Source of the DNA: Fusobacterium varium
Lineage (GTDB): Bacteria > Fusobacteriota > Fusobacteriia > Fusobacteriales > Fusobacteriaceae
Direction of reading: 5' to 3'
Assembly: GCA_900637705.1 (NCBI GenBank)
Contig: LR134390.1
Span: 1,922,001 to 1,986,000 of the forward strand
DNA: 64,000 nt
Shown: positions 1 to 64,000 of the stretch, one piece after another
Numbering within the stretch: the first letter of the stretch is position 1
How the letters are laid out: every line of letters starts with the position of its first letter
The notes under the pieces: generated by a model
What the model saw: the letters and a program-made list of their open reading frames with translations, nothing else
What the model was told of the DNA's origin: nothing
Database searches by the model: none
Position numbers and translations under genes: made by a program

Positions 1-875
1 AAAAATTTTTTAAATTTTTTATCTTGTAATATTTCTATAAAATTTTTACATCCTTCTAAATATAGTTCATTCTCCCTTTCAAAAGGATATGTATAAAATT
101 AGATACTTTTTTTAAAAACATAAAATAAAGTAAATTGAGATCTAATTTTTTTTCCTGAAAAATTCTTTTAAATTTTCATATATTTTAAAAAGTTCTGCTC
201 TTTTACTACCTGTTAATGTTGAAGTGATACTTTTATCATTATATCTATAATGATATAAGTATTCATCTAAATATCCTATTTTTTGAGAAAAATAGATTAA
301 TTTAGTAATTGTAGCTAAGTCTTCTCCTAAATTTATTCCAACAGGATAAAGAATATGATTATTTTTATATATTGTAGATTTAATCAATTTATTACATACT
401 GATGGAATTTCTCTTTCTGTTAAAAACAAATTAAAATATTCTATTGATGTAAAAAAATTTTTATTTATTTCAAATAAAACTTGTATTTTTATACTTTCTT
501 TAAAAAATTCTCTGTAATAGTTAAAAGATACAATATCTAAACTATTCTTTTCTGCATAACCATATAATTTAGATAAACTTTCTTCTTCCACCCAATCATC
601 TGAATCAACCTGTAAAATATATTTTCCAGTACTTTTTTTTATCCCATCATTTCTTGCAGCTGATGGCCCTTCATTTTTCTTATTTATTAAAATAATTCTT
701 GAATCTTTTTTCATATACTCTTGTATTATTTCTAAGCTACTATCTGTTGAACCATCATTTATACAAATAATTTCAATTTCCTTAAGAGACTGATTTATAA
801 TTGAATCTAAACATTGTTTTAAATATTTTTCTACATTATAAATTGGAATAATAATGCTTATTTTTTTCCCATCAT
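1..875 (-). CDS. Family 2 glycosyltransferase, frameshifted, C-terminus beyond the window
   Basis: This is a GT-A fold inverting glycosyltransferase that adds a sugar to the lipid-linked repeat unit on the cytoplasmic face. The start ATG at 875 follows a GAGGAG ribosome site. The N-terminus reads ISIIIPIYNVEKYL, followed by the GT2 nucleotide-binding signature INDGSTDSS and the metal-binding region QVDSDDW. The frame breaks in the A/T runs at 861-867 and 146-153, and probably at 95-98. Adding one base to each gives a continuous protein whose tail (YPFEREN, then KNFIEILQDKKFKKF) runs past base 1. It is the last gene of the polysaccharide operon inside the window. Acceptor and donor cannot be told from sequence. 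Confidence 0.82.
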
Positions 876-897
876 TTAATATAACTCCTCAAATTTA

Positions 898-2041
898 TCA
901 CATAAACAAAAATTTAAATAAAGAATACTTATATATGTCTTTATAATCAAATAATAAACTAATAAAATGATATTTAAAATCATATAAATATATTAATGTA
1001 TCATAGGCTATAGTTCCAAAAATAAAAATATTAAAAAATTTCATTTTTTTCTTTTCAGCACTAATAAAGTATAAAATTAATAAATTAACTAGGAAAGAAA
1101 ATCTTTCAAAGATAATTAAATATCTTTGTAAAAAAAATATTAAAATAGTTAAAATATATATAATATTTTTTTCTTTTTTCTTTTTTGAAAAACAAATATA
1201 AAAAAGCAACAATGTTTTTCTGCAATACAGTAAAAAATAATTATATAAAAATCCTATTAAGTTTAGACTTTTAAAAATATTAATTGTATATTTAGAACTA
1301 TCACTATCTAGATATGCATAAGGATAAAAATAAACTTTTCCAGCTATATTATTAAAAGTATTAACTAGTCCTATTAAACATCCATCTAACTTAATAAAAT
1401 CAAAGAAAAAAATAAAATTAACCATGGTAAATATATATTAAAATTTAGTTTTTTTATGAATAACATTAAAATATATATAACAGCTACTATTAGCATTGTA
1501 TTATGAACTAATATACTAAATAGAATGTAAATTATCCCTTTGAAGTCTTTTTTAAAAATATGAAGAACCATGCCATATATACATATGGCTGTGGCTAAAA
1601 AAAATCTTATTCCAGAAAAAGCCAATAATGGTATTGAAAAAATTATTATAAAAAAATAATAACTTTTTCTCTTATTAATTATTAAAATATATGCCTTATA
1701 AAGTAAATAATAACCTAGAAAACTAGTTATAAAAACTAAGTATTCTTCTTTTAATTGAAAATAATTTATTAATCTTATTATACATTTTACATAATAATCT
1801 TTATTTGAACCATTAAAATACTCCTTATATAAGTCAAAATTATTTAATAATTCCAAATACTTTCTTATATCATAACTTTTTTCTAAAGGATGAAATTTAG
1901 ACTGTAACAATGCAAAAAATAATCCCACATTAAAAGAAGAAATTTTTTCTTATATATTCCATATATAAAATATGGTATCGAAATTAAAAAATTAAAAAAG
2001 ATTAATATAAAGAAAATAAGATTATATTTTTTTATTTTCAT
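898..2041 (-). CDS. EpsG-family polysaccharide polymerase (Wzy-like), two frameshifts
   Basis: This polytopic inner-membrane protein probably polymerises lipid-linked repeat units in the periplasm. The order of hydrophobic segments and the conserved region GIRFFLATAICIYG, followed by a second helix containing SILVHNTM, match the EpsG family. The start ATG at 2041 overlaps the end of the preceding glycosyltransferase gene by 20 bases, so the two are probably translationally coupled. Single-base losses in the runs at 1943-1948 and 1406-1412 split it into three pieces. Once repaired it is about 380 residues, normal for the family. Wzy proteins diverge strongly, so the call rests on topology, motif and operon context. 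Confidence 0.72.
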
Positions 2042-3233
2042 CAAACAACTCCATTACAAAGTCTTTATAATTTTTTTTTGCATTAAAATTTTCATGCCAA
2101 TTAATATAAGAATTGATCCGATATTCATCATACTCATTTTTTGACATATTTAATATTTTTTCTATCCCATCAATTATTTCTAATATTGTTGGATTAGCAG
2201 ATAATAAAATTCCTGTTTTTTCATTCACAATTTCATTCACTCCACCAACATTTGTTGCTATTATAGGTATTCCAAAACTTTGAACTTCCATCATTGATAC
2301 AGGTAATCCTTCTGTCGAACTTAGATGAATAAAAAATTTTATATTATTTTTAAAATAAAATTTTAATATTTCTTTGTTTTCTAATCTTCCTTTAAAATTA
2401 AAATTTATTTCTTTAAGTTATTTTTAGCATAATCTTTTAATTTATTTTTTCTATTCCATCACCAAAATGGATCCATTCTATATTTTTATCCCTATCATTT
2501 CTTTCTTCCAATTTTTTTAAACTATTGATAATCAATTCTACTCTTTTTAAGGAAATTAAATTAGAACAACTTACTATTTTTATATCAGCATTATCTATTT
2601 TTTCTATTTTTTATTAAGAAAATTATTTATTGTTCCTAAATAACTATACTTTATATTTTCTTTTTATATAATTTTTTTAAATATCTTTCTCCTTTTTAGA
2701 ACAGGGATAAATCATATCTATTCTTTCTAAAATTTCTTTTTTAAATGGTTGATATCCTCTTTCTAGATATAAATCGTAACCATGAGCTCTACTTATTGCC
2801 TTTTTTATTATATTTCTCTTTTTTAAATTACCCCCTGCATAGGCTCCATTATAAAACCAATAAGAATATAAAATTATATTTTCTTTTTTTAGGTTATATT
2901 TTTTATTATCTCTAATACTTTATTTTCTATCAATTTCGAATAAAATTGAAAACCAATCATTTTTTTTAACTTTTTAAAATTAAAATTATTTATAAGATCG
3001 CACAAATAATATTTATCTAATAAAATCTTAAATAATTCTTTATAATCTTTTAAAATTCTATATACTTTACAATTTTTGGGGACTTTTCTAGTTTGTGAAT
3101 CATTTATATTTTTAGAAATAATAAAAATTCCTTTAAAATTTTGAGATAAATAGTCTATTTCATTTTCTATAAATGTTTCTCCATATCCAAAAGGATAATT
3201 ATCTGTTATAAAAAATAGTATCTTATCATTCAT
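2022..3233 (-). CDS. Family 4 glycosyltransferase, frameshifted about six times
   Basis: This is a GT-B fold retaining glycosyltransferase. The N-terminal segment (MNDKILFFITDNYPFGYGE) has the family's glycine-rich acceptor-side loop. The C-terminal segment carries the donor-binding E-x7-E region in the form STEGLPVSMMEVQSFGIP, followed by ATNVGGVNEIV. The middle reads through only if one A/T is restored in the runs near 2899-2904, 2693-2697, 2661-2665, 2607-2612, 2445-2450 and 2412-2414. The repaired sequence includes IKIVSCSNLISLKRVELII and IEWIHFGDG, both typical of the family. It is the most heavily broken gene here. The start at 3233 overlaps the preceding dehydrogenase gene by 8 bases. 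Confidence 0.78.
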
Positions 3234-4335
3234 CTTTAGATATCTCTCTTAAACTTATTTTTTTCATTTTTAGGGTTGAAAAGTCTTTAAATTCATCAAA
3301 TTTAACAGCTAATCCTGTCATTTGTGATTTATATGCTGCTAATATTATTTTCATAGCTTCCATTCCTTGAATTCCATTTATTAATGGTTCTCTATTTTCT
3401 TCCAAGGCTTCTATAAAATCTTTATAAAGCGCTTTATGTCCATATCCATATACTGAATTAGGGTCCCCTGAATCAATTTTTAGATATTCCTCTTCTTTGT
3501 CTCCATCTATTCTCCAAGTATTTATCTTATTTACTGCCATGCCACCTATTACCACTGTTCCCTTTTCTCCTGTAATGGTTAAAGTTTCTTCTAAATTTTT
3601 AGGATAAATAATTGCACTTCCCTCAATTGTTCCTATTTTTCCATCTTTGTATCTTATTACAATTACTCCATAATCTTCTGCTTCTATATCTCTTATATAA
3701 TTAGAAGTTTGAGCATATACTGTATCTATTTCTGAATTCATCATCCAATTTAATAAATCAATATTGTGAATACATTGATTCATTAATGTTCCTCCATCTA
3801 ATTCCCATGTACCTCTCCAAGGTGCTTGTAAATAATAATTCATATCTCTTGTCCATAATATTCTAGCCATTCCATTAAAAATTTTCCCCATTTTTCCTTC
3901 AACAATAGCTTTCTTTAATAGTTGTATAGGATAATTAAACCTATTTTGATGACTTACACCTATTTTTAATCCTTTTTCTTTTGCTTTATTTACAAGTCTT
4001 TGAGCTCCTTCAATTGATAAGGCAATAGGTTTTTCAATAATTACATTTATATTATTTTCTAAACAATACAATCCTATTTCTTCATGATAACCACTTTCAG
4101 TAGAAATTATTACTACATCAATATTTTCATTTTTTATCATTTCTTTATAATCAGTATATTTATTTACTGATAAATTTAATCCTAATTTTTCATTATATAT
4201 TTTTTCTGTAGAAGTCGTCTTATCTTCAACAATATCTGAAAGAGCAATAAGCATTGCTTTATCTTTATTTCCTGCTAATCCTTCAGCTATTTTATGAGAT
4301 ATTCTTCCACAACCAATTATTGCAAATCTATACAT
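3226..4335 (-). CDS. Gfo/Idh/MocA oxidoreductase, WbpB/WlbA/GnnA-like nucleotide-sugar 3-dehydrogenase
   Basis: It probably oxidises the 3-hydroxyl of a UDP-HexNAc or UDP-HexNAc uronate to the 3-keto sugar that the DegT aminotransferase at 7331-8512 aminates. The N-terminal Rossmann motif is GCGRISHK (residues 8-15). The EKP catalytic motif is at about residues 100-102 (IIEKPIAL). The sugar-binding region GGTLMNQCIHNIDLL, around residues 181-195, resembles WlbA/WbpB. It is full length (369 residues) and intact. The UDP-HexNAc 6-dehydrogenase in the same operon favours the WbpB-type uronate substrate over the GnnA-type, but this is inference. Confidence 0.85.
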   Translation of the reverse strand: MYRFAIIGCGRISHKIAEGLAGNKDKAMLIALSDIVEDKTTSTEKIYNEKLGLNLSVNKYTDYKEMIKNENIDVVIISTESGYHEEIGLYCLENNINVIIEKPIALSIEGAQRLVNKAKEKGLKIGVSHQNRFNYPIQLLKKAIVEGKMGKIFNGMARILWTRDMNYYLQAPWRGTWELDGGTLMNQCIHNIDLLNWMMNSEIDTVYAQTSNYIRDIEAEDYGVIVIRYKDGKIGTIEGSAIIYPKNLEETLTITGEKGTVVIGGMAVNKINTWRIDGDKEEEYLKIDSGDPNSVYGYGHKALYKDFIEALEENREPLINGIQGMEAMKIILAAYKSQMTGLAVKFDEFKDFSTLKMKKISLREISKDE

Positions 4336-4343
4336 TAATTTAC

Positions 4344-4748
4344 CTACCTTTTTAAGATCTTAGCTTGTCCTTGTAAAATGATTTCTTCTTTTTGATTAGT
4401 ACATACTGTAGAAAGCAAAATTATTTTTTTTTCATTTTGTAACTCAATAATTTTTACTGTTGCTGTAATAGTATCATTTATAAATACTGGTTTAATAAAA
4501 CTTAAATATTGCTCCAAATAAATACTTCCCTCTCCTGGAAGTCTTGTTCCTAAAACTGCTGAAATTAACCCAGCCGAAAACATACCATGAACTATTTTTT
4601 CCTTAAAAAATGTTTTTTTGGCATATTCATTATTAATGTGAAGTGGGTTTGTATCTAATGATAATCCAGAATAAAGAATTACATCTGTTTCTGTTATTGT
4701 CTTCGAAATAGAAGCTTTCATTCCGATTTTAAAATCTTTATATTCCAT
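4344..4748 (-). CDS. MaoC-like (R)-specific hydratase, PhaJ type
   Basis: This small hot-dog-fold protein of 134 residues carries the R-hydratase signature: an Asp in SLDTNPLHINNEYA (about residues 31-44) and the His of KIVHGMFSAGL (about 52-62). The family hydrates trans-2-enoyl-CoA to (R)-3-hydroxyacyl-CoA. The ATG directly follows the stop codon of the LpxD-like gene at 4749-5642, so the two are coupled. In a sugar operon with an aminotransferase and acyltransferases, it may supply an (R)-3-hydroxyacyl donor for N-acylation. A role on an acyl-ACP or on a non-lipid substrate cannot be excluded. Confidence 0.8.
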   Translation of the reverse strand: MEYKDFKIGMKASISKTITETDVILYSGLSLDTNPLHINNEYAKKTFFKEKIVHGMFSAGLISAVLGTRLPGEGSIYLEQYLSFIKPVFINDTITATVKIIELQNEKKIILLSTVCTNQKEEIILQGQAKILKR

Positions 4749-5642
4749 TTATTCAACCTCTTTTAATAAAAACTTTAGAATTTTTAAATAATCTGTATGA
4801 GATACAGCAAAATTTCCTGTTACAGTTTCATTATCATTAACATTTTTAGTAACAACTGCTCCCATTGTAATTTTTGCATTTTCTCCTATTATTATTCCAT
4901 TTTTAATAGTACAATTAGGACCAAAATAAGAATTTTTTCCTATTTTTACCCTTCCACTTATTTCTACACAAGCTGTAAGGAAGGTATTTTCTCCAATAAT
5001 TACATCATGACCTATATGAACTAAATTATCTGTTTTTACATTTTTTGATAAAATAGTCTCTCCAAAAACGCCTTTATCTATTGTATTATTATTTTGTATT
5101 TCTACATTTTCTTTTATAATAACTTTTCCTGCTGATTTTATTGATAAAATTTCATCTTCAAATCTACTAAATTCAAATCCATTTCCACCTATTCTACTTC
5201 CAGCTCTAATAATACTATTTTTTTTAATAACAGTATTTGGATAGATAGTAACATTATCTTCAATCAATACATTTTCTTCTATTTCAATGTTATATTCTCC
5301 TATTGTTGCTTTAGGTGAAATTAATGCTTTAGATGAAATTTTATTTTCTTCTTTTATAAAATAAAAATTTTCTTCTACTAATTTATTATGAAGTTCAAAA
5401 AAATCTTTTTTAGGATTTTTAGAAATTAATATTCCTATATTTAAATTTTTAATTTTATCAGTTATTTTCAATGTTGTTATTATAGATGTTATTGATTTAT
5501 TTTTTATTACTTCTTCAATATATTTTTCATCATTTAAAAAAGTTAAAACTTTTCTTCCTTCATATTCTTCTGCTGTTAATCCTAACCAATCAAATTCTGA
5601 ATCTCTTATTACTTCTCCAATATTTAACTCTGATAATTTCAT
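4749..5642 (-). CDS. LpxD-like left-handed beta-helix acyltransferase (first of two)
   Basis: The protein has 297 residues. The N-terminal third is a non-repetitive uridine-binding-like domain. From about residue 107 it has many hexapeptide repeats ([LIV]-G-x4), with the conserved catalytic-type His in LVHIGHDVIIG (about residues 208-218) and the LpxD-like stretch EISGRVKIGKNSYFGPN. LpxD transfers a 3-hydroxyacyl chain to the amino group of a UDP-linked sugar. Because it lies in an O-unit operon beside an aminotransferase and a MaoC hydratase, the acceptor is more likely a 3- or 4-amino nucleotide sugar than the lipid A precursor. It sits 18 bases after the second LpxD-like gene. Confidence 0.82.
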   Translation of the reverse strand: MKLSELNIGEVIRDSEFDWLGLTAEEYEGRKVLTFLNDEKYIEEVIKNKSITSIITTLKITDKIKNLNIGILISKNPKKDFFELHNKLVEENFYFIKEENKISSKALISPKATIGEYNIEIEENVLIEDNVTIYPNTVIKKNSIIRAGSRIGGNGFEFSRFEDEILSIKSAGKVIIKENVEIQNNNTIDKGVFGETILSKNVKTDNLVHIGHDVIIGENTFLTACVEISGRVKIGKNSYFGPNCTIKNGIIIGENAKITMGAVVTKNVNDNETVTGNFAVSHTDYLKILKFLLKEVE

Positions 5643-5660
5643 CTTTTACCTCAAATTTAT

Positions 5661-6599
5661 TTATAATTTTTTCAATATTTCTTTTTTGTAATTACTAAAT
5701 TTTATAATATTTTCTAATGTATCTGCCTTTTCATTTGTCAAAATTTGATTATCTTCTATACTTTTTACTATTCTAGCTGCCATTCCTAAAGTAACATTAT
5801 TTCCTATTTGGATCCCATTCTTTATAGATGAATTTAAACCTAAAGTACAATTTTTTCCTACTATTGTACTCCCTCCTATTATCACTCCAGCAGTTATTAA
5901 AGTTCCTTTTCCTATTTTAGTATTATGTCCTACATTTACACCTGTATCTATTTTTACATAATCTTCTACAATAGTTGCTTCAATTGTTCCACTGCAAACA
6001 GTTGAAAAGGTTCCAACTTCAACATTGTCTCCAATAATCACCCCACCTATATGAGGAATTCTAAAAGTCCTTCCTTCTTTATCTCTCTCTATTCCAAAAT
6101 CTTCTCCACCAATAACACTTTTTTCTCTTATATAGCAATTTTTCCCTATTTTTACATTATTTTCTATTAGTGCCCCACTCTTAATAATTGTATTATCTCC
6201 AATTTGTACATTGCTTCCTATTTTTACAAAAGGTTCTATTATTACATTTTTTCCAATTTCTACATTTTCTCCAAAATAATATCCATCTTTAAAGAAAATT
6301 TTATATTCTTTTTTATCCTTTTTTAAAATCTCTGTTAATAATTGTGCATACCTTAATCTTGGATTTTCATCATAAATTACCAAATTGTACTCTTCTAACT
6401 TTTTAGCATCTAACTTACCATTTATTATTAAAATAGAATTTTTTATATTTTTTAATTTTTCTAATAATTCTTCATTATCTTTTTTTAAAAAAATTATTGT
6501 ATTATCTTTGGGATTGCTTAAAGTTGAAGCATTGTAGATATTGAAGTTATATTTTTCATTTATTTTTTTTACATTATACTCAAACTTTTTGGTAATCAT
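5661..6599 (-). CDS. LpxD-like left-handed beta-helix acyltransferase (second of two)
   Basis: The protein has 312 residues. Hexapeptide repeats run from about residue 108 to 290 (GENVEIGKNVIIEPF onward), with the His-containing segment NVGHNTKIGKG near residue 227 and GGEDFGIER, which resembles the GxGFG loop of LpxD. It is clearly related to its neighbour at 4749-5642 but not a recent duplicate: repeat order and loops differ. Its ATG overlaps the end of the deacetylase-like gene (AATGATTACC), with AAGGAG upstream. Two different LpxD-like proteins in one sugar operon suggest two acylated positions or a working heterologous pair. That is inference. Confidence 0.8.
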   Translation of the reverse strand: MITKKFEYNVKKINEKYNFNIYNASTLSNPKDNTIIFLKKDNEELLEKLKNIKNSILIINGKLDAKKLEEYNLVIYDENPRLRYAQLLTEILKKDKKEYKIFFKDGYYFGENVEIGKNVIIEPFVKIGSNVQIGDNTIIKSGALIENNVKIGKNCYIREKSVIGGEDFGIERDKEGRTFRIPHIGGVIIGDNVEVGTFSTVCSGTIEATIVEDYVKIDTGVNVGHNTKIGKGTLITAGVIIGGSTIVGKNCTLGLNSSIKNGIQIGNNVTLGMAARIVKSIEDNQILTNEKADTLENIIKFSNYKKEILKKL

Positions 6600-7323
6600 T
6601 TAAAATCTCCTTTGATAAAATTTCTTCAAAATTTCTTATATTCTCATTTAATGAATTATATCTTTCCCAAATAGCACCATTTAAAAAAATTTTTAATTTT
6701 TCCTCCATAGTTTTTTCATTTTCTTCATACCAAAAAGGATGAATTAAAATATGTAAAGCTTTATATTGGTTCTTCTCAATTATTTCCTCTACATTTTCTC
6801 TCCAATTCATTCTAGAATCTGAAATATATTTAAATTTATTAAAAAAAACTTTTTGATATGAATTTATTACATTAGGTATTTCTAAATCCATTTCTAAAAA
6901 CTCTTTAGAAGGCCTATGCATTGATACTATATCTATTTTCTCATTTAATATACTTGATAAAATATCCAGTTCATAATTTACATATTTTATATAATCTTCT
7001 TGATCATTTATCTTATATTTCTTTTCATCAAAATGAAGTCCTATTTTCCCTCCTAATCTTTTTATTTCTTTTACTATTTTTAATGATTTTTCTGAATTAA
7101 TATTATAAAAATCTGTACTTAATAATATAAAATATGTTGAATATACATTTAATTCTTTTTCAATTTCTGCTATTCTTAATGCTTTTTCTAATGAAGTATC
7201 TATATCATGTCTTAAAATTACTACTTTTTTCTTTTCCTTATAATTTTTATAATCAGATATTTCATAATTTTTATCAAGTAACTTTTCGATCATGCCTTTA
7301 TATGCTTTATATGTAAAATCCAT
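6580..7323 (-). CDS. Polysaccharide deacetylase-like protein (NodB fold, WbmS-type)
   Basis: This 247-residue protein has a NodB-like layout: the metal-binding Asp pair in ILRHDIDTS (about residues 36-44), KIGLHFDE in the middle, MHRPS, and a C-terminal HILIHPFW (about 192-199). Such proteins occur in O-antigen loci, where they may remove an N-acetyl group before re-acylation or act as related hydrolases. The start at 7323 is preceded by TAGGAGAATT. It lies between the aminotransferase and the two acyltransferases, which would suit a deacetylate-then-acylate step, but no substrate can be read from the sequence. Confidence 0.7.
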   Translation of the reverse strand: MDFTYKAYKGMIEKLLDKNYEISDYKNYKEKKKVVILRHDIDTSLEKALRIAEIEKELNVYSTYFILLSTDFYNINSEKSLKIVKEIKRLGGKIGLHFDEKKYKINDQEDYIKYVNYELDILSSILNEKIDIVSMHRPSKEFLEMDLEIPNVINSYQKVFFNKFKYISDSRMNWRENVEEIIEKNQYKALHILIHPFWYEENEKTMEEKLKIFLNGAIWERYNSLNENIRNFEEILSKEILNDYQKV

Positions 7324-7330
7324 AATTCTC

Positions 7331-8512
7331 CTACCTTAAAACACTTAATATATATTCTTTTTCTTCTTCTGTTAATTCTGGATCTACTGGTATTGCAATT
7401 GTTCTCTTTGAAAGATATTCTGAATTTAGCATATCCCCTTCTTTATATCCCATTTTTTTATAAACTTTTTGTAAATGTAATGGCACTGGATAATATATTC
7501 CATAACCAATTCCATTCTTTTCAAGTTTTTCTATCAATTTTTCTCTATTCTCACTCTGTAATATATACATATGATAAACATTTTTATTTTCTTTATCTAA
7601 ATTCATCAGTTTTAATTCTGTATTTTTTAAATTTTCATCAAAATACCTTGCATTTTCTATTCTCTTATCATTCCATTTATCAAGATAATCTAATTTTATA
7701 TTTAAGATTCCTGCATGAAGTTCATCTAATCTTGAATTATATCCAATTAAATAGTTATAATATTTTTTAGGATTATATACTGTATCATCTACATTTTTTT
7801 CTTCACTTACTTCTTTTTGTATATTATTTAAAAAATTAAAAGCAGTTTCTCCTTGTACTCCACTTCCGTGAGCTTTCAATGCTCTACATATAGAAGCAAT
7901 TTCATCATTATTTGTAGTTATTAATCCTCCATCTCCATATGTTCCTAAATTTTTAGTTGGGAAAAATGAAAAGCATGCTACATCTCCTATACTTCCTACC
8001 ATTTTTCCTTTATATTTTGCTCCAATTGCTTGACAAGCATCCTCTATTACATAAAGGTTATATCTTTGAGCAATTTCATTTATTTTATCCATATCTGCTG
8101 GAGTTCCAAATAGATGTACTGGCATTATGGCTTTCGTTTTATCTGTAATCGCTATTTCTATTTTTTCTGAATCAATATTAAAATCTTCTAATCTTACATC
8201 TACAAAAACTGGTTTTGCCCCTACCATTGATATAGCTTCTGCTGTTGCAAAAAATGTAAATGGTGTTGTTATAACTTCATCTCCTTCTTTTATTCCAAGA
8301 GATTTTAATGTTATTACTAGAGCATCTGTTCCATTAGCCACTCCTATAACATGTTTCACATTTAAATATTCTTTTAATCTTTCTTCTAGTTTTTTAGTAT
8401 ATGGGCCATTTATGTATGCTCCACTTTCTAATATTTCAGAAATCACTTTTTCTATATCATTTTTTAAATATTTATACTGTCTTTTTAGATTTAATAATGG
8501 AATATTCATCAT
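7331..8512 (-). CDS. DegT/DnrJ/EryC1 PLP-dependent nucleotide-sugar aminotransferase (WbpE-like)
   Basis: It transfers an amino group from glutamate to a keto nucleotide sugar. The PLP lysine is in FSFFPTKNLGTYGDGG (about residue 190), and the cofactor-ring Asp and Gln are in VIEDACQAIGA. The start is taken at 8512, where AAGGAGAAAAGT precedes ATGATGAAT. An upstream in-frame ATG at 8542 would add ten residues and overlap the dehydrogenase stop. The protein is intact at about 393 residues. It has a slightly long loop with QGETAFNFLNN near residue 215. The likely partners are the Gfo/Idh/MocA oxidase (3226-4335) and one of the acyltransferases. Confidence 0.9.
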   Translation of the reverse strand: MMNIPLLNLKRQYKYLKNDIEKVISEILESGAYINGPYTKKLEERLKEYLNVKHVIGVANGTDALVITLKSLGIKEGDEVITTPFTFFATAEAISMVGAKPVFVDVRLEDFNIDSEKIEIAITDKTKAIMPVHLFGTPADMDKINEIAQRYNLYVIEDACQAIGAKYKGKMVGSIGDVACFSFFPTKNLGTYGDGGLITTNNDEIASICRALKAHGSGVQGETAFNFLNNIQKEVSEEKNVDDTVYNPKKYYNYLIGYNSRLDELHAGILNIKLDYLDKWNDKRIENARYFDENLKNTELKLMNLDKENKNVYHMYILQSENREKLIEKLEKNGIGYGIYYPVPLHLQKVYKKMGYKEGDMLNSEYLSKRTIAIPVDPELTEEEKEYILSVLR

Positions 8513-8522
8513 ACTTTTCTCC

Positions 8523-9833
8523 TTATAATCTCCAATAATCATATTCTTTTTCAGCTTTTTCTTTATTAAATATTGATTTCACATCTATTAATAAAGGCTT
8601 AGAATATATTGGATTAAAATATTTTCTTAGTTTTTCAATTTCCATTTCTCTATATTCTTTATGTCCTACTGCTACTACTACAGCATCCATATTTTTTATA
8701 CAATTTTCATCTTCCAAAATTATTCCATATTCTCTTTTTGCTTCTTCTTTTGGTGCCACTGGATCTATTACATGAACATTAGCTCCATATTCTTTTAATT
8801 CTGTAATTACATCATTTATTTTAGAATTTCTTAAATCTGGACAATTCTCTTTAAATGTTAAACCCATTACTAAAATATCTGCTCCCTTTACTCTTATACT
8901 ATTATTGATTAATTTTTTAATAGTTTTTTCAGCAATAAATTTTGCCATTCCATCATTTATTCTTCTTCCTGATAGTATTACTTGTGCATGATATCCAAGC
9001 TCTGATGCTTTATTTGCCAAATAATATGGATCAACTCCTATACAGTGTCCTCCTACAAGTCCTGGTTTATATGGAATGAAATTCCATTTAGTTCCTGCTG
9101 CTTCAAGAACTTCCATTGTATCAATTCCTATTCTGTCAAATATCAAAGAAAGTTCATTTACAAAAGCTATATTTATATCTCTTTGAGAATTTTCTATTAC
9201 TTTTGCTGCTTCAGCTACTTTTATTGAACTAGCTCTATGTATTCCTGCTGTTATTATTTCTCCATAAACTTCTGCAATAATATCACTACTTTCTCTATCC
9301 ATTCCTGAAGTAATTTTTGTTATTGTTCTCAAAGTATTATCTTTATCAGCTGGATTTATTCTCTCTGGGGAATATCCTATTTTAAAATCTTTCCCACATA
9401 CCATTCCTGATTCTTTTTCTAAAATTGGCATACAAACTTCTTCAGTAGCTCCAGGATATACTGTTGATTCATATACAACTATTGTTCCTTTAGATAAATT
9501 TCTTCCCACTATTTTAGAAGCTCCTTCAAGTGGCCTTAAATCTGGCATTTTATTTTCAAGAACTGGAGTTGGAACTGCTACTATAATGAAGTTAGCTTCT
9601 CTCAATTTTGTTTCATCAGAAGTAAATTCTATATTTTTAGAATTTTTAATTCTTTCATCTCCAACTTCATTTGTTGGATCTTCTCCGTTTAAATATTTAC
9701 TAATTTTTCCTTTATTAATATCAAATCCAATAACATTAAATCCTTGTTCAGAGAATGTAATTGCTAATGGTAATCCAACATATCCCATTCCTACTACTGC
9801 TATTCTTATAGTTTCTATCATTTTATTATTCAT
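8523..9833 (-). CDS. UDP-N-acetyl-hexosamine 6-dehydrogenase (WbpA/TviB/WecC type)
   Basis: It oxidises C6 of UDP-GlcNAc (or the ManNAc form) to the uronate with two NAD+. The Rossmann motif is GMGYVGLPLA (residues 15-24). GYSPERINPADK lies near residue 153, the catalytic-Cys loop GGHCIGVDPYYL near 260, and GLTFKENCPDLRNS near 324. The protein is intact at 436 residues. The start at 9833 follows GAGGAAATAGA. With the adjacent 2-epimerase it fits a ManNAcA-type or ManNAc3NAcA-type uronate pathway. The epimer preference cannot be decided from the sequence. Confidence 0.92.
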   Translation of the reverse strand: MNNKMIETIRIAVVGMGYVGLPLAITFSEQGFNVIGFDINKGKISKYLNGEDPTNEVGDERIKNSKNIEFTSDETKLREANFIIVAVPTPVLENKMPDLRPLEGASKIVGRNLSKGTIVVYESTVYPGATEEVCMPILEKESGMVCGKDFKIGYSPERINPADKDNTLRTITKITSGMDRESSDIIAEVYGEIITAGIHRASSIKVAEAAKVIENSQRDINIAFVNELSLIFDRIGIDTMEVLEAAGTKWNFIPYKPGLVGGHCIGVDPYYLANKASELGYHAQVILSGRRINDGMAKFIAEKTIKKLINNSIRVKGADILVMGLTFKENCPDLRNSKINDVITELKEYGANVHVIDPVAPKEEAKREYGIILEDENCIKNMDAVVVAVGHKEYREMEIEKLRKYFNPIYSKPLLIDVKSIFNKEKAEKEYDYWRL

Positions 9834-9854
9834 TCTATTTCCTCACCATAAAAT

Positions 9855-10939
9855 TTATTTATATAAAAAATTTATTATTTTATCTACAATAATTTCTGAA
9901 GCTTTTCCATTTCCAAAAATTTCAAATATATTTTCTTTAAAATAATTCTCATTTAATTCTTTAAATAATTCTTCTTTATTTAAATCATTCCAAACATGTA
10001 TATAACCTGCTTTCTCTAATTCTTTCCAAGGAGTATATTCAAAAATAACTACACATTTTTTATTTAAAAAAGCAACTTCTTTTTGTAATCCTCCTGAATC
10101 AGTCAATACAGCTTTTGCAAAATTTATACAGCTTAAAATTTCATTATATCCCAAAGGAGCTATAAACTTTATATTCTTGAAACTTTTTATATTAATTTCA
10201 AACTCTTTTAATTTAGCTTGTGTTCTTGGATGAATTGGAAATAAAACTTTTTTATCTAAACTATTAATTATTTTCAATAAATGTATTAACCTTTCTTTAT
10301 CATCTACATTAGTTGGTCTATGTAGAGTCAATAAATAATAATTATATCTTTCTAATTTTTCTTTTTTTATAATTTCATCATTTCCATAATATTCTTTATT
10401 TTCTAAAATTCTATCAAGCATTACATCTCCAGAATTGATTCCTTTTGTATATAAACCTTCTACTTTCAATTCTTCCATAGAAGATAATAAAGGAGTAAAA
10501 ATATATGTTGAAATATGATCTGTTAAAATTCTATTGATTTCTTCTGGTTCAAATATATTATGTTCCCTTATTCCTCCTTCAACATGAAAAATTGGAATAT
10601 GTAATTTAGAAGCTGATATTGCCCCTGCTAATGTTGAATTTGTATCTCCATATAATAAAACTAATTTTGGTTTTTCATATAATAAAACTTTTTCTATTTC
10701 AATTATCATTTTTCCAGTTTGTTCACCATGATTTCCAGATCCAATATTTAGATTGTATTTAGGTTTATTTATTTTTAATTCTTCAAAAAAAATATCAGAC
10801 ATATTCTGGTCATAGTGCTGACCTGTATGGATATAAATTTCATCTATTTTTTTTCTTTTAATTTTTTAGTTACTATTGAAGCTTTTATAAATTGTGGTCT
10901 TGCTCCTACTATTGTTACAATTTTTATATTTTTCTCCAT
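9855..10939 (-). CDS. UDP-HexNAc 2-epimerase, WecB/WbpI family, one frameshift
   Basis: This non-hydrolysing epimerase interconverts gluco and manno forms at C2 of a UDP-HexNAc or its uronate. The N-terminus (IVTIVGARPQFIKA) and the body are in different frames. Restoring one base in the T8 run at 10847-10854 joins them through IDEIYIHTGQHYDQNMSD. Signatures include LYGDTNSTLAGA, HVEGGIRE, PEEINR, HPRT and TDSGGLQKE. The GGIREHN segment differs from the commoner AGLRSFNR. Because the L-FucNAc pathway already has its own epimerase (13425-14549), this one probably serves the uronate branch, as WbpI does. Confidence 0.88.
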
Positions 10940-10967
10940 ATTAAACTCCTTTTCTATAAAGAATATT

Positions 10968-12095
10968 TCATATATTTTCTAAAATTATTTTTATCTGTTT
11001 ATCCCATGAAAGGTTTTCAATAGCAAATTTTCTAATTTCTTCTGATTTTACATTTAAATTTTCATACCATTCTAATATTTTATTTAAATCTAATAAAGTT
11101 TCATCATTTGATACTTCATAATAAAATTTTAATTCTTTATTTAAAGAAATGTCTTTATACCCTATAATAAATGGAATTCCTCTTGCACAATATTCTCTAA
11201 CTTTTAATGTACTTCCCATAATATCTCCTGTTCTAAAAAAACCTAGACTTCCTATTGCTATATCTGAATCATTATATATATCATCCAATTTTTTACCAGA
11301 CTTATATCCATAAAAGGTAACATAATCTTCTAATTTATTTTCTTTAACTAGTTTTTTTAAATTATTTACTACTTCTTTATCCCCATCTCCAACTATATGA
11401 AATTTAATTATTTCTTTTGGATTATTTTTATAATACTCAACCATAGATAAAATAAATCTATCAAAACCATGCCAAAAAGCTATTCCTGCAACTCCTATAA
11501 AATTAATTTCATTTATACTTTTTTTTACATTTTTATCAATAATTGGTATTTCATTAGGATCTATTCCATTTGATATTTTTATAGTTTTTATTCCAAAAAT
11601 TTCATCATCATCAGAAAAAGTTATAATTTTATCTACATAGTTACACATTTTATCTCTATATTTTCTTTCAATGAAATATTTTATTTGTCTAATTATGTCC
11701 TTATGAACTAATTCTTTATCATATGGATATGTTGGAACTTCCAAAATTACTTTTATATTCTTCTCTTTTATTTTTTTTAAGAATTTAATGAAACAAGGAT
11801 TAGCCATATATACATATCTTATATAAACAATCTCAAAGTTATTTTCAAAAATATACTTTAATGTTTTTTCATATTTGTAATAAAGTAATTGTTTAGTCAT
11901 TATATTACCAACTGATTTCTCTAAAGTAATATTTGTATTAAATATTTTTCTAAATATTTTATTATATTCAATTTTTTCACAACAAATCTCTACTTCTACT
12001 CCTAATTTTTTTAATGCTGCTACTTGGTACAATATTTTTTTGCTTATACCATCAAATTCTTTAATTTCCATTGGTACAAAATATAATAATTTCAT
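10968..12095 (-). CDS. Family 4 glycosyltransferase
   Basis: This is an intact GT-B glycosyltransferase of 375 residues. The N-terminus (MKLLYFVPMEIKEFDGISKK) has the usual acceptor-domain beta strand and loop. The C-terminal half contains VAGIAFWHGFDRFI, FHIVGDGDKE, VTFYGYKSGKKLDDIY and, near residue 310, STLKVREYCARGIPFI in the position of the donor-binding E-x7-E motif. Its ATG overlaps the stop of the UbiA-like gene as ATGA once that gene's frame is corrected. It is probably a repeat-unit assembly enzyme of unknown linkage. Confidence 0.85.
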   Translation of the reverse strand: MKLLYFVPMEIKEFDGISKKILYQVAALKKLGVEVEICCEKIEYNKIFRKIFNTNITLEKSVGNIMTKQLLYYKYEKTLKYIFENNFEIVYIRYVYMANPCFIKFLKKIKEKNIKVILEVPTYPYDKELVHKDIIRQIKYFIERKYRDKMCNYVDKIITFSDDDEIFGIKTIKISNGIDPNEIPIIDKNVKKSINEINFIGVAGIAFWHGFDRFILSMVEYYKNNPKEIIKFHIVGDGDKEVVNNLKKLVKENKLEDYVTFYGYKSGKKLDDIYNDSDIAIGSLGFFRTGDIMGSTLKVREYCARGIPFIIGYKDISLNKELKFYYEVSNDETLLDLNKILEWYENLNVKSEEIRKFAIENLSWDKQIKIILENI

Positions 12096-12899
12096 TTTTT
12101 CTCTCCCCTATTCTTTATTTTTTTCTCTAAAATTAATAAAGCAATTAAATAAAACATAAAAAAATATAATGAAAAAAAGTTAAAAAATATCCTTTTTTTG
12201 AAAATGTTCCTATTAATAAAGATAATAAAATTTCTATTCCATAAAATTTAACTCTAAATAAATTTATTTTATCTTTTTTTATAAAATTAAAATTGATTCT
12301 ATCATGTGTTGTATATAATAATGTTCTCACTAAAGGAATTGTTAATAGGAAAATAAATAATATTAATATTTTATTTATCGAATCAACAACTAATATAGGA
12401 ACTGATAAATATTTAAAAAACATTAAGAAAAACATTGTAATTATATTATTATTATTTCTAAAATAATTATGAAATGAATAAACCATATTTAATAATCCTA
12501 AAAAAATTAAAAATATAAAAATATTTAATGTATTTATATTTAAATTATTCAGAACAATAAAAATAATAATTACTATTAAAATTCTCAATGAAATCATTAA
12601 GGGATAAATTTTATTTAATACTATACTTTCTTCATCATTTAACCTTAAAGTTGGATTTTTTTCATATCTTATTGTGTAAACATCATTATAAATATATCCT
12701 ATTTCATATACTATATTTAAAGCTAAAAAAGAAAATATAAATATTATTAAATTATTATGAATATTAAAATTAGAAATATAAAAAATAATATAAATACTGG
12801 TAATACATAATTATATATATATGAAATTTTAGTTTCTATTTTATTTATTCTAGTCAAAAATGAATAATTTAATGGTATAAAAAACTTAAGATGATTCAT
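12092..12899 (-). CDS. Polytopic membrane protein resembling UbiA prenyltransferases, two frameshifts
   Basis: The repaired protein has about 270 residues, 7-9 hydrophobic segments, and the hydrophilic loop EIGYIYNDVYTIRYEKNPT. This resembles the first prenyl-diphosphate/Mg2+ loop of UbiA proteins (ND, acidic residue, P..R). One base is missing in each of the runs 12780-12785 and 12158-12164. With both restored, the reading frame runs to a TGA overlapping the next ATG. It starts directly after the HAD stop (TAAATG, GGAGGAG upstream). A HAD phosphatase plus UbiA pair recalls polyprenyl-phosphate phosphoribosyl transferase systems. The family assignment is tentative because the second UbiA motif is not obvious. 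Confidence 0.5.
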
Positions 12900-13423
12900 T
12901 TACTCCTCCAAAAAGAATGCTTTCTCTATATCTTTGAACTTTTTCTCTGCCCTTTTATTTTTATATAAATATATTTTTCATCTGCTAATTTTAAAATATT
13001 TATATCTGTAGTATTATCACTACATACCATTAGTTTTTTATAAAAATATTTTTTTAAAACCTTATCTTTTTCCCCTATATTAGCAATTTCAAAATCTACA
13101 TTTAGTTTTTTAGCAGCATTTTCTACTAAATGGAAAGGTGCATTAGAAATTATTATAATTTTATAACCTTCTCTTCTTTTTTTTTCTAATAATTTTAATG
13201 CACTTTCTCTAAAAGGTAGTATAAAATTTTTTTTAAAATTACTTGGTATTAAATCATATTGTTTCTTTAATATTTTTAATGTATATTTTGGAAAAATTTT
13301 ATAAAAAATTTTTAAAATTAATGATTTATAAATATTAGTTTTATAAAATTTACTTAATATTTCTATATGTGAATTCTCTTCATATAAAGTTCCATCTAAA
13401 TCAAAGACTGCTATTTTTTCCAT
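12900..13423 (-). CDS. HAD-superfamily phosphatase (HAD-IB-like), frameshift near the C-terminus
   Basis: HAD motif I is VFDLDGTLYEE (residues 6-16). Motif II is the Ser of IIISNAP (about residue 96), and the motif IV region is MVCSDNTTDINIL (about 132-144). The frame runs out after YIYIKIKG. Adding one base in the T5 run at 12958-12962 extends it to KRAEKKFKDIEKAFFLEE and a TAA directly before the UbiA-like ATG. The protein is about 174 residues. Tight coupling to the UbiA-like gene suggests the two act in sequence, the phosphatase perhaps removing the phosphate from a polyprenyl-linked phosphosugar. That is inference from context. Confidence 0.82.
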
Positions 13424-13424
13424 A

Positions 13425-14549
13425 CTATTTTCCCCAAATAATTTTATCTATTATTTTGTAGTAACTTAATATTATCCTTACTACTTTATCTGCTACATTT
13501 ATATCTCTATAATCTACTGGTAATTCATATCTGTTATTTTCTTCAAAATATGTTCTCACCATATCTATTGCCTGTATTATTTCTTCTCCCTCTATTCCAC
13601 CTATTATCATATTTCCTTTATCTAATACTTCTGGTCTTTCTGTACTTGTTCTTATTAGTATTCCAGGAAAATTCAACATTGATGATTCTTCAGACAATGT
13701 TCCTGAATCTGATATCACTGCATAAGCATTCTTTTGCAGTTTGTTATATTCAAAGAATCCAAATGGTTTTAAATTTTTTACTAAAGGATTGAATTTAAAA
13801 TTTCTTTCCTCTATTTTTTTCATACTTCTTGGATGTGTTGAATATATTACTGGAATATTGTAATGTTCTGCTATCATATTTATTCCATTCATAAGTTTAA
13901 AGAAATTCTTTTCTATATCTATATTCTCTTCTCTATGAGCGCTTACAAGAATATATTTTCCTTTTTCTAATCCCAATTTCTCTAAAGGTTTGCTTTGGTC
14001 TATTTTCTCCATATTTTTGATTAAAACCTCATGCATAGGAGATCCAGTTACATATATATGTTCTTTTCTAAACCCTTCTGATAGAAGATATCTTCTACTG
14101 TGTTCTGTATAAGGTAGATTTATATCACTTATATGATCTACTATTTTTCTATTTATTTCTTCTGGAACATTTTGGTCAAAACATCTATTTCCTGCTTCCA
14201 TATGAAATACTGGTATTTTTAATCTCTTTGCTGCTACTGCTGCAAGGCATGAATTGGTATCTCCAAGTATAAGAAGAGCATTTGGCATTTCTTTTTCTAA
14301 AACTTCATAAGATTTAGCTATTATATTTCCTATTGTTTCTCCTAAATGTTTTCCTACAGAATTCAGATAATAATCTGGTTCTCTTAAACTTAACTCTTCA
14401 AAAAATACCTGATTCAATGTATAATCCCAGTTCTGTCCTGTATGAACCAATATATGTTCAAAATATTTATCACATGCTTTTATAACTTCTGAAAGTCTTA
14501 TTATCTCTGGTCTTGTTCCTACTATTGTCATTACTTTTATTTTTTTCAT
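13425..14549 (-). CDS. fnlC: FnlC/WbjD/CapG-type UDP-HexNAc C2-epimerase of the L-FucNAc pathway
   Basis: It converts UDP-N-acetyl-L-pneumosamine to UDP-N-acetyl-L-fucosamine, the last step of the pathway. The protein is intact at 374 residues. Family signatures are VGTRPEIIRLSEVI (residues 9-22), VHTGQNWDY, LILGDTNSCLAA, MEAGNRCFD, PEEINR, VSAHREEN, YSTHPRS and SDSGTLSEESS. The QNWDY and AGNRCFD variants distinguish the CapG/FnlC branch from housekeeping WecB. It lies 3 bases after fnlB, in the same order as the fnlA-fnlB-fnlC block of E. coli O26 and the capE-capF-capG block of S. aureus. Confidence 0.92.
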   Translation of the reverse strand: MKKIKVMTIVGTRPEIIRLSEVIKACDKYFEHILVHTGQNWDYTLNQVFFEELSLREPDYYLNSVGKHLGETIGNIIAKSYEVLEKEMPNALLILGDTNSCLAAVAAKRLKIPVFHMEAGNRCFDQNVPEEINRKIVDHISDINLPYTEHSRRYLLSEGFRKEHIYVTGSPMHEVLIKNMEKIDQSKPLEKLGLEKGKYILVSAHREENIDIEKNFFKLMNGINMIAEHYNIPVIYSTHPRSMKKIEERNFKFNPLVKNLKPFGFFEYNKLQKNAYAVISDSGTLSEESSMLNFPGILIRTSTERPEVLDKGNMIIGGIEGEEIIQAIDMVRTYFEENNRYELPVDYRDINVADKVVRIILSYYKIIDKIIWGK

Positions 14550-14552
14550 TCG

Positions 14553-15658
14553 TTACACCTCTAAGTAGTATGTATCTGGATTTTCTTTATCAAATAACTC
14601 ATTTGCCCATATCACAAGTATCATTTCTCCTGTACCTGTGTTTGTTACATTATGGGTATATCCAACTGGAATATCCACCACTTCTAATTTTTTATCTGAT
14701 ACAGGATATTCAATTACTTTATCACTGTATATATTTCTAAATCTGATAATAGCTTCTCCCTTTATTACTAAGAATTTTTCATTTTTTGTATTATGATAGT
14801 GATTTCCTCTTGTTATTCCTGGTTTTGAAGTTGAAATTGAAAATTGTCCACTATCTATTGTTCTTAATATTTCAACAAAAGCTCCTCTATTATCTTTATG
14901 TTCTGTAAGTTCATAGGAAAATTCATCTTCTGGAAGATATGATAGATAAGTTGAATATAGTACCCTTTCAAATCCTTCTCCTACTTTTTCTATTACAAGA
15001 GTTTTTCTATTATTTTTAAATGAATGGATAAGATCTGAAATCTCTCCAAGAGTTTTGCTATATACTGTTGATATCTCATAATATTCTTTAATTTCTCCCT
15101 GCTTCTGCAAATGAGAAACAAAAGTATTTACAACATCATCTATATATACAAAATTTAATTTTATATTTCTATCTGATATAGTTATATCTATATTATTTGC
15201 TATATTATGACACCAAGTGGCAATTACAGAATTATAGTTTGGTCTACACCATTTTCCAAAGACATTTGGAAGTCTGTAGATATATATTTGCGCATGATTT
15301 CTTTTACTATATTCTCTTAAAAAATTTCTCCCTCTAACTTACTCTTTCCATAATCATTATCTTTTTCTGCCTGAATCGACGAAGTTACTAGAATAGGTAT
15401 TTTTAGTTTTCTCTTTTCTATTACATCTATCAGCTCTTTTATAGTATCTCTATTCCCTTTATAGAATTCTTCTGGATTCTCTGGTCTGTTTATTCCTGCA
15501 AGATGAAAGATAAAATCTATTTTTTCTATATATTCTTCAATTTCATCTATACTGTTTTCTTTGTCAAATTGGTGAATAACAATCCCATCTATTCTTGATA
15601 ATCTTTCTACAAGATTTTTCCCTATAAAGCCTTTTGCACCTGTTACAAGAACTTCCAT
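14553..15658 (-). CDS. fnlB: FnlB/WbjC/CapF-type bifunctional reductase/C3-epimerase, one frameshift
   Basis: The N-terminal half is an SDR domain (VTGAKGFIGKNL, then FIFHLAGINRPENPEEFYKGN). The C-terminal half is a cupin (GNHYHNTKNEKFLVIKGEA, then YTHNVTNTG). Together they make UDP-N-acetyl-L-pneumosamine from the FnlA product. The frame stops after KLEGEIF. One base added in the A6 run at 15319-15324 continues it with REYSKRNHAQIYIYRLPNV and FVYIDDVV into the cupin half. The full length is about 368 residues, as expected for CapF. It sits between fnlA and fnlC with almost no spacing. Confidence 0.92.
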
Positions 15659-15660
15659 TG

Positions 15661-16685
15661 CTATTTCACCCCAAATTCTTTTAATTCATCTTGCACTTCA
15701 TATAGGTCTAAAATCATCTTTTTTAATTCTTCTTCATTTAATCTATATGTATTATGAGAATTATATTCATCTGCCTGTGTAATAACTTCCTGTCCATCTT
15801 CAAAATATTTTGAATAATTAAGATCTCTTCCATCTGCTGGAACTCTAAAATATTCTCCCATATCTATTGCTCTTACTTTTTCCTCTTTTGTCATTAGGAC
15901 CTCATAAAGTTTTTCTCCATGTCTTGTTCCTATTATTTTTACTTCATGTTCTGGTCTTCCTAATATATCCTTCATTGCGTGAGCAAGAACTTCAATTGTT
16001 GCTGCTGGTGATTTTTGGATAAATAGATCTCCATTCTTTCCATTTTTAAATGCAAATAATACTAAATCTACTGCTTGATCTAAACTCATCATAAATCTTG
16101 TCATATTCGGATCTGTTACTGTTATCGACTTTCCATGTCTTACCTGATCTATAAATAAAGGAATTACTGAACCACGTGATGCCATTACATTTCCATATCT
16201 TGTAAGGCATATTGTAGTGTCATCATCTTTTAAATTCCTTCCCTTTGCTACTATCACTTTCTCCATAAGCGCTTTTGACATTCCCATTGCATTTATTGGA
16301 TAAGCTGCTTTATCTGTACTTAAGCAAACTACTTTTTTACTTTAGATGCTATTGCTGCATTTAAAACATTTTCTGTTCCTAATATATTAGTATAAACAGC
16401 CTGTACTGGATAAAATTCACATGATGGTACCTGTTTAAGAGCTGCTGCATGAAATACAAAATCTACTCCCCTCATTACATCCATTACTGAGTTATAGTCT
16501 CTTACATCTCCTATATAGAACTTTAATTTAGGATTATTATATATTTTTCTCATATCATCCTGTTTTTTTTCATCTCTTGAAAAAATTCTTATTTCTCCAA
16601 TATCAGTTTTTAAAAATCTCCTGAGTACAGCATTTCCAAATGACCCTGTTCCTCCTGTTATTAATAAAACCTTATCTTTAAACAT
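15661..16685 (-). CDS. fnlA: FnlA/WbjB/CapE-type UDP-GlcNAc 4,6-dehydratase/5-epimerase, one frameshift
   Basis: This soluble SDR carries out the first step of UDP-L-FucNAc synthesis. The NAD-binding motif is ITGGTGSFGNAVLRRF (residues 9-24). The active site has the Met-x3-Lys form (AMGMSKALME) that replaces the usual Tyr-x3-Lys in this family. The frame breaks after ASKVKK. One base added to the T6 run at 16333-16338 gives KKVVCLSTDKAAYPINAMG without a gap. The repaired length is about 342 residues, normal for CapE. The stop lies two bases before the fnlB start. Confidence 0.93.
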
Positions 16686-16698
16686 AAAATCTATCTCC

Positions 16699-17898
16699 TT
16701 AATCTTTTTTCAATACATCCATTATTGTTTTATATGCCTTATCTACTCCCAAATATTCTTCATAGTATTTTCTTCCATTATTTCCTAACTGTTTTCTTAA
16801 ATCTTCATTTTTATATAAAATTAAAAATTTCTTATACAAGTCCTCTATATTTCCAGCTTCAGCATAAATTCCTCCTTGAACTTCTTTTTCAAGAAATTTT
16901 CCATAGTCTTTTGCTGAACATCTATCTAAACTAGCCAAAATTGGAAGGGATAATTTAAAATAATCTGTTGTCTTTGAAGGGAAATTTGGTACTGTAAATC
17001 TCTCATCAAGACTTACAAGTCCTATATCACAAGCGCTTGTAAATTTTTCATAGTCTTCTCTTGGCAATTGTTCTATGAATTCAATATTTTTAAGTTTTTA
17101 TCCTTAGTTATTTTTTTAATCTTTCTTTTTCTGAACCATTACCTACAAATATGAATTTTACATCTGGTAATTCTAGCCATTTCTCAGCTAAAGATAGTAT
17201 ATTTTCTAACTTTTGTGGCTTTCCCATATTTCCACCAAATATAGCTAAAAAATCTTCTTCTGAATACCCATATTTCTTTCTTATTTCTTCTTTATTTATT
17301 TTAAGTTTAGGCTTTATATATGCCCAATTTTTTAAAAGAATAATTTTTTTATCTTCTATTTTAAATAAATTTTTATATATTTTTTATTTCCTTCTGACAT
17401 AACTGTTATATAATCTGAAACTTCTAATGCTTTTTTATATTTATTATTAAAATACTTTATTAAAAATTTATTTTTTATAATTTCTAAATCAATTGCATTT
17501 TGTGGAAAAATATCCCAAATTATTAATAATACTTTGCATTGAAAATGATTCCTCATTTTTTTTATTAAAAAAGGATTGTTAAACATAGGAGTTGATAAAA
17601 TTATTAAATCTATTTTTTCATCTATTCTTTCTTTTATTTTCATAGAAAATAAAAACGGTATTTTTAATATTGTCATGCCTTTATCTAATTTAGTTGTTCC
17701 TTTTGAATAGTACTTTCCACATCTTATTTTTAGCAATTTTATATTTTCTAATTTTTTAAAATAAGTTTTTCCTTCTTCTAATATAGTTGCTACAATAACT
17801 TCATTTTCTTGATTTGAAAATTCTTTTACCAATTCTTTTTCTAATGTTGAATCCTTAATATTTTCAGAATATCTTGGAAGCAAAAATAATACATTCAT
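16699..17898 (-). CDS. wbuB: WbuB-like family 4 glycosyltransferase, probable L-FucNAc transferase, three frameshifts
   Basis: The N-terminal part (LFLLPRYSENIKDSTLEKEL) and the C-terminal part (SKTTDYFKLSLPILASLDRC, with the E-type donor-binding region) are the two halves of a GT-B enzyme. The repaired centre reads LLKNWAYIKPKL and FLAIFGGNMGKPQKLENIL. Single A/T losses fall at 17372-17376, 17111-17117 and 17087-17091. WbuB adds L-FucNAc and is normally encoded next to fnlABC, as here. About 400 residues is the usual length. Specificity is inferred from the neighbours. Confidence 0.82.
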
Positions 17899-17919
17899 CT
17901 TTTTTCTCCAATACTAATT

Positions 17920-18719
17920 TCATTTAAATCTTAAATCTCCATATAAACTTTCAATTATTTCAGGCTTTATCTTATATAATATATTTATTATAAGCTTAGG
18001 AAACTTAATTAATAGTTTCTCTTTATTTTCTTTTTAATTATCTCTTCTACTATCTCTTTTATTGACATTTCCTCATCATTTTTAGGAATAATTATTCCTA
18101 AAATTTCTTTATCTATCACTTCTTTTGTTATTTCTAATAATTTATCTATATGTACTAATGTTCTTTTGTTTTCATCATTGCCAAATGGAAGTATTGGAAA
18201 TACTTTTACTAATTTTTCTAATTTTTTCATATTTCCAGGACAATTTTCTCCATATACCATTGGAGGTCTTAATATTGATATTTTAAAATTACTGTTTTCT
18301 AAATTTTTTAAAATTTTTTCTGCTTCCCACTTACTTTGAGCATATGGTGTTTTAGGATTTACTTTTGATTCTTTAGTTAATATTAATTTTTCATTAAGAC
18401 TTCCATGTGTTCCATAAACAGCTACTGTGCTGTAAAAAACAAAATGTTTAACTTTATTCTTCTTTGCTGCCTCTGCTACTTTTCTTGTGAGTTCTGTATT
18501 CACTTCAAAATATTTCTCTCTTGGAGCTCCATTCATCTGATGAACCAGAGCTGCTAAATGGAGTACTGTATCTATACCCTCAAATTCAATCTCTTCAGGT
18601 TTTACTTTTAACAAATCTACTGGAACTATATTATATTTATCTTTATATCTTTCTATAAAATTTGTTCCTATAAACCCTGATGCTCCTGTTATCATAAGAG
18701 TCTTTTTCTTATTCTCCAT
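17920..18719 (-). CDS. NAD-dependent epimerase/reductase, WbpV-like SDR, one late frameshift
   Basis: This is an extended SDR with the NAD motif ITGASGFIGTNF near the N-terminus, LHLAALVHQM, and the catalytic YAQSK motif (TPYAQSKWEAEKIL, about residues 141-154). The frame ends early after EIIKKKIKRNY. One base added in the T5 run at 18031-18035 extends it through KLLIKFPKLIINIL to a stop at 17920, giving about 267 residues, still a little short for the family. The start at 18719 overlaps the stop of the phosphoglycosyl transferase gene (TGATG). The order SDR, transferase, WbpM-like dehydratase matches wbpV-wbpL-wbpM, suggesting UDP-D-QuiNAc or UDP-D-FucNAc formation. Confidence 0.8.
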
Positions 18720-19399
18720 CAATATTCAACTCCTATTTTTCCTACTAACTCATTCTTCTTATTTAAAAGTATTTCATCTTTTACTATCCATTGAATTTTT
18801 GCTTTATTTATTATCTTTAAAAAAGTAGCTATTATCAGATAAATATCATTCCAAAAGGTTCTATTTTCTACATAGTACAAATTAAGTTCTATCTTATATG
18901 GCATTATCTGCTCTATATAGAATCTTTCTGGATCTGAAACCTGATTCATCAAATATTCCTCATCTGAAAATACTATACTTGCTGGTGATGATATTCCACT
19001 TCTTACTTTAAATATTCCCTTATCTCTTTCAGAATAGTATTTTAATCTTCTTGGAAGTTCTGGTCTTGGTCCTATAAAGCTCATATCCCCAATAAGAATA
19101 TTAAAAAGTTGTGGAAGTTCATCTATCTTTGTCTTTCTAATAAATTTCCCTATTGGTGTTATTGCGCTGCTGCTCCCCTTTACCTGTATACCTTTAGCAT
19201 CTTTATCAAAATCTGTCCTCATACTCCTAAACTTATATATAGTAAATTCTCTTACTCCTATTGTCAGTCTTTTCTGCTTAAATAATATTGGTCCAGGAGA
19301 AGTAAATTTTATAATTAATCCTGTCAGTATCATTAAAGGTAAAAAGAATATTATTCCTAAAAATGATGCTAATATATCAAATACTCTCTTTAAAAACAT
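18719..19399 (-). CDS. Initiating phosphoglycosyl transferase (PglC/WcaJ catalytic-domain family)
   Basis: This monotopic membrane enzyme transfers a sugar-1-phosphate from UDP-sugar to undecaprenyl phosphate, starting the repeat unit. A re-entrant hydrophobic helix occupies about residues 5-35 and includes SPGPILFKQKR after it. Core motifs are YKFRSMRTDFDKDAKG, KTKIDELPQLFNIL and SFIGPRPELP. At 226 residues it is the small type without the long N-terminal membrane domain of WcaJ. Placed between a WbpM-like dehydratase and a WbpV-like SDR, it probably uses a 2-acetamido-2,6-dideoxyhexose. This is inference. Confidence 0.92.
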   Translation of the reverse strand: MFLKRVFDILASFLGIIFFLPLMILTGLIIKFTSPGPILFKQKRLTIGVREFTIYKFRSMRTDFDKDAKGIQVKGSSSAITPIGKFIRKTKIDELPQLFNILIGDMSFIGPRPELPRRLKYYSERDKGIFKVRSGISSPASIVFSDEEYLMNQVSDPERFYIEQIMPYKIELNLYYVENRTFWNDIYLIIATFLKIINKAKIQWIVKDEILLNKKNELVGKIGVEY

Positions 19400-19418
19400 T
19401 TTCTGCTTTCCCCCATTA

Positions 19419-21571
19419 CTAGTAACTTACTTCTTTATATGAAACAACTAATTTCTTCATTATGTCTTTGATTTCATCTATATCTGCATGTTGTCCTGCC
19501 TGCCATAATCTCTCAAAGAACTGTGTTATATCCACTTCTCCATCTTCTATTTTGTTATAAAGATTTTTTTGTTTTCTGTCTTAATTGCAGAATTTACATC
19601 ATAAAGGAGTTCCTCAAATAACTTTTCTCCTGGTCTAAGTCCTACTACATCTATTCCTACATCTGAGTTTGAAAGTTTTATCATTGTCTGCGCAAGATCA
19701 TAAATTTTCACTGGTTTCCCCATATCAAGAATAAATATTTCTCCACCATTTCCCAATGAACCTGCTTCTATTACCAGTTGTGCTGCTTCTGGTATTGTCA
19801 TAAAGTATCTTGTTATGTCCTTATGAGTTAAAGTTAAATTTTTTCCTTCTTCTAATAGCTTTCTAAATATCGGAATAACTGATCCATTACTTCCAAGTAC
19901 ATTTCCAAATCTTACTGCCATATATTTTGTATTTTTAGAAACTTTATTCATATGCTGAATTATAAGTTCACAAGCTCTTTTAGTAGCTCCCATGATATTT
20001 GTTGGATTTACTGCTTTGTCTGTTGAGATAAGAACCATCTTTTCAACTTTATATTTATCAGCACATTCAGCTACATTTTTAGTTCCAAATATATTATTTT
20101 TTACAGCTTCCTCAGGATTATGTTCCATTAAAGGTACATGTTTATGTGCTGCTGCATGGAATACTATGTTTGGTTTATATTTCTTAAAAAGTATTTCAAG
20201 CTTTTCTTTTTCTCTCACATTACATATTTCTGAAATTAATTCAAGATTTGGATATTTCCTCTTCATTTCAAGTTCAAGAAAATATATTGAATTTTCATTG
20301 ATATCTATATTTATTAATTCTTTTGGAGAATATTTAGCTATCTGCCTTGAAAGTTCAGAACCAATACTCCCTGCTCCACCAGTTACAAAGATAACCTTTC
20401 CTTCAATTAAGTTTCTGATATTTCCATCATTTATTGTTATTTCATCTCTTCCTAACAAATCTTCAATCTTTACTTTTCTCAACTGAGAAGCTAATTCTCT
20501 GTTTTCCAATATTTCAGCTATAGTTGGAACTGTTTTAATCTCTACATTTCCGACTGCTTTAATTCTATCTACAATATTTCTCATATCTGAACTATGAAGT
20601 GATGGTAATGCTAAAAGAACTTCTGATACTTTTTCTCTTTTAATTATTTCCTCTAGATTTTCTCTATTTCCCAAAACCTTTATATTGTATATATATGTAT
20701 CTTTTTTCTTTGGATCATCATCTAAAAACCCAACTATATGATATGGAAATATTGGATTTGTCATTGATTCCTGAGCCAATATCGCTCCTGCCTCTCCTGC
20801 GCCATATACTAATGTTCTTGTTTCAGAAGCATAACATTTATTCTTTGTTTTATAGAATCTCTTTAATCTAAATAAATATCTGCAAAACAATTGAAATGAA
20901 ATAGATAAAATCAATGAAACTAAAACTATTGATACTGGATAACTTATTACCTTGCTGTAAATAATTATTAAAAAAACAATTGAAGAAGCTCCATTTAATA
21001 CTATCAAATTTAAAACATCTAATATATTTGTATAAGTCCAACTCTTTTCATTCATTCTTGTATAGAAATATCCAATTAAAAATATTCCTAAATATGTAAA
21101 TGCATATTCTTTTTTAAATTCTTTTTCCCAATTTAAATCATATTTAAAAATAAAGGATAAGATCATTCCAACTAATATCCCAAAAGAATCTATCCCAAAC
21201 TTAATAAGGCTTCTTTCATTAATGAATTTTTCTTGCTCTTTATTTTTATTTTCCTTAACTTTCAATATCACTCTATATATAAATAATTGAAAAAGTGAAA
21301 ATACAATAAATACTGTAAAAATTGTGAGAGTTTTATAAAACATAAAAAATATTCCAAAGATAAGACCATTTATTAGAACTGCATTACACTTAGATGGACT
21401 GGAATTAAATTTAAGATTTCCAGTTATTGAATAGAAAAAAATAAGTATTATGAATAACCCATATACAGATGTATTTATACTAAACCCTGTTACTCTAAAC
21501 ATTCCTTCATAAACTATAAACAACAAAAAAATATATATAACTCCTATATAATCTAATTCTTTATTGTTCAT
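19419..21571 (-). CDS. WbpM/PglF/CapD-like membrane-bound UDP-GlcNAc 4,6-dehydratase, one C-terminal frameshift
   Basis: This is the first gene of the polysaccharide operon. Residues 1-240 hold several membrane segments. A CoA-binding-like Rossmann domain starts at VYGAGEAGAIL (about 254), and the catalytic SDR domain at FVTGGAGSIGSELSRQ (about 394). The active site has the Met-x3-Lys form (STDKAVNPTNIMGATKRACE). It makes the 4-keto-6-deoxy sugar used by the following genes. One base missing in the T7 run at 19564-19570 cuts off the tail. Restored, it ends ITQFFERLWQAGQHADIDEI and stops at 19419. The ATG follows GGGAGGAATTTAG. Confidence 0.92.
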
Positions 21572-21762
21572 AATCTAAATTCCTCCCAAGATAAAAAACG
21601 CTTTTAATATCTATTTTTAAATTAAAAAATTATTTTTATATTTTTTATTTCTTTAAAATAAAAATACTATTTATTAATTCATAATAAAATAATTATTTTT
21701 TATATTTTTATTAAAACAAACAATTAATAGTTATTTTTAGTTTTATAGAAAACTATGAGTTG

Positions 21763-21791
21763 ATTATAATATTATTATTTCTCTTTGTCAA
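21763..21791 (-). promoter_or_regulatory. Consensus sigma-70-type promoter of the polysaccharide operon
   Basis: On the minus strand a perfect TTGACA (21791-21786) and a perfect TATAAT (21768-21763) are separated by exactly 17 bases. Transcription would start near 21756 and leave an untranslated leader of about 185 bases before the ATG at 21571. The region 21572-22015 has no gene. It holds this promoter, its leader and the two hairpins that end the kdgK transcript. Confidence 0.85.
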
Positions 21792-21860
21792 TCAATAACT
21801 TCACATGACAAACACAAAAAAAACATAAAATTGTTGAAATTTAAAGCTTTCTATTAGTTC

Positions 21861-21891
21861 AAAAAATAAAAAAAGCTGTTTTTTCAACAGC
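21861..21891 (-). terminator. Rho-independent terminator, second of two after kdgK
   Basis: On the minus strand the 6-bp stem GCTGTT/AACAGC (21891-21875, loop GAAAA) is followed by seven T and then a further T-rich stretch. It lies about 50 bases after the first terminator and upstream of the operon promoter, so it would insulate the polysaccharide operon from readthrough. Confidence 0.75.
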
Positions 21892-21939
21892 ATATTTTTA
21901 CAAAATATTTTGTTTAATTGTAAATTTTAATCAATAAAA

Positions 21940-21980
21940 TAGAAAAAGAGAGCCAAAATCATATAAATTTTAGCTCTCTC
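21940..21980 (-). terminator. Rho-independent terminator of eda-kdgK
   Basis: On the minus strand GAGAGC-(T)-AAAAT pairs with ATTTT-(G)-GCTCTC around a short loop and is followed by TTTTTCT. It begins about 35 bases after the kdgK stop codon. Confidence 0.85.
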
Positions 21981-22015
21981 TTTTTTATAAATTAATTTAA
22001 GGTTAGGTGGCTTAA

Positions 22016-23053
22016 TTATCTATTCATTTCGCTTGTATTTCCATTTTCATGGTCAGCTATTATATTGTCTACAAGGGTAACATCTGCACACGATATATCT
22101 CCTACTATTGTATTTTTCAACACTGAATTAGCATTTCCATATTTCATTGCTTTTTCTGGATTATTATGTTTAAGAATTCCATAGATGACTCCTGCAACAT
22201 ATGCATCTCCACTTCCTATTCTATCTACTATTTCTATATTTTCATATGGAGATTCACAATAGAAAACATCATTTTTTCTGTTATATATTAATGAAGTAAA
22301 ATTATGAGATTTTGGAGAATTTACTGTTCTCTGAGTAGAAGCAATAAATGATATATTAAATTCCTTTGCAAAAGCTCTTATAATATCTTTCAAGTTTCCT
22401 GTCTTTTGAAACATTTTTCTAAAAGTTTCCTCTGAAGCAAAAAGTATATCTACAGATGGCAATAATTTTTCAATCTCCATTCTTGCCTCTTCTTCAGTCC
22501 AGAGATTTCTTCTAAAATTTACATCAAAAGATACTAATGCTCCTCCATTTTTAAAATTTTTGATAAGTTCATGAGTCAGTTTATTTGAGTTTTCACATAA
22601 ACCTAAAGTTATCCCACTTGTATGAAAAATTTCAGTTCTATTATATATTGAACTATTTATTTCATCTACCTTAAAAGATTGGAAAGATGAATTTTGTCTG
22701 TCATATGTTACATTTGGTTTTCTTGGTGATGAACCATATTCATAATAGTAAATAGCCAGTCTTTTATTTTTAGATTCATCATATACTACAAATTCATCGC
22801 TTACACCATTAGAACTTATTATTTTTTTTGCAAACTTTCCTAATTCATTCTCTGGAAGTTTTGTTACTATAGCAGTTTTTTCTCCTAATATTGACACCCC
22901 ACTAGCAACATTGAATTCTGCTCCTCCCATTTGTTTTTCAAGTAAATGTCCTTGAATCAGCATTTCATTATTTAGAGGCGAAAGTCTCATTATCATTTCT
23001 CCACTGCACACCAATCCAAATTCTTTATTTTTAAAATCAAATATTTTCTCCAT
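22016..23053 (-). CDS. kdgK: 2-dehydro-3-deoxygluconokinase (PfkB family)
   Basis: It phosphorylates KDG with ATP to KDPG, the substrate of the aldolase encoded just upstream. PfkB signatures are the N-terminal EKQMGGAEFNVASGVSILG (sugar-binding Gly-Gly region, about residues 40-58) and the C-terminal anion-hole motif DRIGSGDAYVAG (about 281-292) with the catalytic Asp. The start is taken at 23053, with GTGGAGGAAAAGACTGTA before ATGGAGAAA. An in-frame ATG at 23080 has no ribosome site. Other sugar kinases of this family cannot be excluded, but the link to eda makes KdgK the best call. Confidence 0.9.
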   Translation of the reverse strand: MEKIFDFKNKEFGLVCSGEMIMRLSPLNNEMLIQGHLLEKQMGGAEFNVASGVSILGEKTAIVTKLPENELGKFAKKIISSNGVSDEFVVYDESKNKRLAIYYYEYGSSPRKPNVTYDRQNSSFQSFKVDEINSSIYNRTEIFHTSGITLGLCENSNKLTHELIKNFKNGGALVSFDVNFRRNLWTEEEARMEIEKLLPSVDILFASEETFRKMFQKTGNLKDIIRAFAKEFNISFIASTQRTVNSPKSHNFTSLIYNRKNDVFYCESPYENIEIVDRIGSGDAYVAGVIYGILKHNNPEKAMKYGNANSVLKNTIVGDISCADVTLVDNIIADHENGNTSEMNR

Positions 23054-23084
23054 TACAGTCTTTTCCTCCACTATACCCATTTAT

Positions 23085-23720
23085 TTATTTATTTCTTATC
23101 TCTTTTATTTTTTCTACAAATGCTTTGGCAGTAGCTATAATATCCTCACTAGAACCAGAAGCTAATTTTCCCCCTGCTCCTACAGCAACTACACCATTTT
23201 TAAACCATTCATCTATGTTTTCTAAACTTACTCCTCCAGTAGGCATAATATTAGCTTGAGGAAGTGGAGCTTTTACAGCTTTTACAAATGAAGGGCCAAA
23301 AGCACTTCCAGGGAAAAGTTTTACAATATCTGCTCCATATTGCATAGCTTTAGTTATTTCAGTAATTGTCATACAACCTGGCATATATGGTACTTGATAT
23401 AGGTTACACAATTTTGCTGTTTCTTCGTCAAAAGCAGGAGAAACTATAAATTCTGATCCAGCTAAAATAGCTATTCTGGCAGTAGCTGCATCTAATACAG
23501 TTCCTGCACCTATAACTAATTCATTTGAAGTAAACTGTTCTTTAAGAGCTTTTATTACTTCAGTAGCTCCTGGTACAGTATATGTAACTTCTATTGCAGG
23601 AATTCCTCCCTTTACACAAGCTTTAGAAATTCTGATTCCTTCTTCTATAGTTTCACTTCTTACCACTGCAACTATTCCTATATCAGTTATTTTTTTTAAA
23701 ATTTTACTTTTTTTCAACAT
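23085..23720 (-). CDS. eda: KDPG/KHG aldolase
   Basis: It cleaves 2-keto-3-deoxy-6-phosphogluconate to pyruvate and glyceraldehyde 3-phosphate. The Schiff-base lysine is in GADIVKLFPGSAFGP (about residue 138). Also conserved are VVRSET, the catalytic Glu in PAIEVTYT (about 45), the GAGTVLD phosphate region, and MPTGGVSLEN. The protein is intact at 211 residues. The ATG follows TTAGGAGGTAAATT. It is the first gene of a two-gene operon with kdgK. A TTGAAT-17-TATAAA promoter candidate and two IclR-type palindromes lie upstream. Confidence 0.95.
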   Translation of the reverse strand: MLKKSKILKKITDIGIVAVVRSETIEEGIRISKACVKGGIPAIEVTYTVPGATEVIKALKEQFTSNELVIGAGTVLDAATARIAILAGSEFIVSPAFDEETAKLCNLYQVPYMPGCMTITEITKAMQYGADIVKLFPGSAFGPSFVKAVKAPLPQANIMPTGGVSLENIDEWFKNGVVAVGAGGKLASGSSEDIIATAKAFVEKIKEIRNK

Positions 23721-23788
23721 AATTTACCTCCTAAAATATTTTACTTTGATTTATAATGAAATATTTTGTTATACTTTTCTGTATTTTA

Positions 23789-23817
23789 TTTATACTTTAA
23801 AAAAAATAAAAATTCAA
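23789..23817 (-). promoter_or_regulatory. Candidate promoter of eda-kdgK
   Basis: On the minus strand TTGAAT (23817-23812) and TATAAA (23794-23789) are spaced by 17 bases. The perfect palindrome at 23836-23853 is centred about 27 bases upstream of the -35 box, an activator-like position. The surrounding sequence is A/T-rich, so chance matches are easy. Confidence 0.45.
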
Positions 23818-23835
23818 TCTCAACCTCTTAGAATA

Positions 23836-23853
23836 AATTCCATATATGGAATT
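23836..23853. promoter_or_regulatory. Predicted IclR-family operator, site 1
   Basis: The perfect 18-bp palindrome AATTCCATATATGGAATT lies upstream of eda. It is one of four copies of TTYCATATATGRAA in the two intergenic regions around the IclR gene. Binding by that regulator is inferred from position and symmetry. Confidence 0.7.
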
Positions 23854-23932
23854 AAAAACAAAAGATAAAAAATTTTGAAGTATTAAAAATGTTGAAAGTT
23901 AGAAAAATAAAAAAAAAATCTTCATATCATAG

Positions 23933-23946
23933 TTTCATATATGGAA
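23933..23946. promoter_or_regulatory. Predicted IclR-family operator, site 2
   Basis: TTTCATATATGGAA matches the same 14-bp consensus with one asymmetric position. Its centre is 95 bases from site 1, in the spacer between eda and the IclR gene. Together with sites 1, 3 and 4 it suggests paired sites that could support looping. Confidence 0.6.
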
Positions 23947-24001
23947 TTTTGACTATACATTTTTAAAATTATTCTACTACTTTTAGTAAATTTTCTTAAA
24001 A

Positions 24002-24042
24002 TAAAAAGATGATTCAAATTTAATTAAAAATTTTAAATCATC
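24002..24042 (-). terminator. Rho-independent terminator of the IclR gene
   Basis: On the minus strand GATGATTTAAAATTT pairs imperfectly with AAATTTGAATCATC and is followed by TTTTTAT. It lies just after the regulator stop and separates that transcript from eda-kdgK. Confidence 0.75.
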
Positions 24043-24065
24043 TATTTGTGGCAATTTATTAATGG

Positions 24066-24823
24066 TTATTTGTTAAAATATTCCAATCTTTTAGATATTT
24101 CTTCACATGATTTTCTCATAGATTCAGCTATCTTCAATGCTCTCTCATCTGTCAAAGAATCTGGAAAACATGGACAGCTTACTGCAGCTACTATTCTATT
24201 TTTACTATCTAGTATAGGAACTGCCACAGCCCTTATATTCACTGAATGTTCCATATTATCAAAAGAAAGTTTATTTATGTTTATTTTAAGAAGCTCCTTT
24301 TTAGTTCCTCTCTATCAGTTATAGTATTTTCAGTATATTTAGGAAGAGTTCTCTCCAAAAGTTTATTTAATTTGCTTTCACTTAATTGGCATATTAAAAG
24401 CTTGCTTGCTGCTCCTGCATGCAATGGAAATATTGCATTTTCAGAAACTGATATTTTAATAAAGTCGCTGCTCTCCACTTTTCCTATACTTCTTATTTTA
24501 TCTTCATCTAAAACACTTATTTTAAATGTTTCCTTAAACTTTAAAGATAATTCTTCTAAATATGGATAAGCAATATTTTTAATCAAAGTATATCTTTCAT
24601 GCTTATTTGAAAAGAAATAGAATTTCTCTCCTATTTTATATTCTCTTCCTTCTAAATTCAAATATTTAAGTTCTGTTAAAACTGATAAAAGTCTGTTTGT
24701 TGTTGCCTTGGGTATTCCCAAATCTTTTGAAATATCTGCCTGTGTAGCTGATTCTTTATAATAAAGATATTTAAATATCTTATCTGCTTTTTCAATTGCA
24801 GGAACTTTTTTTTCAATTTCCAT
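24066..24823 (-). CDS. IclR-family transcriptional regulator (KdgR-like), one frameshift
   Basis: The N-terminal winged helix-turn-helix is at about residues 9-65 (ATQADISKDLGIPKATTNRL). The C-terminal ligand-binding domain includes PLHAGAASKLLICQL and VAVPILDSKNRIVAAVSC. The frame breaks after ELKRSFLK. One added base in the short T run near 24298-24302 gives ELKKELLKININKLSFDN and joins both parts into about 252 residues. It sits between eda-kdgK (minus) and tctCBA (plus). Palindromes of one sequence flank it on both sides, so it probably controls both operons and, through site 3, its own promoter. The likely effector is KDG or a related sugar acid. Confidence 0.88.
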
Positions 24824-24915
24824 ATCTCCCCCTTATTTAAATTATAATTCTTTATAATTAACTTCATCAAAATGAGCTATTTACTCAAAAACATATAATA
24901 TATTATACTATATTT

Positions 24916-24929
24916 TTCCATATATGGAA
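24916..24929. promoter_or_regulatory. Predicted IclR-family operator, site 3 (autoregulatory position)
   Basis: The perfect palindrome TTCCATATATGGAA lies just upstream of a minus-strand TATAAT (24907-24902) that is suited to transcribe the IclR gene, covering its -35/spacer region. This position suggests autorepression. The 377-base gap 24824-25200 contains only this site, site 4 and the tctC promoter candidate. Confidence 0.65.
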
Positions 24930-25002
24930 CTAAGTTTTTTATGATTTTTTAATAATTATTCTATGATTTTAATAAAGTTTTATATAGTTTTATCAAATTT
25001 CG

Positions 25003-25016
25003 TTTCATATATGAAA
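25003..25016. promoter_or_regulatory. Predicted IclR-family operator, site 4
   Basis: The perfect palindrome TTTCATATATGAAA is centred about 27 bases upstream of the candidate tctC -35 box, the same offset as site 1 has from the eda -35 box. Its centre is 87 bases from site 3. Confidence 0.65.
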
Positions 25017-25035
25017 TTTTTTACTTATTTTTTTA

Positions 25036-25065
25036 TTGTACTTTTTAACAATATTGGGTTATAAA
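25036..25065 (+). promoter_or_regulatory. Candidate promoter of tctCBA
   Basis: TTGTAC (25036-25041) and TATAAA (25060-25065) are spaced by 18 bases, downstream of operator site 4. The leader to the tctC ATG would be about 130 bases. The evidence is moderate because the region is A/T-rich. Confidence 0.4.
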
Positions 25066-25200
25066 TAGATTATATGATATTCAATTAAGAAATAATATAA
25101 AAAGAAATCTAATATAACAAAAATTTCTATTTCAATACAGTGTACACAATATGAATAATAAAAATTTTGTCATATTAGCAAAACTGAGGAGGACAGATTT

Positions 25201-26127
25201 ATGAGAAAAAAACTTATGATGATTATTTTCACTTTAATGGCTGCTTGTGCCTTTGCTAAGGCTTACCCTAGTAAAAATATCAATATGATTGTACCATTCA
25301 GTGCTGGTGGAGGAACAGATGCAGTTGCTAGAAAATTGGGAAGTCTTATGGAAAAAGAACTTGGAACTTCAGTAGTTATAGTTAATAAAACTGGAGGAGC
25401 TGGAGCAGTAGGAATGACTTTTGGAGCTACTCAAAAGAAAGATGGTTATACAATTACAATGATAACTAGAGAAATTGTTTCGTTACCTTTAATGAATCTT
25501 TCTCCTATCAGCTACAAAGATTTTGAATTAGTATCTTTAGTAAATATGGATCCAGCTGTTGTACTAGTTGAAAAAGATTCTAAATACCAAACTTTAGATG
25601 AACTTTTAGCAGATGCAAAAGCAAATCCTGAAAAAATAAAATTTGCAAGTACAGCTAAACCTAATTTTTATGCTCTAGCTATAGAAAATGAAGCTGGTGT
25701 AAAATTTAATCATATCCCATACAATGGAGCTGGAGAGGTTATTCCTGCATTATTGGGAAAACATGCTGATTTCTCTCTAATGGGACCAGGGGAAGCTATT
25801 GGACAATTAAAAGCTGGTCAATTAAGAGCCCTAGGAGTAATGGCTGATACTAGAGTTGAAAGCCTTCCAGATGTCGCTACATTAAAAGAATTAGGACATG
25901 ATGTTGTTTCTGGTACTTGGAGAGGTATTGCAGTACCTAAAGGAACATCACCTGAAATAGTTGCCACTCTTGATGCTGCTATTAAAAAATCTGTTGAATC
26001 AGATGACTTTAAAGATTTTATGAATAATTCTACATTTGGAATCAAATATCTAAATGGAAAAGACTTTGAAACATTCATAATAGATGATACTGCCACAATA
26101 GACTCAATAGTAAAATCTTTGAAATAG
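25201..26127 (+). CDS. tctC: Tripartite tricarboxylate transporter, periplasmic substrate-binding protein
   Basis: This is an extracytoplasmic receptor of the TctC/Bug family. A signal peptide covers residues 1-19 or so (MRKKLMMIIFTLMAACAFAK), followed by the family start YPSKNINMIVPFSAGGGTDA. The body contains VVNKTGGAGAVG, PYNGAGEVIPALLG and GTWRGIAVPKGTSPEIV. The length of 308 residues is typical. The ATG follows GAGGAGGACAGATTT. The ligand is a carboxylate. Because the same palindromes occur upstream of the KDPG genes, I infer a sugar acid or related compound rather than citrate. Confidence 0.95.
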   Translation: MRKKLMMIIFTLMAACAFAKAYPSKNINMIVPFSAGGGTDAVARKLGSLMEKELGTSVVIVNKTGGAGAVGMTFGATQKKDGYTITMITREIVSLPLMNLSPISYKDFELVSLVNMDPAVVLVEKDSKYQTLDELLADAKANPEKIKFASTAKPNFYALAIENEAGVKFNHIPYNGAGEVIPALLGKHADFSLMGPGEAIGQLKAGQLRALGVMADTRVESLPDVATLKELGHDVVSGTWRGIAVPKGTSPEIVATLDAAIKKSVESDDFKDFMNNSTFGIKYLNGKDFETFIIDDTATIDSIVKSLK

Positions 26128-26161
26128 TCATATAAAATTCTTAAATTAATGTAATGTATGG

Positions 26162-26193
26162 AAAGGTTACTATGTTTATTAGTAACCTTTTTT
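26162..26193 (+). terminator. Intra-operon terminator between tctC and tctB
   Basis: AAAGGTTACTA pairs with TAGTAACCTTT around a loop of about seven bases and is followed directly by TTTTTT. It lies after the tctC stop and before the tctB ribosome site. Partial termination here would make the binding protein more abundant than the membrane subunits. Confidence 0.88.
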
Positions 26194-26211
26194 ATAAAAG
26201 GGGGATTAATT

Positions 26212-26652
26212 TTGTTAGAAACTATTTTTTCTGCATTTTTATGTATAGTTAGTGCTTTTATTTTTTATTCATCTACTCAATTTAATATGGCTTTTATAGG
26301 AGATTCTGGATTAGGTCCTGATTTCTTCCCTAAAGTTATTGCAATTATTTTATTTATACTCTCTGGTATGCTTTTCATAGGAAGTTTAAGAAATAAAAAT
26401 AAAAAAAGCATTTATAATCCAAATATGAAATATACTTTTATGGTAATTTTCGCTTTTGCTGTATATATATTTCTTATAGATAGAATTGGTTATTTAGTAT
26501 CTACTATAATATTTGCATTTATTGTAATAACTATTTTAAAGAGTAAGTCAAAAATATTAAATATAATATTCGCAATAGCATTCCCTATAGCTTTATATTT
26601 ATTATTTACTTATGCTTTTAAAGTATCTTTACCTGCTGGATTGTTTATCTAA
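26212..26652 (+). CDS. tctB: Tripartite tricarboxylate transporter, small membrane subunit
   Basis: This is a TctB-family protein of about 146 residues with four predicted membrane helices and the conserved GDSGLGPDFFPKVIAI stretch after the first helix. The start is taken as TTG at 26212, which follows AAAGGGGGATTAATT. An upstream in-frame ATG at 26158 would begin inside the terminator hairpin. TctB forms the permease with TctA, encoded 23 bases downstream. Confidence 0.9.
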   Translation: MLETIFSAFLCIVSAFIFYSSTQFNMAFIGDSGLGPDFFPKVIAIILFILSGMLFIGSLRNKNKKSIYNPNMKYTFMVIFAFAVYIFLIDRIGYLVSTIIFAFIVITILKSKSKILNIIFAIAFPIALYLLFTYAFKVSLPAGLFI

Positions 26653-26675
26653 TTAAAATAAGGGGGAAAATATAG

Positions 26676-28142
26676 ATGTTTAGTCACTTAATACAAGGTT
26701 TATCTACTGCTCTTTTACTAGGTAATTTATTTTATCTGGTTCTTGGAGTGACTGGTGGGGTTGTTATTGGAGCTCTTCCAGGTCTTACTGCTACAATGGG
26801 AGTTGCTATCCTTCTTCCTTTTACTTTTGGTATGGATGCTGTTACTGGTCTTATAATGCTTGTAGGAATATATATTGGAGCTATTTATGGGGGATCTATC
26901 TCAGCTATTCTTTTGAATACTCCTGGAACTCCTGCATCAGCTGCTACTTGTTTTGATGGTTATGCTTTAGTAAAAAAAGGGTACCCAACAAAAGCTCTTA
27001 GTGCGTCTACTATTGCTTCAGCTTTAGGAGGACTTATCAGCTGTCTGGCTCTTGTTACTATATCACCTGTACTAGCGAAATTTGCTTTAAGATTCTCTGC
27101 TCCTGAATATTTTGCCTTAGCATTATTTGGGCTTACTATTATTGCAAGTATATCTGCTGAAAATTTCTTAAAAGGAATAATTGCTGGTATAATAGGATTG
27201 TTAATATCTTGTTTTGGTATGGACGCTATAACAAGCTATCCAAGATTCACTTTTGGTGTAGTTGATCTTCTTAATGGATTTTCAGTAATTCCTGTTCTTA
27301 TAGGATTATTTGCTGTATCAGAAGTTTTTAATCAGATAGAAAGTTTAGTAGGAGAAAAAGAAATAAAAACAGATATAGTTATGGATAAAAACTATATGAA
27401 CTGGAAAGAAATAAAGCATTGTCTTCCTACTATAATTAAATGTGGAGCTATTGGAACTTTTATAGGTTCTATTCCAGGTGCTGGTGCAGATATTGCTGCC
27501 TTTGTTTGCTATAATGAAGCTAAAAGAAGTAATAAACATGAGAAATTTGGAGAAGGAAGTCTTATTGGTATCTCTGCTCCTGAAGCTGGCAATAATGGAG
27601 TAACTGGAGGAGCATTGGTTCCCTTACTTACTCTTGGAGTTCCTGGAGATGCAGTTGCTGCTGTTCTTTTAGGAGCACTTATAATTCAAGGATTAACTCC
27701 AGGTCCATTACTTTTTGAACAAAATCCTGAAATTGTCTATGGATTATTTAGTTCAATGATAATTGGAAATATTCTTCTTTTGTTTATCGGATTAGCAGGT
27801 ATAAAATTTTATAGTAGAATTGTTGAAATTCCTAAAACTTTAATGATTCCTGCTATATTAATTCTTTCAACTATTGGATCATACTCTATGAATAACAGTT
27901 TATTTGATGTGGGAGTTACTTTTGTTTTTGGTATAATTGGATATATAATGTCAAAAATAAAAATGCCTAGCTCTCCAATAGTTTTAGCAGTAATCTTAGG
28001 TCCAATGCTTGAAACTAATTTGAGAAAAGCTGTTTTAATGTATGAGGGATCATATAGTTTTCTATATACTAGACCAATAACAGTAGTATTTTTAGTCTTT
28101 ACTGTACTTTCGATGATATCAGCTTTAAGAAAGAAAAAGTAA
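26676..28142 (+). CDS. tctA: Tripartite tricarboxylate transporter, large membrane subunit
   Basis: This 488-residue permease has about 12 hydrophobic segments. The TctA signatures GALPGLTATMGVAILLP (from about residue 32) and, in the second half, GSIPGAGADIAAF and GVPGDAVAAVLLGAL are present. The family couples carboxylate uptake to an ion gradient together with TctB and TctC. The start ATG follows AAGGGGGAAAATATAG. The stop is followed after about 100 bases by a strong hairpin shared with the convergent DUF2023 gene. Confidence 0.95.
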   Translation: MFSHLIQGLSTALLLGNLFYLVLGVTGGVVIGALPGLTATMGVAILLPFTFGMDAVTGLIMLVGIYIGAIYGGSISAILLNTPGTPASAATCFDGYALVKKGYPTKALSASTIASALGGLISCLALVTISPVLAKFALRFSAPEYFALALFGLTIIASISAENFLKGIIAGIIGLLISCFGMDAITSYPRFTFGVVDLLNGFSVIPVLIGLFAVSEVFNQIESLVGEKEIKTDIVMDKNYMNWKEIKHCLPTIIKCGAIGTFIGSIPGAGADIAAFVCYNEAKRSNKHEKFGEGSLIGISAPEAGNNGVTGGALVPLLTLGVPGDAVAAVLLGALIIQGLTPGPLLFEQNPEIVYGLFSSMIIGNILLLFIGLAGIKFYSRIVEIPKTLMIPAILILSTIGSYSMNNSLFDVGVTFVFGIIGYIMSKIKMPSSPIVLAVILGPMLETNLRKAVLMYEGSYSFLYTRPITVVFLVFTVLSMISALRKKK

Positions 28143-28240
28143 AAAAGATAGGAAAAAATTATATAAATATTATAAAAATATATTGAAATAAAAATAAAGA
28201 GAATTAAATTATCTTTATAGATTAAAAAACTATATTAAAA

Positions 28241-28270
28241 AAGGAAACTGCTTTAGTAGTTTCCTTTTTT
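28241..28270. terminator. Bidirectional terminator between tctA and the DUF2023 gene
   Basis: AAAAAAGGAAACTGC, loop TTTA, GTAGTTTCCTTTTTT forms a symmetrical stem with A and T flanks, so it works for tctA on the plus strand and for the gene at 28269-28598 on the minus strand. Confidence 0.92.
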
Positions 28271-28598
28271 ATGCACTTATTGCTTTTTCTTTAAATTTCA
28301 AAAATCTTTCACACTGTTTTCTTCTGTCATATCCAAGCATTATACCAAGTATAAAATCTTCTTCTGGAGTATAAGCTGTCAAAGAAAGTTTGTTTATATT
28401 CTTTATTACCTCCACACATTCCTTTGCTCCAAAGAACACATTTATTCTTTGCTTTCCTAAGGGATATATTATATAATCTATGTTTTCAGAATTTAACTTT
28501 TCTTTTATAATTTCAATATTTTTTTTATCTGTAGTGTGTAATATAAGGTTTCTGATTCCTTTTTGGTATTCATATATATGGTGTATAAAAACTTCCAT
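28269..28598 (-). CDS. DUF2023 family protein
   Basis: This small soluble protein of 109 residues resembles DUF2023: it starts MEVFIHHIYEYQKGIRNLIL, has INVFFGAKECVEVI in the middle, and ends with TPEEDFILGIMLGYDRRKQC. No catalytic motif is evident and the function is unknown. It is a single gene, with ribosome site GGAGG 8 bases before the ATG, convergent with tctA and divergent from uvrB. Confidence 0.85.
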   Translation of the reverse strand: MEVFIHHIYEYQKGIRNLILHTTDKKNIEIIKEKLNSENIDYIIYPLGKQRINVFFGAKECVEVIKNINKLSLTAYTPEEDFILGIMLGYDRRKQCERFLKFKEKAISA

Positions 28599-28779
28599 GC
28601 TCTGCCTCCTAAAAATTTATAATTGATTATAGCACTAATTTAAAATATTATCAATATATTTTATTTTGAAATTATTTGTATTACAAAATAAAAATAAAAG
28701 ACATATTAATAAAAAAAGATAGATATAGAAAAAGTTTATGGTATAATTAAAAATAGGAATTAATAAAGGTAGGTATGAT

Positions 28780-30761
28780 ATGTTTAAAATACATTCAAAA
28801 TACAGTCCTACTGGAGATCAGCCAGAGGCAATAAAAAAAATAACTGATAACATAAATAATGGAGTAAAAGATCAGGTACTTCTTGGAGTTACTGGTTCAG
28901 GAAAAACTTTTACTGTGGCAAATATCATTGAAAAAACACAAAGACCTGCACTGATACTTGCACCTAACAAAACGTTGGCAGCTCAGCTTTATTCAGAATA
29001 TAAAAGTTTTTTTCCTGATAATGCTGTAGAATATTTCGTGTCTTATTATGATTATTATCAGCCAGAAGCTTATATAGTCACTACTGATACATATATAGAA
29101 AAAGACTCTTCTATTAATGATGAAATTGAAAAATTAAGACATGCTGCAACTGCTGCCCTTATGAACAGAAGAGATGTAATAATTGTAGCTTCCGTTTCTG
29201 CCATATATGGATTAGGATCTGCTGAAACATATAGAAAAATGACCATTCCAATAGACAGACAAACAGGAATAGACAGAAAAGAACTTATAGAAAGGCTTAT
29301 AAGTATAAGATATGAAAGAAATGACATAGCTTTTGAAAGAGGAAAATTCAGAATAAAAGGTGATGTAATAGATATATACCCATCTTATATGGAAACTGGA
29401 TACAGACTTGAATACTGGGGAGATGATCTGGAAGAAATATCTGAAATAAATACTCTTACTGGGCAAAAAATAAGAAAAAATTTGGAAAGAATAGTTCTTT
29501 ACCCTGCTACTCAATATCTTACAGCTGATGGTGATAATGAAAGAATTCTTGCTGAAATACAAAAAGATTTAAAAATAGAAGTAGAAGCTTTTGAAAAAAG
29601 AGGTAAACTTCTTGAAGCTCAAAGATTAAAGCAAAGAACAGAATATGATATGGAAATGATAAGAGAAATTGGATACTGTAAAGGTATAGAAAATTATTCA
29701 AGGTATCTTTCTGGAAAAAAAGAGGGCGAAACTCCTGATACCCTTCTTGAATATTTTCCAAAAGACTTCCTTATATTTATAGACGAATCTCATATATCTA
29801 TTCCACAAATAAGGGGAATGTATAATGGCGACAGAGCAAGGAAAACTGCTCTTGTTGAAAACGGATTCAGATTGAAAGCTGCTCTTGACAACAGGCCTTT
29901 AAAATTTGAAGAGTTTAGGAAAATAGCTGATCAATCAGTATTTGTATCAGCTACTCCTGGAGATTTTGAAATAGAAGTTTCACATGGACATATTGCAGAA
30001 CAGCTTATAAGACCTACTGGAATACTCGACCCTGTAATAGAAGTAAGGTCTACTAAAAATCAGGTAGATGATTTATTAGAAGAAATAAGAATAAGAGCTG
30101 ACAGAAAAGAAAGGGTTTTAGTCACTACTCTTACTAAAAAATGGCTGAAGAACTCACTGAATATTATCTTGGATTTGGTGTAAGAGTGAAATATATGCAC
30201 TCTGATATAGATACATTGGAAAGAATAGATATAATCAAAGGGTTGAGAAAAGGTGAATTTGATGCTCTAGTTGGAATTAACTTATTAAGAGAAGGACTGG
30301 ATATACCTGAGGTTTCTCTAGTTGCTATACTGGAAGCTGATAAAGAAGGTTTTTTAAGAAGCAGAAGATCTTTGGTACAGACAATAGGTAGAGCTGCCAG
30401 AAATATAGAGGGACGGGTTATCCTCTATGGAGATATCATGACTGATTCTATGAAACAGGCTATTGATGAAACTAATAGAAGAAGAAAAATCCAAAATGAA
30501 TACAATGTATATAATAATATAGATCCTAAAACTATTGTTAAAGAAATTAGCGAAGATTTAATTAACCTTGATTATGGATTAGATATCAATGAAACTGAAG
30601 ATAAAGCTAAGAAAACATTTACATCTAGAAAAGATATTGAAAAAGAAATAATAAAACTTCAAAAACAAATAGCAAAACTTTCTAAAGAACTAGATTTTGA
30701 AAATGCTATTATAAAAAGAGATGAAATGACTAAACTTAAAAAACTGTTATTAGATTTTTAA
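28780..30761 (+). CDS. uvrB: UvrABC excision nuclease subunit B, one frameshift
   Basis: This is the DNA-damage verification helicase of nucleotide excision repair. Features in order: Walker [10 protein letters not shown] (about residues 36-44), beta-hairpin YYQPEAYIV (about 95), Walker B region IFIDESH (about 340), helicase motif VSATPGDFE, motif [11 protein letters not shown] and the C-terminal UvrC-binding helix pair. The frame is lost at TLTKK. The A6 run at about 30135-30140 needs one more A to read [13 protein letters not shown]. The repaired length is about 660 residues, normal for UvrB. Loss of this gene is unlikely in a free-living bacterium, so a base-calling error is the better explanation. 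Confidence 0.96.
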
Positions 30762-30775
30762 CCAAGGAGTTTTTA

Positions 30776-31995
30776 ATGTTTGAAGAAAGAACCTATAGTG
30801 TAAGCGAATTTAATAGAAAAGTAAAAAATTATTTAGAAGAAAACAGTGATTTGAGAGAATTTTTCCTTGAAGGAGAAATGTCAGGTGTTACTTATTATAA
30901 AAGTGGACATCTATATTTCAACTTAAAAGATAAAGATGCTCAAGTTAAATGTGCTGCTTTCAAATATAAATTTAAAAGAATTCCAGAAGATTTAAAAGAT
31001 GGTGATTCTGTAAAAATATTTGGTGATGTCGGTTTCTATGAAAATAGAGGAGATTTTCAAATACTTGTAAGGCATATTGAGAAAAAAAATGAATTAGGTG
31101 AACTTTTTGCCAAGCTTGAAAAATTAAAAAAAGAGATGGCTGACCAAGGTTACTTTGATCATTCTCATAAAAAACCTCTCCCTAAATTTCCTAAAAATAT
31201 TGGAGTTGTTACTGCCTATACTGGAGCAGCTATACAGGATATAATAAAAACCATAAAAAAAAGAGATGTTACAATAAATATTTATGTATATCCTGCTAAA
31301 GTTCAAGGAATTGGAGCAAAGGAAGAAATAGTAAAAGGAATTAAAACCTTAAATAAAATAGAAGATATTGATTTGATAATAGCTGGCAGAGGTGGAGGAA
31401 GTATAGAAGACCTGTGGTCTTTTAATGAAAAAGAAGTGGCTCTTGCTTTTTACAATTCTGAAAAACCTATTATATCTGCTGTAGGACATGAAATAGATTA
31501 TCTGCTCAGTGATCTCACAGCTGATGCAAGGGCAGCTACTCCCACTCAAGCTATAGAATTATCTGTTCCTGAACGAAAAAAGACTTTAGAATCTATAGAA
31601 GATAGAAGCAGATATTTAAAATCTCTCATGAAAAATTATATAGAAATTCTAAAAAGAGAATTGGAAAAGAGAGAGAATAATTATTACATAAAAAATTTCA
31701 GCAGAAATATTGAAGAAAAAAATCAAGAGATAATTGAAAAAGAACATCTTTTGAAAAAAGCATTTGAACATCATATACAAAATCTTCAAAATAATTTAAA
31801 TAATAGAGTGAACAAAATAATCAACTTAAACCCTCTCGAAACTTTAAAAAGAGGGTATAGCGTTATAAGTAAAAATGGAACTTCAATAAAAAAGTCAGTG
31901 ATTTATCAATAAATGATGAAATTGATATTAAAATGACTGATGGATTAATAAAAGGGATTGTAAAGGAGATAAAAAATGAAAAAGATACTTATTAG
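30776..31995 (+). CDS. xseA: Exonuclease VII large subunit, one frameshift near the C-terminus
   Basis: It carries an N-terminal OB fold (YSVSEFNRKVKNYLEENSDL, then FFLEGEMSGVTYYKSGHLYF) and the catalytic core GVVTAYTGAAIQDIIKT, AGRGGGSIEDLW and SAVGHEIDYLLSDLTAD. The C-terminal coiled coil spans about residues 265-345. The frame stops after GTSIKKSVIYQ. One added A in the run before GTCAGTG (about 31889-31894) gives KKVSDLSINDEIDIKMTDG and a stop at 31995, inside the next gene. It is 12 bases downstream of uvrB. No xseB is seen in the window. Confidence 0.95.
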
Positions 31996-32626
31996 TATAT
32001 TTATACTATTATCTACATCTTTAGTTTTTTCAGAAGAAGTGACACCTATATACGAATATAGAAATGAAGCTCTGAGAAATATAGATGCTAAAATGGATGC
32101 TGAAAGGGATCGTGGAAGATTGAAAAAACTACATAACCAATTTGAAGAGGAATTAAAAAACTATGTAGAATCTGTAAATGGAAATGCAGAAATAATCTTT
32201 CAGTTGGGAAATCAATATTTTAGAATGAATCAATATGAGCGTGCAAGAAAGATATTTTCTATGGACAAAACTGATATAAGAAATGTTTTTGGAGCAGCAA
32301 CTACTTCAAGATTTCTTGGAAGAAATGAAGAAGCTATTTCATTATATAATGATACTTTAAACATAGATTCTTCTTTTTATGAAGCTTATCTTGGGAGAGG
32401 AATAGCTAATAGAAATCTTCAAAATTATGATAGTGCTCTAAATGATTTTAGACAATATTTAAATTATAAACAAGATGAATATGTATATGCTGGTATGGGA
32501 GATATCTATATGGCAACTGAAAATTATACAGAAGCAAGAAATATTCTTGAAAAAGGAAGAAGTTTATACCCTAACTCTAAAATAATAAGAGAACTTCTGG
32601 TAAAAGTTTATGCAAAAATAAAATAG
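31976..32626 (+). CDS. Exported tetratricopeptide-repeat protein
   Basis: A signal peptide (MKKILISIFILLSTSLVFS, cleavage before EEVTP) leads to a periplasmic protein of about 195 residues. At least three TPR-like repeats follow from about residue 70 (GNAEIIFQLGNQYFRMNQ, ATTSRFLGRNEEAISLYND, AYLGRGIANRNLQNYDSAL). The start overlaps the repaired end of xseA by 20 bases and has AAAGGAGAT upstream. TPR proteins are protein-protein adaptors. No specific partner can be named. Confidence 0.85.
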   Translation: MKKILISIFILLSTSLVFSEEVTPIYEYRNEALRNIDAKMDAERDRGRLKKLHNQFEEELKNYVESVNGNAEIIFQLGNQYFRMNQYERARKIFSMDKTDIRNVFGAATTSRFLGRNEEAISLYNDTLNIDSSFYEAYLGRGIANRNLQNYDSALNDFRQYLNYKQDEYVYAGMGDIYMATENYTEARNILEKGRSLYPNSKIIRELLVKVYAKIK

Positions 32627-32638
32627 AGGTGAGCTTAT

Positions 32639-33697
32639 TTGGAATGGTATAAATTAAGGGCAGCAGGTGTCAAAGATAGCATTATCCGTAATTTAATGTC
32701 AGCTTTTAAGGAATACTTGGATATATTTAAATTAGATGAATTTCAACTTAGAAAATATTTCAATATTGATGATATTGAATATAAAAAGATTATTGACTCT
32801 CAAACTTTATCTCTTGATGAGGAAATTAAAAATCTAAAGAAAAATAAAGTAAAGGTACTAAGTTTAAAAAGCAGCAATTATCCAGAAGAATTAAAAAATA
32901 TAAGTCAGCCTCCTGTTTATCTATATTATAAAGGAGATATCTCTCTTCTTAAAGGCAAAAGAATAGGGGTAGTAGGTACAAGAAAAGCTACTGTCTATGG
33001 AAAAATAACCTGTGAAAAAATGACTGAAGATCTTGTAAATAACGAAATAACCACTGTAAGTGGATTGGCTCTCGGAATAGATAGCATCTGCCATAAAAAA
33101 ACTTTAGATAAAAATGGGAAGACTATTGCAGTAGTTGGCAGTGGTCTTGATGTTATTTATCCAAAAGAAAATAGAATACTTTGGGAAAATATAGAAAAGT
33201 CTGGATTAATAATTAGTGAATACCCTTTAGGTACCGAACCAATTGGGTATAATTTTCCCATGAGAAACAGAATAATAGTTGGTTTATCCAGAGGAATTCT
33301 TGTAATAGAAAGTCAAAAAAAGGGTGGTAGCTTAATTACTGCTGAATTAGCTTTAGAAGAAGGAAGAGAAGTTTTTGCAGTCCCAGGAGATATTTTCTCT
33401 CCTTCATCTGAAGGTTGTAATAATCTTATAAAAAATAGCCAAGCAAAACTTACAACAGATGTAAAAGACATAATTATTGAATATGGTTGGGAACTAAAAA
33501 ATAATAAAAATAATAATTTAAAGCTTACTTCTTATGAAGAAAAAATATTTTTTTTACTTGAAAAAGAAAAAAATTTAGATGAACTTATTTTAGGTACATC
33601 TCTTAAAGCAAGTGAGATTTTATCTATACTCATGGACCTTGAAATAAAACATATTATAGTAAGTATTCCAGGTGGAAAATACAGAAGAAAAAACTAA
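32639..33697 (+). CDS. dprA: DNA-processing protein DprA/Smf
   Basis: DprA loads RecA on incoming single-stranded DNA. The N-terminal helical domain (about residues 1-75) is followed by the Rossmann-like core: GVVGTRKATVYG (about 104-115), SGLALGIDSICHKKTL (about 135-150), VVGSGLDVIYPKENR and GSLITAELALEEGREVFAVPG. A C-terminal winged-helix-like part follows. It starts at TTG 32639 after TAGAGGTGAGC. At 352 residues it is full length. It precedes topA as in Bacillus smf-topA. Confidence 0.95.
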   Translation: MEWYKLRAAGVKDSIIRNLMSAFKEYLDIFKLDEFQLRKYFNIDDIEYKKIIDSQTLSLDEEIKNLKKNKVKVLSLKSSNYPEELKNISQPPVYLYYKGDISLLKGKRIGVVGTRKATVYGKITCEKMTEDLVNNEITTVSGLALGIDSICHKKTLDKNGKTIAVVGSGLDVIYPKENRILWENIEKSGLIISEYPLGTEPIGYNFPMRNRIIVGLSRGILVIESQKKGGSLITAELALEEGREVFAVPGDIFSPSSEGCNNLIKNSQAKLTTDVKDIIIEYGWELKNNKNNNLKLTSYEEKIFFLLEKEKNLDELILGTSLKASEILSILMDLEIKHIIVSIPGGKYRRKN

Positions 33698-33791
33698 AAT
33701 ATAATTGTTTGTTGCTTTTTTTATTATTTTTTAGTAAAATGAAACGGAAATATAATAAACAAAAATTTGAATTTAGATAGGGGTGAAAAAT

Positions 33792-36031
33792 TTGGTTAAA
33801 AAAAATTTAGTTATAGTTGAATCCCCAGCTAAAGCTAAAACAATAGAAAAAATTTTAGGAAAAAAATTCCATGTAGTTGCTTCTTTTGGTCATGTTAGGG
33901 ATCTTCCTAAAAGTAAACTTGGTGTAGATGTAGATAATAACTTCCAACCTTCTTATTCTACTATAAAAGGAAAAGGAGATGTAATAAAAAATTTAAAAGA
34001 TCTTGCAAAAAAATCTGACAAAATCTATCTTGCTTCCGACCCAGATAGAGAAGGAGAGGCTATTGCTTGGCATATAGCTCATGCTTTAAAGCTTGATGAA
34101 AAGGACAGCAATAGAATAGAATTTAATGAAATAACTGAAACAGCTATTAAAGATTCTATATCTCATGCCAGAAAAATTGATATGGACAAAGTAAATGCTC
34201 AACAAGCTAGAAGAATACTTGATAGATTAGTGGGATATGGTATAAGCTCGCTTTTATGGAAAAGCATTTCTTCCAATACTTCTGCTGGAAGAGTTCAATC
34301 AGTTGCTCTAAAACTTATCTGTGATTTAGAAGATGAAATAAAAAAATTCACTCCAGTTAAATTCTGGGAAGTAAAAGGTGAGTTTTTAAACAAATTAAAA
34401 CTTTCTTTATATAGAGTAGACAATAAAAAATTTGATAAACTCACTGATGAAAAAATTGTTAAAGAAATAAAAAAAATAGAAAAAAAAGATTTTACTGTAA
34501 TTGAAGCTAAGGTTTCTAAGAAAAGTAAAAATTCTCCATTACCTCTAAAAACTAGTACTCTCCAACAGTTAGCTTCATCTTATTTGGGATTTTCAGCTTC
34601 AAAAACTATGAGAGTAGCTCAAGGGTTATATGAAGGTATTGATATAGATGGAAATCATAAAGGACTTATAACTTATATGAGAACTGACTCTACAAGAATA
34701 TCTGAAGATGCCATAGAAATGGCAAAGAAATATATTCTTGAAAATTTTGGAAAAGAATATCTTGGAGTACAAAAAACTGTTAAAAACAAACAAAAAATAC
34801 AAGATGCTCATGAAGCTATCAGACCTACTGATATTGAATTGACTCCTGATAATCTAAAAAATACTTTAGACAAAGATCAATATAAATTGTATAAACTTAT
34901 TTGGGACAGATTCCTTATATCACAACTTGCTCCTATGAAATATGAGCAGTTTGAAATAATATGCAATTATGAAAAATTTGATTTTAGAGGAACTATCAAT
35001 AAAATAATTTTTGATGGATATTATAAAATATTTAAAGAGGAGGAGGAGCTCCCTCTTGGAGAATTTCCAACTATAAAAGAAGGGGATATGCTTAAATTAG
35101 AAAAACTTCTTATTAAAGAAGATTTTACTAAGCCACCTTCAAGATTTACAGAATCTTCATTAGTTAAAAAATTAGAAGCTGAAGGAATTGGAAGACCTTC
35201 TACATATGCTACCATCATTGAAACTTTGAAAAAAGGGAATATGTTGTAGTTGAGGGAAAAAGTTTCAGTCCTACTGCATTGGGATATGAAATAAAAGATA
35301 AACTTGATGAAAATTTCCCTAATATAATGAATGTTAAATTTACTGCTGAACTTGAAAATCAGCTCGACAAAGTTGCTGAAGGAGAAAAAGATTGGATAAA
35401 TCTTCTTTCAGTATTCTATAAAGAGCTTAAGCATTATATAGATAAATTTAAAATCACTGTTGAAGAAGAAATGTCAAGAATAATTGAATCTGATGTTCCA
35501 TGCCCTTGTGGAAAAGGGAATATGATTTTAAAAACTGGTAGATTTGGAAGATATCTTGCATGTCCTAATGAATCTGATGACTGCAAGGAAAAAATATCTC
35601 TTAAAGGGGTTGAAATACCTGCCGAAGATATAAAAAATGGAAAAATATTTGTAAAAGAAAAAGTAGAAGAAATAATGAAAGCTAAAAAAGGAAGACCTAC
35701 TGATGTTTATACTGATAATGGTACCATGTATCTTTTAAAATTTGGTAGATTTGGAAGTTATCTAGAAAGTGAAAAATTTGCTGAAGATAATATTAGAACA
35801 CCTCTTCCTACTGAAATCAGAAAAATGCTTGCTAATAATCAAATAGTAGAAAAAGATGGAGTAGTACAACTTAAAGCTGAATTGAAAAAGATTACTGATG
35901 AAGAAGAAAAAATATTAAAAGCAGCTGGTAAATGCAAAAAATGTGGAAGACCATTTAAAATAAGCAGAGGTAGATGGGGAAAATTCCTTGCTTGTACAGG
36001 TTATCCTGAATGTAAAAATATAAAAAAATAG
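33792..36031 (+). CDS. topA: DNA topoisomerase I, one frameshift
   Basis: This is a type IA topoisomerase. The TOPRIM domain has VIVESPAKAKTIEK (about residues 7-20) and SDPDREGEAIAWH (about 82-94). The active-site Tyr is in YMRTDSTRIS (about 296-305). Two C-terminal zinc ribbons are present (CPCGKGN...C and CKKCGRP...C). The start is TTG 33792 after AGGGGTGAAAAAT. A GTG at 33783 is part of that ribosome site. The frame breaks after IETLKK. The A6 run at about 35228-35233 needs one more A to read LKKREYVVVEGKSFSP. The repaired length is about 747 residues. The gene is essential in most bacteria, which argues for a sequence error. Confidence 0.96.
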
Positions 36032-36048
36032 AAAATAAAAAATAGAAG

Positions 36049-36069
36049 AACTCACCCTTAGGGGTGAGC
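36049..36069. other. Hairpin between topA and trmFO
   Basis: CTCACCC, loop TTA, GGGGTGAG forms a GC-rich stem. It is not followed by a clear T tract on the plus strand, so it may be an mRNA-stabilising or processing element rather than a terminator. Confidence 0.5.
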
Positions 36070-36105
36070 TCTTTGAGTTTAGAAATAAATTTTAGAGGAG
36101 AAATA

Positions 36106-37419
36106 ATGAATAGTAAAGAAGTTATCATAGTTGGAGCTGGATTAGCTGGTTGTGAGGCTGCATACCAACTTGCCAAAAGGGGAATAAAAGTAAAACTTTA
36201 TGAAATGAAAGCTAAAAAAATGACAGAAGCACATAAAAAAGATTATTTTGCTGAACTTGTGTGTAGTAATTCTCTAGGTGGAGATAATCTTGCTAATGCT
36301 TCTGGGCTTATGAAAGAAGAATTGCGAAAACTTGATTCTCTCCTTATAAAAATAGCTGACAAAAACCGAGTTCCAGCTGGTCAGGCTCTTGCCGTAGATA
36401 GAGATGGCTTTTCAGTAGAAGTAACTGAATATTTAAGAAATATGGAAAATATAGAAATAATTGATGAAGAATTTACTGAAATACCTGAAGATAAAATAAT
36501 CCTTATTGCTTCTGGCCCTCTTACATCTGAAGTATTATCTAAAAAAATAGCTAAGCTTACTCATAGTGAACATCTTTATTTCTATGATGCTGCTGCACCT
36601 ATTGTTACTTTAGAATCTATTAATATGGAAAAAGCTTATCGTCAATCTCGTTATGGAAAGGGAGAAGGAGAATATATAAACTGCCCAATGAACAAAGAAG
36701 AATACTATACTTTTTACAATGCTTTGATCACAGCTGAAAGAGTTCCACTAAAAACTTTTGAAGAGGAAAAACTTTTTGAAGCATGTATGCCTGTTGAAAG
36801 AATAGCTATGACAGGTGAAAGAACTCTTGTATTTGGTCCATTAAAACCTAAAGGACTTATTAATCCTAAGACTGATAAAATGGATTATGCTGTTGTTCAA
36901 CTCAGGCAAGACGATAAAGATGGAAAATTATATAATATAGTAGGATTCCAAACTAATTTAAAATGGGGAGAACAAAAAAGGGTCTTTTCTATGATTCCTG
37001 GACTTGAAAATGCTGAGTTTGTAAGATATGGCGTTATGCATAGAAATACATTCATAGATTCATCAAAATTATTAGATGAAACATTAAAATTAAAAGCAAG
37101 TGACAATATATATTTTGCTGGACAGATAACAGGAAGTGAAGGTTATGTTTCTTCTATATCTACTGGAGCAATGGCTGCCATTAATATAGCACATAGATTA
37201 TTAGGAAAATCTCCTTTTATCTTAGATGACAGAAGTGCTATTGGTGCAATAATAAAATATATTACTGAAGAAAAGAAAAATTTTCAACCTATGGGACCTA
37301 ATTTTGGAATTATAAGATCATTAGATGGAATAAGAATAAAAGATAAAAAAGAGAGATACAACACTATTTCAAAAATAGCTTTAGAATATTTGGAAAATAA
37401 AATAGGTGAACTGGCATAG
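36106..37419 (+). CDS. trmFO: FAD-dependent tRNA (uracil-54-C5) methyltransferase TrmFO
   Basis: It uses methylenetetrahydrofolate to methylate U54 in the tRNA T loop. The dinucleotide-binding motif is VGAGLAGCEAAYQLAKRG (about residues 7-24). The family stretch CSNSLGGDNLANASGLMKEE lies near 51 and TGSEGYVSSISTGAMA near 340. The start is placed at 36106, with AGAGGAGAAATA before ATGAATAGT. A GTG 14 codons upstream lies in the hairpin. The length of 437 residues is typical. It follows topA as in Bacillus (topA-gid). Confidence 0.96.
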   Translation: MNSKEVIIVGAGLAGCEAAYQLAKRGIKVKLYEMKAKKMTEAHKKDYFAELVCSNSLGGDNLANASGLMKEELRKLDSLLIKIADKNRVPAGQALAVDRDGFSVEVTEYLRNMENIEIIDEEFTEIPEDKIILIASGPLTSEVLSKKIAKLTHSEHLYFYDAAAPIVTLESINMEKAYRQSRYGKGEGEYINCPMNKEEYYTFYNALITAERVPLKTFEEEKLFEACMPVERIAMTGERTLVFGPLKPKGLINPKTDKMDYAVVQLRQDDKDGKLYNIVGFQTNLKWGEQKRVFSMIPGLENAEFVRYGVMHRNTFIDSSKLLDETLKLKASDNIYFAGQITGSEGYVSSISTGAMAAINIAHRLLGKSPFILDDRSAIGAIIKYITEEKKNFQPMGPNFGIIRSLDGIRIKDKKERYNTISKIALEYLENKIGELA

Positions 37420-37477
37420 AAATATTTCTTAATATGGGCTATAATATAAGAAGATACTAGATATACAGGGAGAAAAG

Positions 37478-38362
37478 ATGGAAAATATAGAAAAAAACAT
37501 AAAAGATTTTTTATATTTTGCTGAATTTGGAGAAAATAAAAGTCTTAATACTATTAAGTCTCTGAAAAAAGATCTTTCTCAGCTCAGTGAATATTTAAAA
37601 AATATAGAAAAAATTGAAGATATTTCAAAAATAACTCCTGTTATGCTCAGAGGATTTATTATAGAACTTCAAAAAAATGAAGTGGGAAAAAGATCAATTA
37701 ACAGAAAACTTTCTTCTTTAAGATCTTTCTTTAAATATTTAATAAAAAATAACCTTATTAAAAATAATCCTATTGAAATAATTAATTCTCCTTCATTTGA
37801 AGCAGAAAAACCAGATATACTTACTTTAGAAGAAATAAATAAACTTAGAGAAGTTATTAATATAGATAATACTAATGGTTTAAGAGATAGACTTATCCTT
37901 GAATTACTCTATTCAAGTGGAATTACTTCTACTGAAATGCTTGGTATTGGAGAACAAGTCTTTGATCTCGATAATAGAACTCTTTTAGTTTCTAATGGAA
38001 AAACAAACAGAACCGTTTTTTTCAGCCAAAGGACTAGAGAATATTTCAAAAGATATATTGAAGCAAAAAAAGAAAAATATAAAGAAAAATATAATTCAAG
38101 CATTCTTTTTGTAAATGGTTCTGGAAACAGATTAAGTGATAGGTCATTAAGAAGAATTGTTGACAGATATGCTGCAAAAGCTGGAATTACTCGAGAAATA
38201 AGTCCTTATTCTTTTAGACACACTTTTGCTGTACATCTTTTAGCTAAAGGTATGGGGCTTAATTTTTTGCAGGAACTTATGGGGCATGTTACAATAGAAA
38301 GTACAAAAATATATCAAGAAATTCTACATAAAATACCATTTGACTTTACAAATCAAAGTTAG
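37478..38362 (+). CDS. Tyrosine recombinase homologue (XerC/CodV position) with altered active site
   Basis: The protein has 294 residues: an N-terminal SAM-like DNA-binding domain (about 1-90) and a C-terminal catalytic fold. The usual Arg of GLR-x-SE is replaced (SGITSTEML, about residues 146-154). The HxxRH box reads YSFRH, so its first His is Tyr. The Lys (NGKTNR), the Arg and His of FRHTFAVHLL, LMGHVTIESTKIY and the Tyr nucleophile remain. It lies between trmFO and hslV, exactly where Bacillus has codV. Either it is catalytically impaired or it keeps only a DNA-binding role. The frame is intact. Confidence 0.85.
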   Translation: MENIEKNIKDFLYFAEFGENKSLNTIKSLKKDLSQLSEYLKNIEKIEDISKITPVMLRGFIIELQKNEVGKRSINRKLSSLRSFFKYLIKNNLIKNNPIEIINSPSFEAEKPDILTLEEINKLREVINIDNTNGLRDRLILELLYSSGITSTEMLGIGEQVFDLDNRTLLVSNGKTNRTVFFSQRTREYFKRYIEAKKEKYKEKYNSSILFVNGSGNRLSDRSLRRIVDRYAAKAGITREISPYSFRHTFAVHLLAKGMGLNFLQELMGHVTIESTKIYQEILHKIPFDFTNQS

Positions 38363-38377
38363 AGGAGTTGAAACATT

Positions 38378-38911
38378 ATGATAAGAGCTACTACAATTAT
38401 AGCAGTAAAAAAAGATGGAAAAGTTGCTGTTGCTGGTGATGGGCAAGTCACTTTTGGAGAAGTAGTATTCAAAAGCAATGCAAAAAAAATACGTAAAATA
38501 GGTAATTATGAAGTTTTAGCCGGATTTGCTGGAGCTGCTGCTGATGCTTTCGCATTGATGGATAAATTTGAAAACAAATTAGATGAATTTGGGGGTAATT
38601 TAAAAAAAGCCTCAGTTGAACTTGCTAAAGATTGGAGAACAGATAAGGCTTTGAGAGTTTTAGATGCTATGCTTATTGTGGCAGATAAAAATATGATATT
38701 AATTCTTTCAGGTAACGGAGATGTTATAGAGCCTGATGGTGATGTTGCAGCTATTGGTAGTGGAGGAAATTATGCTTATGCTGCTGCCAGAGCTCTTGTA
38801 AGAAATAATAAAGAAATGTCTGCTGAAGAAATAGCAGTTGAAGCTATGAATATAGCTGGTGAAATGTGTATTTATACAAATTTAAATATAGTTTATGATG
38901 TATTAAGTTAA
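38378..38911 (+). CDS. hslV: HslV (ClpQ) proteasome-like peptidase
   Basis: This is the threonine peptidase of the HslUV ATP-dependent protease. After the short propeptide MIRA comes the N-terminal-nucleophile sequence [20 protein letters not shown], with the catalytic Thr at residue 5. [14 protein letters not shown] and the C-terminal helix are conserved. It is intact at 177 residues, with AGAGGAGTTGAAAC before the ATG. The ATPase gene hslU, which normally follows, is absent here. The next gene is yqeH. Confidence 0.95.
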
Positions 38912-38923
38912 GGAGAGATGTGT

Positions 38924-40036
38924 ATGGGCAAAAAATGTATTGGTTGTGGAATAGAATTACAAAGTGAAGATACTAATAAGAATGGATATTTACCAGAGGG
39001 AAAACTTCAAGAAAATGGTGAACATTACTGTCAAAGATGTTTTAAAATAAAAAATTATGGTAAATATATGCCTGTAAGATTAAATAAAGATGACTATAGA
39101 AAAGAAGTACAGGAAGCTATGCAATATTCTAAACTTGCTATAGCAGTATTTGATATAATAGATTTTGAAGGTTCTTTTGATGATGAAATACTTGATGTTC
39201 TCAGAGAAATGGACTCTATTGTAGTCATTAACAAACTAGATCTTATTCCTGATGATAAACACCCTTCAGAAGTATCTGATTGGGTAAAAGATAGACTAGC
39301 TGAGGAAGGTATAGCTCCTCTTGATATTGCAATTGTAAGCAGTAAAAATGGATATGGAATAAATGGTATCTTTAAAAAAATAAAACATTTTTTCCCTGAT
39401 GGAGTAGAAGCAATAGTCCTTGGTACTACTAATGTAGGAAAATCAAGTATTGTAAATAGACTTTTGGGAACTAAAAAAGTTACTGTTTCTAAATATCCAG
39501 GTACTACACTTAAAAGTGTAAAAAATCAAATTCCTCATACAAATATTGTATTAGTTGATACTCCTGGACTTATCCCAGAAGGACGTATTTCAGATTTAGT
39601 CTGTGAAGAATGCAACTTAAAAATGGTTCCTTCAGGTGAAATATCTAGAAAAACTTTTAAAGTAAAAAAAGGCAGAGCTCTTTTAATTGGAGAATTATTA
39701 TGGTTTAAAGTTCTAAACGAAGATAATACTATGCCTATATTTTCTCTTTATGCTGCAAAAGATGTAACTTTTCATGAAACAAATACAGAAAAACTAAAAG
39801 AACTTTTATCTTCTGATAGAAAAGATTTATTTTATCCTCCATGTGATAATTGCAGATCTCAGTATAAAAACTTAGAAATGATAAAGAAAAAAATAAAAGT
39901 ACAAGCTGGTGAAGAGTTAGTATTTAAAGGATTAGGTTGGATATCTGTAAAAAGAGGACCGTTAGAAATTGAAGTTACTCTTCCTAAAAAAGCTGGAATA
40001 ACTGTAAGAAATGCTTTTATTAAACCAAAGAGATAG
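38924..40036 (+). CDS. yqeH: Ribosome-biogenesis GTPase YqeH
   Basis: This circularly permuted GTPase is needed for small-subunit assembly. An N-terminal zinc ribbon (CIGCG near residue 4 and CQRC near 38) is followed by G4 (NKLDLIPDD, about 103) and then G1 (GTTNVGKSS, about 170) and G3 (DTPGLIPEG, about 210). The C-terminal part has a second Cys cluster (CEECN) and PPCDNCRSQY. The start is placed at 38924, where AAGGAGAGATGTGT precedes ATGGGC. The ATG at 38918 is too close to the ribosome site. It lies 12 bases after hslV. Confidence 0.94.
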   Translation: MGKKCIGCGIELQSEDTNKNGYLPEGKLQENGEHYCQRCFKIKNYGKYMPVRLNKDDYRKEVQEAMQYSKLAIAVFDIIDFEGSFDDEILDVLREMDSIVVINKLDLIPDDKHPSEVSDWVKDRLAEEGIAPLDIAIVSSKNGYGINGIFKKIKHFFPDGVEAIVLGTTNVGKSSIVNRLLGTKKVTVSKYPGTTLKSVKNQIPHTNIVLVDTPGLIPEGRISDLVCEECNLKMVPSGEISRKTFKVKKGRALLIGELLWFKVLNEDNTMPIFSLYAAKDVTFHETNTEKLKELLSSDRKDLFYPPCDNCRSQYKNLEMIKKKIKVQAGEELVFKGLGWISVKRGPLEIEVTLPKKAGITVRNAFIKPKR

Positions 40037-40045
40037 GGAACAGCA

Positions 40046-40524
40046 ATGAAAAAAATATTGATTGGAAAGTAATGCTAGGAACTGGTACTGTTATATTGGG
40101 AATAGCAGTTATAATATTAATAGGAATATATAATATCAATGACTTAAAAGAAGCAAGAAGAGCAGAAGCTACTCTAAAAAATTTGAGAGAACTTAGAATA
40201 GCTCTTGAAAAATATTATACTTTGACTAAAGACTATCCCGACTTAACTAGAGAAGGAGCAAAGGATAATCTTAAAATTTTAGATTTTAAAACTCCTACTG
40301 GAGAAATTATTTCTTTTGCTGAAATATATGGGAGAAATAGTATTCCTAAAACTCCAGAAAATGAAAAAGTAAATAGTAGCAACGAAATTTACAATACTGA
40401 TGATTTTAGGAATGGAACAAATATAGGTGGATGGAATTATGATTACTCTGGTCGTACTGGAGAAATTCATGCCAACCTGCCATTTAATGTTTTTTCACAA
40501 AACATGAACTGGTGTGAACATTAA
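40046..40524 (+). CDS. Type II pseudopilin-like protein, frameshift at codon 3
   Basis: The repaired N-terminus is MKKNIDWKVMLGTGTVILGI, then a hydrophobic helix (about residues 10-30), EARRAEATLKNLRELRIALEKYYTLT and a C-terminal part rich in Asn and Gly (NGTNIGGWNYDYSGRTGEIH). This is the layout of PulG-like pseudopilins. The T2SS/T4P prepilin cleavage motif (G-F-T-x-x-E) is not conserved. The A7 run at 40049-40055 needs one more A to fuse the start with the body. It lies 9 bases after yqeH. No other pilus genes are in the window. Its role is unknown. Confidence 0.65.
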
Positions 40525-40551
40525 AAAAGAATTGTGCTGGAGGTTAAAATA

Positions 40552-41945
40552 GTGAAATATGACATTATCTTTTTAGGTGGTGGACAAGCAGGTGTATTTG
40601 GTGCTTATGAAGCTGTTGAAAAAAAGATGGAGCTAAAGTTTTAATTATAGATAAGGGAAGAATGCTTAAACAAAGGGTATGTCCAAAAGAAACTCTTGGA
40701 AAATGTGTAAATTGTCCTACTTGTTCAATAATTTATGGAGTAAGTGGTGCTGGAGCTTTTTCTGACTCAAAATTTAATATGGATTATAGAGTTGGTGGAG
40801 ATGTCCATAGTGTAACTGGAAAAAAAATAGTAAATGATACAATTCAATATGTAGTAAACGTATATAAAAAATTTGGATTTAATGAAAAACCAGCAGGAAT
40901 GAATTATAATTCTGTTATGGAGAAAATAAAAAGAGGTTGTATTGAAAATGGAATTCAGCTTGTTGATACTCCTACTATGCATCTTGGAACTGATGGTTCA
41001 AGAAAGCTGTATACTCAACTTATAGATTATCTAATTGAAAAAGGTGTAGAGTTTGCTACTGAGAGAGAAATAGATACTCTTATTATTGAAGGTGGAAAAA
41101 TTAAAGGAGTTGTTGTAACTCATAAAGGCGAAAAAGAAAAATACTATTCTGATAATGTAGTCATTGGAATGGGAAGAAGTGGTGCTCAAAAAATGATGGA
41201 TTTATGTAAAGAGCACAATATAAAATATGAAAATGGTGCTATTGATATTGGAGTAAGAGCTGAAATTCCTGACATTATTATGAAGGAAATCAATGAAAAT
41301 TTTTATGAAGCAAAAATGATTTATTATTCTAGAAATTATAGGGACAAAATGAGAACTTTTTGTAGTAATCCAAGTGGATTTATTGCTGCTGAAAAATATG
41401 AAGATGATTTTATTCTTGCAAATGGTCATGCATATAAAGATAGGAAATCTACTAATACAAATCTTGCCTTACTTTGTACTAAAAAATTTACTGAACCATT
41501 TAACCAACCTTTTGAGTATGCAACTGCTATAGCTAAAATGTCTTCTATGTTGACTGGTGGTAAACTTTTAGTTCAATCTTACATAGATCTAAAAGCAGGA
41601 AGAAGATCAACAGATGAAAAACTTTCGAGATTAAATATAATCCCTACCACTGAAGATTATGTAGCTGGAGATATAGCTCTAGCATGTCCTCAAAGGCTTT
41701 TAGATAATATAATGGAATTCATTGAAGTGCTTGATAAAATCACTCCTGGATTTGCTTCTGGTGATCTTCTACTCTATTTTCCAGAAATAAAATTCAGAAG
41801 TACCAGAATAGAAATAAGTGAGAATATGGAAACTAGCATCGAGGGACTTTATGCTGCTGGAGATAGTTCTGGTTATGGAAGTGGACTAAATATTGCAGCT
41901 GTAATGGGAATTCTCGCTGTAAGAAATATATTAACTAAATTATAA
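40552..41945 (+). CDS. FAD-dependent oxidoreductase (COG2509-like), one frameshift
   Basis: The N-terminal FAD motif is IIFLGGGQAGVFGAYEA (from residue 5). The Cys-rich segment CPKETLGKCVNCPTCSIIYG at about residues 45-64, then GAFSDSKFNM, are typical of uncharacterised flavoproteins of the COG2509 type. The C-terminal GLYAAGDSSGYGSGLNIAAV closes the FAD site. The start is GTG 40552 after GGAGGTTAAAATA. The A7 run at 40619-40625 needs one more A to read EKKDGAKVLIIDKG. The repaired length is about 465 residues. The substrate is unknown. Confidence 0.87.
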
Positions 41946-41952
41946 ATTTAAA

Positions 41953-41998
41953 GGAACACTGTTCTGTGAAATTAAAATTTTCATAGCCAGTGTTTTTT
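41953..41998 (+). terminator. Rho-independent terminator after the flavoprotein gene
   Basis: GAACACTG near the left and CAGTGTT near the right enclose an inner A/T stem (TGAAA with TTTTCA) and are followed by TTTTTT. It lies 8 bases after the stop codon. Confidence 0.85.
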
Positions 41999-42123
41999 AT
42001 TTTATTTTTTAAAGAAAGAAAAATGCTCACATTTAGATTCATTTTTCACTCTTTTAAATTGAAAAACTATATAAAATGTGATAAAATTAATGAAAAGAAG
42101 TTATTTTTAGGAGGACATAATAA

Positions 42124-43284
42124 ATGGGTTTTTTCAGCAAACTTTTTAAAAAAGAAAAGAATGAAGAAGAGAAAAGCAATGTCACAGTTGCTGGTGTTGA
42201 AATTTCTGAAATTCTTGAAGATAATAAAGAAAAAACAGAGATTGAAATAAAAGAAAAAATAATCGAATCTATTCCTGAAGAAAAAGAGGAAAATTTAACT
42301 GAACCTGTACTTGAAGAAAAAATGGAAGAGTTAAATGATCCTATTCCAGAAATAAAAAAAGAAGGGGAGAGTAAAGGATTTTTTACTTCCCTCAAAGATA
42401 AACTTTTTAAATCCAGAGAAGGATTGTTTGGAAAATTAAAATCATTTATCTTGGGAAGAAGTGTGATAGATTTTGAAATGTATGAAGAACTAGAAGATAT
42501 CCTTATTCAGTCAGATATTGGTATGGATATGACTGTAAAAATAGTTGGTGCTTTAGAAAAAGAAGTTAAGAAAAGAGGTATAAAAGACCCTAAAGATATT
42601 TATCCAGTTTTAAAAGAAGTGATGGAAGGATTCCTCATTAAAGAAGGAAATGATATAGTAATAGAAGATGGTAAACTCAATGTTATTCTTGTAGTTGGTG
42701 TAAATGGAGTAGGAAAAACTACTACTATTGGTAAACTTGCCTCTAAATTTATAAAAGATGGTAAGAAAGTTATTTTAGGTGCTGGTGATACATTTAGAGC
42801 TGCTGCAATCGAACAATTGGAAGAATGGGCAAAAAGGTCTGGTGCTGAAATAGTAAAAAGTACTCAAGGTTCTGATCCTGGAGCTGTTGTCTTTGATACT
42901 CTTGCTGCTGCTGAATCAAGAGGAGCAGACATAGCTATCATTGATACTGCTGGAAGGCTTCATAATAAAAATAACTTAATGAAAGAATTGGAAAAAATTC
43001 ATAATATCATTAAGAAAAAGTTAGGTGACCAACATTATGAATCTATTCTAGTAATAGATGGTACCACTGGTCAGAATGGACTTTCACAAGCAAAAGTTTT
43101 CAATGAAGTAACTGATTTAACTGGTTTCATAATAACTAAATTAGATGGAACTGCTAAAGGGGGGATTGTGTTCAGTATATCTGAAGAAATTAAAAAACCA
43201 ATTAAATTTATAGGAGTAGGCGAAAAAATTGAAGATTTAAGAAAGTTTGATGCAAAAGAATATATACAAGCTATATTTGACTAA
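42124..43284 (+). CDS. ftsY: Signal recognition particle receptor FtsY
   Basis: This SRP-receptor GTPase targets ribosomes to the membrane. Residues 1-90 form an acidic, Glu/Lys-rich A domain. The NG domain has P-loop GVNGVGKTTTIGKLA (about 189-203), DTFRAAA, DTAGRLHNK (about 277), TKLDGTAKGG (about 336) and GVGEKIEDL. The protein is intact at 386 residues. The ATG follows TAGGAGGACATAATAA. Confidence 0.97.
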   Translation: MGFFSKLFKKEKNEEEKSNVTVAGVEISEILEDNKEKTEIEIKEKIIESIPEEKEENLTEPVLEEKMEELNDPIPEIKKEGESKGFFTSLKDKLFKSREGLFGKLKSFILGRSVIDFEMYEELEDILIQSDIGMDMTVKIVGALEKEVKKRGIKDPKDIYPVLKEVMEGFLIKEGNDIVIEDGKLNVILVVGVNGVGKTTTIGKLASKFIKDGKKVILGAGDTFRAAAIEQLEEWAKRSGAEIVKSTQGSDPGAVVFDTLAAAESRGADIAIIDTAGRLHNKNNLMKELEKIHNIIKKKLGDQHYESILVIDGTTGQNGLSQAKVFNEVTDLTGFIITKLDGTAKGGIVFSISEEIKKPIKFIGVGEKIEDLRKFDAKEYIQAIFD

Positions 43285-43437
43285 TATTATACTTTTATTT
43301 TGTATATGTTTTTAAAAATAATTGTAATTATAGTTAAAATTTGTTAGTATATATTTAACACTTAAGGGATAAGTATGTCCTATGAACATGTAAAGATAAA
43401 AAGATAAAAAATAAATAATATTAAGGAAGTGATTGTT

Positions 43438-44436
43438 TTGAGTTTTTTGGTTAAAATAAGAGAAAAAGCAAGAATGGTTGGTAAGACAGTCGTTTTACCA
43501 GAAGGTGAAGATGAAAGAGTAGTTACTGCTGCTGCTAAAATAGTTGAATTAGGAGTTGCTAAACCTGTTGTTTTAGGAATTAAAGCTGATATGGAAAGAG
43601 TAGCTAATGATTTAGGAATTTCTCTAAAAGGTGTGGAAATTATTGAAATTGCCAACTCTCCAAAATTAGACGAATATGCAACTAAATTCGCTGAATTAAG
43701 AGCAAAGAAAGGAATGACTTTTGAAAAAGCTAAAGAAATCATGTCAACTGATCCTAACTTCTATGGAGCTATGATGGTAAAAATGAAAGATGCTGATGCA
43801 ATGGTATCTGGATCAGATTCACCTACAGCAGATGTATTAAGAGCTGGATTACAAATTATTGGAACTAAACCTGGAATAAAAACTGTTTCTTCTATGTTTG
43901 TCATGGAACTTACAGAAAGACAAGAAACTTATGGAGAAGTTTTACTATTTGGAGATTGTTCAGTTATACCAGTTCCAACTTCTGAACAATTAGCTGATAT
44001 TGCTGAAGCTTCAGTTATCACTGCTAAAAATGTAGTAGGAATGGAAGGAAAAGTTGCTTTAATGACTTTCTCAACTAAAGGTTCTGCAAGCCACCCTGAC
44101 ATTGATGTAGTAAAAGAAGCAGGAAATATTTTGAAAGAAAGAGGAGTTACATTCCCTTTTGAAGCTGAAATTCAAGCTGATGCTGCTATTGTCAAATCAG
44201 TAGCTATGAAAAAATGTCCTGAATCTAAAGTTGCAGGAAGTGCTAATATATTAGTGTTCCCTAACCTAGCTGCAGGAAATATTGGATATAAATTAGTTCA
44301 AAGATTGGCTGGTGCTAATGCTTATGGTCCATTAATTCAAGGGCTTGCATCTCCTATCAATGACTTATCAAGAGGATGTTCAGTAGATGACATCGTAAAC
44401 CTAGTAGCAATTACAGCAGTTCAAGCCGCTGAATAA
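43438..44436 (+). CDS. pta: Phosphate acetyltransferase
   Basis: It interconverts acetyl-CoA and acetyl phosphate. The N-terminus is SFLVKIREKARMVGKTVVLPE, and the C-terminal catalytic half contains MVSGSDSPTADVLRAGL (about residues 122-138), QADAAIV and ANILVFPNLAAGNIGYKL. The length of 333 residues matches the short, single-domain Pta. The start is TTG 43438, after AAGGAAGTGATTG. A GTG at 43429 lies within that ribosome site. It is transcribed with ackA. Confidence 0.97.
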   Translation: MSFLVKIREKARMVGKTVVLPEGEDERVVTAAAKIVELGVAKPVVLGIKADMERVANDLGISLKGVEIIEIANSPKLDEYATKFAELRAKKGMTFEKAKEIMSTDPNFYGAMMVKMKDADAMVSGSDSPTADVLRAGLQIIGTKPGIKTVSSMFVMELTERQETYGEVLLFGDCSVIPVPTSEQLADIAEASVITAKNVVGMEGKVALMTFSTKGSASHPDIDVVKEAGNILKERGVTFPFEAEIQADAAIVKSVAMKKCPESKVAGSANILVFPNLAAGNIGYKLVQRLAGANAYGPLIQGLASPINDLSRGCSVDDIVNLVAITAVQAAE

Positions 44437-44472
44437 TAATAAAAAAAATAAATCTTGGAGGTTAAACGTATA

Positions 44473-45675
44473 ATGAAAGTTTTAGTAATAAACTGTGGAA
44501 GTTCATCATTGAAATATCAATTAATGAATCCAGAAACTAAAGAAGTATTTGCAAAAGGACTTTGTGAAAGAATTGGAATAGATGGTTCTAGAATGGAATA
44601 TGAAGTACCTGCTAAAGATTTTGAAATTGAAATTAAAAAACCTATGCCTACTCATAAAGAAGCATTGGAACTAGTTATTAATGCTATAATTGATAAAGAA
44701 CATGGAGTTATTGCTTCTGTTGAAGAAGTTGGAGCTATTGGACACAGAATGGTTCATGGTGGAGAAACATTTGCTTCTTCTGTATTATTAAATGAAGAGG
44801 TTATGAAAGCTGTTGAAGAAAATAATGATCTTGCACCTTTACACAATCCAGCTAACTTAATGGGTGTTAGAACATGCATGGCTCTTATGCCTGGTAAACC
44901 TAATGTAGGAGTTTTTGATACTGCATTCCATCAAACAATGCCAGCTAAAGCATATATGTATGCTTTACCATATGATGATTATAAAGAGCTAAAAGTTAGA
45001 AAATATGGATTCCACGGAACATCTCATCTTTATGTTTCAGAAACAATGAGAGAAATCATGGGAAATCCTGAACATTCAAAAATTATTGTCTGCCATTTAG
45101 GAAATGGTGCATCTATGTCAGCTGTAGTAGATGGAAAATGTGTAGATACTTCAATGGGACTTACTCCTTTACAAGGTCTTATGATGGGAACTAGATGTGG
45201 AGATATTGATCCAGCTGCTGTTCTATTTATTAAAAATAAAAGAGGATTAACTGATAAAGAAATGGATAACAGATTAAATAAAGAATCTGGAATATTGGGT
45301 ATCTATGGAAAATCTTCTGACTGTAGAGATATGGAAAATGGTGTAGCTGAAGGAGATGAAAGAGCTATACTTGCAGAAGAAATGTTTATCTATAAAATCA
45401 AATCTTACATAGGAGCTTATGCTGCTGCTATGGGTGGAGTAGATGCTATCTGCTTTGCTGGTGGAATTGGAGAAAATGCTGCTGGAGTAAGAGAAGCTGT
45501 AATCAGTGGACTTGAATTTATGGGAGCAAAAATTGATAAGGAAGTTAATTCTGTTAGAAAAAAAGGAAATGTAAAACTTTCTACTGAAGATTCTAAAGTT
45601 TTAATTTATAAAATACCTACAAATGAAGAGCTTGTAATAGCTAGAGATACTTATAAAATTGTTTCTGGAAAATAA
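44473..45675 (+). CDS. ackA: Acetate kinase
   Basis: It makes ATP from acetyl phosphate. Signatures are VLVINCGSSSLKYQL (residues 3-17), GHRMVHGGE (about 90), KYGFHGTSHLYV, VCHLGNGASM (about 203), the ATP-site FAGGIGENA (about 328) and the C-terminal TNEELVIARDT. The start is at 44473, with CTTGGAGGTTAAACGTATA upstream, 36 bases after pta. It is intact at 400 residues. Its codon use is closer to that of nifJ than of the sugar operon, as expected for an abundant enzyme. Confidence 0.97.
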   Translation: MKVLVINCGSSSLKYQLMNPETKEVFAKGLCERIGIDGSRMEYEVPAKDFEIEIKKPMPTHKEALELVINAIIDKEHGVIASVEEVGAIGHRMVHGGETFASSVLLNEEVMKAVEENNDLAPLHNPANLMGVRTCMALMPGKPNVGVFDTAFHQTMPAKAYMYALPYDDYKELKVRKYGFHGTSHLYVSETMREIMGNPEHSKIIVCHLGNGASMSAVVDGKCVDTSMGLTPLQGLMMGTRCGDIDPAAVLFIKNKRGLTDKEMDNRLNKESGILGIYGKSSDCRDMENGVAEGDERAILAEEMFIYKIKSYIGAYAAAMGGVDAICFAGGIGENAAGVREAVISGLEFMGAKIDKEVNSVRKKGNVKLSTEDSKVLIYKIPTNEELVIARDTYKIVSGK

Positions 45676-45780
45676 TTTGTTAAAAAATATCAAAAAAAAG
45701 TGAATTTGTAATTGACAAATTTTAATAATGATTTAAAATATATAGTAGAGTAATTTTTTTAAAATACTTTAAAATTATAG

Positions 45781-49375
<3,595 letters not shown>

Positions 49376-49402
49376 TAAAGATTTAATTATCTAAATATTT
49401 TT

Positions 49403-49432
49403 GAGACTGACTCATGGTCAGTCTCTTTTTTT
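49403..49432 (+). terminator. Rho-independent terminator of nifJ
   Basis: GAGACTGAC, loop TCATG, GTCAGTCTC forms a perfect 9-bp stem followed by seven T, about 28 bases after the stop codon. Confidence 0.95.
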
Positions 49433-49474
49433 ATGTTATAATAAATTGAATAAATAAATGAAAAAGGAGTTATT

Positions 49475-50073
49475 ATGTTAGAACAAGATATATTTAAAGC
49501 CATTGAAGAAGAAATTCCAATTTGTGGAGAATATTTTCAGGAAATAATCTCTGATATTCAAATAAAGAGAATCGACTTTGAAAATAGTATATTTAAAGAA
49601 TGTAAATTTGAAAATTGTGATTTTAGTAATTCCTCTTTTTCTAATATAGAGATGATTAAATGCAACTTTAAAAATTGTAAATTTATTTCCTCTTATTGGA
49701 AATCCAGCACTATAAATGATTGCAATGGTGATGGTTGTGACTTTAGTCAAAGTATATTTAAAAACATTGATATAAATAAAAGTTCTTTTTTCTATGGAAA
49801 TTATTCTAATTCTCTTTGGGAAAATATGAATATTAAAGATAGCTTTTTTAATTATGGATTTCTTTCCGAAATAAAGCTGAAAAAAATTAAATTGAATAAT
49901 GTAAATTTCTCTAATGCTGATTTTTTAAAACTCCTTTGAAAGGGATAGATTTCTCAAACTGTATAATAGAAAATATAAGAGTATCTGATAACTATAGTGA
50001 ACTACAAGGTATGCAGCTTAGTATAACCCAAACTATGGACATAGCTCTAATTATTGGAATAAAAATCAAATAA
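49475..50073 (+). CDS. Pentapeptide-repeat protein (Qnr/McbG-like layout), one frameshift
   Basis: From about residue 34, A(D/N)LXX-type repeats with central Phe/Leu run through the protein (FENSIFKECKFENCDFSNSS, FKNCKFISSYW, CDFSQSIFKNI), giving a right-handed quadrilateral helix. One base missing in the T6 run at about 49921-49926 stops the frame. Restored, it continues TPLKGIDFSNCIIENIRVS and ends LQGMQLSITQTMDIALIIGI, which resembles the C-terminal dimer segment of DNA-gyrase-protecting pentapeptide proteins. About 200 residues. Gyrase protection is only a family-level possibility. Confidence 0.82.
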
Positions 50074-50441
50074 ATATATGTAAATATCAAAAATAGCTTT
50101 TTTTACTCTCTTATAGCTTATTTAAATAAAATATTGTATAATTAGTATGGAAATAATTTTATATAAAAATCTTAAAAATATGTTAATTTAAAATAAATAA
50201 CTAGCTCTGAAAAATTGAAAAAGTATAAAAATACTTTTAATAAATTTTTATCCTAATTTATATAAACCTTTAGAAAAACAATCAGGACAACAAATATTAA
50301 AATTTTTAGACATAGTTAAAACTGTTCCTTTCCTTTAGGAGGATATGATAAGTTGTAATAAACTATTATACCTTAAAGCTTAGGAGCAGTTCATATAAAT
50401 TTAAGTTAACAGAAACAACCTTAATTTCTGGAGGAAAAATT
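50074..50441. other. Gene-free stretch of 368 bases
   Basis: I find no gene with a credible start. A TATAAT lies at 50137-50142. An open stretch without a start (50258-50335, LYKPLEKQSGQQILKFLDIV) may be a gene remnant. AGGAGGATATG at 50337-50347 opens only a 12-codon frame. No riboswitch or strong hairpin is recognised. Confidence 0.5.
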
Positions 50442-51368
50442 ATGGAAACTATGAAATATATTTTTGGTCCTGTTCCCTCACGAAGGCTTGGAAATTCTTT
50501 AGAAATAAGTCCTATACCCCGTAAAACTTGTAATTATTCATGTATATACTGTCAATTGGGAAGAACTGATAAGATGACTGGAGATAGAAAAGAATTTTTT
50601 AAGCTTGAAGATATTATGGAAGAATTTAAAATATATTTAAAAGATTCTGACAAATTTGATATTATTACTATTGTTGGAGAAGGGGAGCCTACCCTCTATT
50701 CAAGACTTGGAAATCTCATAAAAGAAATAAAAAAATTTACTGATAAACCTATAGCAGTTATTACTAATGGTGCTCTTCTACATGACTCTAAAGTAAGAGA
50801 AGAACTTTATGAAGCTGATATAGTCCTTCCTTCCCTTGATGGCTATAATCAAGAAATAGCTAAAAAAATTGATAGACCTTTAGGGACTATAAAATTTGAA
50901 GATGAATTAAATGGTCTAATTAAATTTTCACATGAATATAAAGGACAATTATGGCTTGAAATAATGCTGATTGATGGAATTAACTGTGATAAAAAATCTA
51001 TTGCTTTGTTCAAAGAATTACTAAAGCAAATAAAATATGATAGAGTATATCTCAATACTCCAGTAAGACCTCCTGCTGAAGATTATGTAAAAACTGTAAG
51101 TAAGGAAGATATGGAATATGCCGTTCATGAACTTAGAGGTATATCTATTGATATGTTAAGCTCTGGAAGTTTTTTTAGTGAAATAGCAGATAATTATGAG
51201 TCTATTCTAAGCATAATAAGAAGACATCCTATGAATCAGTTTGAAGTTGAAAGCTTTATGAATTCAAGAAAAGAAGAAAATATTAAAAATATTTTTATGA
51301 AATTAGAAAATGATTCTAAAATTAATGTAATAGATTATAAAGGAATAAAAACATACAGACTAAAATAA
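50442..51368 (+). CDS. Radical SAM protein (COG0731-like)
   Basis: The N-terminal GPVPSRRLGNSLEISPIP leads to the radical SAM cluster motif CNYSCIYCQ (Cx3Cx2C, about residues 30-38), then IVGEGEPTLYSRL, VITNGALL and VLPSLDGYN. After the SAM barrel, a C-terminal winged-helix-like part follows (about 240-308). The family includes uncharacterised Fe-S oxidoreductases related to Mo-cofactor and wyosine enzymes. The substrate is unknown. Intact at 308 residues, start after CTGGAGGAAAAATT, 12 bases before the pyridoxal kinase gene. Confidence 0.88.
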   Translation: METMKYIFGPVPSRRLGNSLEISPIPRKTCNYSCIYCQLGRTDKMTGDRKEFFKLEDIMEEFKIYLKDSDKFDIITIVGEGEPTLYSRLGNLIKEIKKFTDKPIAVITNGALLHDSKVREELYEADIVLPSLDGYNQEIAKKIDRPLGTIKFEDELNGLIKFSHEYKGQLWLEIMLIDGINCDKKSIALFKELLKQIKYDRVYLNTPVRPPAEDYVKTVSKEDMEYAVHELRGISIDMLSSGSFFSEIADNYESILSIIRRHPMNQFEVESFMNSRKEENIKNIFMKLENDSKINVIDYKGIKTYRLK

Positions 51369-51380
51369 AAGGGGAATAAA

Positions 51381-52274
51381 ATGGATAATATAGTAAAAAA
51401 AGTAGCAGCTATTCACGATCTTTCTGGTTATGGAAGATCTTCATTAACAAGTATTATACCAATACTTTCAAGCATGAAATTACAAGTATGCCCTGTTCCT
51501 ACAGCAGTGCTCTCTACTCATACTGGAGGATTTGAAGGTTTCAGTTTTCTTGATCTTACAGATTATATGGAGCAACATATAGCTCACTGGAAAAAACTTG
51601 GACTTGAATTCGATTGTATATATTCTGGATTTTTAGGTTCTCCCAGACAAATAAAAATAGTAGCAGATTTTGTTGATTTCTTTGGTCATAAAAATAATCT
51701 TACTGTTATAGATCCTGTATTAGGCGATAATGGTAGATTATATGGAACAATGGGAAAAGAAATGGTAGAGGAAATGAAAAAACTTATTGGAAAGGCTGAT
51801 ATAATAACTCCTAACTTTACAGAAGTTACTTTTCTTTTAGATAAAGAATATAAAAAAGAAATAAGTGAAGCTGAAATAAAACAATGGCTTATAGAACTTG
51901 CAGCAATGGGTCCTAAAATAGTAATAGCCACAAGTGTACCTGATGAAGATTCACACTCTACAGACAGAAAAACAAATGTTGTAGCTTATGATAGAGAAAA
52001 TGATGTTTTTTGGAAAGTAAGTTGTAAATACATTCCTGCTTCTTACCCTGGTACTGGAGATGCCTATACAAGTGTTGTTATAGGAAGTCTTCTCCAAGGA
52101 GATAACCTTCCTATCGCTATTGAAAGAGGAGTACAGTTTATTACTCAATGTATTTTGGCTAGTTATGGCTTTAAATATCCAAATAGAGAAGGCGTTCTTC
52201 TTGAAAGAATGCTTGATGTACTAAAAATGCCAACTATCTCAAATAGTTATGAGCTTTTAAAAAATGAAAAATAA
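51381..52274 (+). CDS. pdxY: Pyridoxal/pyridoxamine kinase (PdxY/PdxK-like)
   Basis: This ribokinase-fold B6 salvage kinase has AAIHDLSGYGRSSLTSIIPI at the N-terminus (about residues 9-28), HTGGFEGFSF (about 47-56), IDPVLGDNGRLYG (about 113-125), TPNFTEVTFL (about 145) and the anion-hole PGTGDAYTSVVIG (about 222-234). It differs from HMP kinases by the HTGG segment typical of pyridoxal kinases. The choice between PdxY and PdxK is uncertain. It is intact at 297 residues and transcribed with the radical SAM gene. Confidence 0.9.
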   Translation: MDNIVKKVAAIHDLSGYGRSSLTSIIPILSSMKLQVCPVPTAVLSTHTGGFEGFSFLDLTDYMEQHIAHWKKLGLEFDCIYSGFLGSPRQIKIVADFVDFFGHKNNLTVIDPVLGDNGRLYGTMGKEMVEEMKKLIGKADIITPNFTEVTFLLDKEYKKEISEAEIKQWLIELAAMGPKIVIATSVPDEDSHSTDRKTNVVAYDRENDVFWKVSCKYIPASYPGTGDAYTSVVIGSLLQGDNLPIAIERGVQFITQCILASYGFKYPNREGVLLERMLDVLKMPTISNSYELLKNEK

Positions 52275-52346
52275 TTTATAAAAGGAATTAAGAAGTATTT
52301 TTTGTAATATATATCATAATTTAAAGAAAGAAAGGGAAGTGAATAA

Positions 52347-53123
52347 ATGTTTGAAGATATAGCAGCGACGAGAGCGTTGATTTTGTCTTTTCTAGCAGGA
52401 ATGTCAACACTGCTTGGAGCTTTTATAATATTTTTAACTAATAAAAAAAGTGAAAAATTAGTAACTATTTCACTAGGATTTGCTGGTGGTGTAATGATAA
52501 GTGTATCATTCACTGATCTTATGCCTAATGCTAACATTCTATTAGCTGCTTATGCTGGAGAAAAAATAGGAGTAGTGCTTGGAGTAATTTTTCTTCTTAT
52601 TGGAGTATTACTGGCTGCTCTTTTAGATAAATTTGTACCTCATGAAGATGAACCTCATGGAGATGGCAAACAACATGAAAACTTATTTAGAGTAGGATTT
52701 GTTTCTACTCTTGCAATTGGACTGCATAACTTTCCTGAGGGAATAGCAACATTTATGGCTGGTTATGAAAATATGACTTTGGGAATTTCTATTGCATTAG
52801 CTATAGCTATGCACAATATTCCTGAGGGAATATCAGTAGCAATGCCTATTTATTTTGCTACTGGAAGTAAAATGAGAGCTTTTAAATATACTTTTTTATC
52901 AGGGATAGCAGAACCTATTGGTGCTACTTTGGCTTTTCTTATACTTAAACCTTACATAAATGATTTAACTCTTGGTATGATTTTTGGAATTATTTCAGGA
53001 GTGATGCTCTATATAGCTATTGAAGAACTTCTTCCGAGTTCTAGGCAATATGGTTATACTAAAGAAGCCTTGATAGCAACTTTTGCTGGTATTATATTAA
53101 TGCCTTTAACTCATGTAATATAG
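52347..53123 (+). CDS. zupT: ZIP-family zinc/divalent metal transporter ZupT
   Basis: This inner-membrane metal uptake protein has eight predicted helices. The two metal-site helices carry IGLHNFPEGIATFM (about residues 125-138) and AMHNIPEGISVAM (about 154-166). The variable loop has the His/Asp-rich segment PHEDEPHGDGKQHEN (about 92-106). The length of 258 residues is typical. The start follows GGGAAGTGAATAA, and a strong terminator lies immediately after the stop. Confidence 0.95.
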   Translation: MFEDIAATRALILSFLAGMSTLLGAFIIFLTNKKSEKLVTISLGFAGGVMISVSFTDLMPNANILLAAYAGEKIGVVLGVIFLLIGVLLAALLDKFVPHEDEPHGDGKQHENLFRVGFVSTLAIGLHNFPEGIATFMAGYENMTLGISIALAIAMHNIPEGISVAMPIYFATGSKMRAFKYTFLSGIAEPIGATLAFLILKPYINDLTLGMIFGIISGVMLYIAIEELLPSSRQYGYTKEALIATFAGIILMPLTHVI

Positions 53124-53158
53124 AAAAAGTGGTGACTTATTCAGCCACCACTTTTTTT
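53124..53158 (+). terminator. Rho-independent terminator of zupT (repeated copy 1)
   Basis: GTGGTG pairs with CACCAC around ACTTATTCAGC and is followed by seven T. A near-identical sequence is found at 54530-54564. Confidence 0.9.
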
Positions 53159-53368
53159 ATTTATTTTCCAAAATTTTTATTAACTAATAATAAAAGTTCC
53201 AATTTATGGTATAATAATTTACAGGTAATCTCAGTCATTTTTAATAGAAAATATTTCAATACAATAAAATTTATAAATTATGTAAAACTTATAAAACTAT
53301 GAAATTATTCTTATACCACTAATAAATTTATCACATAAAAAAAGTACCTATCAAAGTGGAGGAAAAAA

Positions 53369-53878
53369 ATGAGAAAGATAATGAAATTAAGATATCTAGG
53401 TTTTATAATAGGAGTTATTCTGTTAATAACTGGATGGATAATTAGAGGAATTACATTTTTTCTTTCTTTTGAAACAACTAAAAGCTATATTTTAAACAAA
53501 ATAGGAATCACTATGTCTGGATTGAGTGTTTTCTTTCTCCTTGGAGGAATTATATTTTACGCTTTTATTGTATCAAAAGAAGAACCTCCAGAAGAGTTGG
53601 AAACTCTTACTGAAGAGCAGCAAAAAGAAAAAGTTAAACAAGAACTTGAAAATATTTCATATAAGATAAAAAGCAGTATTGGTTTTACTATGGTCTACGG
53701 ATTTATGTCAATCTTAATTATTCTGCTAAGTTTATGTACTATTTTTATTAATAAACTTATTAGTCGATGGTCATTAAGCGGTTTATTTACAGGAATTTTT
53801 CTAAGTTGCTATTATATTTCTAAACTATTTCGCCAATTTAAATGGTTAAAAGAATATAAAAAATATAAAAATTTTTAG
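53369..53878 (+). CDS. Small integral membrane protein of unknown function
   Basis: I do not recognise a family. The 169 residues form two pairs of hydrophobic helices (about 7-28, 42-68, 103-128, 134-152) separated by an acidic cytoplasmic-type loop, KEEPPEELETLTEEQQKEK (about 70-90). The start at 53369 follows GTGGAGGAAAAAA. A TG-extended TATAAT lies about 160 bases upstream. It stands alone between the zupT terminator and a small lipoprotein gene. Confidence 0.7.
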   Translation: MRKIMKLRYLGFIIGVILLITGWIIRGITFFLSFETTKSYILNKIGITMSGLSVFFLLGGIIFYAFIVSKEEPPEELETLTEEQQKEKVKQELENISYKIKSSIGFTMVYGFMSILIILLSLCTIFINKLISRWSLSGLFTGIFLSCYYISKLFRQFKWLKEYKKYKNF

Positions 53879-54109
53879 CTTCTTAATAAATCAAAATCTT
53901 TCATTGAAAAATATATTATAATAAATTTAAAGATAAAAAAACAAAAAATTATTTTAATATAAAAATCATTAAAATCAATTAAAATATCTGTAGAACTTAT
54001 AAAGTTAAGATTAAATCCTATTCAAAAAATTAAAGAGTATTGTTAAAAGTGATGTTTCTACTTTGATAACTGGCAATTTAAAAATTACTTGAATAAAAAG
54101 GAGTTAAAA

Positions 54110-54466
54110 ATGAGATTAACAAGTTTATTGATTATACTTATTTTGTTTTGCGGCTGTGTAGGAAATTCAAAAACTATTGATGATAAACTTATTGGTACAT
54201 GGAATGGATATTTAATTGATCCAATGAGTGGAGAAAAAATAGAAAAGCTTGTCATTAAATTTACAGCTGAAGGGGAGATTATTTATACTACTGGAGAAGG
54301 TGAAATGCAATATATCATAAATAGTACCTACAGAGTTAAAAATGGCATCATTTATTCAAAAAGTTTTGATGAAAAAAAAGAAGAAAAAGCAACTTATGAA
54401 ATCAAAGATAATAAACTCATTATGACAAATGAAGGAATCAGCAATGAATTTTTAAAAAATGATTGA
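54110..54466 (+). CDS. Small lipoprotein with lipocalin-like C-terminal part
   Basis: The start is set at 54110, after AAAAAGGAGTTAAAA. An ATG seven codons upstream lies before that ribosome site. The signal peptide MRLTSLLIILILFCGC ends in a lipobox (FCGC), so the mature protein is probably lipid-anchored at the membrane. The rest, DDKLIGTWNGYLID and alternating beta strands ending in YEIKDNKLIMT, resembles lipocalin-like small beta proteins. No function is known. 118 residues. Confidence 0.75.
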   Translation: MRLTSLLIILILFCGCVGNSKTIDDKLIGTWNGYLIDPMSGEKIEKLVIKFTAEGEIIYTTGEGEMQYIINSTYRVKNGIIYSKSFDEKKEEKATYEIKDNKLIMTNEGISNEFLKND

Positions 54467-54529
54467 TTATTCTGGAAAACTTTATTGCAGGGTTAATTTT
54501 AAAATTTTATGAAGAAAATATTTTAAGAT

Positions 54530-54564
54530 AAAAAATGGTGACCTATTCAGCCACCACTTTTTTA
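54530..54564. terminator. Bidirectional terminator (repeated copy 2)
   Basis: TGGTG/CACCA stem with the same CTATTCAGC centre as the zupT terminator. It has A runs on the left and T runs on the right, and lies between the lipoprotein stop (plus) and the gltS stop (minus), so it serves both. Confidence 0.85.
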
Positions 54565-54599
54565 TCTATTTTTTAATAATCGGCTATCTTAATCAGGAT

Positions 54600-55997
54600 T
54601 TAGATCTCTAATTCTGCATCACTTAATCTTTCTTTATGTATTGGATTCCAAAGTTTTAATATAAATGCTGCTGCAAAACTTGCCACTAATGTAATACACA
54701 TAACTGTCATAAATGTATTTACCCTTCCTGTACTCAATAGAATTGGTCCTAACAGTAAAGTATAATATTCAACAAAATCTATTGGTGAAGTTACTGCTGC
54801 ATCTTCCAAAGTTTTTGATTTTCCTTCTGGATCGCATATTCTTAAAAGTGTTAATCCTATTGCATATACTCCTGTACAATATCCATATACAAATATACAA
54901 CGCTCAAACCAGTATTTATTATTCAAACGAGGCCCAACTACATACATACAAAGCAATAAGCTTCCTAAAGCCATAGCAGATAAAACTATAATCGGCATTG
55001 CAAACTGCATAACTATTTCTATTTTAATTCCTGCTACTCCAAAGAATACAAGAAAATCAGTTGCACTTCCACTTATTCTTGATATAGAACGTTTATCCAC
55101 ATGTTTTCCAATTCCTGAATATTTTAATAATTGTGTCATAGCTACTGCTATAAGAAAAGCCCATAAATATGTAGGCATTGTAGAAAGATATATTCTTATA
55201 TATTTTATAGTTGCATAAGCTAACCCTGTTGGAATTATTATCATTAAAAAGCTCCAAGCTAGTGGATCTAAAGCTATTGGGCTTACCATTTCTCTTCCCA
55301 TTTCAGGTTCATTCTTTTCTGGCATCCAACCAGTTTTAAATTGCTCAGGTAAAGCATCAAATCTATTTACAAAGCTTGTGTATTTTTTATTAGTAGCATT
55401 TTTTATCATTATTATTCCACCAATAAGTCCTACAAGAACTCCCACTGTTGCAAATGTCATTCCCACATCAGTGGCTCCTGCCCAGCCAGTTGCCTCTGTT
55501 ACTGCTGATCCAAAAGCTGCATTAGTTCCATGTCCTCCTACAAAACCTCCACCAACAAGAATTGTAAATCCTTCTGGAAGTTTCATTATAAATTTATCAA
55601 TAATATAAACTCCTACACCTATAGGTACTATATACACTAATATTGAAGCAATAGAACGATAAATATATAGTGCAAGTATTCTCTTTAAACTTTCACCTTT
55701 TGATTCTTTCAGTTCTCCAAGTCTTTTTTCTTCCTTAACTACAGAGAAACTTCCATAGGCAATAGCTGAAAATACAATAACCATAAATGCTGATGTATAA
55801 TTTCCCATATGACTAGAAAAACGCATTATATTAATTCCATAGGGTCCTATAGCTAATCCTATAAATCCAGCTATTAAACTTGAGGGAATATATAAATTCT
55901 GTAAAAATTTAACTTTACTTCTCAGCATATGTCCTAAAAAAATAAGTACTGCTGCTTTCATTAAATCTAAAAACAATACTTCAATACTAAAATCCAT
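54600..55997 (-). CDS. gltS: Sodium/glutamate symporter (GltS/ESS family)
   Basis: This polytopic permease of 465 residues has two inverted halves. The first half has FLGHMLRSKVKFLQNLYIPSS and the glycine-rich re-entrant loop VGGGFVGGHGTNAAFG (about residues 147-162). The second has FFGVAGIKIEIV and YGYCTGVYAIGLTLLRICDP (about 372-391). It takes up glutamate with Na+, which suits an amino-acid fermenter. It is longer than the E. coli protein (about 401). The start follows TTAGGAGGTAATTC. The ald terminator lies just upstream, so partial readthrough from the sigma-54 promoter is possible. Confidence 0.9.
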   Translation of the reverse strand: MDFSIEVLFLDLMKAAVLIFLGHMLRSKVKFLQNLYIPSSLIAGFIGLAIGPYGINIMRFSSHMGNYTSAFMVIVFSAIAYGSFSVVKEEKRLGELKESKGESLKRILALYIYRSIASILVYIVPIGVGVYIIDKFIMKLPEGFTILVGGGFVGGHGTNAAFGSAVTEATGWAGATDVGMTFATVGVLVGLIGGIIMIKNATNKKYTSFVNRFDALPEQFKTGWMPEKNEPEMGREMVSPIALDPLAWSFLMIIIPTGLAYATIKYIRIYLSTMPTYLWAFLIAVAMTQLLKYSGIGKHVDKRSISRISGSATDFLVFFGVAGIKIEIVMQFAMPIIVLSAMALGSLLLCMYVVGPRLNNKYWFERCIFVYGYCTGVYAIGLTLLRICDPEGKSKTLEDAAVTSPIDFVEYYTLLLGPILLSTGRVNTFMTVMCITLVASFAAAFILKLWNPIHKERLSDAELEI

Positions 55998-56032
55998 GAA
56001 TTACCTCCTAATAATAAATTTTCCCCTTTTTA

Positions 56033-56089
56033 GAAAAAAATGGATAAAGTAAAATGCTCTAATCTTGGCTTTTTTTCTACTTTATCCAT
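56033..56089 (-). terminator. Rho-independent terminator of ald
   Basis: On the minus strand GGATAAAGTA pairs with TACTTTATCC across a roughly 25-base loop and is followed by ATTTTTTTC. It lies between ald and gltS. Confidence 0.75.
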
Positions 56090-56127
56090 CTTTCTAAAGT
56101 ACAATCTATGTTTGAGTATATGAATAA

Positions 56128-57294
56128 TTATTTTTTACAAGTTGTTGGTTTTGATGAAGTACTTGTAGCTTTAGGTGCTATATTGTAAGTTCCTTCTTCC
56201 AATCCCAGCATCTCTTCTGGAGTTACCCATTCTCTTCCCTGAATAGCTGATGTTTCTTCATGAGTAAGTACACCTAGATATGAAGTCATACTTCTTCTAA
56301 GGTATCCATTAAGTCTGCAAGCTTCCTTTACTCCATTTTGAACTATTGATTTAAAATGCTCTATAACACTTGCTGCATAAGCTATTGAAGTAGTTTTTGA
56401 AGCTGCTCCTGGTATATTGTCTACTCCATAATGAACTATTCCATCTACAACAAATGTTGGGTTTTCATGAGTAGTATGACGATAAGTTTCAATAGCTCCT
56501 CCTACATCAGCACTTACATCTACTATTACTGATCCTTTTTTCATCATAGAAAGCATTTCTCTAGTTACTAGATGATCCTTTCTATGTTTTGGCCATTTTA
56601 CACAGTTTATTATTAGGTCAAGATTAGGCATTAAAGCTTTTATATTTGCTGAGTTAGATATCATTGTATTAATTCCAGGATATTTTTCTATCAAATCTCT
56701 TAATATCTTTACATTGATATCCATAACTGTTATATTTGCTCCAAGTCCATAAGCTAATTGTAATGCTCCAGTTCCTGCAAGTCCTGCTCCTATAATAAGA
56801 ATATTTGCTGCTGGTGCTCCCCCTGCTCCACAAATTAGTTGTCCAGATCCTCCATTAGTTCTTAAAAGGTGTTCTGCCCCTTTTAAAAGTCCTAATTTAC
56901 CAGCTATCTCACAGTTAGGTGATCCATATCTATGAGTATCTTCTGCTGTAAATGCTATAACTTTTGATTTTAATAAAACGTCTACTTCTTCTTTAGAAGC
57001 AGCTGGATGAAGACAAGTAAATATTATCTGCCCTTCCCTTAAAAGATCATATTCACATTCCTCTAACTCCTTTACTTTTGTAACAAAATCACAAGTTGCA
57101 TAGATTTCTTTCATATCTTTTGCTATTTTTGCCCCTGCTTTTATATAATCTGCATCTTCAAAACTTGCTCCTTCTCCTGCTCCAGTTTCTACAAATACTT
57201 CTGCTCCTAAAGAAACCAATTCTGCTGCCTCATTAGGTGTCATTATTGTTCTAAACTCTCCATCTTTAATATCTTTTAATAATCCTACTTTCAT
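56128..57294 (-). CDS. ald: Alanine dehydrogenase (Ald/PNT family)
   Basis: It deaminates L-alanine to pyruvate with NAD+. The N-terminal catalytic domain has the family start GLLKDIKDGEFRTIMTPNEA, the substrate Lys in VTKVKELEECEYDLL (about residue 74) and the His in FTCLHPAASKEE (about 96, HPA instead of the usual HLA). The NAD domain has IIGAGLAGTGALQLAYGLGA (about 166-185). VHYGVDNIPGA is near 297. A short tail rich in Ser, Thr and Lys ends the 388-residue protein. A near-consensus sigma-54 promoter is 46 bases upstream, and a sigma-54 activator is encoded next to it. Confidence 0.92.
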   Translation of the reverse strand: MKVGLLKDIKDGEFRTIMTPNEAAELVSLGAEVFVETGAGEGASFEDADYIKAGAKIAKDMKEIYATCDFVTKVKELEECEYDLLREGQIIFTCLHPAASKEEVDVLLKSKVIAFTAEDTHRYGSPNCEIAGKLGLLKGAEHLLRTNGGSGQLICGAGGAPAANILIIGAGLAGTGALQLAYGLGANITVMDINVKILRDLIEKYPGINTMISNSANIKALMPNLDLIINCVKWPKHRKDHLVTREMLSMMKKGSVIVDVSADVGGAIETYRHTTHENPTFVVDGIVHYGVDNIPGAASKTTSIAYAASVIEHFKSIVQNGVKEACRLNGYLRRSMTSYLGVLTHEETSAIQGREWVTPEEMLGLEEGTYNIAPKATSTSSKPTTCKK

Positions 57295-57339
57295 TTTTAT
57301 CCTCCTTAGATATACTGCTTTGTTTATGCTTTAATATAA

Positions 57340-57355
57340 AGCAATATCTATGCCA
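57340..57355 (-). promoter_or_regulatory. Sigma-54 (-24/-12) promoter of ald
   Basis: The minus-strand sequence TGGCATAGATATTGCT matches TGGCAC-R-N4-TTGCW with one change (C to T), with exact GG/GC spacing. It lies 46 bases before the ald ATG and downstream of the activator gene. The 321-base gap 57295-57615 also contains an imperfect dyad, GCCCATATTTGAGC (57490-57503), about 135 bases upstream as a possible activator site. Confidence 0.85.
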
Positions 57356-57544
57356 ATAAATAATATTTTTTTATGACCTGAAAAGGATAAAAAATGTTAT
57401 TTTTATAAAATATATTTTTCTTGCTTTTTATTTTTTGTATTATTCTCATAAAAAATTCTGATTTTAAATCACTATAAATTTTATATATCGCCCATATTTG
57501 AGCAATCTAATGCCAGTTTTTGATTTTTTAACAATAATTGGGCA

Positions 57545-57588
57545 GAAAAAAGAAAAGCCCAGAAATTTACTTATAAAATTTCCAGGCT
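57545..57588 (-). terminator. Rho-independent terminator of the DUF6506 gene
   Basis: On the minus strand AGCCTGGAAATTT pairs with AAATTTCTGGGCT (one mismatch) and is followed by TTTTCTTTTTT. It separates the activator-DUF6506 transcript from the sigma-54 promoter. Confidence 0.9.
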
Positions 57589-57615
57589 GAATAACTTTTT
57601 ATTTGTATTTTTATT

Positions 57616-57915
57616 TTAGTTGCCAAAAAATTTCTTAAATAAAGGATCTAAAGATGGGTCATGTATAATATATCCAACTGCTACTTTATTACCTGTCATT
57701 TTAACTACTTCATCTGCCTTTTCTTTTCCAAAAGCACCACACAACTCTATTGCCCCAACCCCTTCTTCCATAAGATATTTTATTTTTTCTTCCATTTCAC
57801 TAAAATTCTTTATGGTACAAATATAAGTAAGCTGACTTTCAGTTTCAAATACAGCCTTGTGTACCTCTGGAGTATAATGAGCTCCCATAAGTATAAATGC
57901 AAATTTCTTTTTCAA
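57616..57915 (-). CDS. DUF6506-like small protein
   Basis: This soluble protein of 99 residues starts KKKFAFILMGAHYTPEVHKA and carries EEGVGAIELCGAFGKEKADE and KVAVGYIIHDPSLDPLF. This matches a small family of unknown function (DUF6506). It starts 12 bases after the sigma-54 activator gene, so the two form an operon, and the sensor input of the activator may involve this protein. No catalytic residues are evident. Confidence 0.75.
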   Translation of the reverse strand: MKKKFAFILMGAHYTPEVHKAVFETESQLTYICTIKNFSEMEEKIKYLMEEGVGAIELCGAFGKEKADEVVKMTGNKVAVGYIIHDPSLDPLFKKFFGN

Positions 57916-57927
57916 TTTTCTCCCTCC

Positions 57928-59322
57928 TTATAGTTCATATTGTTTTATTTTTCTTTGTAAAGTCTGTCTTGGTATTTTTAATATTAATGAAGCTTTTGTT
58001 ATATTATGTGCTGACACTTCCAGTACTTTTTCTATTACACTTTTCTCATATTCCTCTACCATTGTTTTTAAGTCTTTAGCTGGTAGCTCTGTTTTGTGTT
58101 TTTTCTTTCCTGTTATCTCTATCCATTTTCTTTCTAAATCTGAAAATTCAAGTTTTTCTTGATCTGGTCTTATAACACTCATACCAAAAGCTACTATATG
58201 TTCTATTTCCCTTATATTACCTGGCCAATCATATGTTTGAAATGTCTGACATATATCACTGGAAATATACCTGACATTTTTTTCAAGAAGTTCATTGTAC
58301 TTAGCAACAAAATAATTTACAAGGACAGATATGTCATCTTTTCTCTCTCTCAAAGGTGGAATAGTTATATTCAAAACACTAAGTCTATAGTAAAGATCCA
58401 TTCTCAATTCTTTATCTTCTATAGCCTTCATAGGATCTTTATTCAATGCTGCAATTATTTTTACATTTATATCTATTGTATCCTTTGCTCCTATTCTTCT
58501 TATTTTATTCTCCTGCAATGCTCTTAATAATTTTGATTGCAGATTCATTGGCATGGAATTGATTTCATCTAAAAAAATAGTTCCTCCATCAGCTGTTTCT
58601 AATAATCCTGGACTATCTACTGCTCCTGTAAAAGCACCTTTAGCTGTTCCGAAGAATATACTCTCAAGAAGATTCTCTGGTATAGCTGCACAGTTTTGAG
58701 CTATAAAAGGTCTGTCTTTTCTCTTACTTTCATTATGTATAGCCTGAGCAAAAAGTTCTTTTCCTGTTCCTGTTTCTCCATAAATCATTACTGGTAGATA
58801 TGAATCAGATATTGTTTTTATAAACTCCTTTAACTGTTTCATTTCAAAGTTATTAGTAATAATATCATTAAGGGTATATTTAGCACCATTCTTATTTAAA
58901 GAAAGATTTCTTAAATTTATTTTTTTTAATTCATCTAAACTTATTTCAGTATCTTTTTCAAACTTTTTAGAATCACTTATTTCTTCTGAAGATAAATCAA
59001 TAGCCCCTACTATCCTGCCTCCTGATTTTATGGGGATTGATAGTGATGATATCAATATTTCTTTGTGATTCTTTGGTTTCAATTTTTGATTTTTAATATA
59101 TATAGGCATTTCTAATTCCATAGCTTTATACATACTGCTTTTATTCCCAGAAAGATTCTCATATATTTCATAAAAATTCTTTCCTATTACTTCATAATCT
59201 TCACTATTACTATTAAGCTTACTATTAAACTTAACAGTAAACAATATTTCCCCTTTTGTATCTATAATTGTTATTCCATCAATATAACCCTTTTCCCCAA
59301 AAAGATTTTTTATAAGTTCCAT
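57928..59322 (-). CDS. Sigma-54-dependent activator (PAS-like, AAA+, Fis HTH)
   Basis: The N-terminal sensory part (about residues 1-120) looks PAS-like (DGITIIDTKGEILFTVKF, PIKSGGRIVGAIDLS). The central AAA+ domain has Walker A YGETGTGKELFAQA (about 176-189), the sigma-54-contacting GAFTGA loop (about 231), Walker B TIFLDEIN and WPGNIREIEH (about 370). The Fis-type helix-turn-helix is at the C-terminus (KASLILKIPRQTLQRKIKQ). The protein is intact at 464 residues. The start at 59322 follows AAGGAGTAGTC. It probably activates the promoter at 57340-57355. Confidence 0.94.
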   Translation of the reverse strand: MELIKNLFGEKGYIDGITIIDTKGEILFTVKFNSKLNSNSEDYEVIGKNFYEIYENLSGNKSSMYKAMELEMPIYIKNQKLKPKNHKEILISSLSIPIKSGGRIVGAIDLSSEEISDSKKFEKDTEISLDELKKINLRNLSLNKNGAKYTLNDIITNNFEMKQLKEFIKTISDSYLPVMIYGETGTGKELFAQAIHNESKRKDRPFIAQNCAAIPENLLESIFFGTAKGAFTGAVDSPGLLETADGGTIFLDEINSMPMNLQSKLLRALQENKIRRIGAKDTIDINVKIIAALNKDPMKAIEDKELRMDLYYRLSVLNITIPPLRERKDDISVLVNYFVAKYNELLEKNVRYISSDICQTFQTYDWPGNIREIEHIVAFGMSVIRPDQEKLEFSDLERKWIEITGKKKHKTELPAKDLKTMVEEYEKSVIEKVLEVSAHNITKASLILKIPRQTLQRKIKQYEL

Positions 59323-59573
59323 GACTACTCCTTAATTTTCCCCCAGTTATTTTATTATTTCTTATTATTATAATAACATATTTCATTACATTTTTAAAAC
59401 AATTTAGCATGGTAAGATACAACATTAATATAAAAAATAGATACAAAGATATAGAAATAAAAAAAAACAAAAATTATATTTCAAAGTATTAAAGGAAAAA
59501 ACTAAAAAAAATAAAAACATTTAAATAAAATTCAATTATTTTAGTATGCTATAATAGTTTTAAGTTGTTAAGT

Positions 59574-59819
59574 TAAGGGGGAAAGTATTGGTATAGTAAT
59601 GGAACTATAAGAGAAGAATATAATTTTTTGAATGGAGTTTTAAATGGTCCCTTTATTAAGATATTATGAAAATGGTATTTTAGCAAATAAAGGAACATAT
59701 AAAAATGGTAAAATTCATGGAGTTTTTCAGGAAAATACTCCTGAAGGAAAACTTTTTAGAAAATCAATTTATGAAAATGGTGCTGAAGTATCAGTTCAAT
59801 ATGAAATGTCAAGGAAGTA
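59574..59819 (+). pseudogene. YwqK/MORN-like gene remnant
   Basis: The stretch reads YWYSNGTIREEYNFLNGVL, then in another frame YYENGILANKGTYKNGKIHG and SIYENGAEVSVQYEMS before a stop. These are repeats of the YxNGxL..G.YKNGKxxG type. There is no start codon in the first part, and the change of frame does not fit the single-base loss seen elsewhere. This one therefore looks truly decayed. A TATAAT-like box precedes it at about 59549. Confidence 0.5.
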
Positions 59820-59836
59820 ATGAAAGGAGAAAAATT

Positions 59837-60124
59837 ATGAAAAATATTTGTATTCTGTTTTTTATTGTTTTTTTTTGCAGTTGTGGTAATAGTGATATAC
59901 AAAATGAAAAAATATTAAAACATAATCTATATGAGAATGAAAATACCACTGTTCCAAAAGATGATGATGATATGAGTATAGGAACTGCATTGATTGCAGG
60001 TGGAATAATAATATTAGGAATTCTAGAAATTATAGCTACTAGTCTTGATAACCACAATAACTATTCTAACTCAAATCGGGAACATAATAAACCAAATCAT
60101 AAGCCTGTTCATAAACCTAAATAA
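59837..60124 (+). CDS. Small lipoprotein with a transmembrane helix and a His/Asn/Lys-rich tail
   Basis: The start ATG at 59837 follows GAAAGGAGAAAAATT. The signal peptide MKNICILFFIVFFCSC carries a lipobox (FCSC). The mature part has an acidic stretch (PKDDDDMS), a second hydrophobic segment (about residues 50-65, GTALIAGGIIILGILEIIA) and a C-terminal tail SNREHNKPNHKPVHKPK. I know no family. The tail with spaced His could bind metal, but this is speculation. 95 residues. Confidence 0.65.
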   Translation: MKNICILFFIVFFCSCGNSDIQNEKILKHNLYENENTTVPKDDDDMSIGTALIAGGIIILGILEIIATSLDNHNNYSNSNREHNKPNHKPVHKPK

Positions 60125-60199
60125 GTTTAAATTTTTTTAGAATAATTGAGCTATGGGAAATATATAAAATTATAAATTTTAAAATAAAAAAAATGGCAT

Positions 60200-60266
60200 A
60201 TCCCTTTTAAACAGACATAGAAAACATATATAATATTGTTATAGTGTCTAATTAAAAGGGATTTTT
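60200..60266 (+). terminator. Long hairpin with T tail after the lipoprotein gene
   Basis: ATCCCTTTTAA-ACAGACA-TAG (60200-60220) pairs with ATAGTGTCTAATTAAAAGGGAT (60241-60262), a stem of about 20 bp with small bulges and a loop of about 20 bases. TTTTT follows. It probably ends the lipoprotein transcript. The rest of the 317-base gap up to 60441 holds a TATAAT-like box near 60354 and no other feature I can support. Confidence 0.6.
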
Positions 60267-60441
60267 ATTTCTAGAACCAACAATAAATATCCTAGGAATT
60301 TTAAGTTAAACACTATCTTGAAATGTATTTATTTACGTTTTCTAAATTATAGTATATAATATGGTATATTTTTAAGAATGATATTATTTATTCAAAAGAT
60401 AATTATCTACAAATAAAAAATTAGAAAATTGGGAGGAATAA

Positions 60442-62196
60442 ATGAATAAAATAGATAGAAGAAAACTTATAGAAACTGCTCTAGGAAAGAGAGAAGCTAC
60501 TCTTAAATTAGAGAACGCCAATCTTGTAAATGTATTTTCTGGGGAAATCTATATGGCAAATGTATATCTATACAATGAATATATTGCAGATGTTGTAGAA
60601 ATTGAAAATGATAAAAATAAAAAAGCTGAAAAAGTTATAGACTTGAAAGGGCAATTCCTTGCTCCTGGATTTATTGACTCACACCTTCATATTGAAAGCA
60701 GTCATTTAACTCCATATCACTTTGCTGAAGCTGTCATTCCCAAAGGAACTACTACTATAATAGCAGATCCCCATGAAATTGGAAATGCTTTGGGAGAAGA
60801 GGGTGTTGACTATATGCTTGAGGCTTCTGAAAATCTTCCTATGAATCAATATTTTCTTATCCCTTCATGTGTTCCATCAGTAGTAGGTCTTGAAACTACT
60901 GGAGCTGAGCTTACAGCTGATATGATAGACAAAATGTTGGACAAAGATAGAATTTTAGGATTAGGTGAAGTTATGGATTATGTTGGTGTCATCAATTCTG
61001 ACAAAAGAATGGAAGATATTGTAGATGCTGCATATCAAAAAGATAAATTTCTTCAAGGGCATGCTCCTGAAGTAACTGGTGAAAATCTTTCTGCATACCT
61101 ATGTGGTGGCCCTGTATCATGTCATGAAGTAAGAAATGGAATCCATGCAAAAGAAAAAATAAGAAAAGGAATGATTGTAGATGCAAGAGAAAGCTCTATG
61201 TCTAAAAATATAACTTCTATTGTAGAAAATATAAAAGATTTTAAATCTCCTAGAAATTTAACTTTATGCACAGATGACAGAGAACCTAAAGATATCCTTG
61301 AAAAAGGACATATTAACGATTGTGTAAGAGTTGCTATAAAAGCTGGACTTGATCCAATAGAAGCAATAAGAGCAGTTACTTTAAATACTGCTCAAGCCTA
61401 CCATTTAGAAAAATTAGGAGCTATAGCACCTGGATATTTTGCTGATATGGTAGTTTTTGATAACCTAAAAGATATCAATGTGAAATCTGTATATTATAAA
61501 GGTAAATTAGTTGCTGAAAATGACCAGATGACTGTTGAAATTAAAAAACCTGTTATTGAAATAGAAAACAGAAATACTGTGACTATAAAAGATTTTTCAG
61601 TGGAAGATTTTAAAATAAAAGTTCCAGTAGAAAATGGAAAAATAGAAATTATTGGTATGGAATACAAAGATAGAGTAAGAAGCATCACTAGAAAAAAAGT
61701 ATTTGAAGTTCCTGTAAAAGATGGATATATTGATCTTAGTGGAACTGAGTTAAATTTTGTAGCCATTGCTAACAGATATCACAATGATAATATTGCTCTG
61801 GCAGTAGTTGAAAACTTCTATATGGCAAAGGGGGCTGTAGGAACTACTTATTCTCATGATTCTCATAATATCACTATTATATATAACGACCCTCAAGATG
61901 CTGTTGCAATTTCTAAAAGAATAGCTGAGATAGGTGGAGGAGTTGTAGTAGCTGAAAAAGGAAAAATAGTGGACGAGCTTCCATTTCCAATAGCTGGTAT
62001 GCTTTCTCAAAAACCTGCTAAAGATGTCAGCTTAGATATTCAGAGAATGAATGCTCTTCTTAGAACCTATGGTATAGAAACTGACAGTCCAATAACTAGA
62101 CCTAGTACTTTAGCTCTTATTGTTATTCCAGAGGTAAAAATGAGTGACCTTGGACTTATAGATGTAGTCAACCAAAAAGTTATCAAACAATTTTAA
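60442..62196 (+). CDS. ade: Adenine deaminase
   Basis: It converts adenine to hypoxanthine and ammonia. This amidohydrolase of 584 residues has the metal-binding motif IDSHLHIESSHLTP (about 78-91), ADPHEIGNALGEEGVDYML (about 109-127), GLGEVMDYVGVINS, QGHAPEVTG and the TDDREPKDILEKGH segment (about 277-290), plus the C-terminal domain of the bacterial Ade family (GAVGTTYSHDSHNITIIYND). The start follows TTGGGAGGAATAA. The permease gene 34 bases downstream makes a purine-salvage operon. Confidence 0.96.
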   Translation: MNKIDRRKLIETALGKREATLKLENANLVNVFSGEIYMANVYLYNEYIADVVEIENDKNKKAEKVIDLKGQFLAPGFIDSHLHIESSHLTPYHFAEAVIPKGTTTIIADPHEIGNALGEEGVDYMLEASENLPMNQYFLIPSCVPSVVGLETTGAELTADMIDKMLDKDRILGLGEVMDYVGVINSDKRMEDIVDAAYQKDKFLQGHAPEVTGENLSAYLCGGPVSCHEVRNGIHAKEKIRKGMIVDARESSMSKNITSIVENIKDFKSPRNLTLCTDDREPKDILEKGHINDCVRVAIKAGLDPIEAIRAVTLNTAQAYHLEKLGAIAPGYFADMVVFDNLKDINVKSVYYKGKLVAENDQMTVEIKKPVIEIENRNTVTIKDFSVEDFKIKVPVENGKIEIIGMEYKDRVRSITRKKVFEVPVKDGYIDLSGTELNFVAIANRYHNDNIALAVVENFYMAKGAVGTTYSHDSHNITIIYNDPQDAVAISKRIAEIGGGVVVAEKGKIVDELPFPIAGMLSQKPAKDVSLDIQRMNALLRTYGIETDSPITRPSTLALIVIPEVKMSDLGLIDVVNQKVIKQF

Positions 62197-62230
62197 ATAA
62201 TATTTTTTAACAAGGGGGAAAAACAAAAAA

Positions 62231-63538
62231 ATGAACAGTAAAAATCAAGGTTTCTTGGATAATTTCTTCAAGATAACAGAAAGAGGAAGCAACATCAAAG
62301 TTGAAATGGGAGCTGGATTGGCTACTTTTATGACTATGTCATACATCTTAATAGTCCACCCATTGATTATGAAAGGGGCAGGAATGCCTGCTAATCAAGT
62401 GTTCACAGTTACTGCTATTACATCTTGCATATTTACACTTCTTATGGGTCTTTATGCTAAACTGCCCTTTGCACTTGCACCAGCTATGGGAAGCAATGCT
62501 TTCCTTGCTATGACATTAGTTGGAAGTGGAGCTGTAACGTGGCAACAAGGTCTTGCTATGAACTTTGTATCTGGAGTAGTTTTCCTTATCATGTCCATAT
62601 TTGGTTTTAGAGAAGTTATTGTAAAATTTCTTCCTAAAAGTTTAAAGCTTGGTATAGGAGCAGCAGTTGGAATCTTCCTTATTGAGTTGGGATTTAAAAA
62701 TGGTGGACTTATGAAAGCTGTAAATGGTTCTGTATCAATAGGTGATTTAAGCAGTCCAGTAGCTATGACTGCACTTTTTGGTATTCTTATTACAGCTATA
62801 CTTACTGCCAGAAAAATAAAGTGTGATATGCTTCTTGGTATAGTTTCTGCAACTCTTATAGGAATTCCTTTAGGAGTTACTAAAATACCTGCCAGTTTCA
62901 TAGCTATGCCTAGTACTATCAGCGATATTGCCCTAAAACTAGATTTTTCAAATATATTAAGCATAAAAGTCCTTCCTATACTTTTTGTATTCTTTGTTGG
63001 AGATTTTTTCTCAACATTGGGAACATTACTGGGAGTATCTGAAAAAGCTGGACTTTTAGATGAAAATGGGGATCTTCCTGATATTCAGAAGCCTTTTCTG
63101 GTAGATGCTTTAGGTACAGTAGTTGGTTCTGCTATGGGAACTACAACTATTACTACATTTGTTGAATCTGCTGCTGGAGTTGGTGCTGGTGGAAGAACAG
63201 GGCTTACTGCTGTTTCTACTGGAATTTTATTCTTTTTCAGTTTATTCTTAAGTCCATTAGCTCTTATGGTACCTGCTGCTGCAACTGCTCCAGCTCTTAT
63301 TATAATGGGAATACTTATGCTTAGTGGAATGAGAAATATTGAATATGACAACTTTACTGAATCATTCCCTGTATTTTTTATGATTATCTGTACAGCATTT
63401 ACTAACAGTATCTCTAATGGAGTTGGTGCTGGAATAATTTCTTATGCAGTGGTTAAATTAGGAGCTGGAAAGGGTAAAGAAGTAAGTATAGGTCTATATA
63501 TTCTTGCTGCTATTATGGTATTTTATTTTATAAAATAA
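62231..63538 (+). CDS. NCS2-family purine permease (AzgA/AdeP-like)
   Basis: This 435-residue permease has about 13 hydrophobic segments, with VEMGAGLATFMTMSYILIVH at the N-terminus (about residues 24-43), LPFALAPAMGSNAFLAM (about 78-94), DFFSTLGTLLGVSEKAGL (about 258-275) and the TTTITTFVESAAGVGAGGRT stretch (about 299-318), all typical of the AzgA branch. It takes up adenine, guanine or hypoxanthine. Cotranscription with the adenine deaminase gene favours adenine. The ATG follows CAAGGGGGAAAAACAAAAA. Confidence 0.93.
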   Translation: MNSKNQGFLDNFFKITERGSNIKVEMGAGLATFMTMSYILIVHPLIMKGAGMPANQVFTVTAITSCIFTLLMGLYAKLPFALAPAMGSNAFLAMTLVGSGAVTWQQGLAMNFVSGVVFLIMSIFGFREVIVKFLPKSLKLGIGAAVGIFLIELGFKNGGLMKAVNGSVSIGDLSSPVAMTALFGILITAILTARKIKCDMLLGIVSATLIGIPLGVTKIPASFIAMPSTISDIALKLDFSNILSIKVLPILFVFFVGDFFSTLGTLLGVSEKAGLLDENGDLPDIQKPFLVDALGTVVGSAMGTTTITTFVESAAGVGAGGRTGLTAVSTGILFFFSLFLSPLALMVPAAATAPALIIMGILMLSGMRNIEYDNFTESFPVFFMIICTAFTNSISNGVGAGIISYAVVKLGAGKGKEVSIGLYILAAIMVFYFIK

Positions 63539-63562
63539 ATTATCTTATTAAAATTATAGAAA

Positions 63563-63623
63563 ATTAAAAAGTTTTAGAAATTGAAAGTGGGGTTGCCCAT
63601 TAAAAATTTCTAAAACTTTTTTA
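63563..63623 (+). terminator. Rho-independent terminator of the ade-permease operon
   Basis: AAAAAGTTTTAGAAATT pairs with AAATTTCTAAAACTTTTTT across a loop of about 20 bases that itself contains GGGG...CCC. A T tract follows. Confidence 0.9.
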
Positions 63624-63644
63624 TTATATTCTAATTTCATATAC

Positions 63645-63673
63645 AAAAAAGCTGGCTTTAATTAACCAACTTT
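63645..63673 (-). terminator. Rho-independent terminator of the ankyrin gene
   Basis: On the minus strand AAGTTGGTT pairs with AAGCCAGCTT (two G-U pairs) around a short AATTA loop and is followed by TTTTTT, about 10 bases after the ankyrin stop codon. Confidence 0.8.
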
Positions 63674-63681
63674 TATGAAGT

Positions 63682-64000
63682 TCAATATTCTTCTTCTAAT
63701 CTTCTATGATGAGATATTTTCTCTCTTCTTGTCACATCTGAATAGTCCATTCCACTATTTTCTATAGCTTTTAGAACACTTTTTGCCTTTGAAGCAGTAG
63801 CAAGATTTAAAGCAGTTCTTTGATGATTATTCTTGATATTGACTTCTCCTCCAAATTCTAAAAGAAGTTCCATTATCTTTCCAAAATCTTTTATCGCTGC
63901 TATATGCATTGGTGTATCTCCATCTTTGTTTTTAGCATTAGGGTCAGCTCCACAGTATACTAAAGCATCTATAAAATCATATGCTCCATCTTCAACACAA
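63682..64000 (-). CDS. Ankyrin-repeat protein, N-terminus beyond the window
   Basis: The frame enters from the right edge (CVEDGAYDFIDALVYCGADP). It shows at least two ankyrin repeats: NAKNKDGDTPMHIAAIKDFG, KIMELLLEFGGEVN, and IKNNHQRTALNLATASKAKS. It ends RREKISHHRRLEEEY. The first visible ATG (63909) lies inside a repeat and is not the real start. Ankyrin repeats mediate protein contacts. The function is unknown. Confidence 0.85.
   Translation of the reverse strand, partial: CVEDGAYDFIDALVYCGADPNAKNKDGDTPMHIAAIKDFGKIMELLLEFGGEVNIKNNHQRTALNLATASKAKSVLKAIENSGMDYSDVTRREKISHHRRLEEEY

What the first reader, a model, noticed from the sequence alone, without database searches (positions are those of the whole stretch)
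4344..6599. MaoC-type hydratase with two different LpxD-like acyltransferases in a sugar operon
A PhaJ-like hydratase is coupled to an LpxD-like enzyme, with a second LpxD-like enzyme, a deacetylase-like protein and an aminotransferase next to it. LpxD uses (R)-3-hydroxyacyl donors and MaoC/PhaJ makes (R)-3-hydroxyacyl-CoA. This suggests a surface sugar carrying 3-hydroxyacyl (for example 3-hydroxybutyryl) amide groups, made by its own donor-forming enzyme.
Basis: inference. Interest (0 to 1): 0.6.

Follow-up and report, generated by a model that had tools for sequence, protein, structure and literature searches.

The report
Surface sugar with own 3-hydroxybutyryl supply
A surface-polysaccharide operon of a Fusobacterium relative appears to build a diamino-uronic acid sugar in which the usual acetyl groups are put on, or exchanged, by two relatives of the lipid A enzyme LpxD, with an (R)-specific hydratase recruited from butyrate fermentation next to them, probably to supply a 3-hydroxybutyryl group.

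Summary
In detail: window 3226-10802 (- strand) is one tight operon of a Wbp pathway (WbpA, WbpE, WbpB, and a 2-epimerase with the tryptophan diagnostic for UDP-GlcNAc3NAcA). It carries two different LpxD-like transferases, a distant CE4-type deacetylase and an intact PhaJ-like MaoC hydratase. It has no WbpD acetyltransferase. Relatives show what the parts do. LpxD1 (4749-5642) stands beside WbpA/WbpE in other Fusobacteriaceae and between Wbp genes in Paracoccus, Limimaricola and one more proteobacterium, so it most likely acylates the C3 amine in place of WbpD. The deacetylase is paired with an LpxD-like protein in the window, another Fusobacteriaceae genome, a Bacteroidota genome and Sphingomonas. 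It resembles the proposed VimE/VimA acetyl exchange at C2 of Porphyromonas. The MaoC family in Fusobacteriaceae sits beside butyryl-CoA dehydrogenase and CoA-transferase genes, which points to crotonyl-CoA and (R)-3-hydroxybutyryl-CoA. The weak point: none of the four related Fusobacteriaceae loci has a MaoC, so the hydratase is an add-on. One independent Bacteroidota locus does combine MaoC, an LpxD1-like protein and deacetylases. No structure or enzyme assay exists. New variant of a known kind, moderately interesting.

The parts
9855..10802 (-). WbpI-type UDP-sugar 2-epimerase (C-terminal 315 residues; the first ~40 residues lie in another frame)
   Evidence: E 3e-67 to T. thermophilus UDP-GlcNAc3NAcA 2-epimerase 8sxv, with Trp at the position of Trp307 (PMC10622841); upstream stop and frame change near 10850
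8523..9833 (-). WbpA/TviB-type UDP-GlcNAc 6-dehydrogenase
   Evidence: NCBIfam TviB model E 2e-147, below its cut-off; 71-82% identical in four related loci
7331..8542 (-). WbpE-type 3-aminotransferase
   Evidence: PF01041 E 5e-123; WbpE structures 3nu7/3nys among the best PDB matches
6580..7323 (-). polysaccharide-deacetylase-like protein (distant CE4/NodB superfamily), candidate C2 N-deacetylase
   Evidence: No direct Pfam hit, but 3 of 6 family members match Polysacc_deac_1, best E 5e-6; invariant RHD.D, H97, H136, H195; paired with LpxD-like genes in four lineages
5661..6599 (-). LpxD2, LpxD-like N-acyltransferase, candidate C2 acyltransferase
   Evidence: Groups with deacetylase-paired LpxD-like proteins and lipid A LpxD, 100/99; catalytic His225 kept; orthologue only in G030
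4749..5642 (-). LpxD1, LpxD-like N-acyltransferase, candidate C3 acyltransferase in the place of WbpD
   Evidence: Stands among Wbp genes in window, G030, G028, F. vincentii, G072, Paracoccus, Limimaricola, G1152; His212 kept, short C-terminal tail
4344..4748 (-). PhaJ-like MaoC (R)-specific enoyl-CoA hydratase, candidate donor-forming enzyme
   Evidence: 1iq6 E 5e-27; Asp32, His37, Ser63, Leu66 kept; 61-65% identical to two fermentation paralogues in the same genome
3226..4335 (-). WbpB/WlbA-type Gfo/Idh/MocA 3-dehydrogenase
   Evidence: 3q2k E 5e-70 and 3q2i E 2e-66; 68-80% identical in four related loci

Best explanation
The operon makes a nucleotide-activated 2,3-diamino-2,3-dideoxy-uronic acid for a surface polysaccharide by the Wbp route, with modified acylation. 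WbpA oxidises UDP-GlcNAc at C6, and WbpB and WbpE put an amine on C3. LpxD1 then acylates that amine in place of the missing WbpD. The deacetylase-like protein removes the original acetyl group at C2 and LpxD2 puts another acyl group there, as LpxC/LpxD do in lipid A synthesis and as VimE/VimA are proposed to do in Porphyromonas. A WbpI-type epimerase may then invert C2. The PhaJ-like hydratase turns crotonyl-CoA, abundant in a butyrate-forming fermenter, into (R)-3-hydroxybutyryl-CoA, which LpxD1 and/or LpxD2 transfer as an (R)-3-hydroxybutyramide. Shown here: gene content, families, catalytic residues, epimerase specificity residue, synteny. Inferred: every reaction, the positions, and the acyl group.
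For: Wbp genes with a diagnostic Trp in the epimerase. LpxD1 beside or between Wbp genes in eight loci of two phyla, and no WbpD found among the operon's genes. LpxD1 and LpxD2 fall in separate groups, LpxD2 with the deacetylase-paired proteins and lipid A LpxD. Deacetylase plus LpxD-like pair recurs in G030, G111 and Sphingomonas, and a deacetylase-like gene stands beside a WbpI-like gene in a Wbp locus of G245. Precedent for a C2 acetyl exchange on a Wbp sugar: PMC7468200. MaoC relatives stand in butyryl-CoA dehydrogenase/CoA-transferase/BKACE operons; catalytic and short-chain pocket residues kept; no PhaC. Shortened C-terminal tail in both LpxD-like proteins, 29-31 residues against 41-47 in lipid A LpxD, where this helix binds ACP, fits a CoA donor (PMC6820557). 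Independent MaoC + LpxD1-like + deacetylase locus in G168. A Fusobacterium O-antigen with an unusual 3-N-acyl 2,3-diamino-uronic acid, GlcNAc3NAlaA, is known (PMC8048906).
Against: The four related Fusobacteriaceae loci with LpxD1, one of them with LpxD2 and the deacetylase, have no MaoC, and G030 has no MaoC match anywhere. LpxD1 could therefore simply use acetyl-CoA. The deacetylase is only a distant family member and was not compared with VimE itself. The two structure predictions were too poor to use. The G168 MaoC is nearer to mesaconyl-CoA hydratases and sits with HpcH/HpaI-type lyases, so its acyl group is probably different. The epimerase and several neighbouring genes look frameshifted in this assembly.
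Confidence: 0.5

Rival explanations
1. LpxD1 is a plain acetyltransferase replacing WbpD. MaoC is a recently inserted copy of a fermentation gene that serves general C4-CoA metabolism and has nothing to do with the sugar.
For: LpxD1 stands without MaoC in four related loci. The same genome has two close MaoC paralogues in catabolic operons.
Against: MaoC sits inside the operon with zero spacing to LpxD1 and 8 bases to WbpB. It keeps all catalytic residues but has diverged several-fold faster than its relatives (branch 0.57 against median 0.096), which fits a new role better than a redundant copy. A MaoC in an LpxD1-like sugar operon recurs in another phylum.
Confidence: 0.25
2. MaoC feeds only one position: LpxD1 puts (R)-3-hydroxybutyryl on C3, while the deacetylase and LpxD2 do a separate reaction, for example on another sugar of the repeat or with acetyl or another acyl group. 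(A narrower form of the best explanation, not exclusive with it.)
For: MaoC directly follows LpxD1. The deacetylase/LpxD2 pair exists in G030 without any MaoC. The Sphingomonas pair stands in a locus resembling the UDP-FucNAc route rather than a Wbp locus.
Against: Nothing specific; the data do not separate C2 from C3.
Confidence: 0.35
3. The hydratase makes a different donor, for example a longer or branched (R)-3-hydroxyacyl-CoA, or a C4 compound other than 3-hydroxybutyrate.
For: The G168 MaoC is of the mesaconyl-CoA hydratase type and is flanked by HpcH/HpaI lyase-like genes, so the kind of acyl group can vary between loci.
Against: Ser63 and Leu66 of the short-chain pocket are kept, and the nearest relatives are beside butyryl-CoA dehydrogenase.
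Confidence: 0.15

Closest known systems
Wbp pathway of Pseudomonas aeruginosa / Bordetella (WbpA, WbpB, WbpE, WbpD, WbpI)
   Same: Four of five enzymes are present, including the epimerase with its diagnostic Trp
   Different: WbpD is replaced by an LpxD-like protein; a deacetylase, a second LpxD-like protein and a hydratase are added
Wbp/Vim pathway of Porphyromonas gingivalis and Tannerella forsythia (PMC7468200)
   Same: Wbp sugar plus a CE4-type deacetylase and a second N-acyltransferase, proposed to exchange the C2 acetyl group
   Different: VimA, described there as a putative N-acetyltransferase related to a FemAB-like family, transfers serine or glycine; here the second enzyme is LpxD-like and no amino acid donor is implied. 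Homology of the deacetylase to VimE was not tested
3-hydroxybutanoyl transfer by FdhC/QdhC on dTDP-Fuc3N/Qui3N (E. coli O103, Acinetobacter, Hafnia; PMC4869667, PMC3726653)
   Same: Puts (R)-3-hydroxybutanoyl on a sugar amine of an O-antigen
   Different: Different sugar. A hydratase gene was not found mentioned in the two papers read
LpxC/LpxD of lipid A synthesis
   Same: Deacetylate C2, then N-acylate with an (R)-3-hydroxyacyl group; LpxD fold and catalytic His
   Different: Shorter C-terminal tail; the genome has its own separate lipid A LpxD; the deacetylase is not LpxC
PhaJ (R)-specific enoyl-CoA hydratase of Aeromonas caviae (1iq6)
   Same: Gapless alignment, catalytic Asp/His and pocket Ser/Leu
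   Different: Lies in a sugar operon; no PHA synthase in the genome

Membership tests
Wbp pathway locus | UDP-GlcNAc 6-dehydrogenase, 3-dehydrogenase and 3-aminotransferase together | tested here: met
Wbp pathway locus | 2-epimerase with Trp in place of Arg, specific for 3-N-acylated uronic acid | tested here: met
   PMC10622841; but its N-terminal codons are out of frame in this assembly
Wbp pathway locus | WbpD/WlbB-type N-acetyltransferase | tested here: not met
   No WbpD-like family match among the operon's genes; LpxD1 in its place. The whole genome was not searched for WbpD
PhaJ (R)-specific enoyl-CoA hydratase | MaoC hot-dog fold with the Asp-x4-His catalytic pair | tested here: met
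   (residue roles from own knowledge of the A. caviae PhaJ structure work)
PhaJ (R)-specific enoyl-CoA hydratase | (R)-specific hydration of crotonyl-CoA | not testable with these tools
   needs an enzyme assay
LpxD (lipid A) | Left-handed beta-helix with catalytic His | tested here: met
LpxD (lipid A) | Groups with the lipid A LpxD of the same organisms; full ACP-recognition C-terminus | tested here: not met
   LpxD1 outside (100/99), LpxD2 outside the lipid A LpxD clade (100/100); tails 29-31 against 41-47 residues. Works like LpxD, is not LpxD
CE4/NodB polysaccharide deacetylase | Polysacc_deac_1 domain and conserved metal-binding Asp/His | tested here: inconclusive
   3 of 6 relatives match PF01522, the window protein itself does not; conserved Asp/His present
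Wbp/Vim pathway | VimE homologue and VimA homologue beside the Wbp genes | tested here: inconclusive

The most novel reading that the evidence does not exclude
A second, lipid A-like acylation system working on a polysaccharide sugar: both amines of a diamino-uronic acid are acylated by LpxD-derived enzymes after a deacetylation step, using a short (R)-3-hydroxyacyl-CoA made by a dedicated hydratase taken from butyrate fermentation. If so, surface antigen structure would be tied to fermentation metabolism.
Probability: 0.3. Interest if true: 0.6.

Novelty: new variant of a known kind. Interest (0 to 1): 0.45.

Why it matters
3-Hydroxybutyryl groups decorate many bacterial surface antigens, but in the papers read here the source of the acyl donor is not addressed. 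A donor-forming hydratase inside the sugar operon would be a genetic marker that predicts such groups from sequence. LpxD1-like proteins that fill the WbpD slot, and recurring deacetylase/LpxD-like pairs, would also let annotators recognise sugar-modifying enzymes that are now labelled as lipid A enzymes, even in haloarchaea that have no lipid A.

Tried and rejected
(1) LpxD1/LpxD2 as duplicate lipid A LpxD: rejected, the genome has its own LpxD, which groups elsewhere. (2) MaoC as a PHA gene: no PhaC in the genome. (3) Conserved MaoC-LpxD1 coupling in the family: not found in four related loci nor in the other loci scanned except G168. (4) Structure prediction of the deacetylase and of LpxD1 from single sequences gave mean pLDDT 53 and 50, and the fold search was uninformative. 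(5) The degenerate-pattern scan of genome contigs found only distant LpxD-type genes. (6) My first MaoC profile contained three wrongly oriented sequences; it was rebuilt and all loci rescanned. (7) Paper searches for MaoC or hydratase in O-antigen clusters found no precedent, but subscription journals are mostly missing. (8) Several plasmid hits to LpxD1 proved to be ordinary lipid A lpxD loci.

Full report
OBSERVATION. The window lies in a 3.3 Mb single-contig genome. The nearest DNA relatives of this operon in the plasmid collection are Fusobacterium vincentii and Cetobacterium, so it is most likely a member of the Fusobacteriaceae. On the - strand, 3226-10802 holds eight genes in the order epimerase, WbpA, WbpE, deacetylase-like, LpxD2, LpxD1, MaoC, WbpB, with gaps from -20 to +21 bases; LpxD1 and MaoC adjoin with no gap.

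THE SUGAR PATHWAY. The flanking enzymes identify the product class. WbpA is close to TviB. WbpE matches the WbpE structures. The dehydrogenase downstream of MaoC is closest to 3q2k/3q2i, which I know as WlbA, the WbpB equivalent. The epimerase is closest in the PDB, apart from one entry named UDP-GlcNAc 2-epimerase (4neq), to the T. thermophilus UDP-GlcNAc3NAcA 2-epimerase, and carries Trp where that enzyme has Trp307. According to PMC10622841 this Trp replaces the Arg of UDP-GlcNAc epimerases. The second epimerase of the window, 13425-14549, has the Arg-type motif. The product is therefore most likely a 2,3-diamino-2,3-dideoxy-uronic acid acylated at C3. Such a sugar with an unusual C3 acyl group, GlcNAc3NAlaA, is known from the O-antigen of F. 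nucleatum ATCC 51191 (PMC8048906). The first ~40 codons of the epimerase are out of frame in this assembly, so the gluco or manno form cannot be decided.

LPXD1 FILLS THE WBPD SLOT. No WbpD acetyltransferase was seen among the operon's genes. Orthologues of LpxD1 (48-62% identity) are in four more Fusobacteriaceae loci, directly behind WbpA/WbpE in three of them and in the same operon, after LpxD2, in G030. More distant full-length relatives (27-33%) stand between the Wbp genes on plasmids of Paracoccus and Limimaricola and in G1152. In a tree of 29 proteins the LpxD1 group is separated with 100/99 support from lipid A LpxD and LpxD2. The simplest reading is that LpxD1 acylates the C3 amine made by WbpE.

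DEACETYLASE AND LPXD2. The deacetylase-like protein has no Pfam match of its own, but three of six relatives match Polysacc_deac_1 (best E 5e-6), and the family keeps RHDxD and further His residues. It is paired with an LpxD-like gene in the window, in G030, in G111 of the Bacteroidota and in Sphingomonas; haloarchaeal plasmids carry relatives of both. In the tree LpxD2 falls on the same side as these deacetylase-paired proteins and lipid A LpxD, which also acts after a deacetylase. A Wbp pathway with an added deacetylase and second acyltransferase is proposed for Porphyromonas and Tannerella, where VimE is thought to remove the C2 acetyl group and VimA adds serine or glycine (PMC7468200). By analogy I propose a C2 acyl exchange here. 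Homology to VimE was not tested.

THE HYDRATASE. MaoC aligns without gaps to PhaJ 1iq6. It keeps Asp32, His37, Ser63 and Leu66, which correspond, from my own knowledge of the PhaJ structure work, to the catalytic pair and two pocket residues for short acyl chains. The genome has two more copies, 61-65% identical, one beside a BKACE gene and one beside CoA-transferase and acyl-CoA dehydrogenase genes. Most homologues in other Fusobacteriaceae lie beside butyryl-CoA dehydrogenase-like, CoA-transferase, thiolase-like or BKACE genes. This points to crotonyl-CoA as substrate and (R)-3-hydroxybutyryl-CoA as product. The window copy sits on a long branch (0.57 against a median of 0.096), as expected after a change of role. 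There is no PHA synthase in the genome. Both LpxD-like proteins have a shorter C-terminal tail than lipid A LpxD (29-31 against 41-47 residues); in LpxD this helix contacts ACP (PMC6820557), so a CoA donor is plausible.

HOW FAR THE LINK HOLDS. None of the four related Fusobacteriaceae loci has MaoC, and G030, which is otherwise very similar (WbpA-WbpE-two glycosyltransferase-like genes-epimerase-deacetylase-LpxD2-LpxD1-WbpB), has no match in the whole genome. So MaoC is an addition at this locus, and the acyl group probably differs between the loci. Among about 30 related loci scanned, one more, G168 of the Bacteroidota, joins an LpxD1-like gene, two WbmS-like deacetylases, two HpcH/HpaI lyases, a MaoC of the mesaconyl-CoA hydratase type, a formyltransferase and an aminotransferase in one operon. 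Recruitment of MaoC enzymes to such sugar operons has thus probably happened more than once, but with two cases no statistics are possible.

VERDICT. Observation confirmed. It is a new variant of the Wbp pathway, probably with a dedicated donor-forming hydratase, and can be tested by one NMR/MS analysis and three enzyme assays.

Noticed in passing
window 10780-10980: The 2-epimerase gene is interrupted near its start: its first ~31 codons end in a stop at a run of A, and the rest follows in another frame. Phase variation, a broken gene or an assembly error are all possible.
   Followed up: partly
window 898-3233 and 14553-17067: Several neighbouring genes appear as adjacent fragments (EpsG-like polymerase, a group 1 glycosyltransferase, two epimerase/dehydratase-type genes), suggesting frameshifts in this region of the assembly or decay of the locus.
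   Followed up: partly
L089 (G168, Bacteroidota) 9733-18033: Operon with LpxD1-like transferase, two WbmS-like deacetylases, two HpcH/HpaI lyase-like genes, mesaconyl-CoA hydratase-like MaoC, formyltransferase, asparagine synthase and aminotransferase: a candidate route to another unusual N-acyl sugar.
   Followed up: partly
L086, L087, L088 (G443, G385, G377): LpxD1-like genes with a family 2 glycosyltransferase-like gene as neighbour in all three genomes, without Wbp genes nearby; function unknown.
   Followed up: no
L064, L067, L069 (haloarchaeal plasmids): Deacetylase-like genes in glycan loci of haloarchaeal plasmids, two of them (L064, L067) with LpxD-like genes; LpxD annotations there cannot mean lipid A synthesis.
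   Followed up: no
L116 (G245, Bacteroidota) 1157-13858: A Wbp-type locus with WbpA, WbpE, WbpI-like, WbpB-like and a small hexapeptide transferase, with a deacetylase-like gene directly before the epimerase.
   Followed up: partly
L060 (NZ_CP084075.1): The 2.1 Mb record filed as plasmid pSB055A of Fusobacterium vincentii looks like a chromosome in the plasmid collection.
   Followed up: no

Follow-up and report, generated by a model that had tools for sequence, protein, structure and literature searches.

The gene in the xerC (codV) slot of a 64,000-nucleotide stretch of Fusobacterium varium DNA (hereafter, the window), which is part of a single 3.30-Mb contig, encodes a Xer-type recombinase that lacks the first catalytic arginine (Arg I), and the same loss is found in most readable XerC copies of the Fusobacteriaceae. 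From genome comparisons across the phylum, we consider it probable (roughly 0.7) that a third recombinase, for which we coined the label XerF in the present analysis, has together with its own dif replaced the XerCD/FtsK/dif system in this family, and that the window gene has been kept for a Xer protein that binds DNA but probably no longer recombines it. XerCD, dif, and FtsK are generally taken to be the near-universal means of resolving chromosome dimers in bacteria whose chromosomes are circular; in this family a full replacement may be readable genome by genome, with FtsK lost, XerD disarmed, XerC disarmed later, and a third recombinase and a terminus site in place.

Arg I in XerC of F. 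varium and its relatives

The window gene order is trmFO-xerC-hslV, and the xerC frame is open (Table 1). Pfam recognized Phage_integrase (116.9 bits) and Phage_int_SAM_1 (55.6 bits) domains in the window protein, which scored under the NCBIfam cut-offs for both XerC and XerD (219.2 vs. 335.15 bits for TIGR02224, the XerC equivalog). An AlphaFold2 model computed from the window protein and 12 relatives had a pLDDT of 89.6 and a pTM of 0.63, and its Foldseek matches included XerA (the best), XerH, and XerD. Based on its sequence, the gene can be assigned as the XerC orthologue, with which it shares the orthologous trmFO-xerC-hslV slot and common descent.

An earlier note on this DNA had proposed that the catalytic Arg I is replaced and that the first His of the HxxRH box is a Tyr. 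Both proposals were borne out when residues were placed by alignment to E. coli XerD and XerC and to 12 other Xer proteins, with Thr150 falling at XerD Arg148 and Tyr244 at XerD His244, so the window protein does not carry the complete catalytic R-K-H-R-H and Tyr set of a working XerC. Arg247, His248, His270, and Tyr279, which the note had described as retained, are all present, but its claim that the Lys remains stands only for Lys175, which lies one place off the exact column. The hairpin of the window protein is shorter than that of XerD, and the automatic alignment gives an Asn in the catalytic Lys column with Lys175 one place on. In the AlphaFold2 model, Lys175 sits in the turn of the beta-hairpin, between strands E168-173 and E176-181; it would be the catalytic Lys only with a one-position shift.

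Table 1. Features of the xerC locus, in window coordinates.
Feature	Position	Strand	Remarks and basis
xerC/codV-slot gene	37478..38362	+	294 aa; Xer-type tyrosine recombinase fold without Arg I; ORF list, Pfam, AlphaFold2, Foldseek
trmFO, upstream neighbor marking the slot	36064..37419	+	ORF as listed; true start may be internal
hslV, downstream neighbor	38378..38911	+	15 bp past the xerC stop
Codon 150, ACT (Thr), at the XerD Arg148 position (catalytic Arg I)	37925..37927	+	alignments, codon reading
Codons 175-178 (K-T-N-R), hairpin Lys175 and Arg178	38000..38011	+	AlphaFold2 model, clade alignment
Codons 244-248 (Y-S-F-R-H), HxxRH box	38207..38221	+	His to Tyr; Arg247 and His248 retained; alignments, codon reading
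Codon 244, TAT (Tyr), at the XerD His244 position	38207..38209	+	alignments, codon reading
Codon 270, His of the LGH/MGH box	38285..38287	+	retained; His in 36/42 Arg-less clade rows
Codon 279, Tyr nucleophile	38312..38314	+	retained; Tyr in 42/42 Arg-less clade rows

The phylum set comprised 98 genomes, 61 of Fusobacteriaceae (f1) and, for comparison, 37 of other families (f2-f6), of which we take f4 to be Leptotrichiaceae; all but one of the 98 had a match to the window protein. XerC residues were counted in 91 of these genomes (58 Fusobacteriaceae rows and 33 from f2-f6), and two copies of genus g6 (L199 and L203) were assigned to XerC by their sequence and trmFO neighbor. Left uncounted were G097, in which the frame is split by a stop, G025, in which it is split over two contig ends, G086, and G015, G056, G064, and G089, for which no XerC-type match was listed. 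Residue 150 was Thr in 39, Lys in 3, and Arg in 16 of the 58 readable family copies, a recurrence which makes Thr150 neither chance nor sequencing error. Arg I is thus missing in 42 of the 58 family copies, and it is present in all 33 rows from f2-f6. In a maximum-likelihood tree of 93 rows, two from E. coli included, every Arg-less row fell on one side of one branch (support 90/97), so a single loss of Arg I suffices; by parsimony on this tree, Lys at residue 150 arose twice. The Arg-less clade covers genera g1-g6, g11, and g12.

Within the 42 Arg-less rows, Arg247, His248, and Tyr279 are invariant and position 175 is always Lys or Arg, while Arg178 is kept in 41 and His270 in 36; the g4 and g6 copies also lack His270. 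The first-His position is occupied by Tyr (24 rows), His (11), Phe (6), or Ile (1). Since this His was lost less uniformly than Arg I and persists in some Arg-less copies, its change is the weaker half of the point made in the earlier note. By that note's own account, an alignment in which nearby residues supply the Arg and His would speak against its reading. When Arg-less and Arg-bearing family rows were aligned, no Arg or Lys was newly conserved alongside the loss, and just one column besides residue 150, Tyr/Phe column 39, switched between the two groups at the thresholds used. A substitute gained with the loss was therefore not seen, although Arg178 and Arg230, which were conserved already before it, could still take over.

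The locus is well kept in the family, with trmFO adjoining xerC in 56 of 58 loci and hslV lying inside the fetched flank in 39 of 58, and the family XerC and XerD copies that were read have intact frames. A search of the genome_contigs collection with the window protein returned 12 related loci, three of them from Fusobacteriaceae. Pairwise dN/dS, calculated by the Nei-Gojobori method, was 0.047-0.127 for xerC in eleven Arg-less pairs differing in protein (one further pair had no protein change), 0.065-0.149 for family xerD, 0.010-0.074 for xerF, and 0.050-0.136 for xerC and xerD in four pairs of family f4, all of these values being approximate because many synonymous distances were high. The open 294-aa frame and the range for the Arg-less pairs agree with the earlier proposal that the window gene is intact and under selection.

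XerD, FtsK, and the third recombinase

The second Xer gene of the F. varium genome sits between recN and era. In its product, the XerD homologue, Arg I is replaced by Lys, His244 by Asn, and Arg247 by Lys, and the LGH box is absent, such that no catalytic XerD partner for XerC was found in this genome. XerD counts covered 88 of the 98 genomes, the ten without an XerD-type row being G008, G015, G016, G017, G018, G033, G061, G073, G075, and G077; the three g4 genomes were among those in which no XerD-type row was found. Neither Arg I (Lys 23, Leu 15, Ser 10, Gln 6) nor His270 was present in any of 54 family copies. The Tyr was read in 16 of 54, a count that is approximate because the degenerate copies align only loosely at their C termini. 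XerD copies from f2-f6 carried Arg I in 33 of 34 cases and the Tyr in 31 of 34. The XerD slot is nevertheless held in the family, next to recN in 54 of 54 loci and era in 53 of 54.

Separately, XerD is eroding in genus g21 of f4 (G068, L193; G074, L192; G080, L190), and G073, G075, and G077 of the same genus have no listed XerD match; XerC is intact and the FtsK gamma domain is kept in both sets of genomes. This is a possible second, independent decay.

The FtsK gamma domain was detected in all 37 genomes of f2-f6 compared with 1 of 61 Fusobacteriaceae. The FtsK motor was likewise found in 37 of 37 genomes of f2-f6 (E<=1e-40), and 4 of 61 family genomes had any motor match above the cut-off. 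Only one of these, in a 1639-aa frame of G002, was strong, and it is presumably another FtsK/HerA-type protein. In the F. varium genome, domain and motor searches found no FtsK with a gamma domain. The lone gamma match in the family (G044:C43:5491-5601) scored 31.0 bits against a cut-off of 30.6, lies in a 375-aa frame, and could be a remnant of a lost FtsK.

XerF is a 333-aa protein whose gene adjoins a pseudouridine-synthase gene in the F. varium genome. Of the 61 family genomes, 55 have an orthologue (E<=1e-61), among them every one of the 44 that are at least 95% complete, and the six genomes without a match are drafts that are 62-93% complete. Few matches reached E<=1e-15 in other families; none of these was stronger than 1e-21, and they map to XerC/XerD genes. 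Residues were read in 50 of the 55 family copies, and the R-K-H-R-H-Y set is intact in 48 of these, the other two being cut by contig ends. Like the enzymes of single-recombinase Xer/dif systems, XerF thus combines an intact catalytic set with a chromosomal gene common to the lineage; its closest solved chains were XerA (59 bits) and an XerC-like archaeal protein (57 bits). The earlier suggestion that a working Xer exists elsewhere in the genome therefore holds insofar as XerF has an intact catalytic set, but not for an intact XerC/XerD pair, as XerD is degenerate and FtsK is gone.

Searches of phage and plasmid collections returned just distant XerF relatives, apart from a 2.1-Mb Fusobacterium vincentii record. 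This record (NZ_CP084075.1, L443), deposited under the plasmid name pSB055A, has the look of a chromosome and contains both xerF and a perfect palindrome of the terminus type. A conserved stretch ending ATAGGACTTTT was also observed just upstream of the xerF start codon in many genera (L215-L264), at times in the variants AAAAGTCCTAT or AAAAGTCCGAT and repeated downstream; it is possibly an operator for xerF control.

The palindrome beside xerF

The flanks of xerF contain a 28-bp palindrome of 11+6+11 bases, which in F. varium reads ACCACATATAA-TTAACA-TTATATGTGGT. A strict pattern search found this palindrome in 21 of 98 genomes, one copy each, all of them in the family and none among the 37 other genomes, whereas the reversed-pattern control matched in three genomes. 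All of the strict-pattern palindromes lie 3′ of xerF, 78-561 bp from the end of the XerF match. With a looser model, a site was found in 35 of 41 testable xerF flanks compared with 7.2% of order-1 Markov shuffles, 9 of the 50 xerF loci having been omitted because the flank was shorter than 300 bp. Two of these 35 sites, those of G041 and G053, lie 810-920 bp away, have arms of 7-8 of 11, and resemble chance matches, and no site was found within 1 kb of XerF in the remaining 6 of 41 testable loci, both g6 genomes included. The outer arms of the palindrome co-vary, and the inner parts are ATATAA/TTATAT. A search for the canonical dif core, using a pattern built from dif sequences, matched 6 of 98 genomes and was uninformative, since its reversed control matched 9.

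Cumulative GC skew over 400 kb of F. varium centered on the site peaks at 1,422,475, 118 bp from the palindrome (1,422,332-1,422,357). The peak was 122 bp from the site in G027 and 8 kb from it in G020 (200 kb each, centered on the site). Gene orientation can shift the local peak in such site-centered stretches, but the sign change is broad. The features expected of a single-recombinase Xer/dif site, namely a 28-31 bp palindrome near the recombinase gene and a location at the replication terminus (here the GC-skew peak in three genomes), were therefore both found.

Inverted, A+T-rich boxes (AATTATT-N2/3-AATAATT) lie on both sides of the palindrome, and similar boxes were seen in other genera. 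The box motif had only two matches in 400 kb of F. varium, G000:C1:1422313 and 1422385, both at the site. Because one Markov shuffle of the same 400 kb likewise gave two matches, it is the position of the boxes rather than their number that is notable.

The palindrome also coincides with a junction between phage and host sequence. In viral contig L307 (5,884 bp), genes of a microvirus (major capsid PHROG 514, pilot protein, and replication protein) adjoin xerF and a portion of the neighboring pseudouridine-synthase gene, both from a Fusobacterium closely related to G029. The host side is identical at 237 of 252 columns over 250 bases, up to the palindrome; past it, identity falls to 36 of 53 columns, which correspond to the shared flanking box, and then to background. 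This one metagenome contig is consistent with a natural recombination product in which the prophage-host junction lies at the palindrome. According to passages of PMC7062461, gokushoviruses integrate at dif via host XerCD in E. coli. Five related free microvirus records, three of which are partial genomes, did not contain the palindrome, and no other contig of the viral_contigs collection carried the prophage's capsid gene or XerF. A looser viral scan (84 stretches) yielded no family-type arms with a TTAACA-type center among L336-L414, many of which are variants of one unrelated sequence.

What the disarmed XerC may do

We propose that the XerCD/FtsK-gamma machine was dismantled in Fusobacteriaceae, with the XerD catalytic residues lost in all family members read and XerC Arg I lost later and once, an order that we infer from the distribution of the losses. 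XerF alone would act on the palindrome as its dif, resolving chromosome dimers without FtsK. Because selection still acts on the XerC and XerD homologues, they would keep a recombination-free role, most likely sequence-specific DNA binding at the terminus or at other chromosomal sites.

That Tyr279, Arg247, His248, and the hairpin Lys have stayed conserved counts against a purely DNA-binding role, and since the Tyr, Arg II, and hairpin Lys are invariant, some residual active-site function of the window protein is possible. Despite the Thr in place of Arg I, the protein could even still be an enzyme, through either partial chemistry (slow cleavage, nicking, or a covalent complex) or another Arg as a substitute, a reading that we regard as unlikely but by no means far-fetched. 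Tyr279, Arg247, and His248, with K/R175, persisted in 42 of 42 copies and Arg178 in 41 of 42 after the loss of Arg I, while the family XerD lost the same residues, and only 19 of 298 E. coli XerD positions are more conserved in the Arg-less clade than Arg177 (41/42). There is also precedent, in that passages of PMC8138268 describe a CTnDOT integrase that lacks Arg I and uses a downstream Arg and an IntDes subgroup with a shifted Arg I and a Tyr for the first His. However, no basic residue was fixed together with the Arg I loss, residue 150 alone switches apart from the Phe/Tyr column, and genera g4 and g6 have lost His270 as well. It seems distinctly unlikely that the Arg I-less XerC still nicks terminus DNA or attaches to it covalently while XerF and a palindromic dif resolve the family's chromosomes without FtsK. 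Such a complex would account for the invariant Tyr nucleophile, Arg II, and Lys, and the window protein might then, for example, unload SMC while anchored to DNA or act as a switch of XerF. If true, this XerC would represent tyrosine-recombinase chemistry without the first arginine.

Instead, the window protein might, alone or together with the XerD remnant, be an accessory partner of XerF that binds the flanking boxes or the palindrome and replaces FtsK control. Although the placement of both box matches in 400 kb at the site and the similar boxes of other genera are in line with such a partner, the boxes point no more to XerC than they do to XerF or a nucleoid protein, their number is matched in the shuffle, and a palindromic site needs no heterodimer, so we consider this role unlikely. 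The replacement of XerCD by XerF could itself be questioned on the grounds that a terminator hairpin might also account for a palindrome after a gene. That the palindrome is a mere xerF transcription terminator, with dimers being resolved otherwise or not at all, would account for its 3′ position and the co-variation of its outer arms, but is very unlikely given one copy per genome at the skew peak, the fixed 11+6+11 geometry with ATATAA/TTATAT, the flanking boxes, and the prophage junction. We give hardly any credence to the window gene being a decaying leftover, kept by chance or by its operon position only. The stepwise catalytic erosion, the long branches of the g6 and g11 copies, and the lack of an XerD-type row in three g4 genomes would suit a relic, but the low dN/dS (no tested family pair exceeded 0.15 for either gene) does not support one, and the intact frames, well-folded model, and invariant Tyr and Arg speak against it too.

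XerF-mediated resolution beside a disarmed XerC, the reading we favor, has partial parallels in known systems. The window protein resembles the XerC (CodV) of two-recombinase systems in its fold, length, N-terminal SAM-like domain, slot by hslV, Tyr, Arg II, His, and hairpin Lys, but differs in its missing Arg I, Tyr in place of the first His, sub-cut-off score, degenerate XerD partner, and absent FtsK. Known single-recombinase Xer systems include XerS/difSL, XerH/difH, XerA, and XerL, and XerA works independently of FtsK, according to passages of PMC5357621 and PMC9765430, a review among them. XerF is like these in being one intact recombinase of ~333 aa with a palindrome beside its gene and at the terminus and no FtsK; it differs in its protein and site sequence and in that the genomes carrying it also retain a degenerate xerC and a degenerate xerD. 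In Lactobacillus helveticus, XerS coexists with xerC and xerD, as reported in part of PMC3025954. The CTnDOT and IntDes enzymes are likewise naturally occurring tyrosine recombinases that have no Arg I at the customary position, and IntDes also shares the Tyr for the first His, but both are integrases with an arm-binding domain, and no relocated Arg was identified in the window protein.

Streptococci keep a non-catalytic XerD-like protein beside the single recombinase XerS. This is similarly a non-catalytic Xer paralogue where a single recombinase works, whereas both XerC and XerD are affected here. Against NCBIfam PRK02436, which we take to be the model of the streptococcal XerD-like protein, the window protein scored 19.4 bits, below the cut-off of 178. 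The XerD that unloads SMC in Bacillus subtilis is a normal XerD, in contrast with the disarmed window protein. As cited in passages of PMC12322038 and PMC8357415, this SMC unloader is a Xer protein with a non-recombination role at the terminus, and it is the best precedent for a role that the XerC and XerD homologues may have retained. An SMC hinge was found in the F. varium genome.

In searches of the open-access literature, we recognized no description of a single-recombinase Xer system, or of Xer, dif, or FtsK loss, in Fusobacteriaceae, which is no proof of absence. XerF and the palindrome would provide a defined enzyme and site for testing in Fusobacterium and might also be how the small phages of this genus integrate, and two Xer proteins that are disarmed yet under selection would give a handle on Xer roles besides recombination.

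The F. varium genome also encodes two tyrosine recombinases that consist of the catalytic domain only, one of 198 aa (L006:1453-2049, minus strand) and one of 189 aa (L007:1381-1950, plus strand), and one of these adjoins an HU-like gene. Within the window, the frame of the neighboring topA breaks near an A6G3 run (35240-35280), where the ORF at 33783-35249 ends and the rest lies in another frame (ORF 35279-36031). As topA is normally essential, this break may be an assembly indel.
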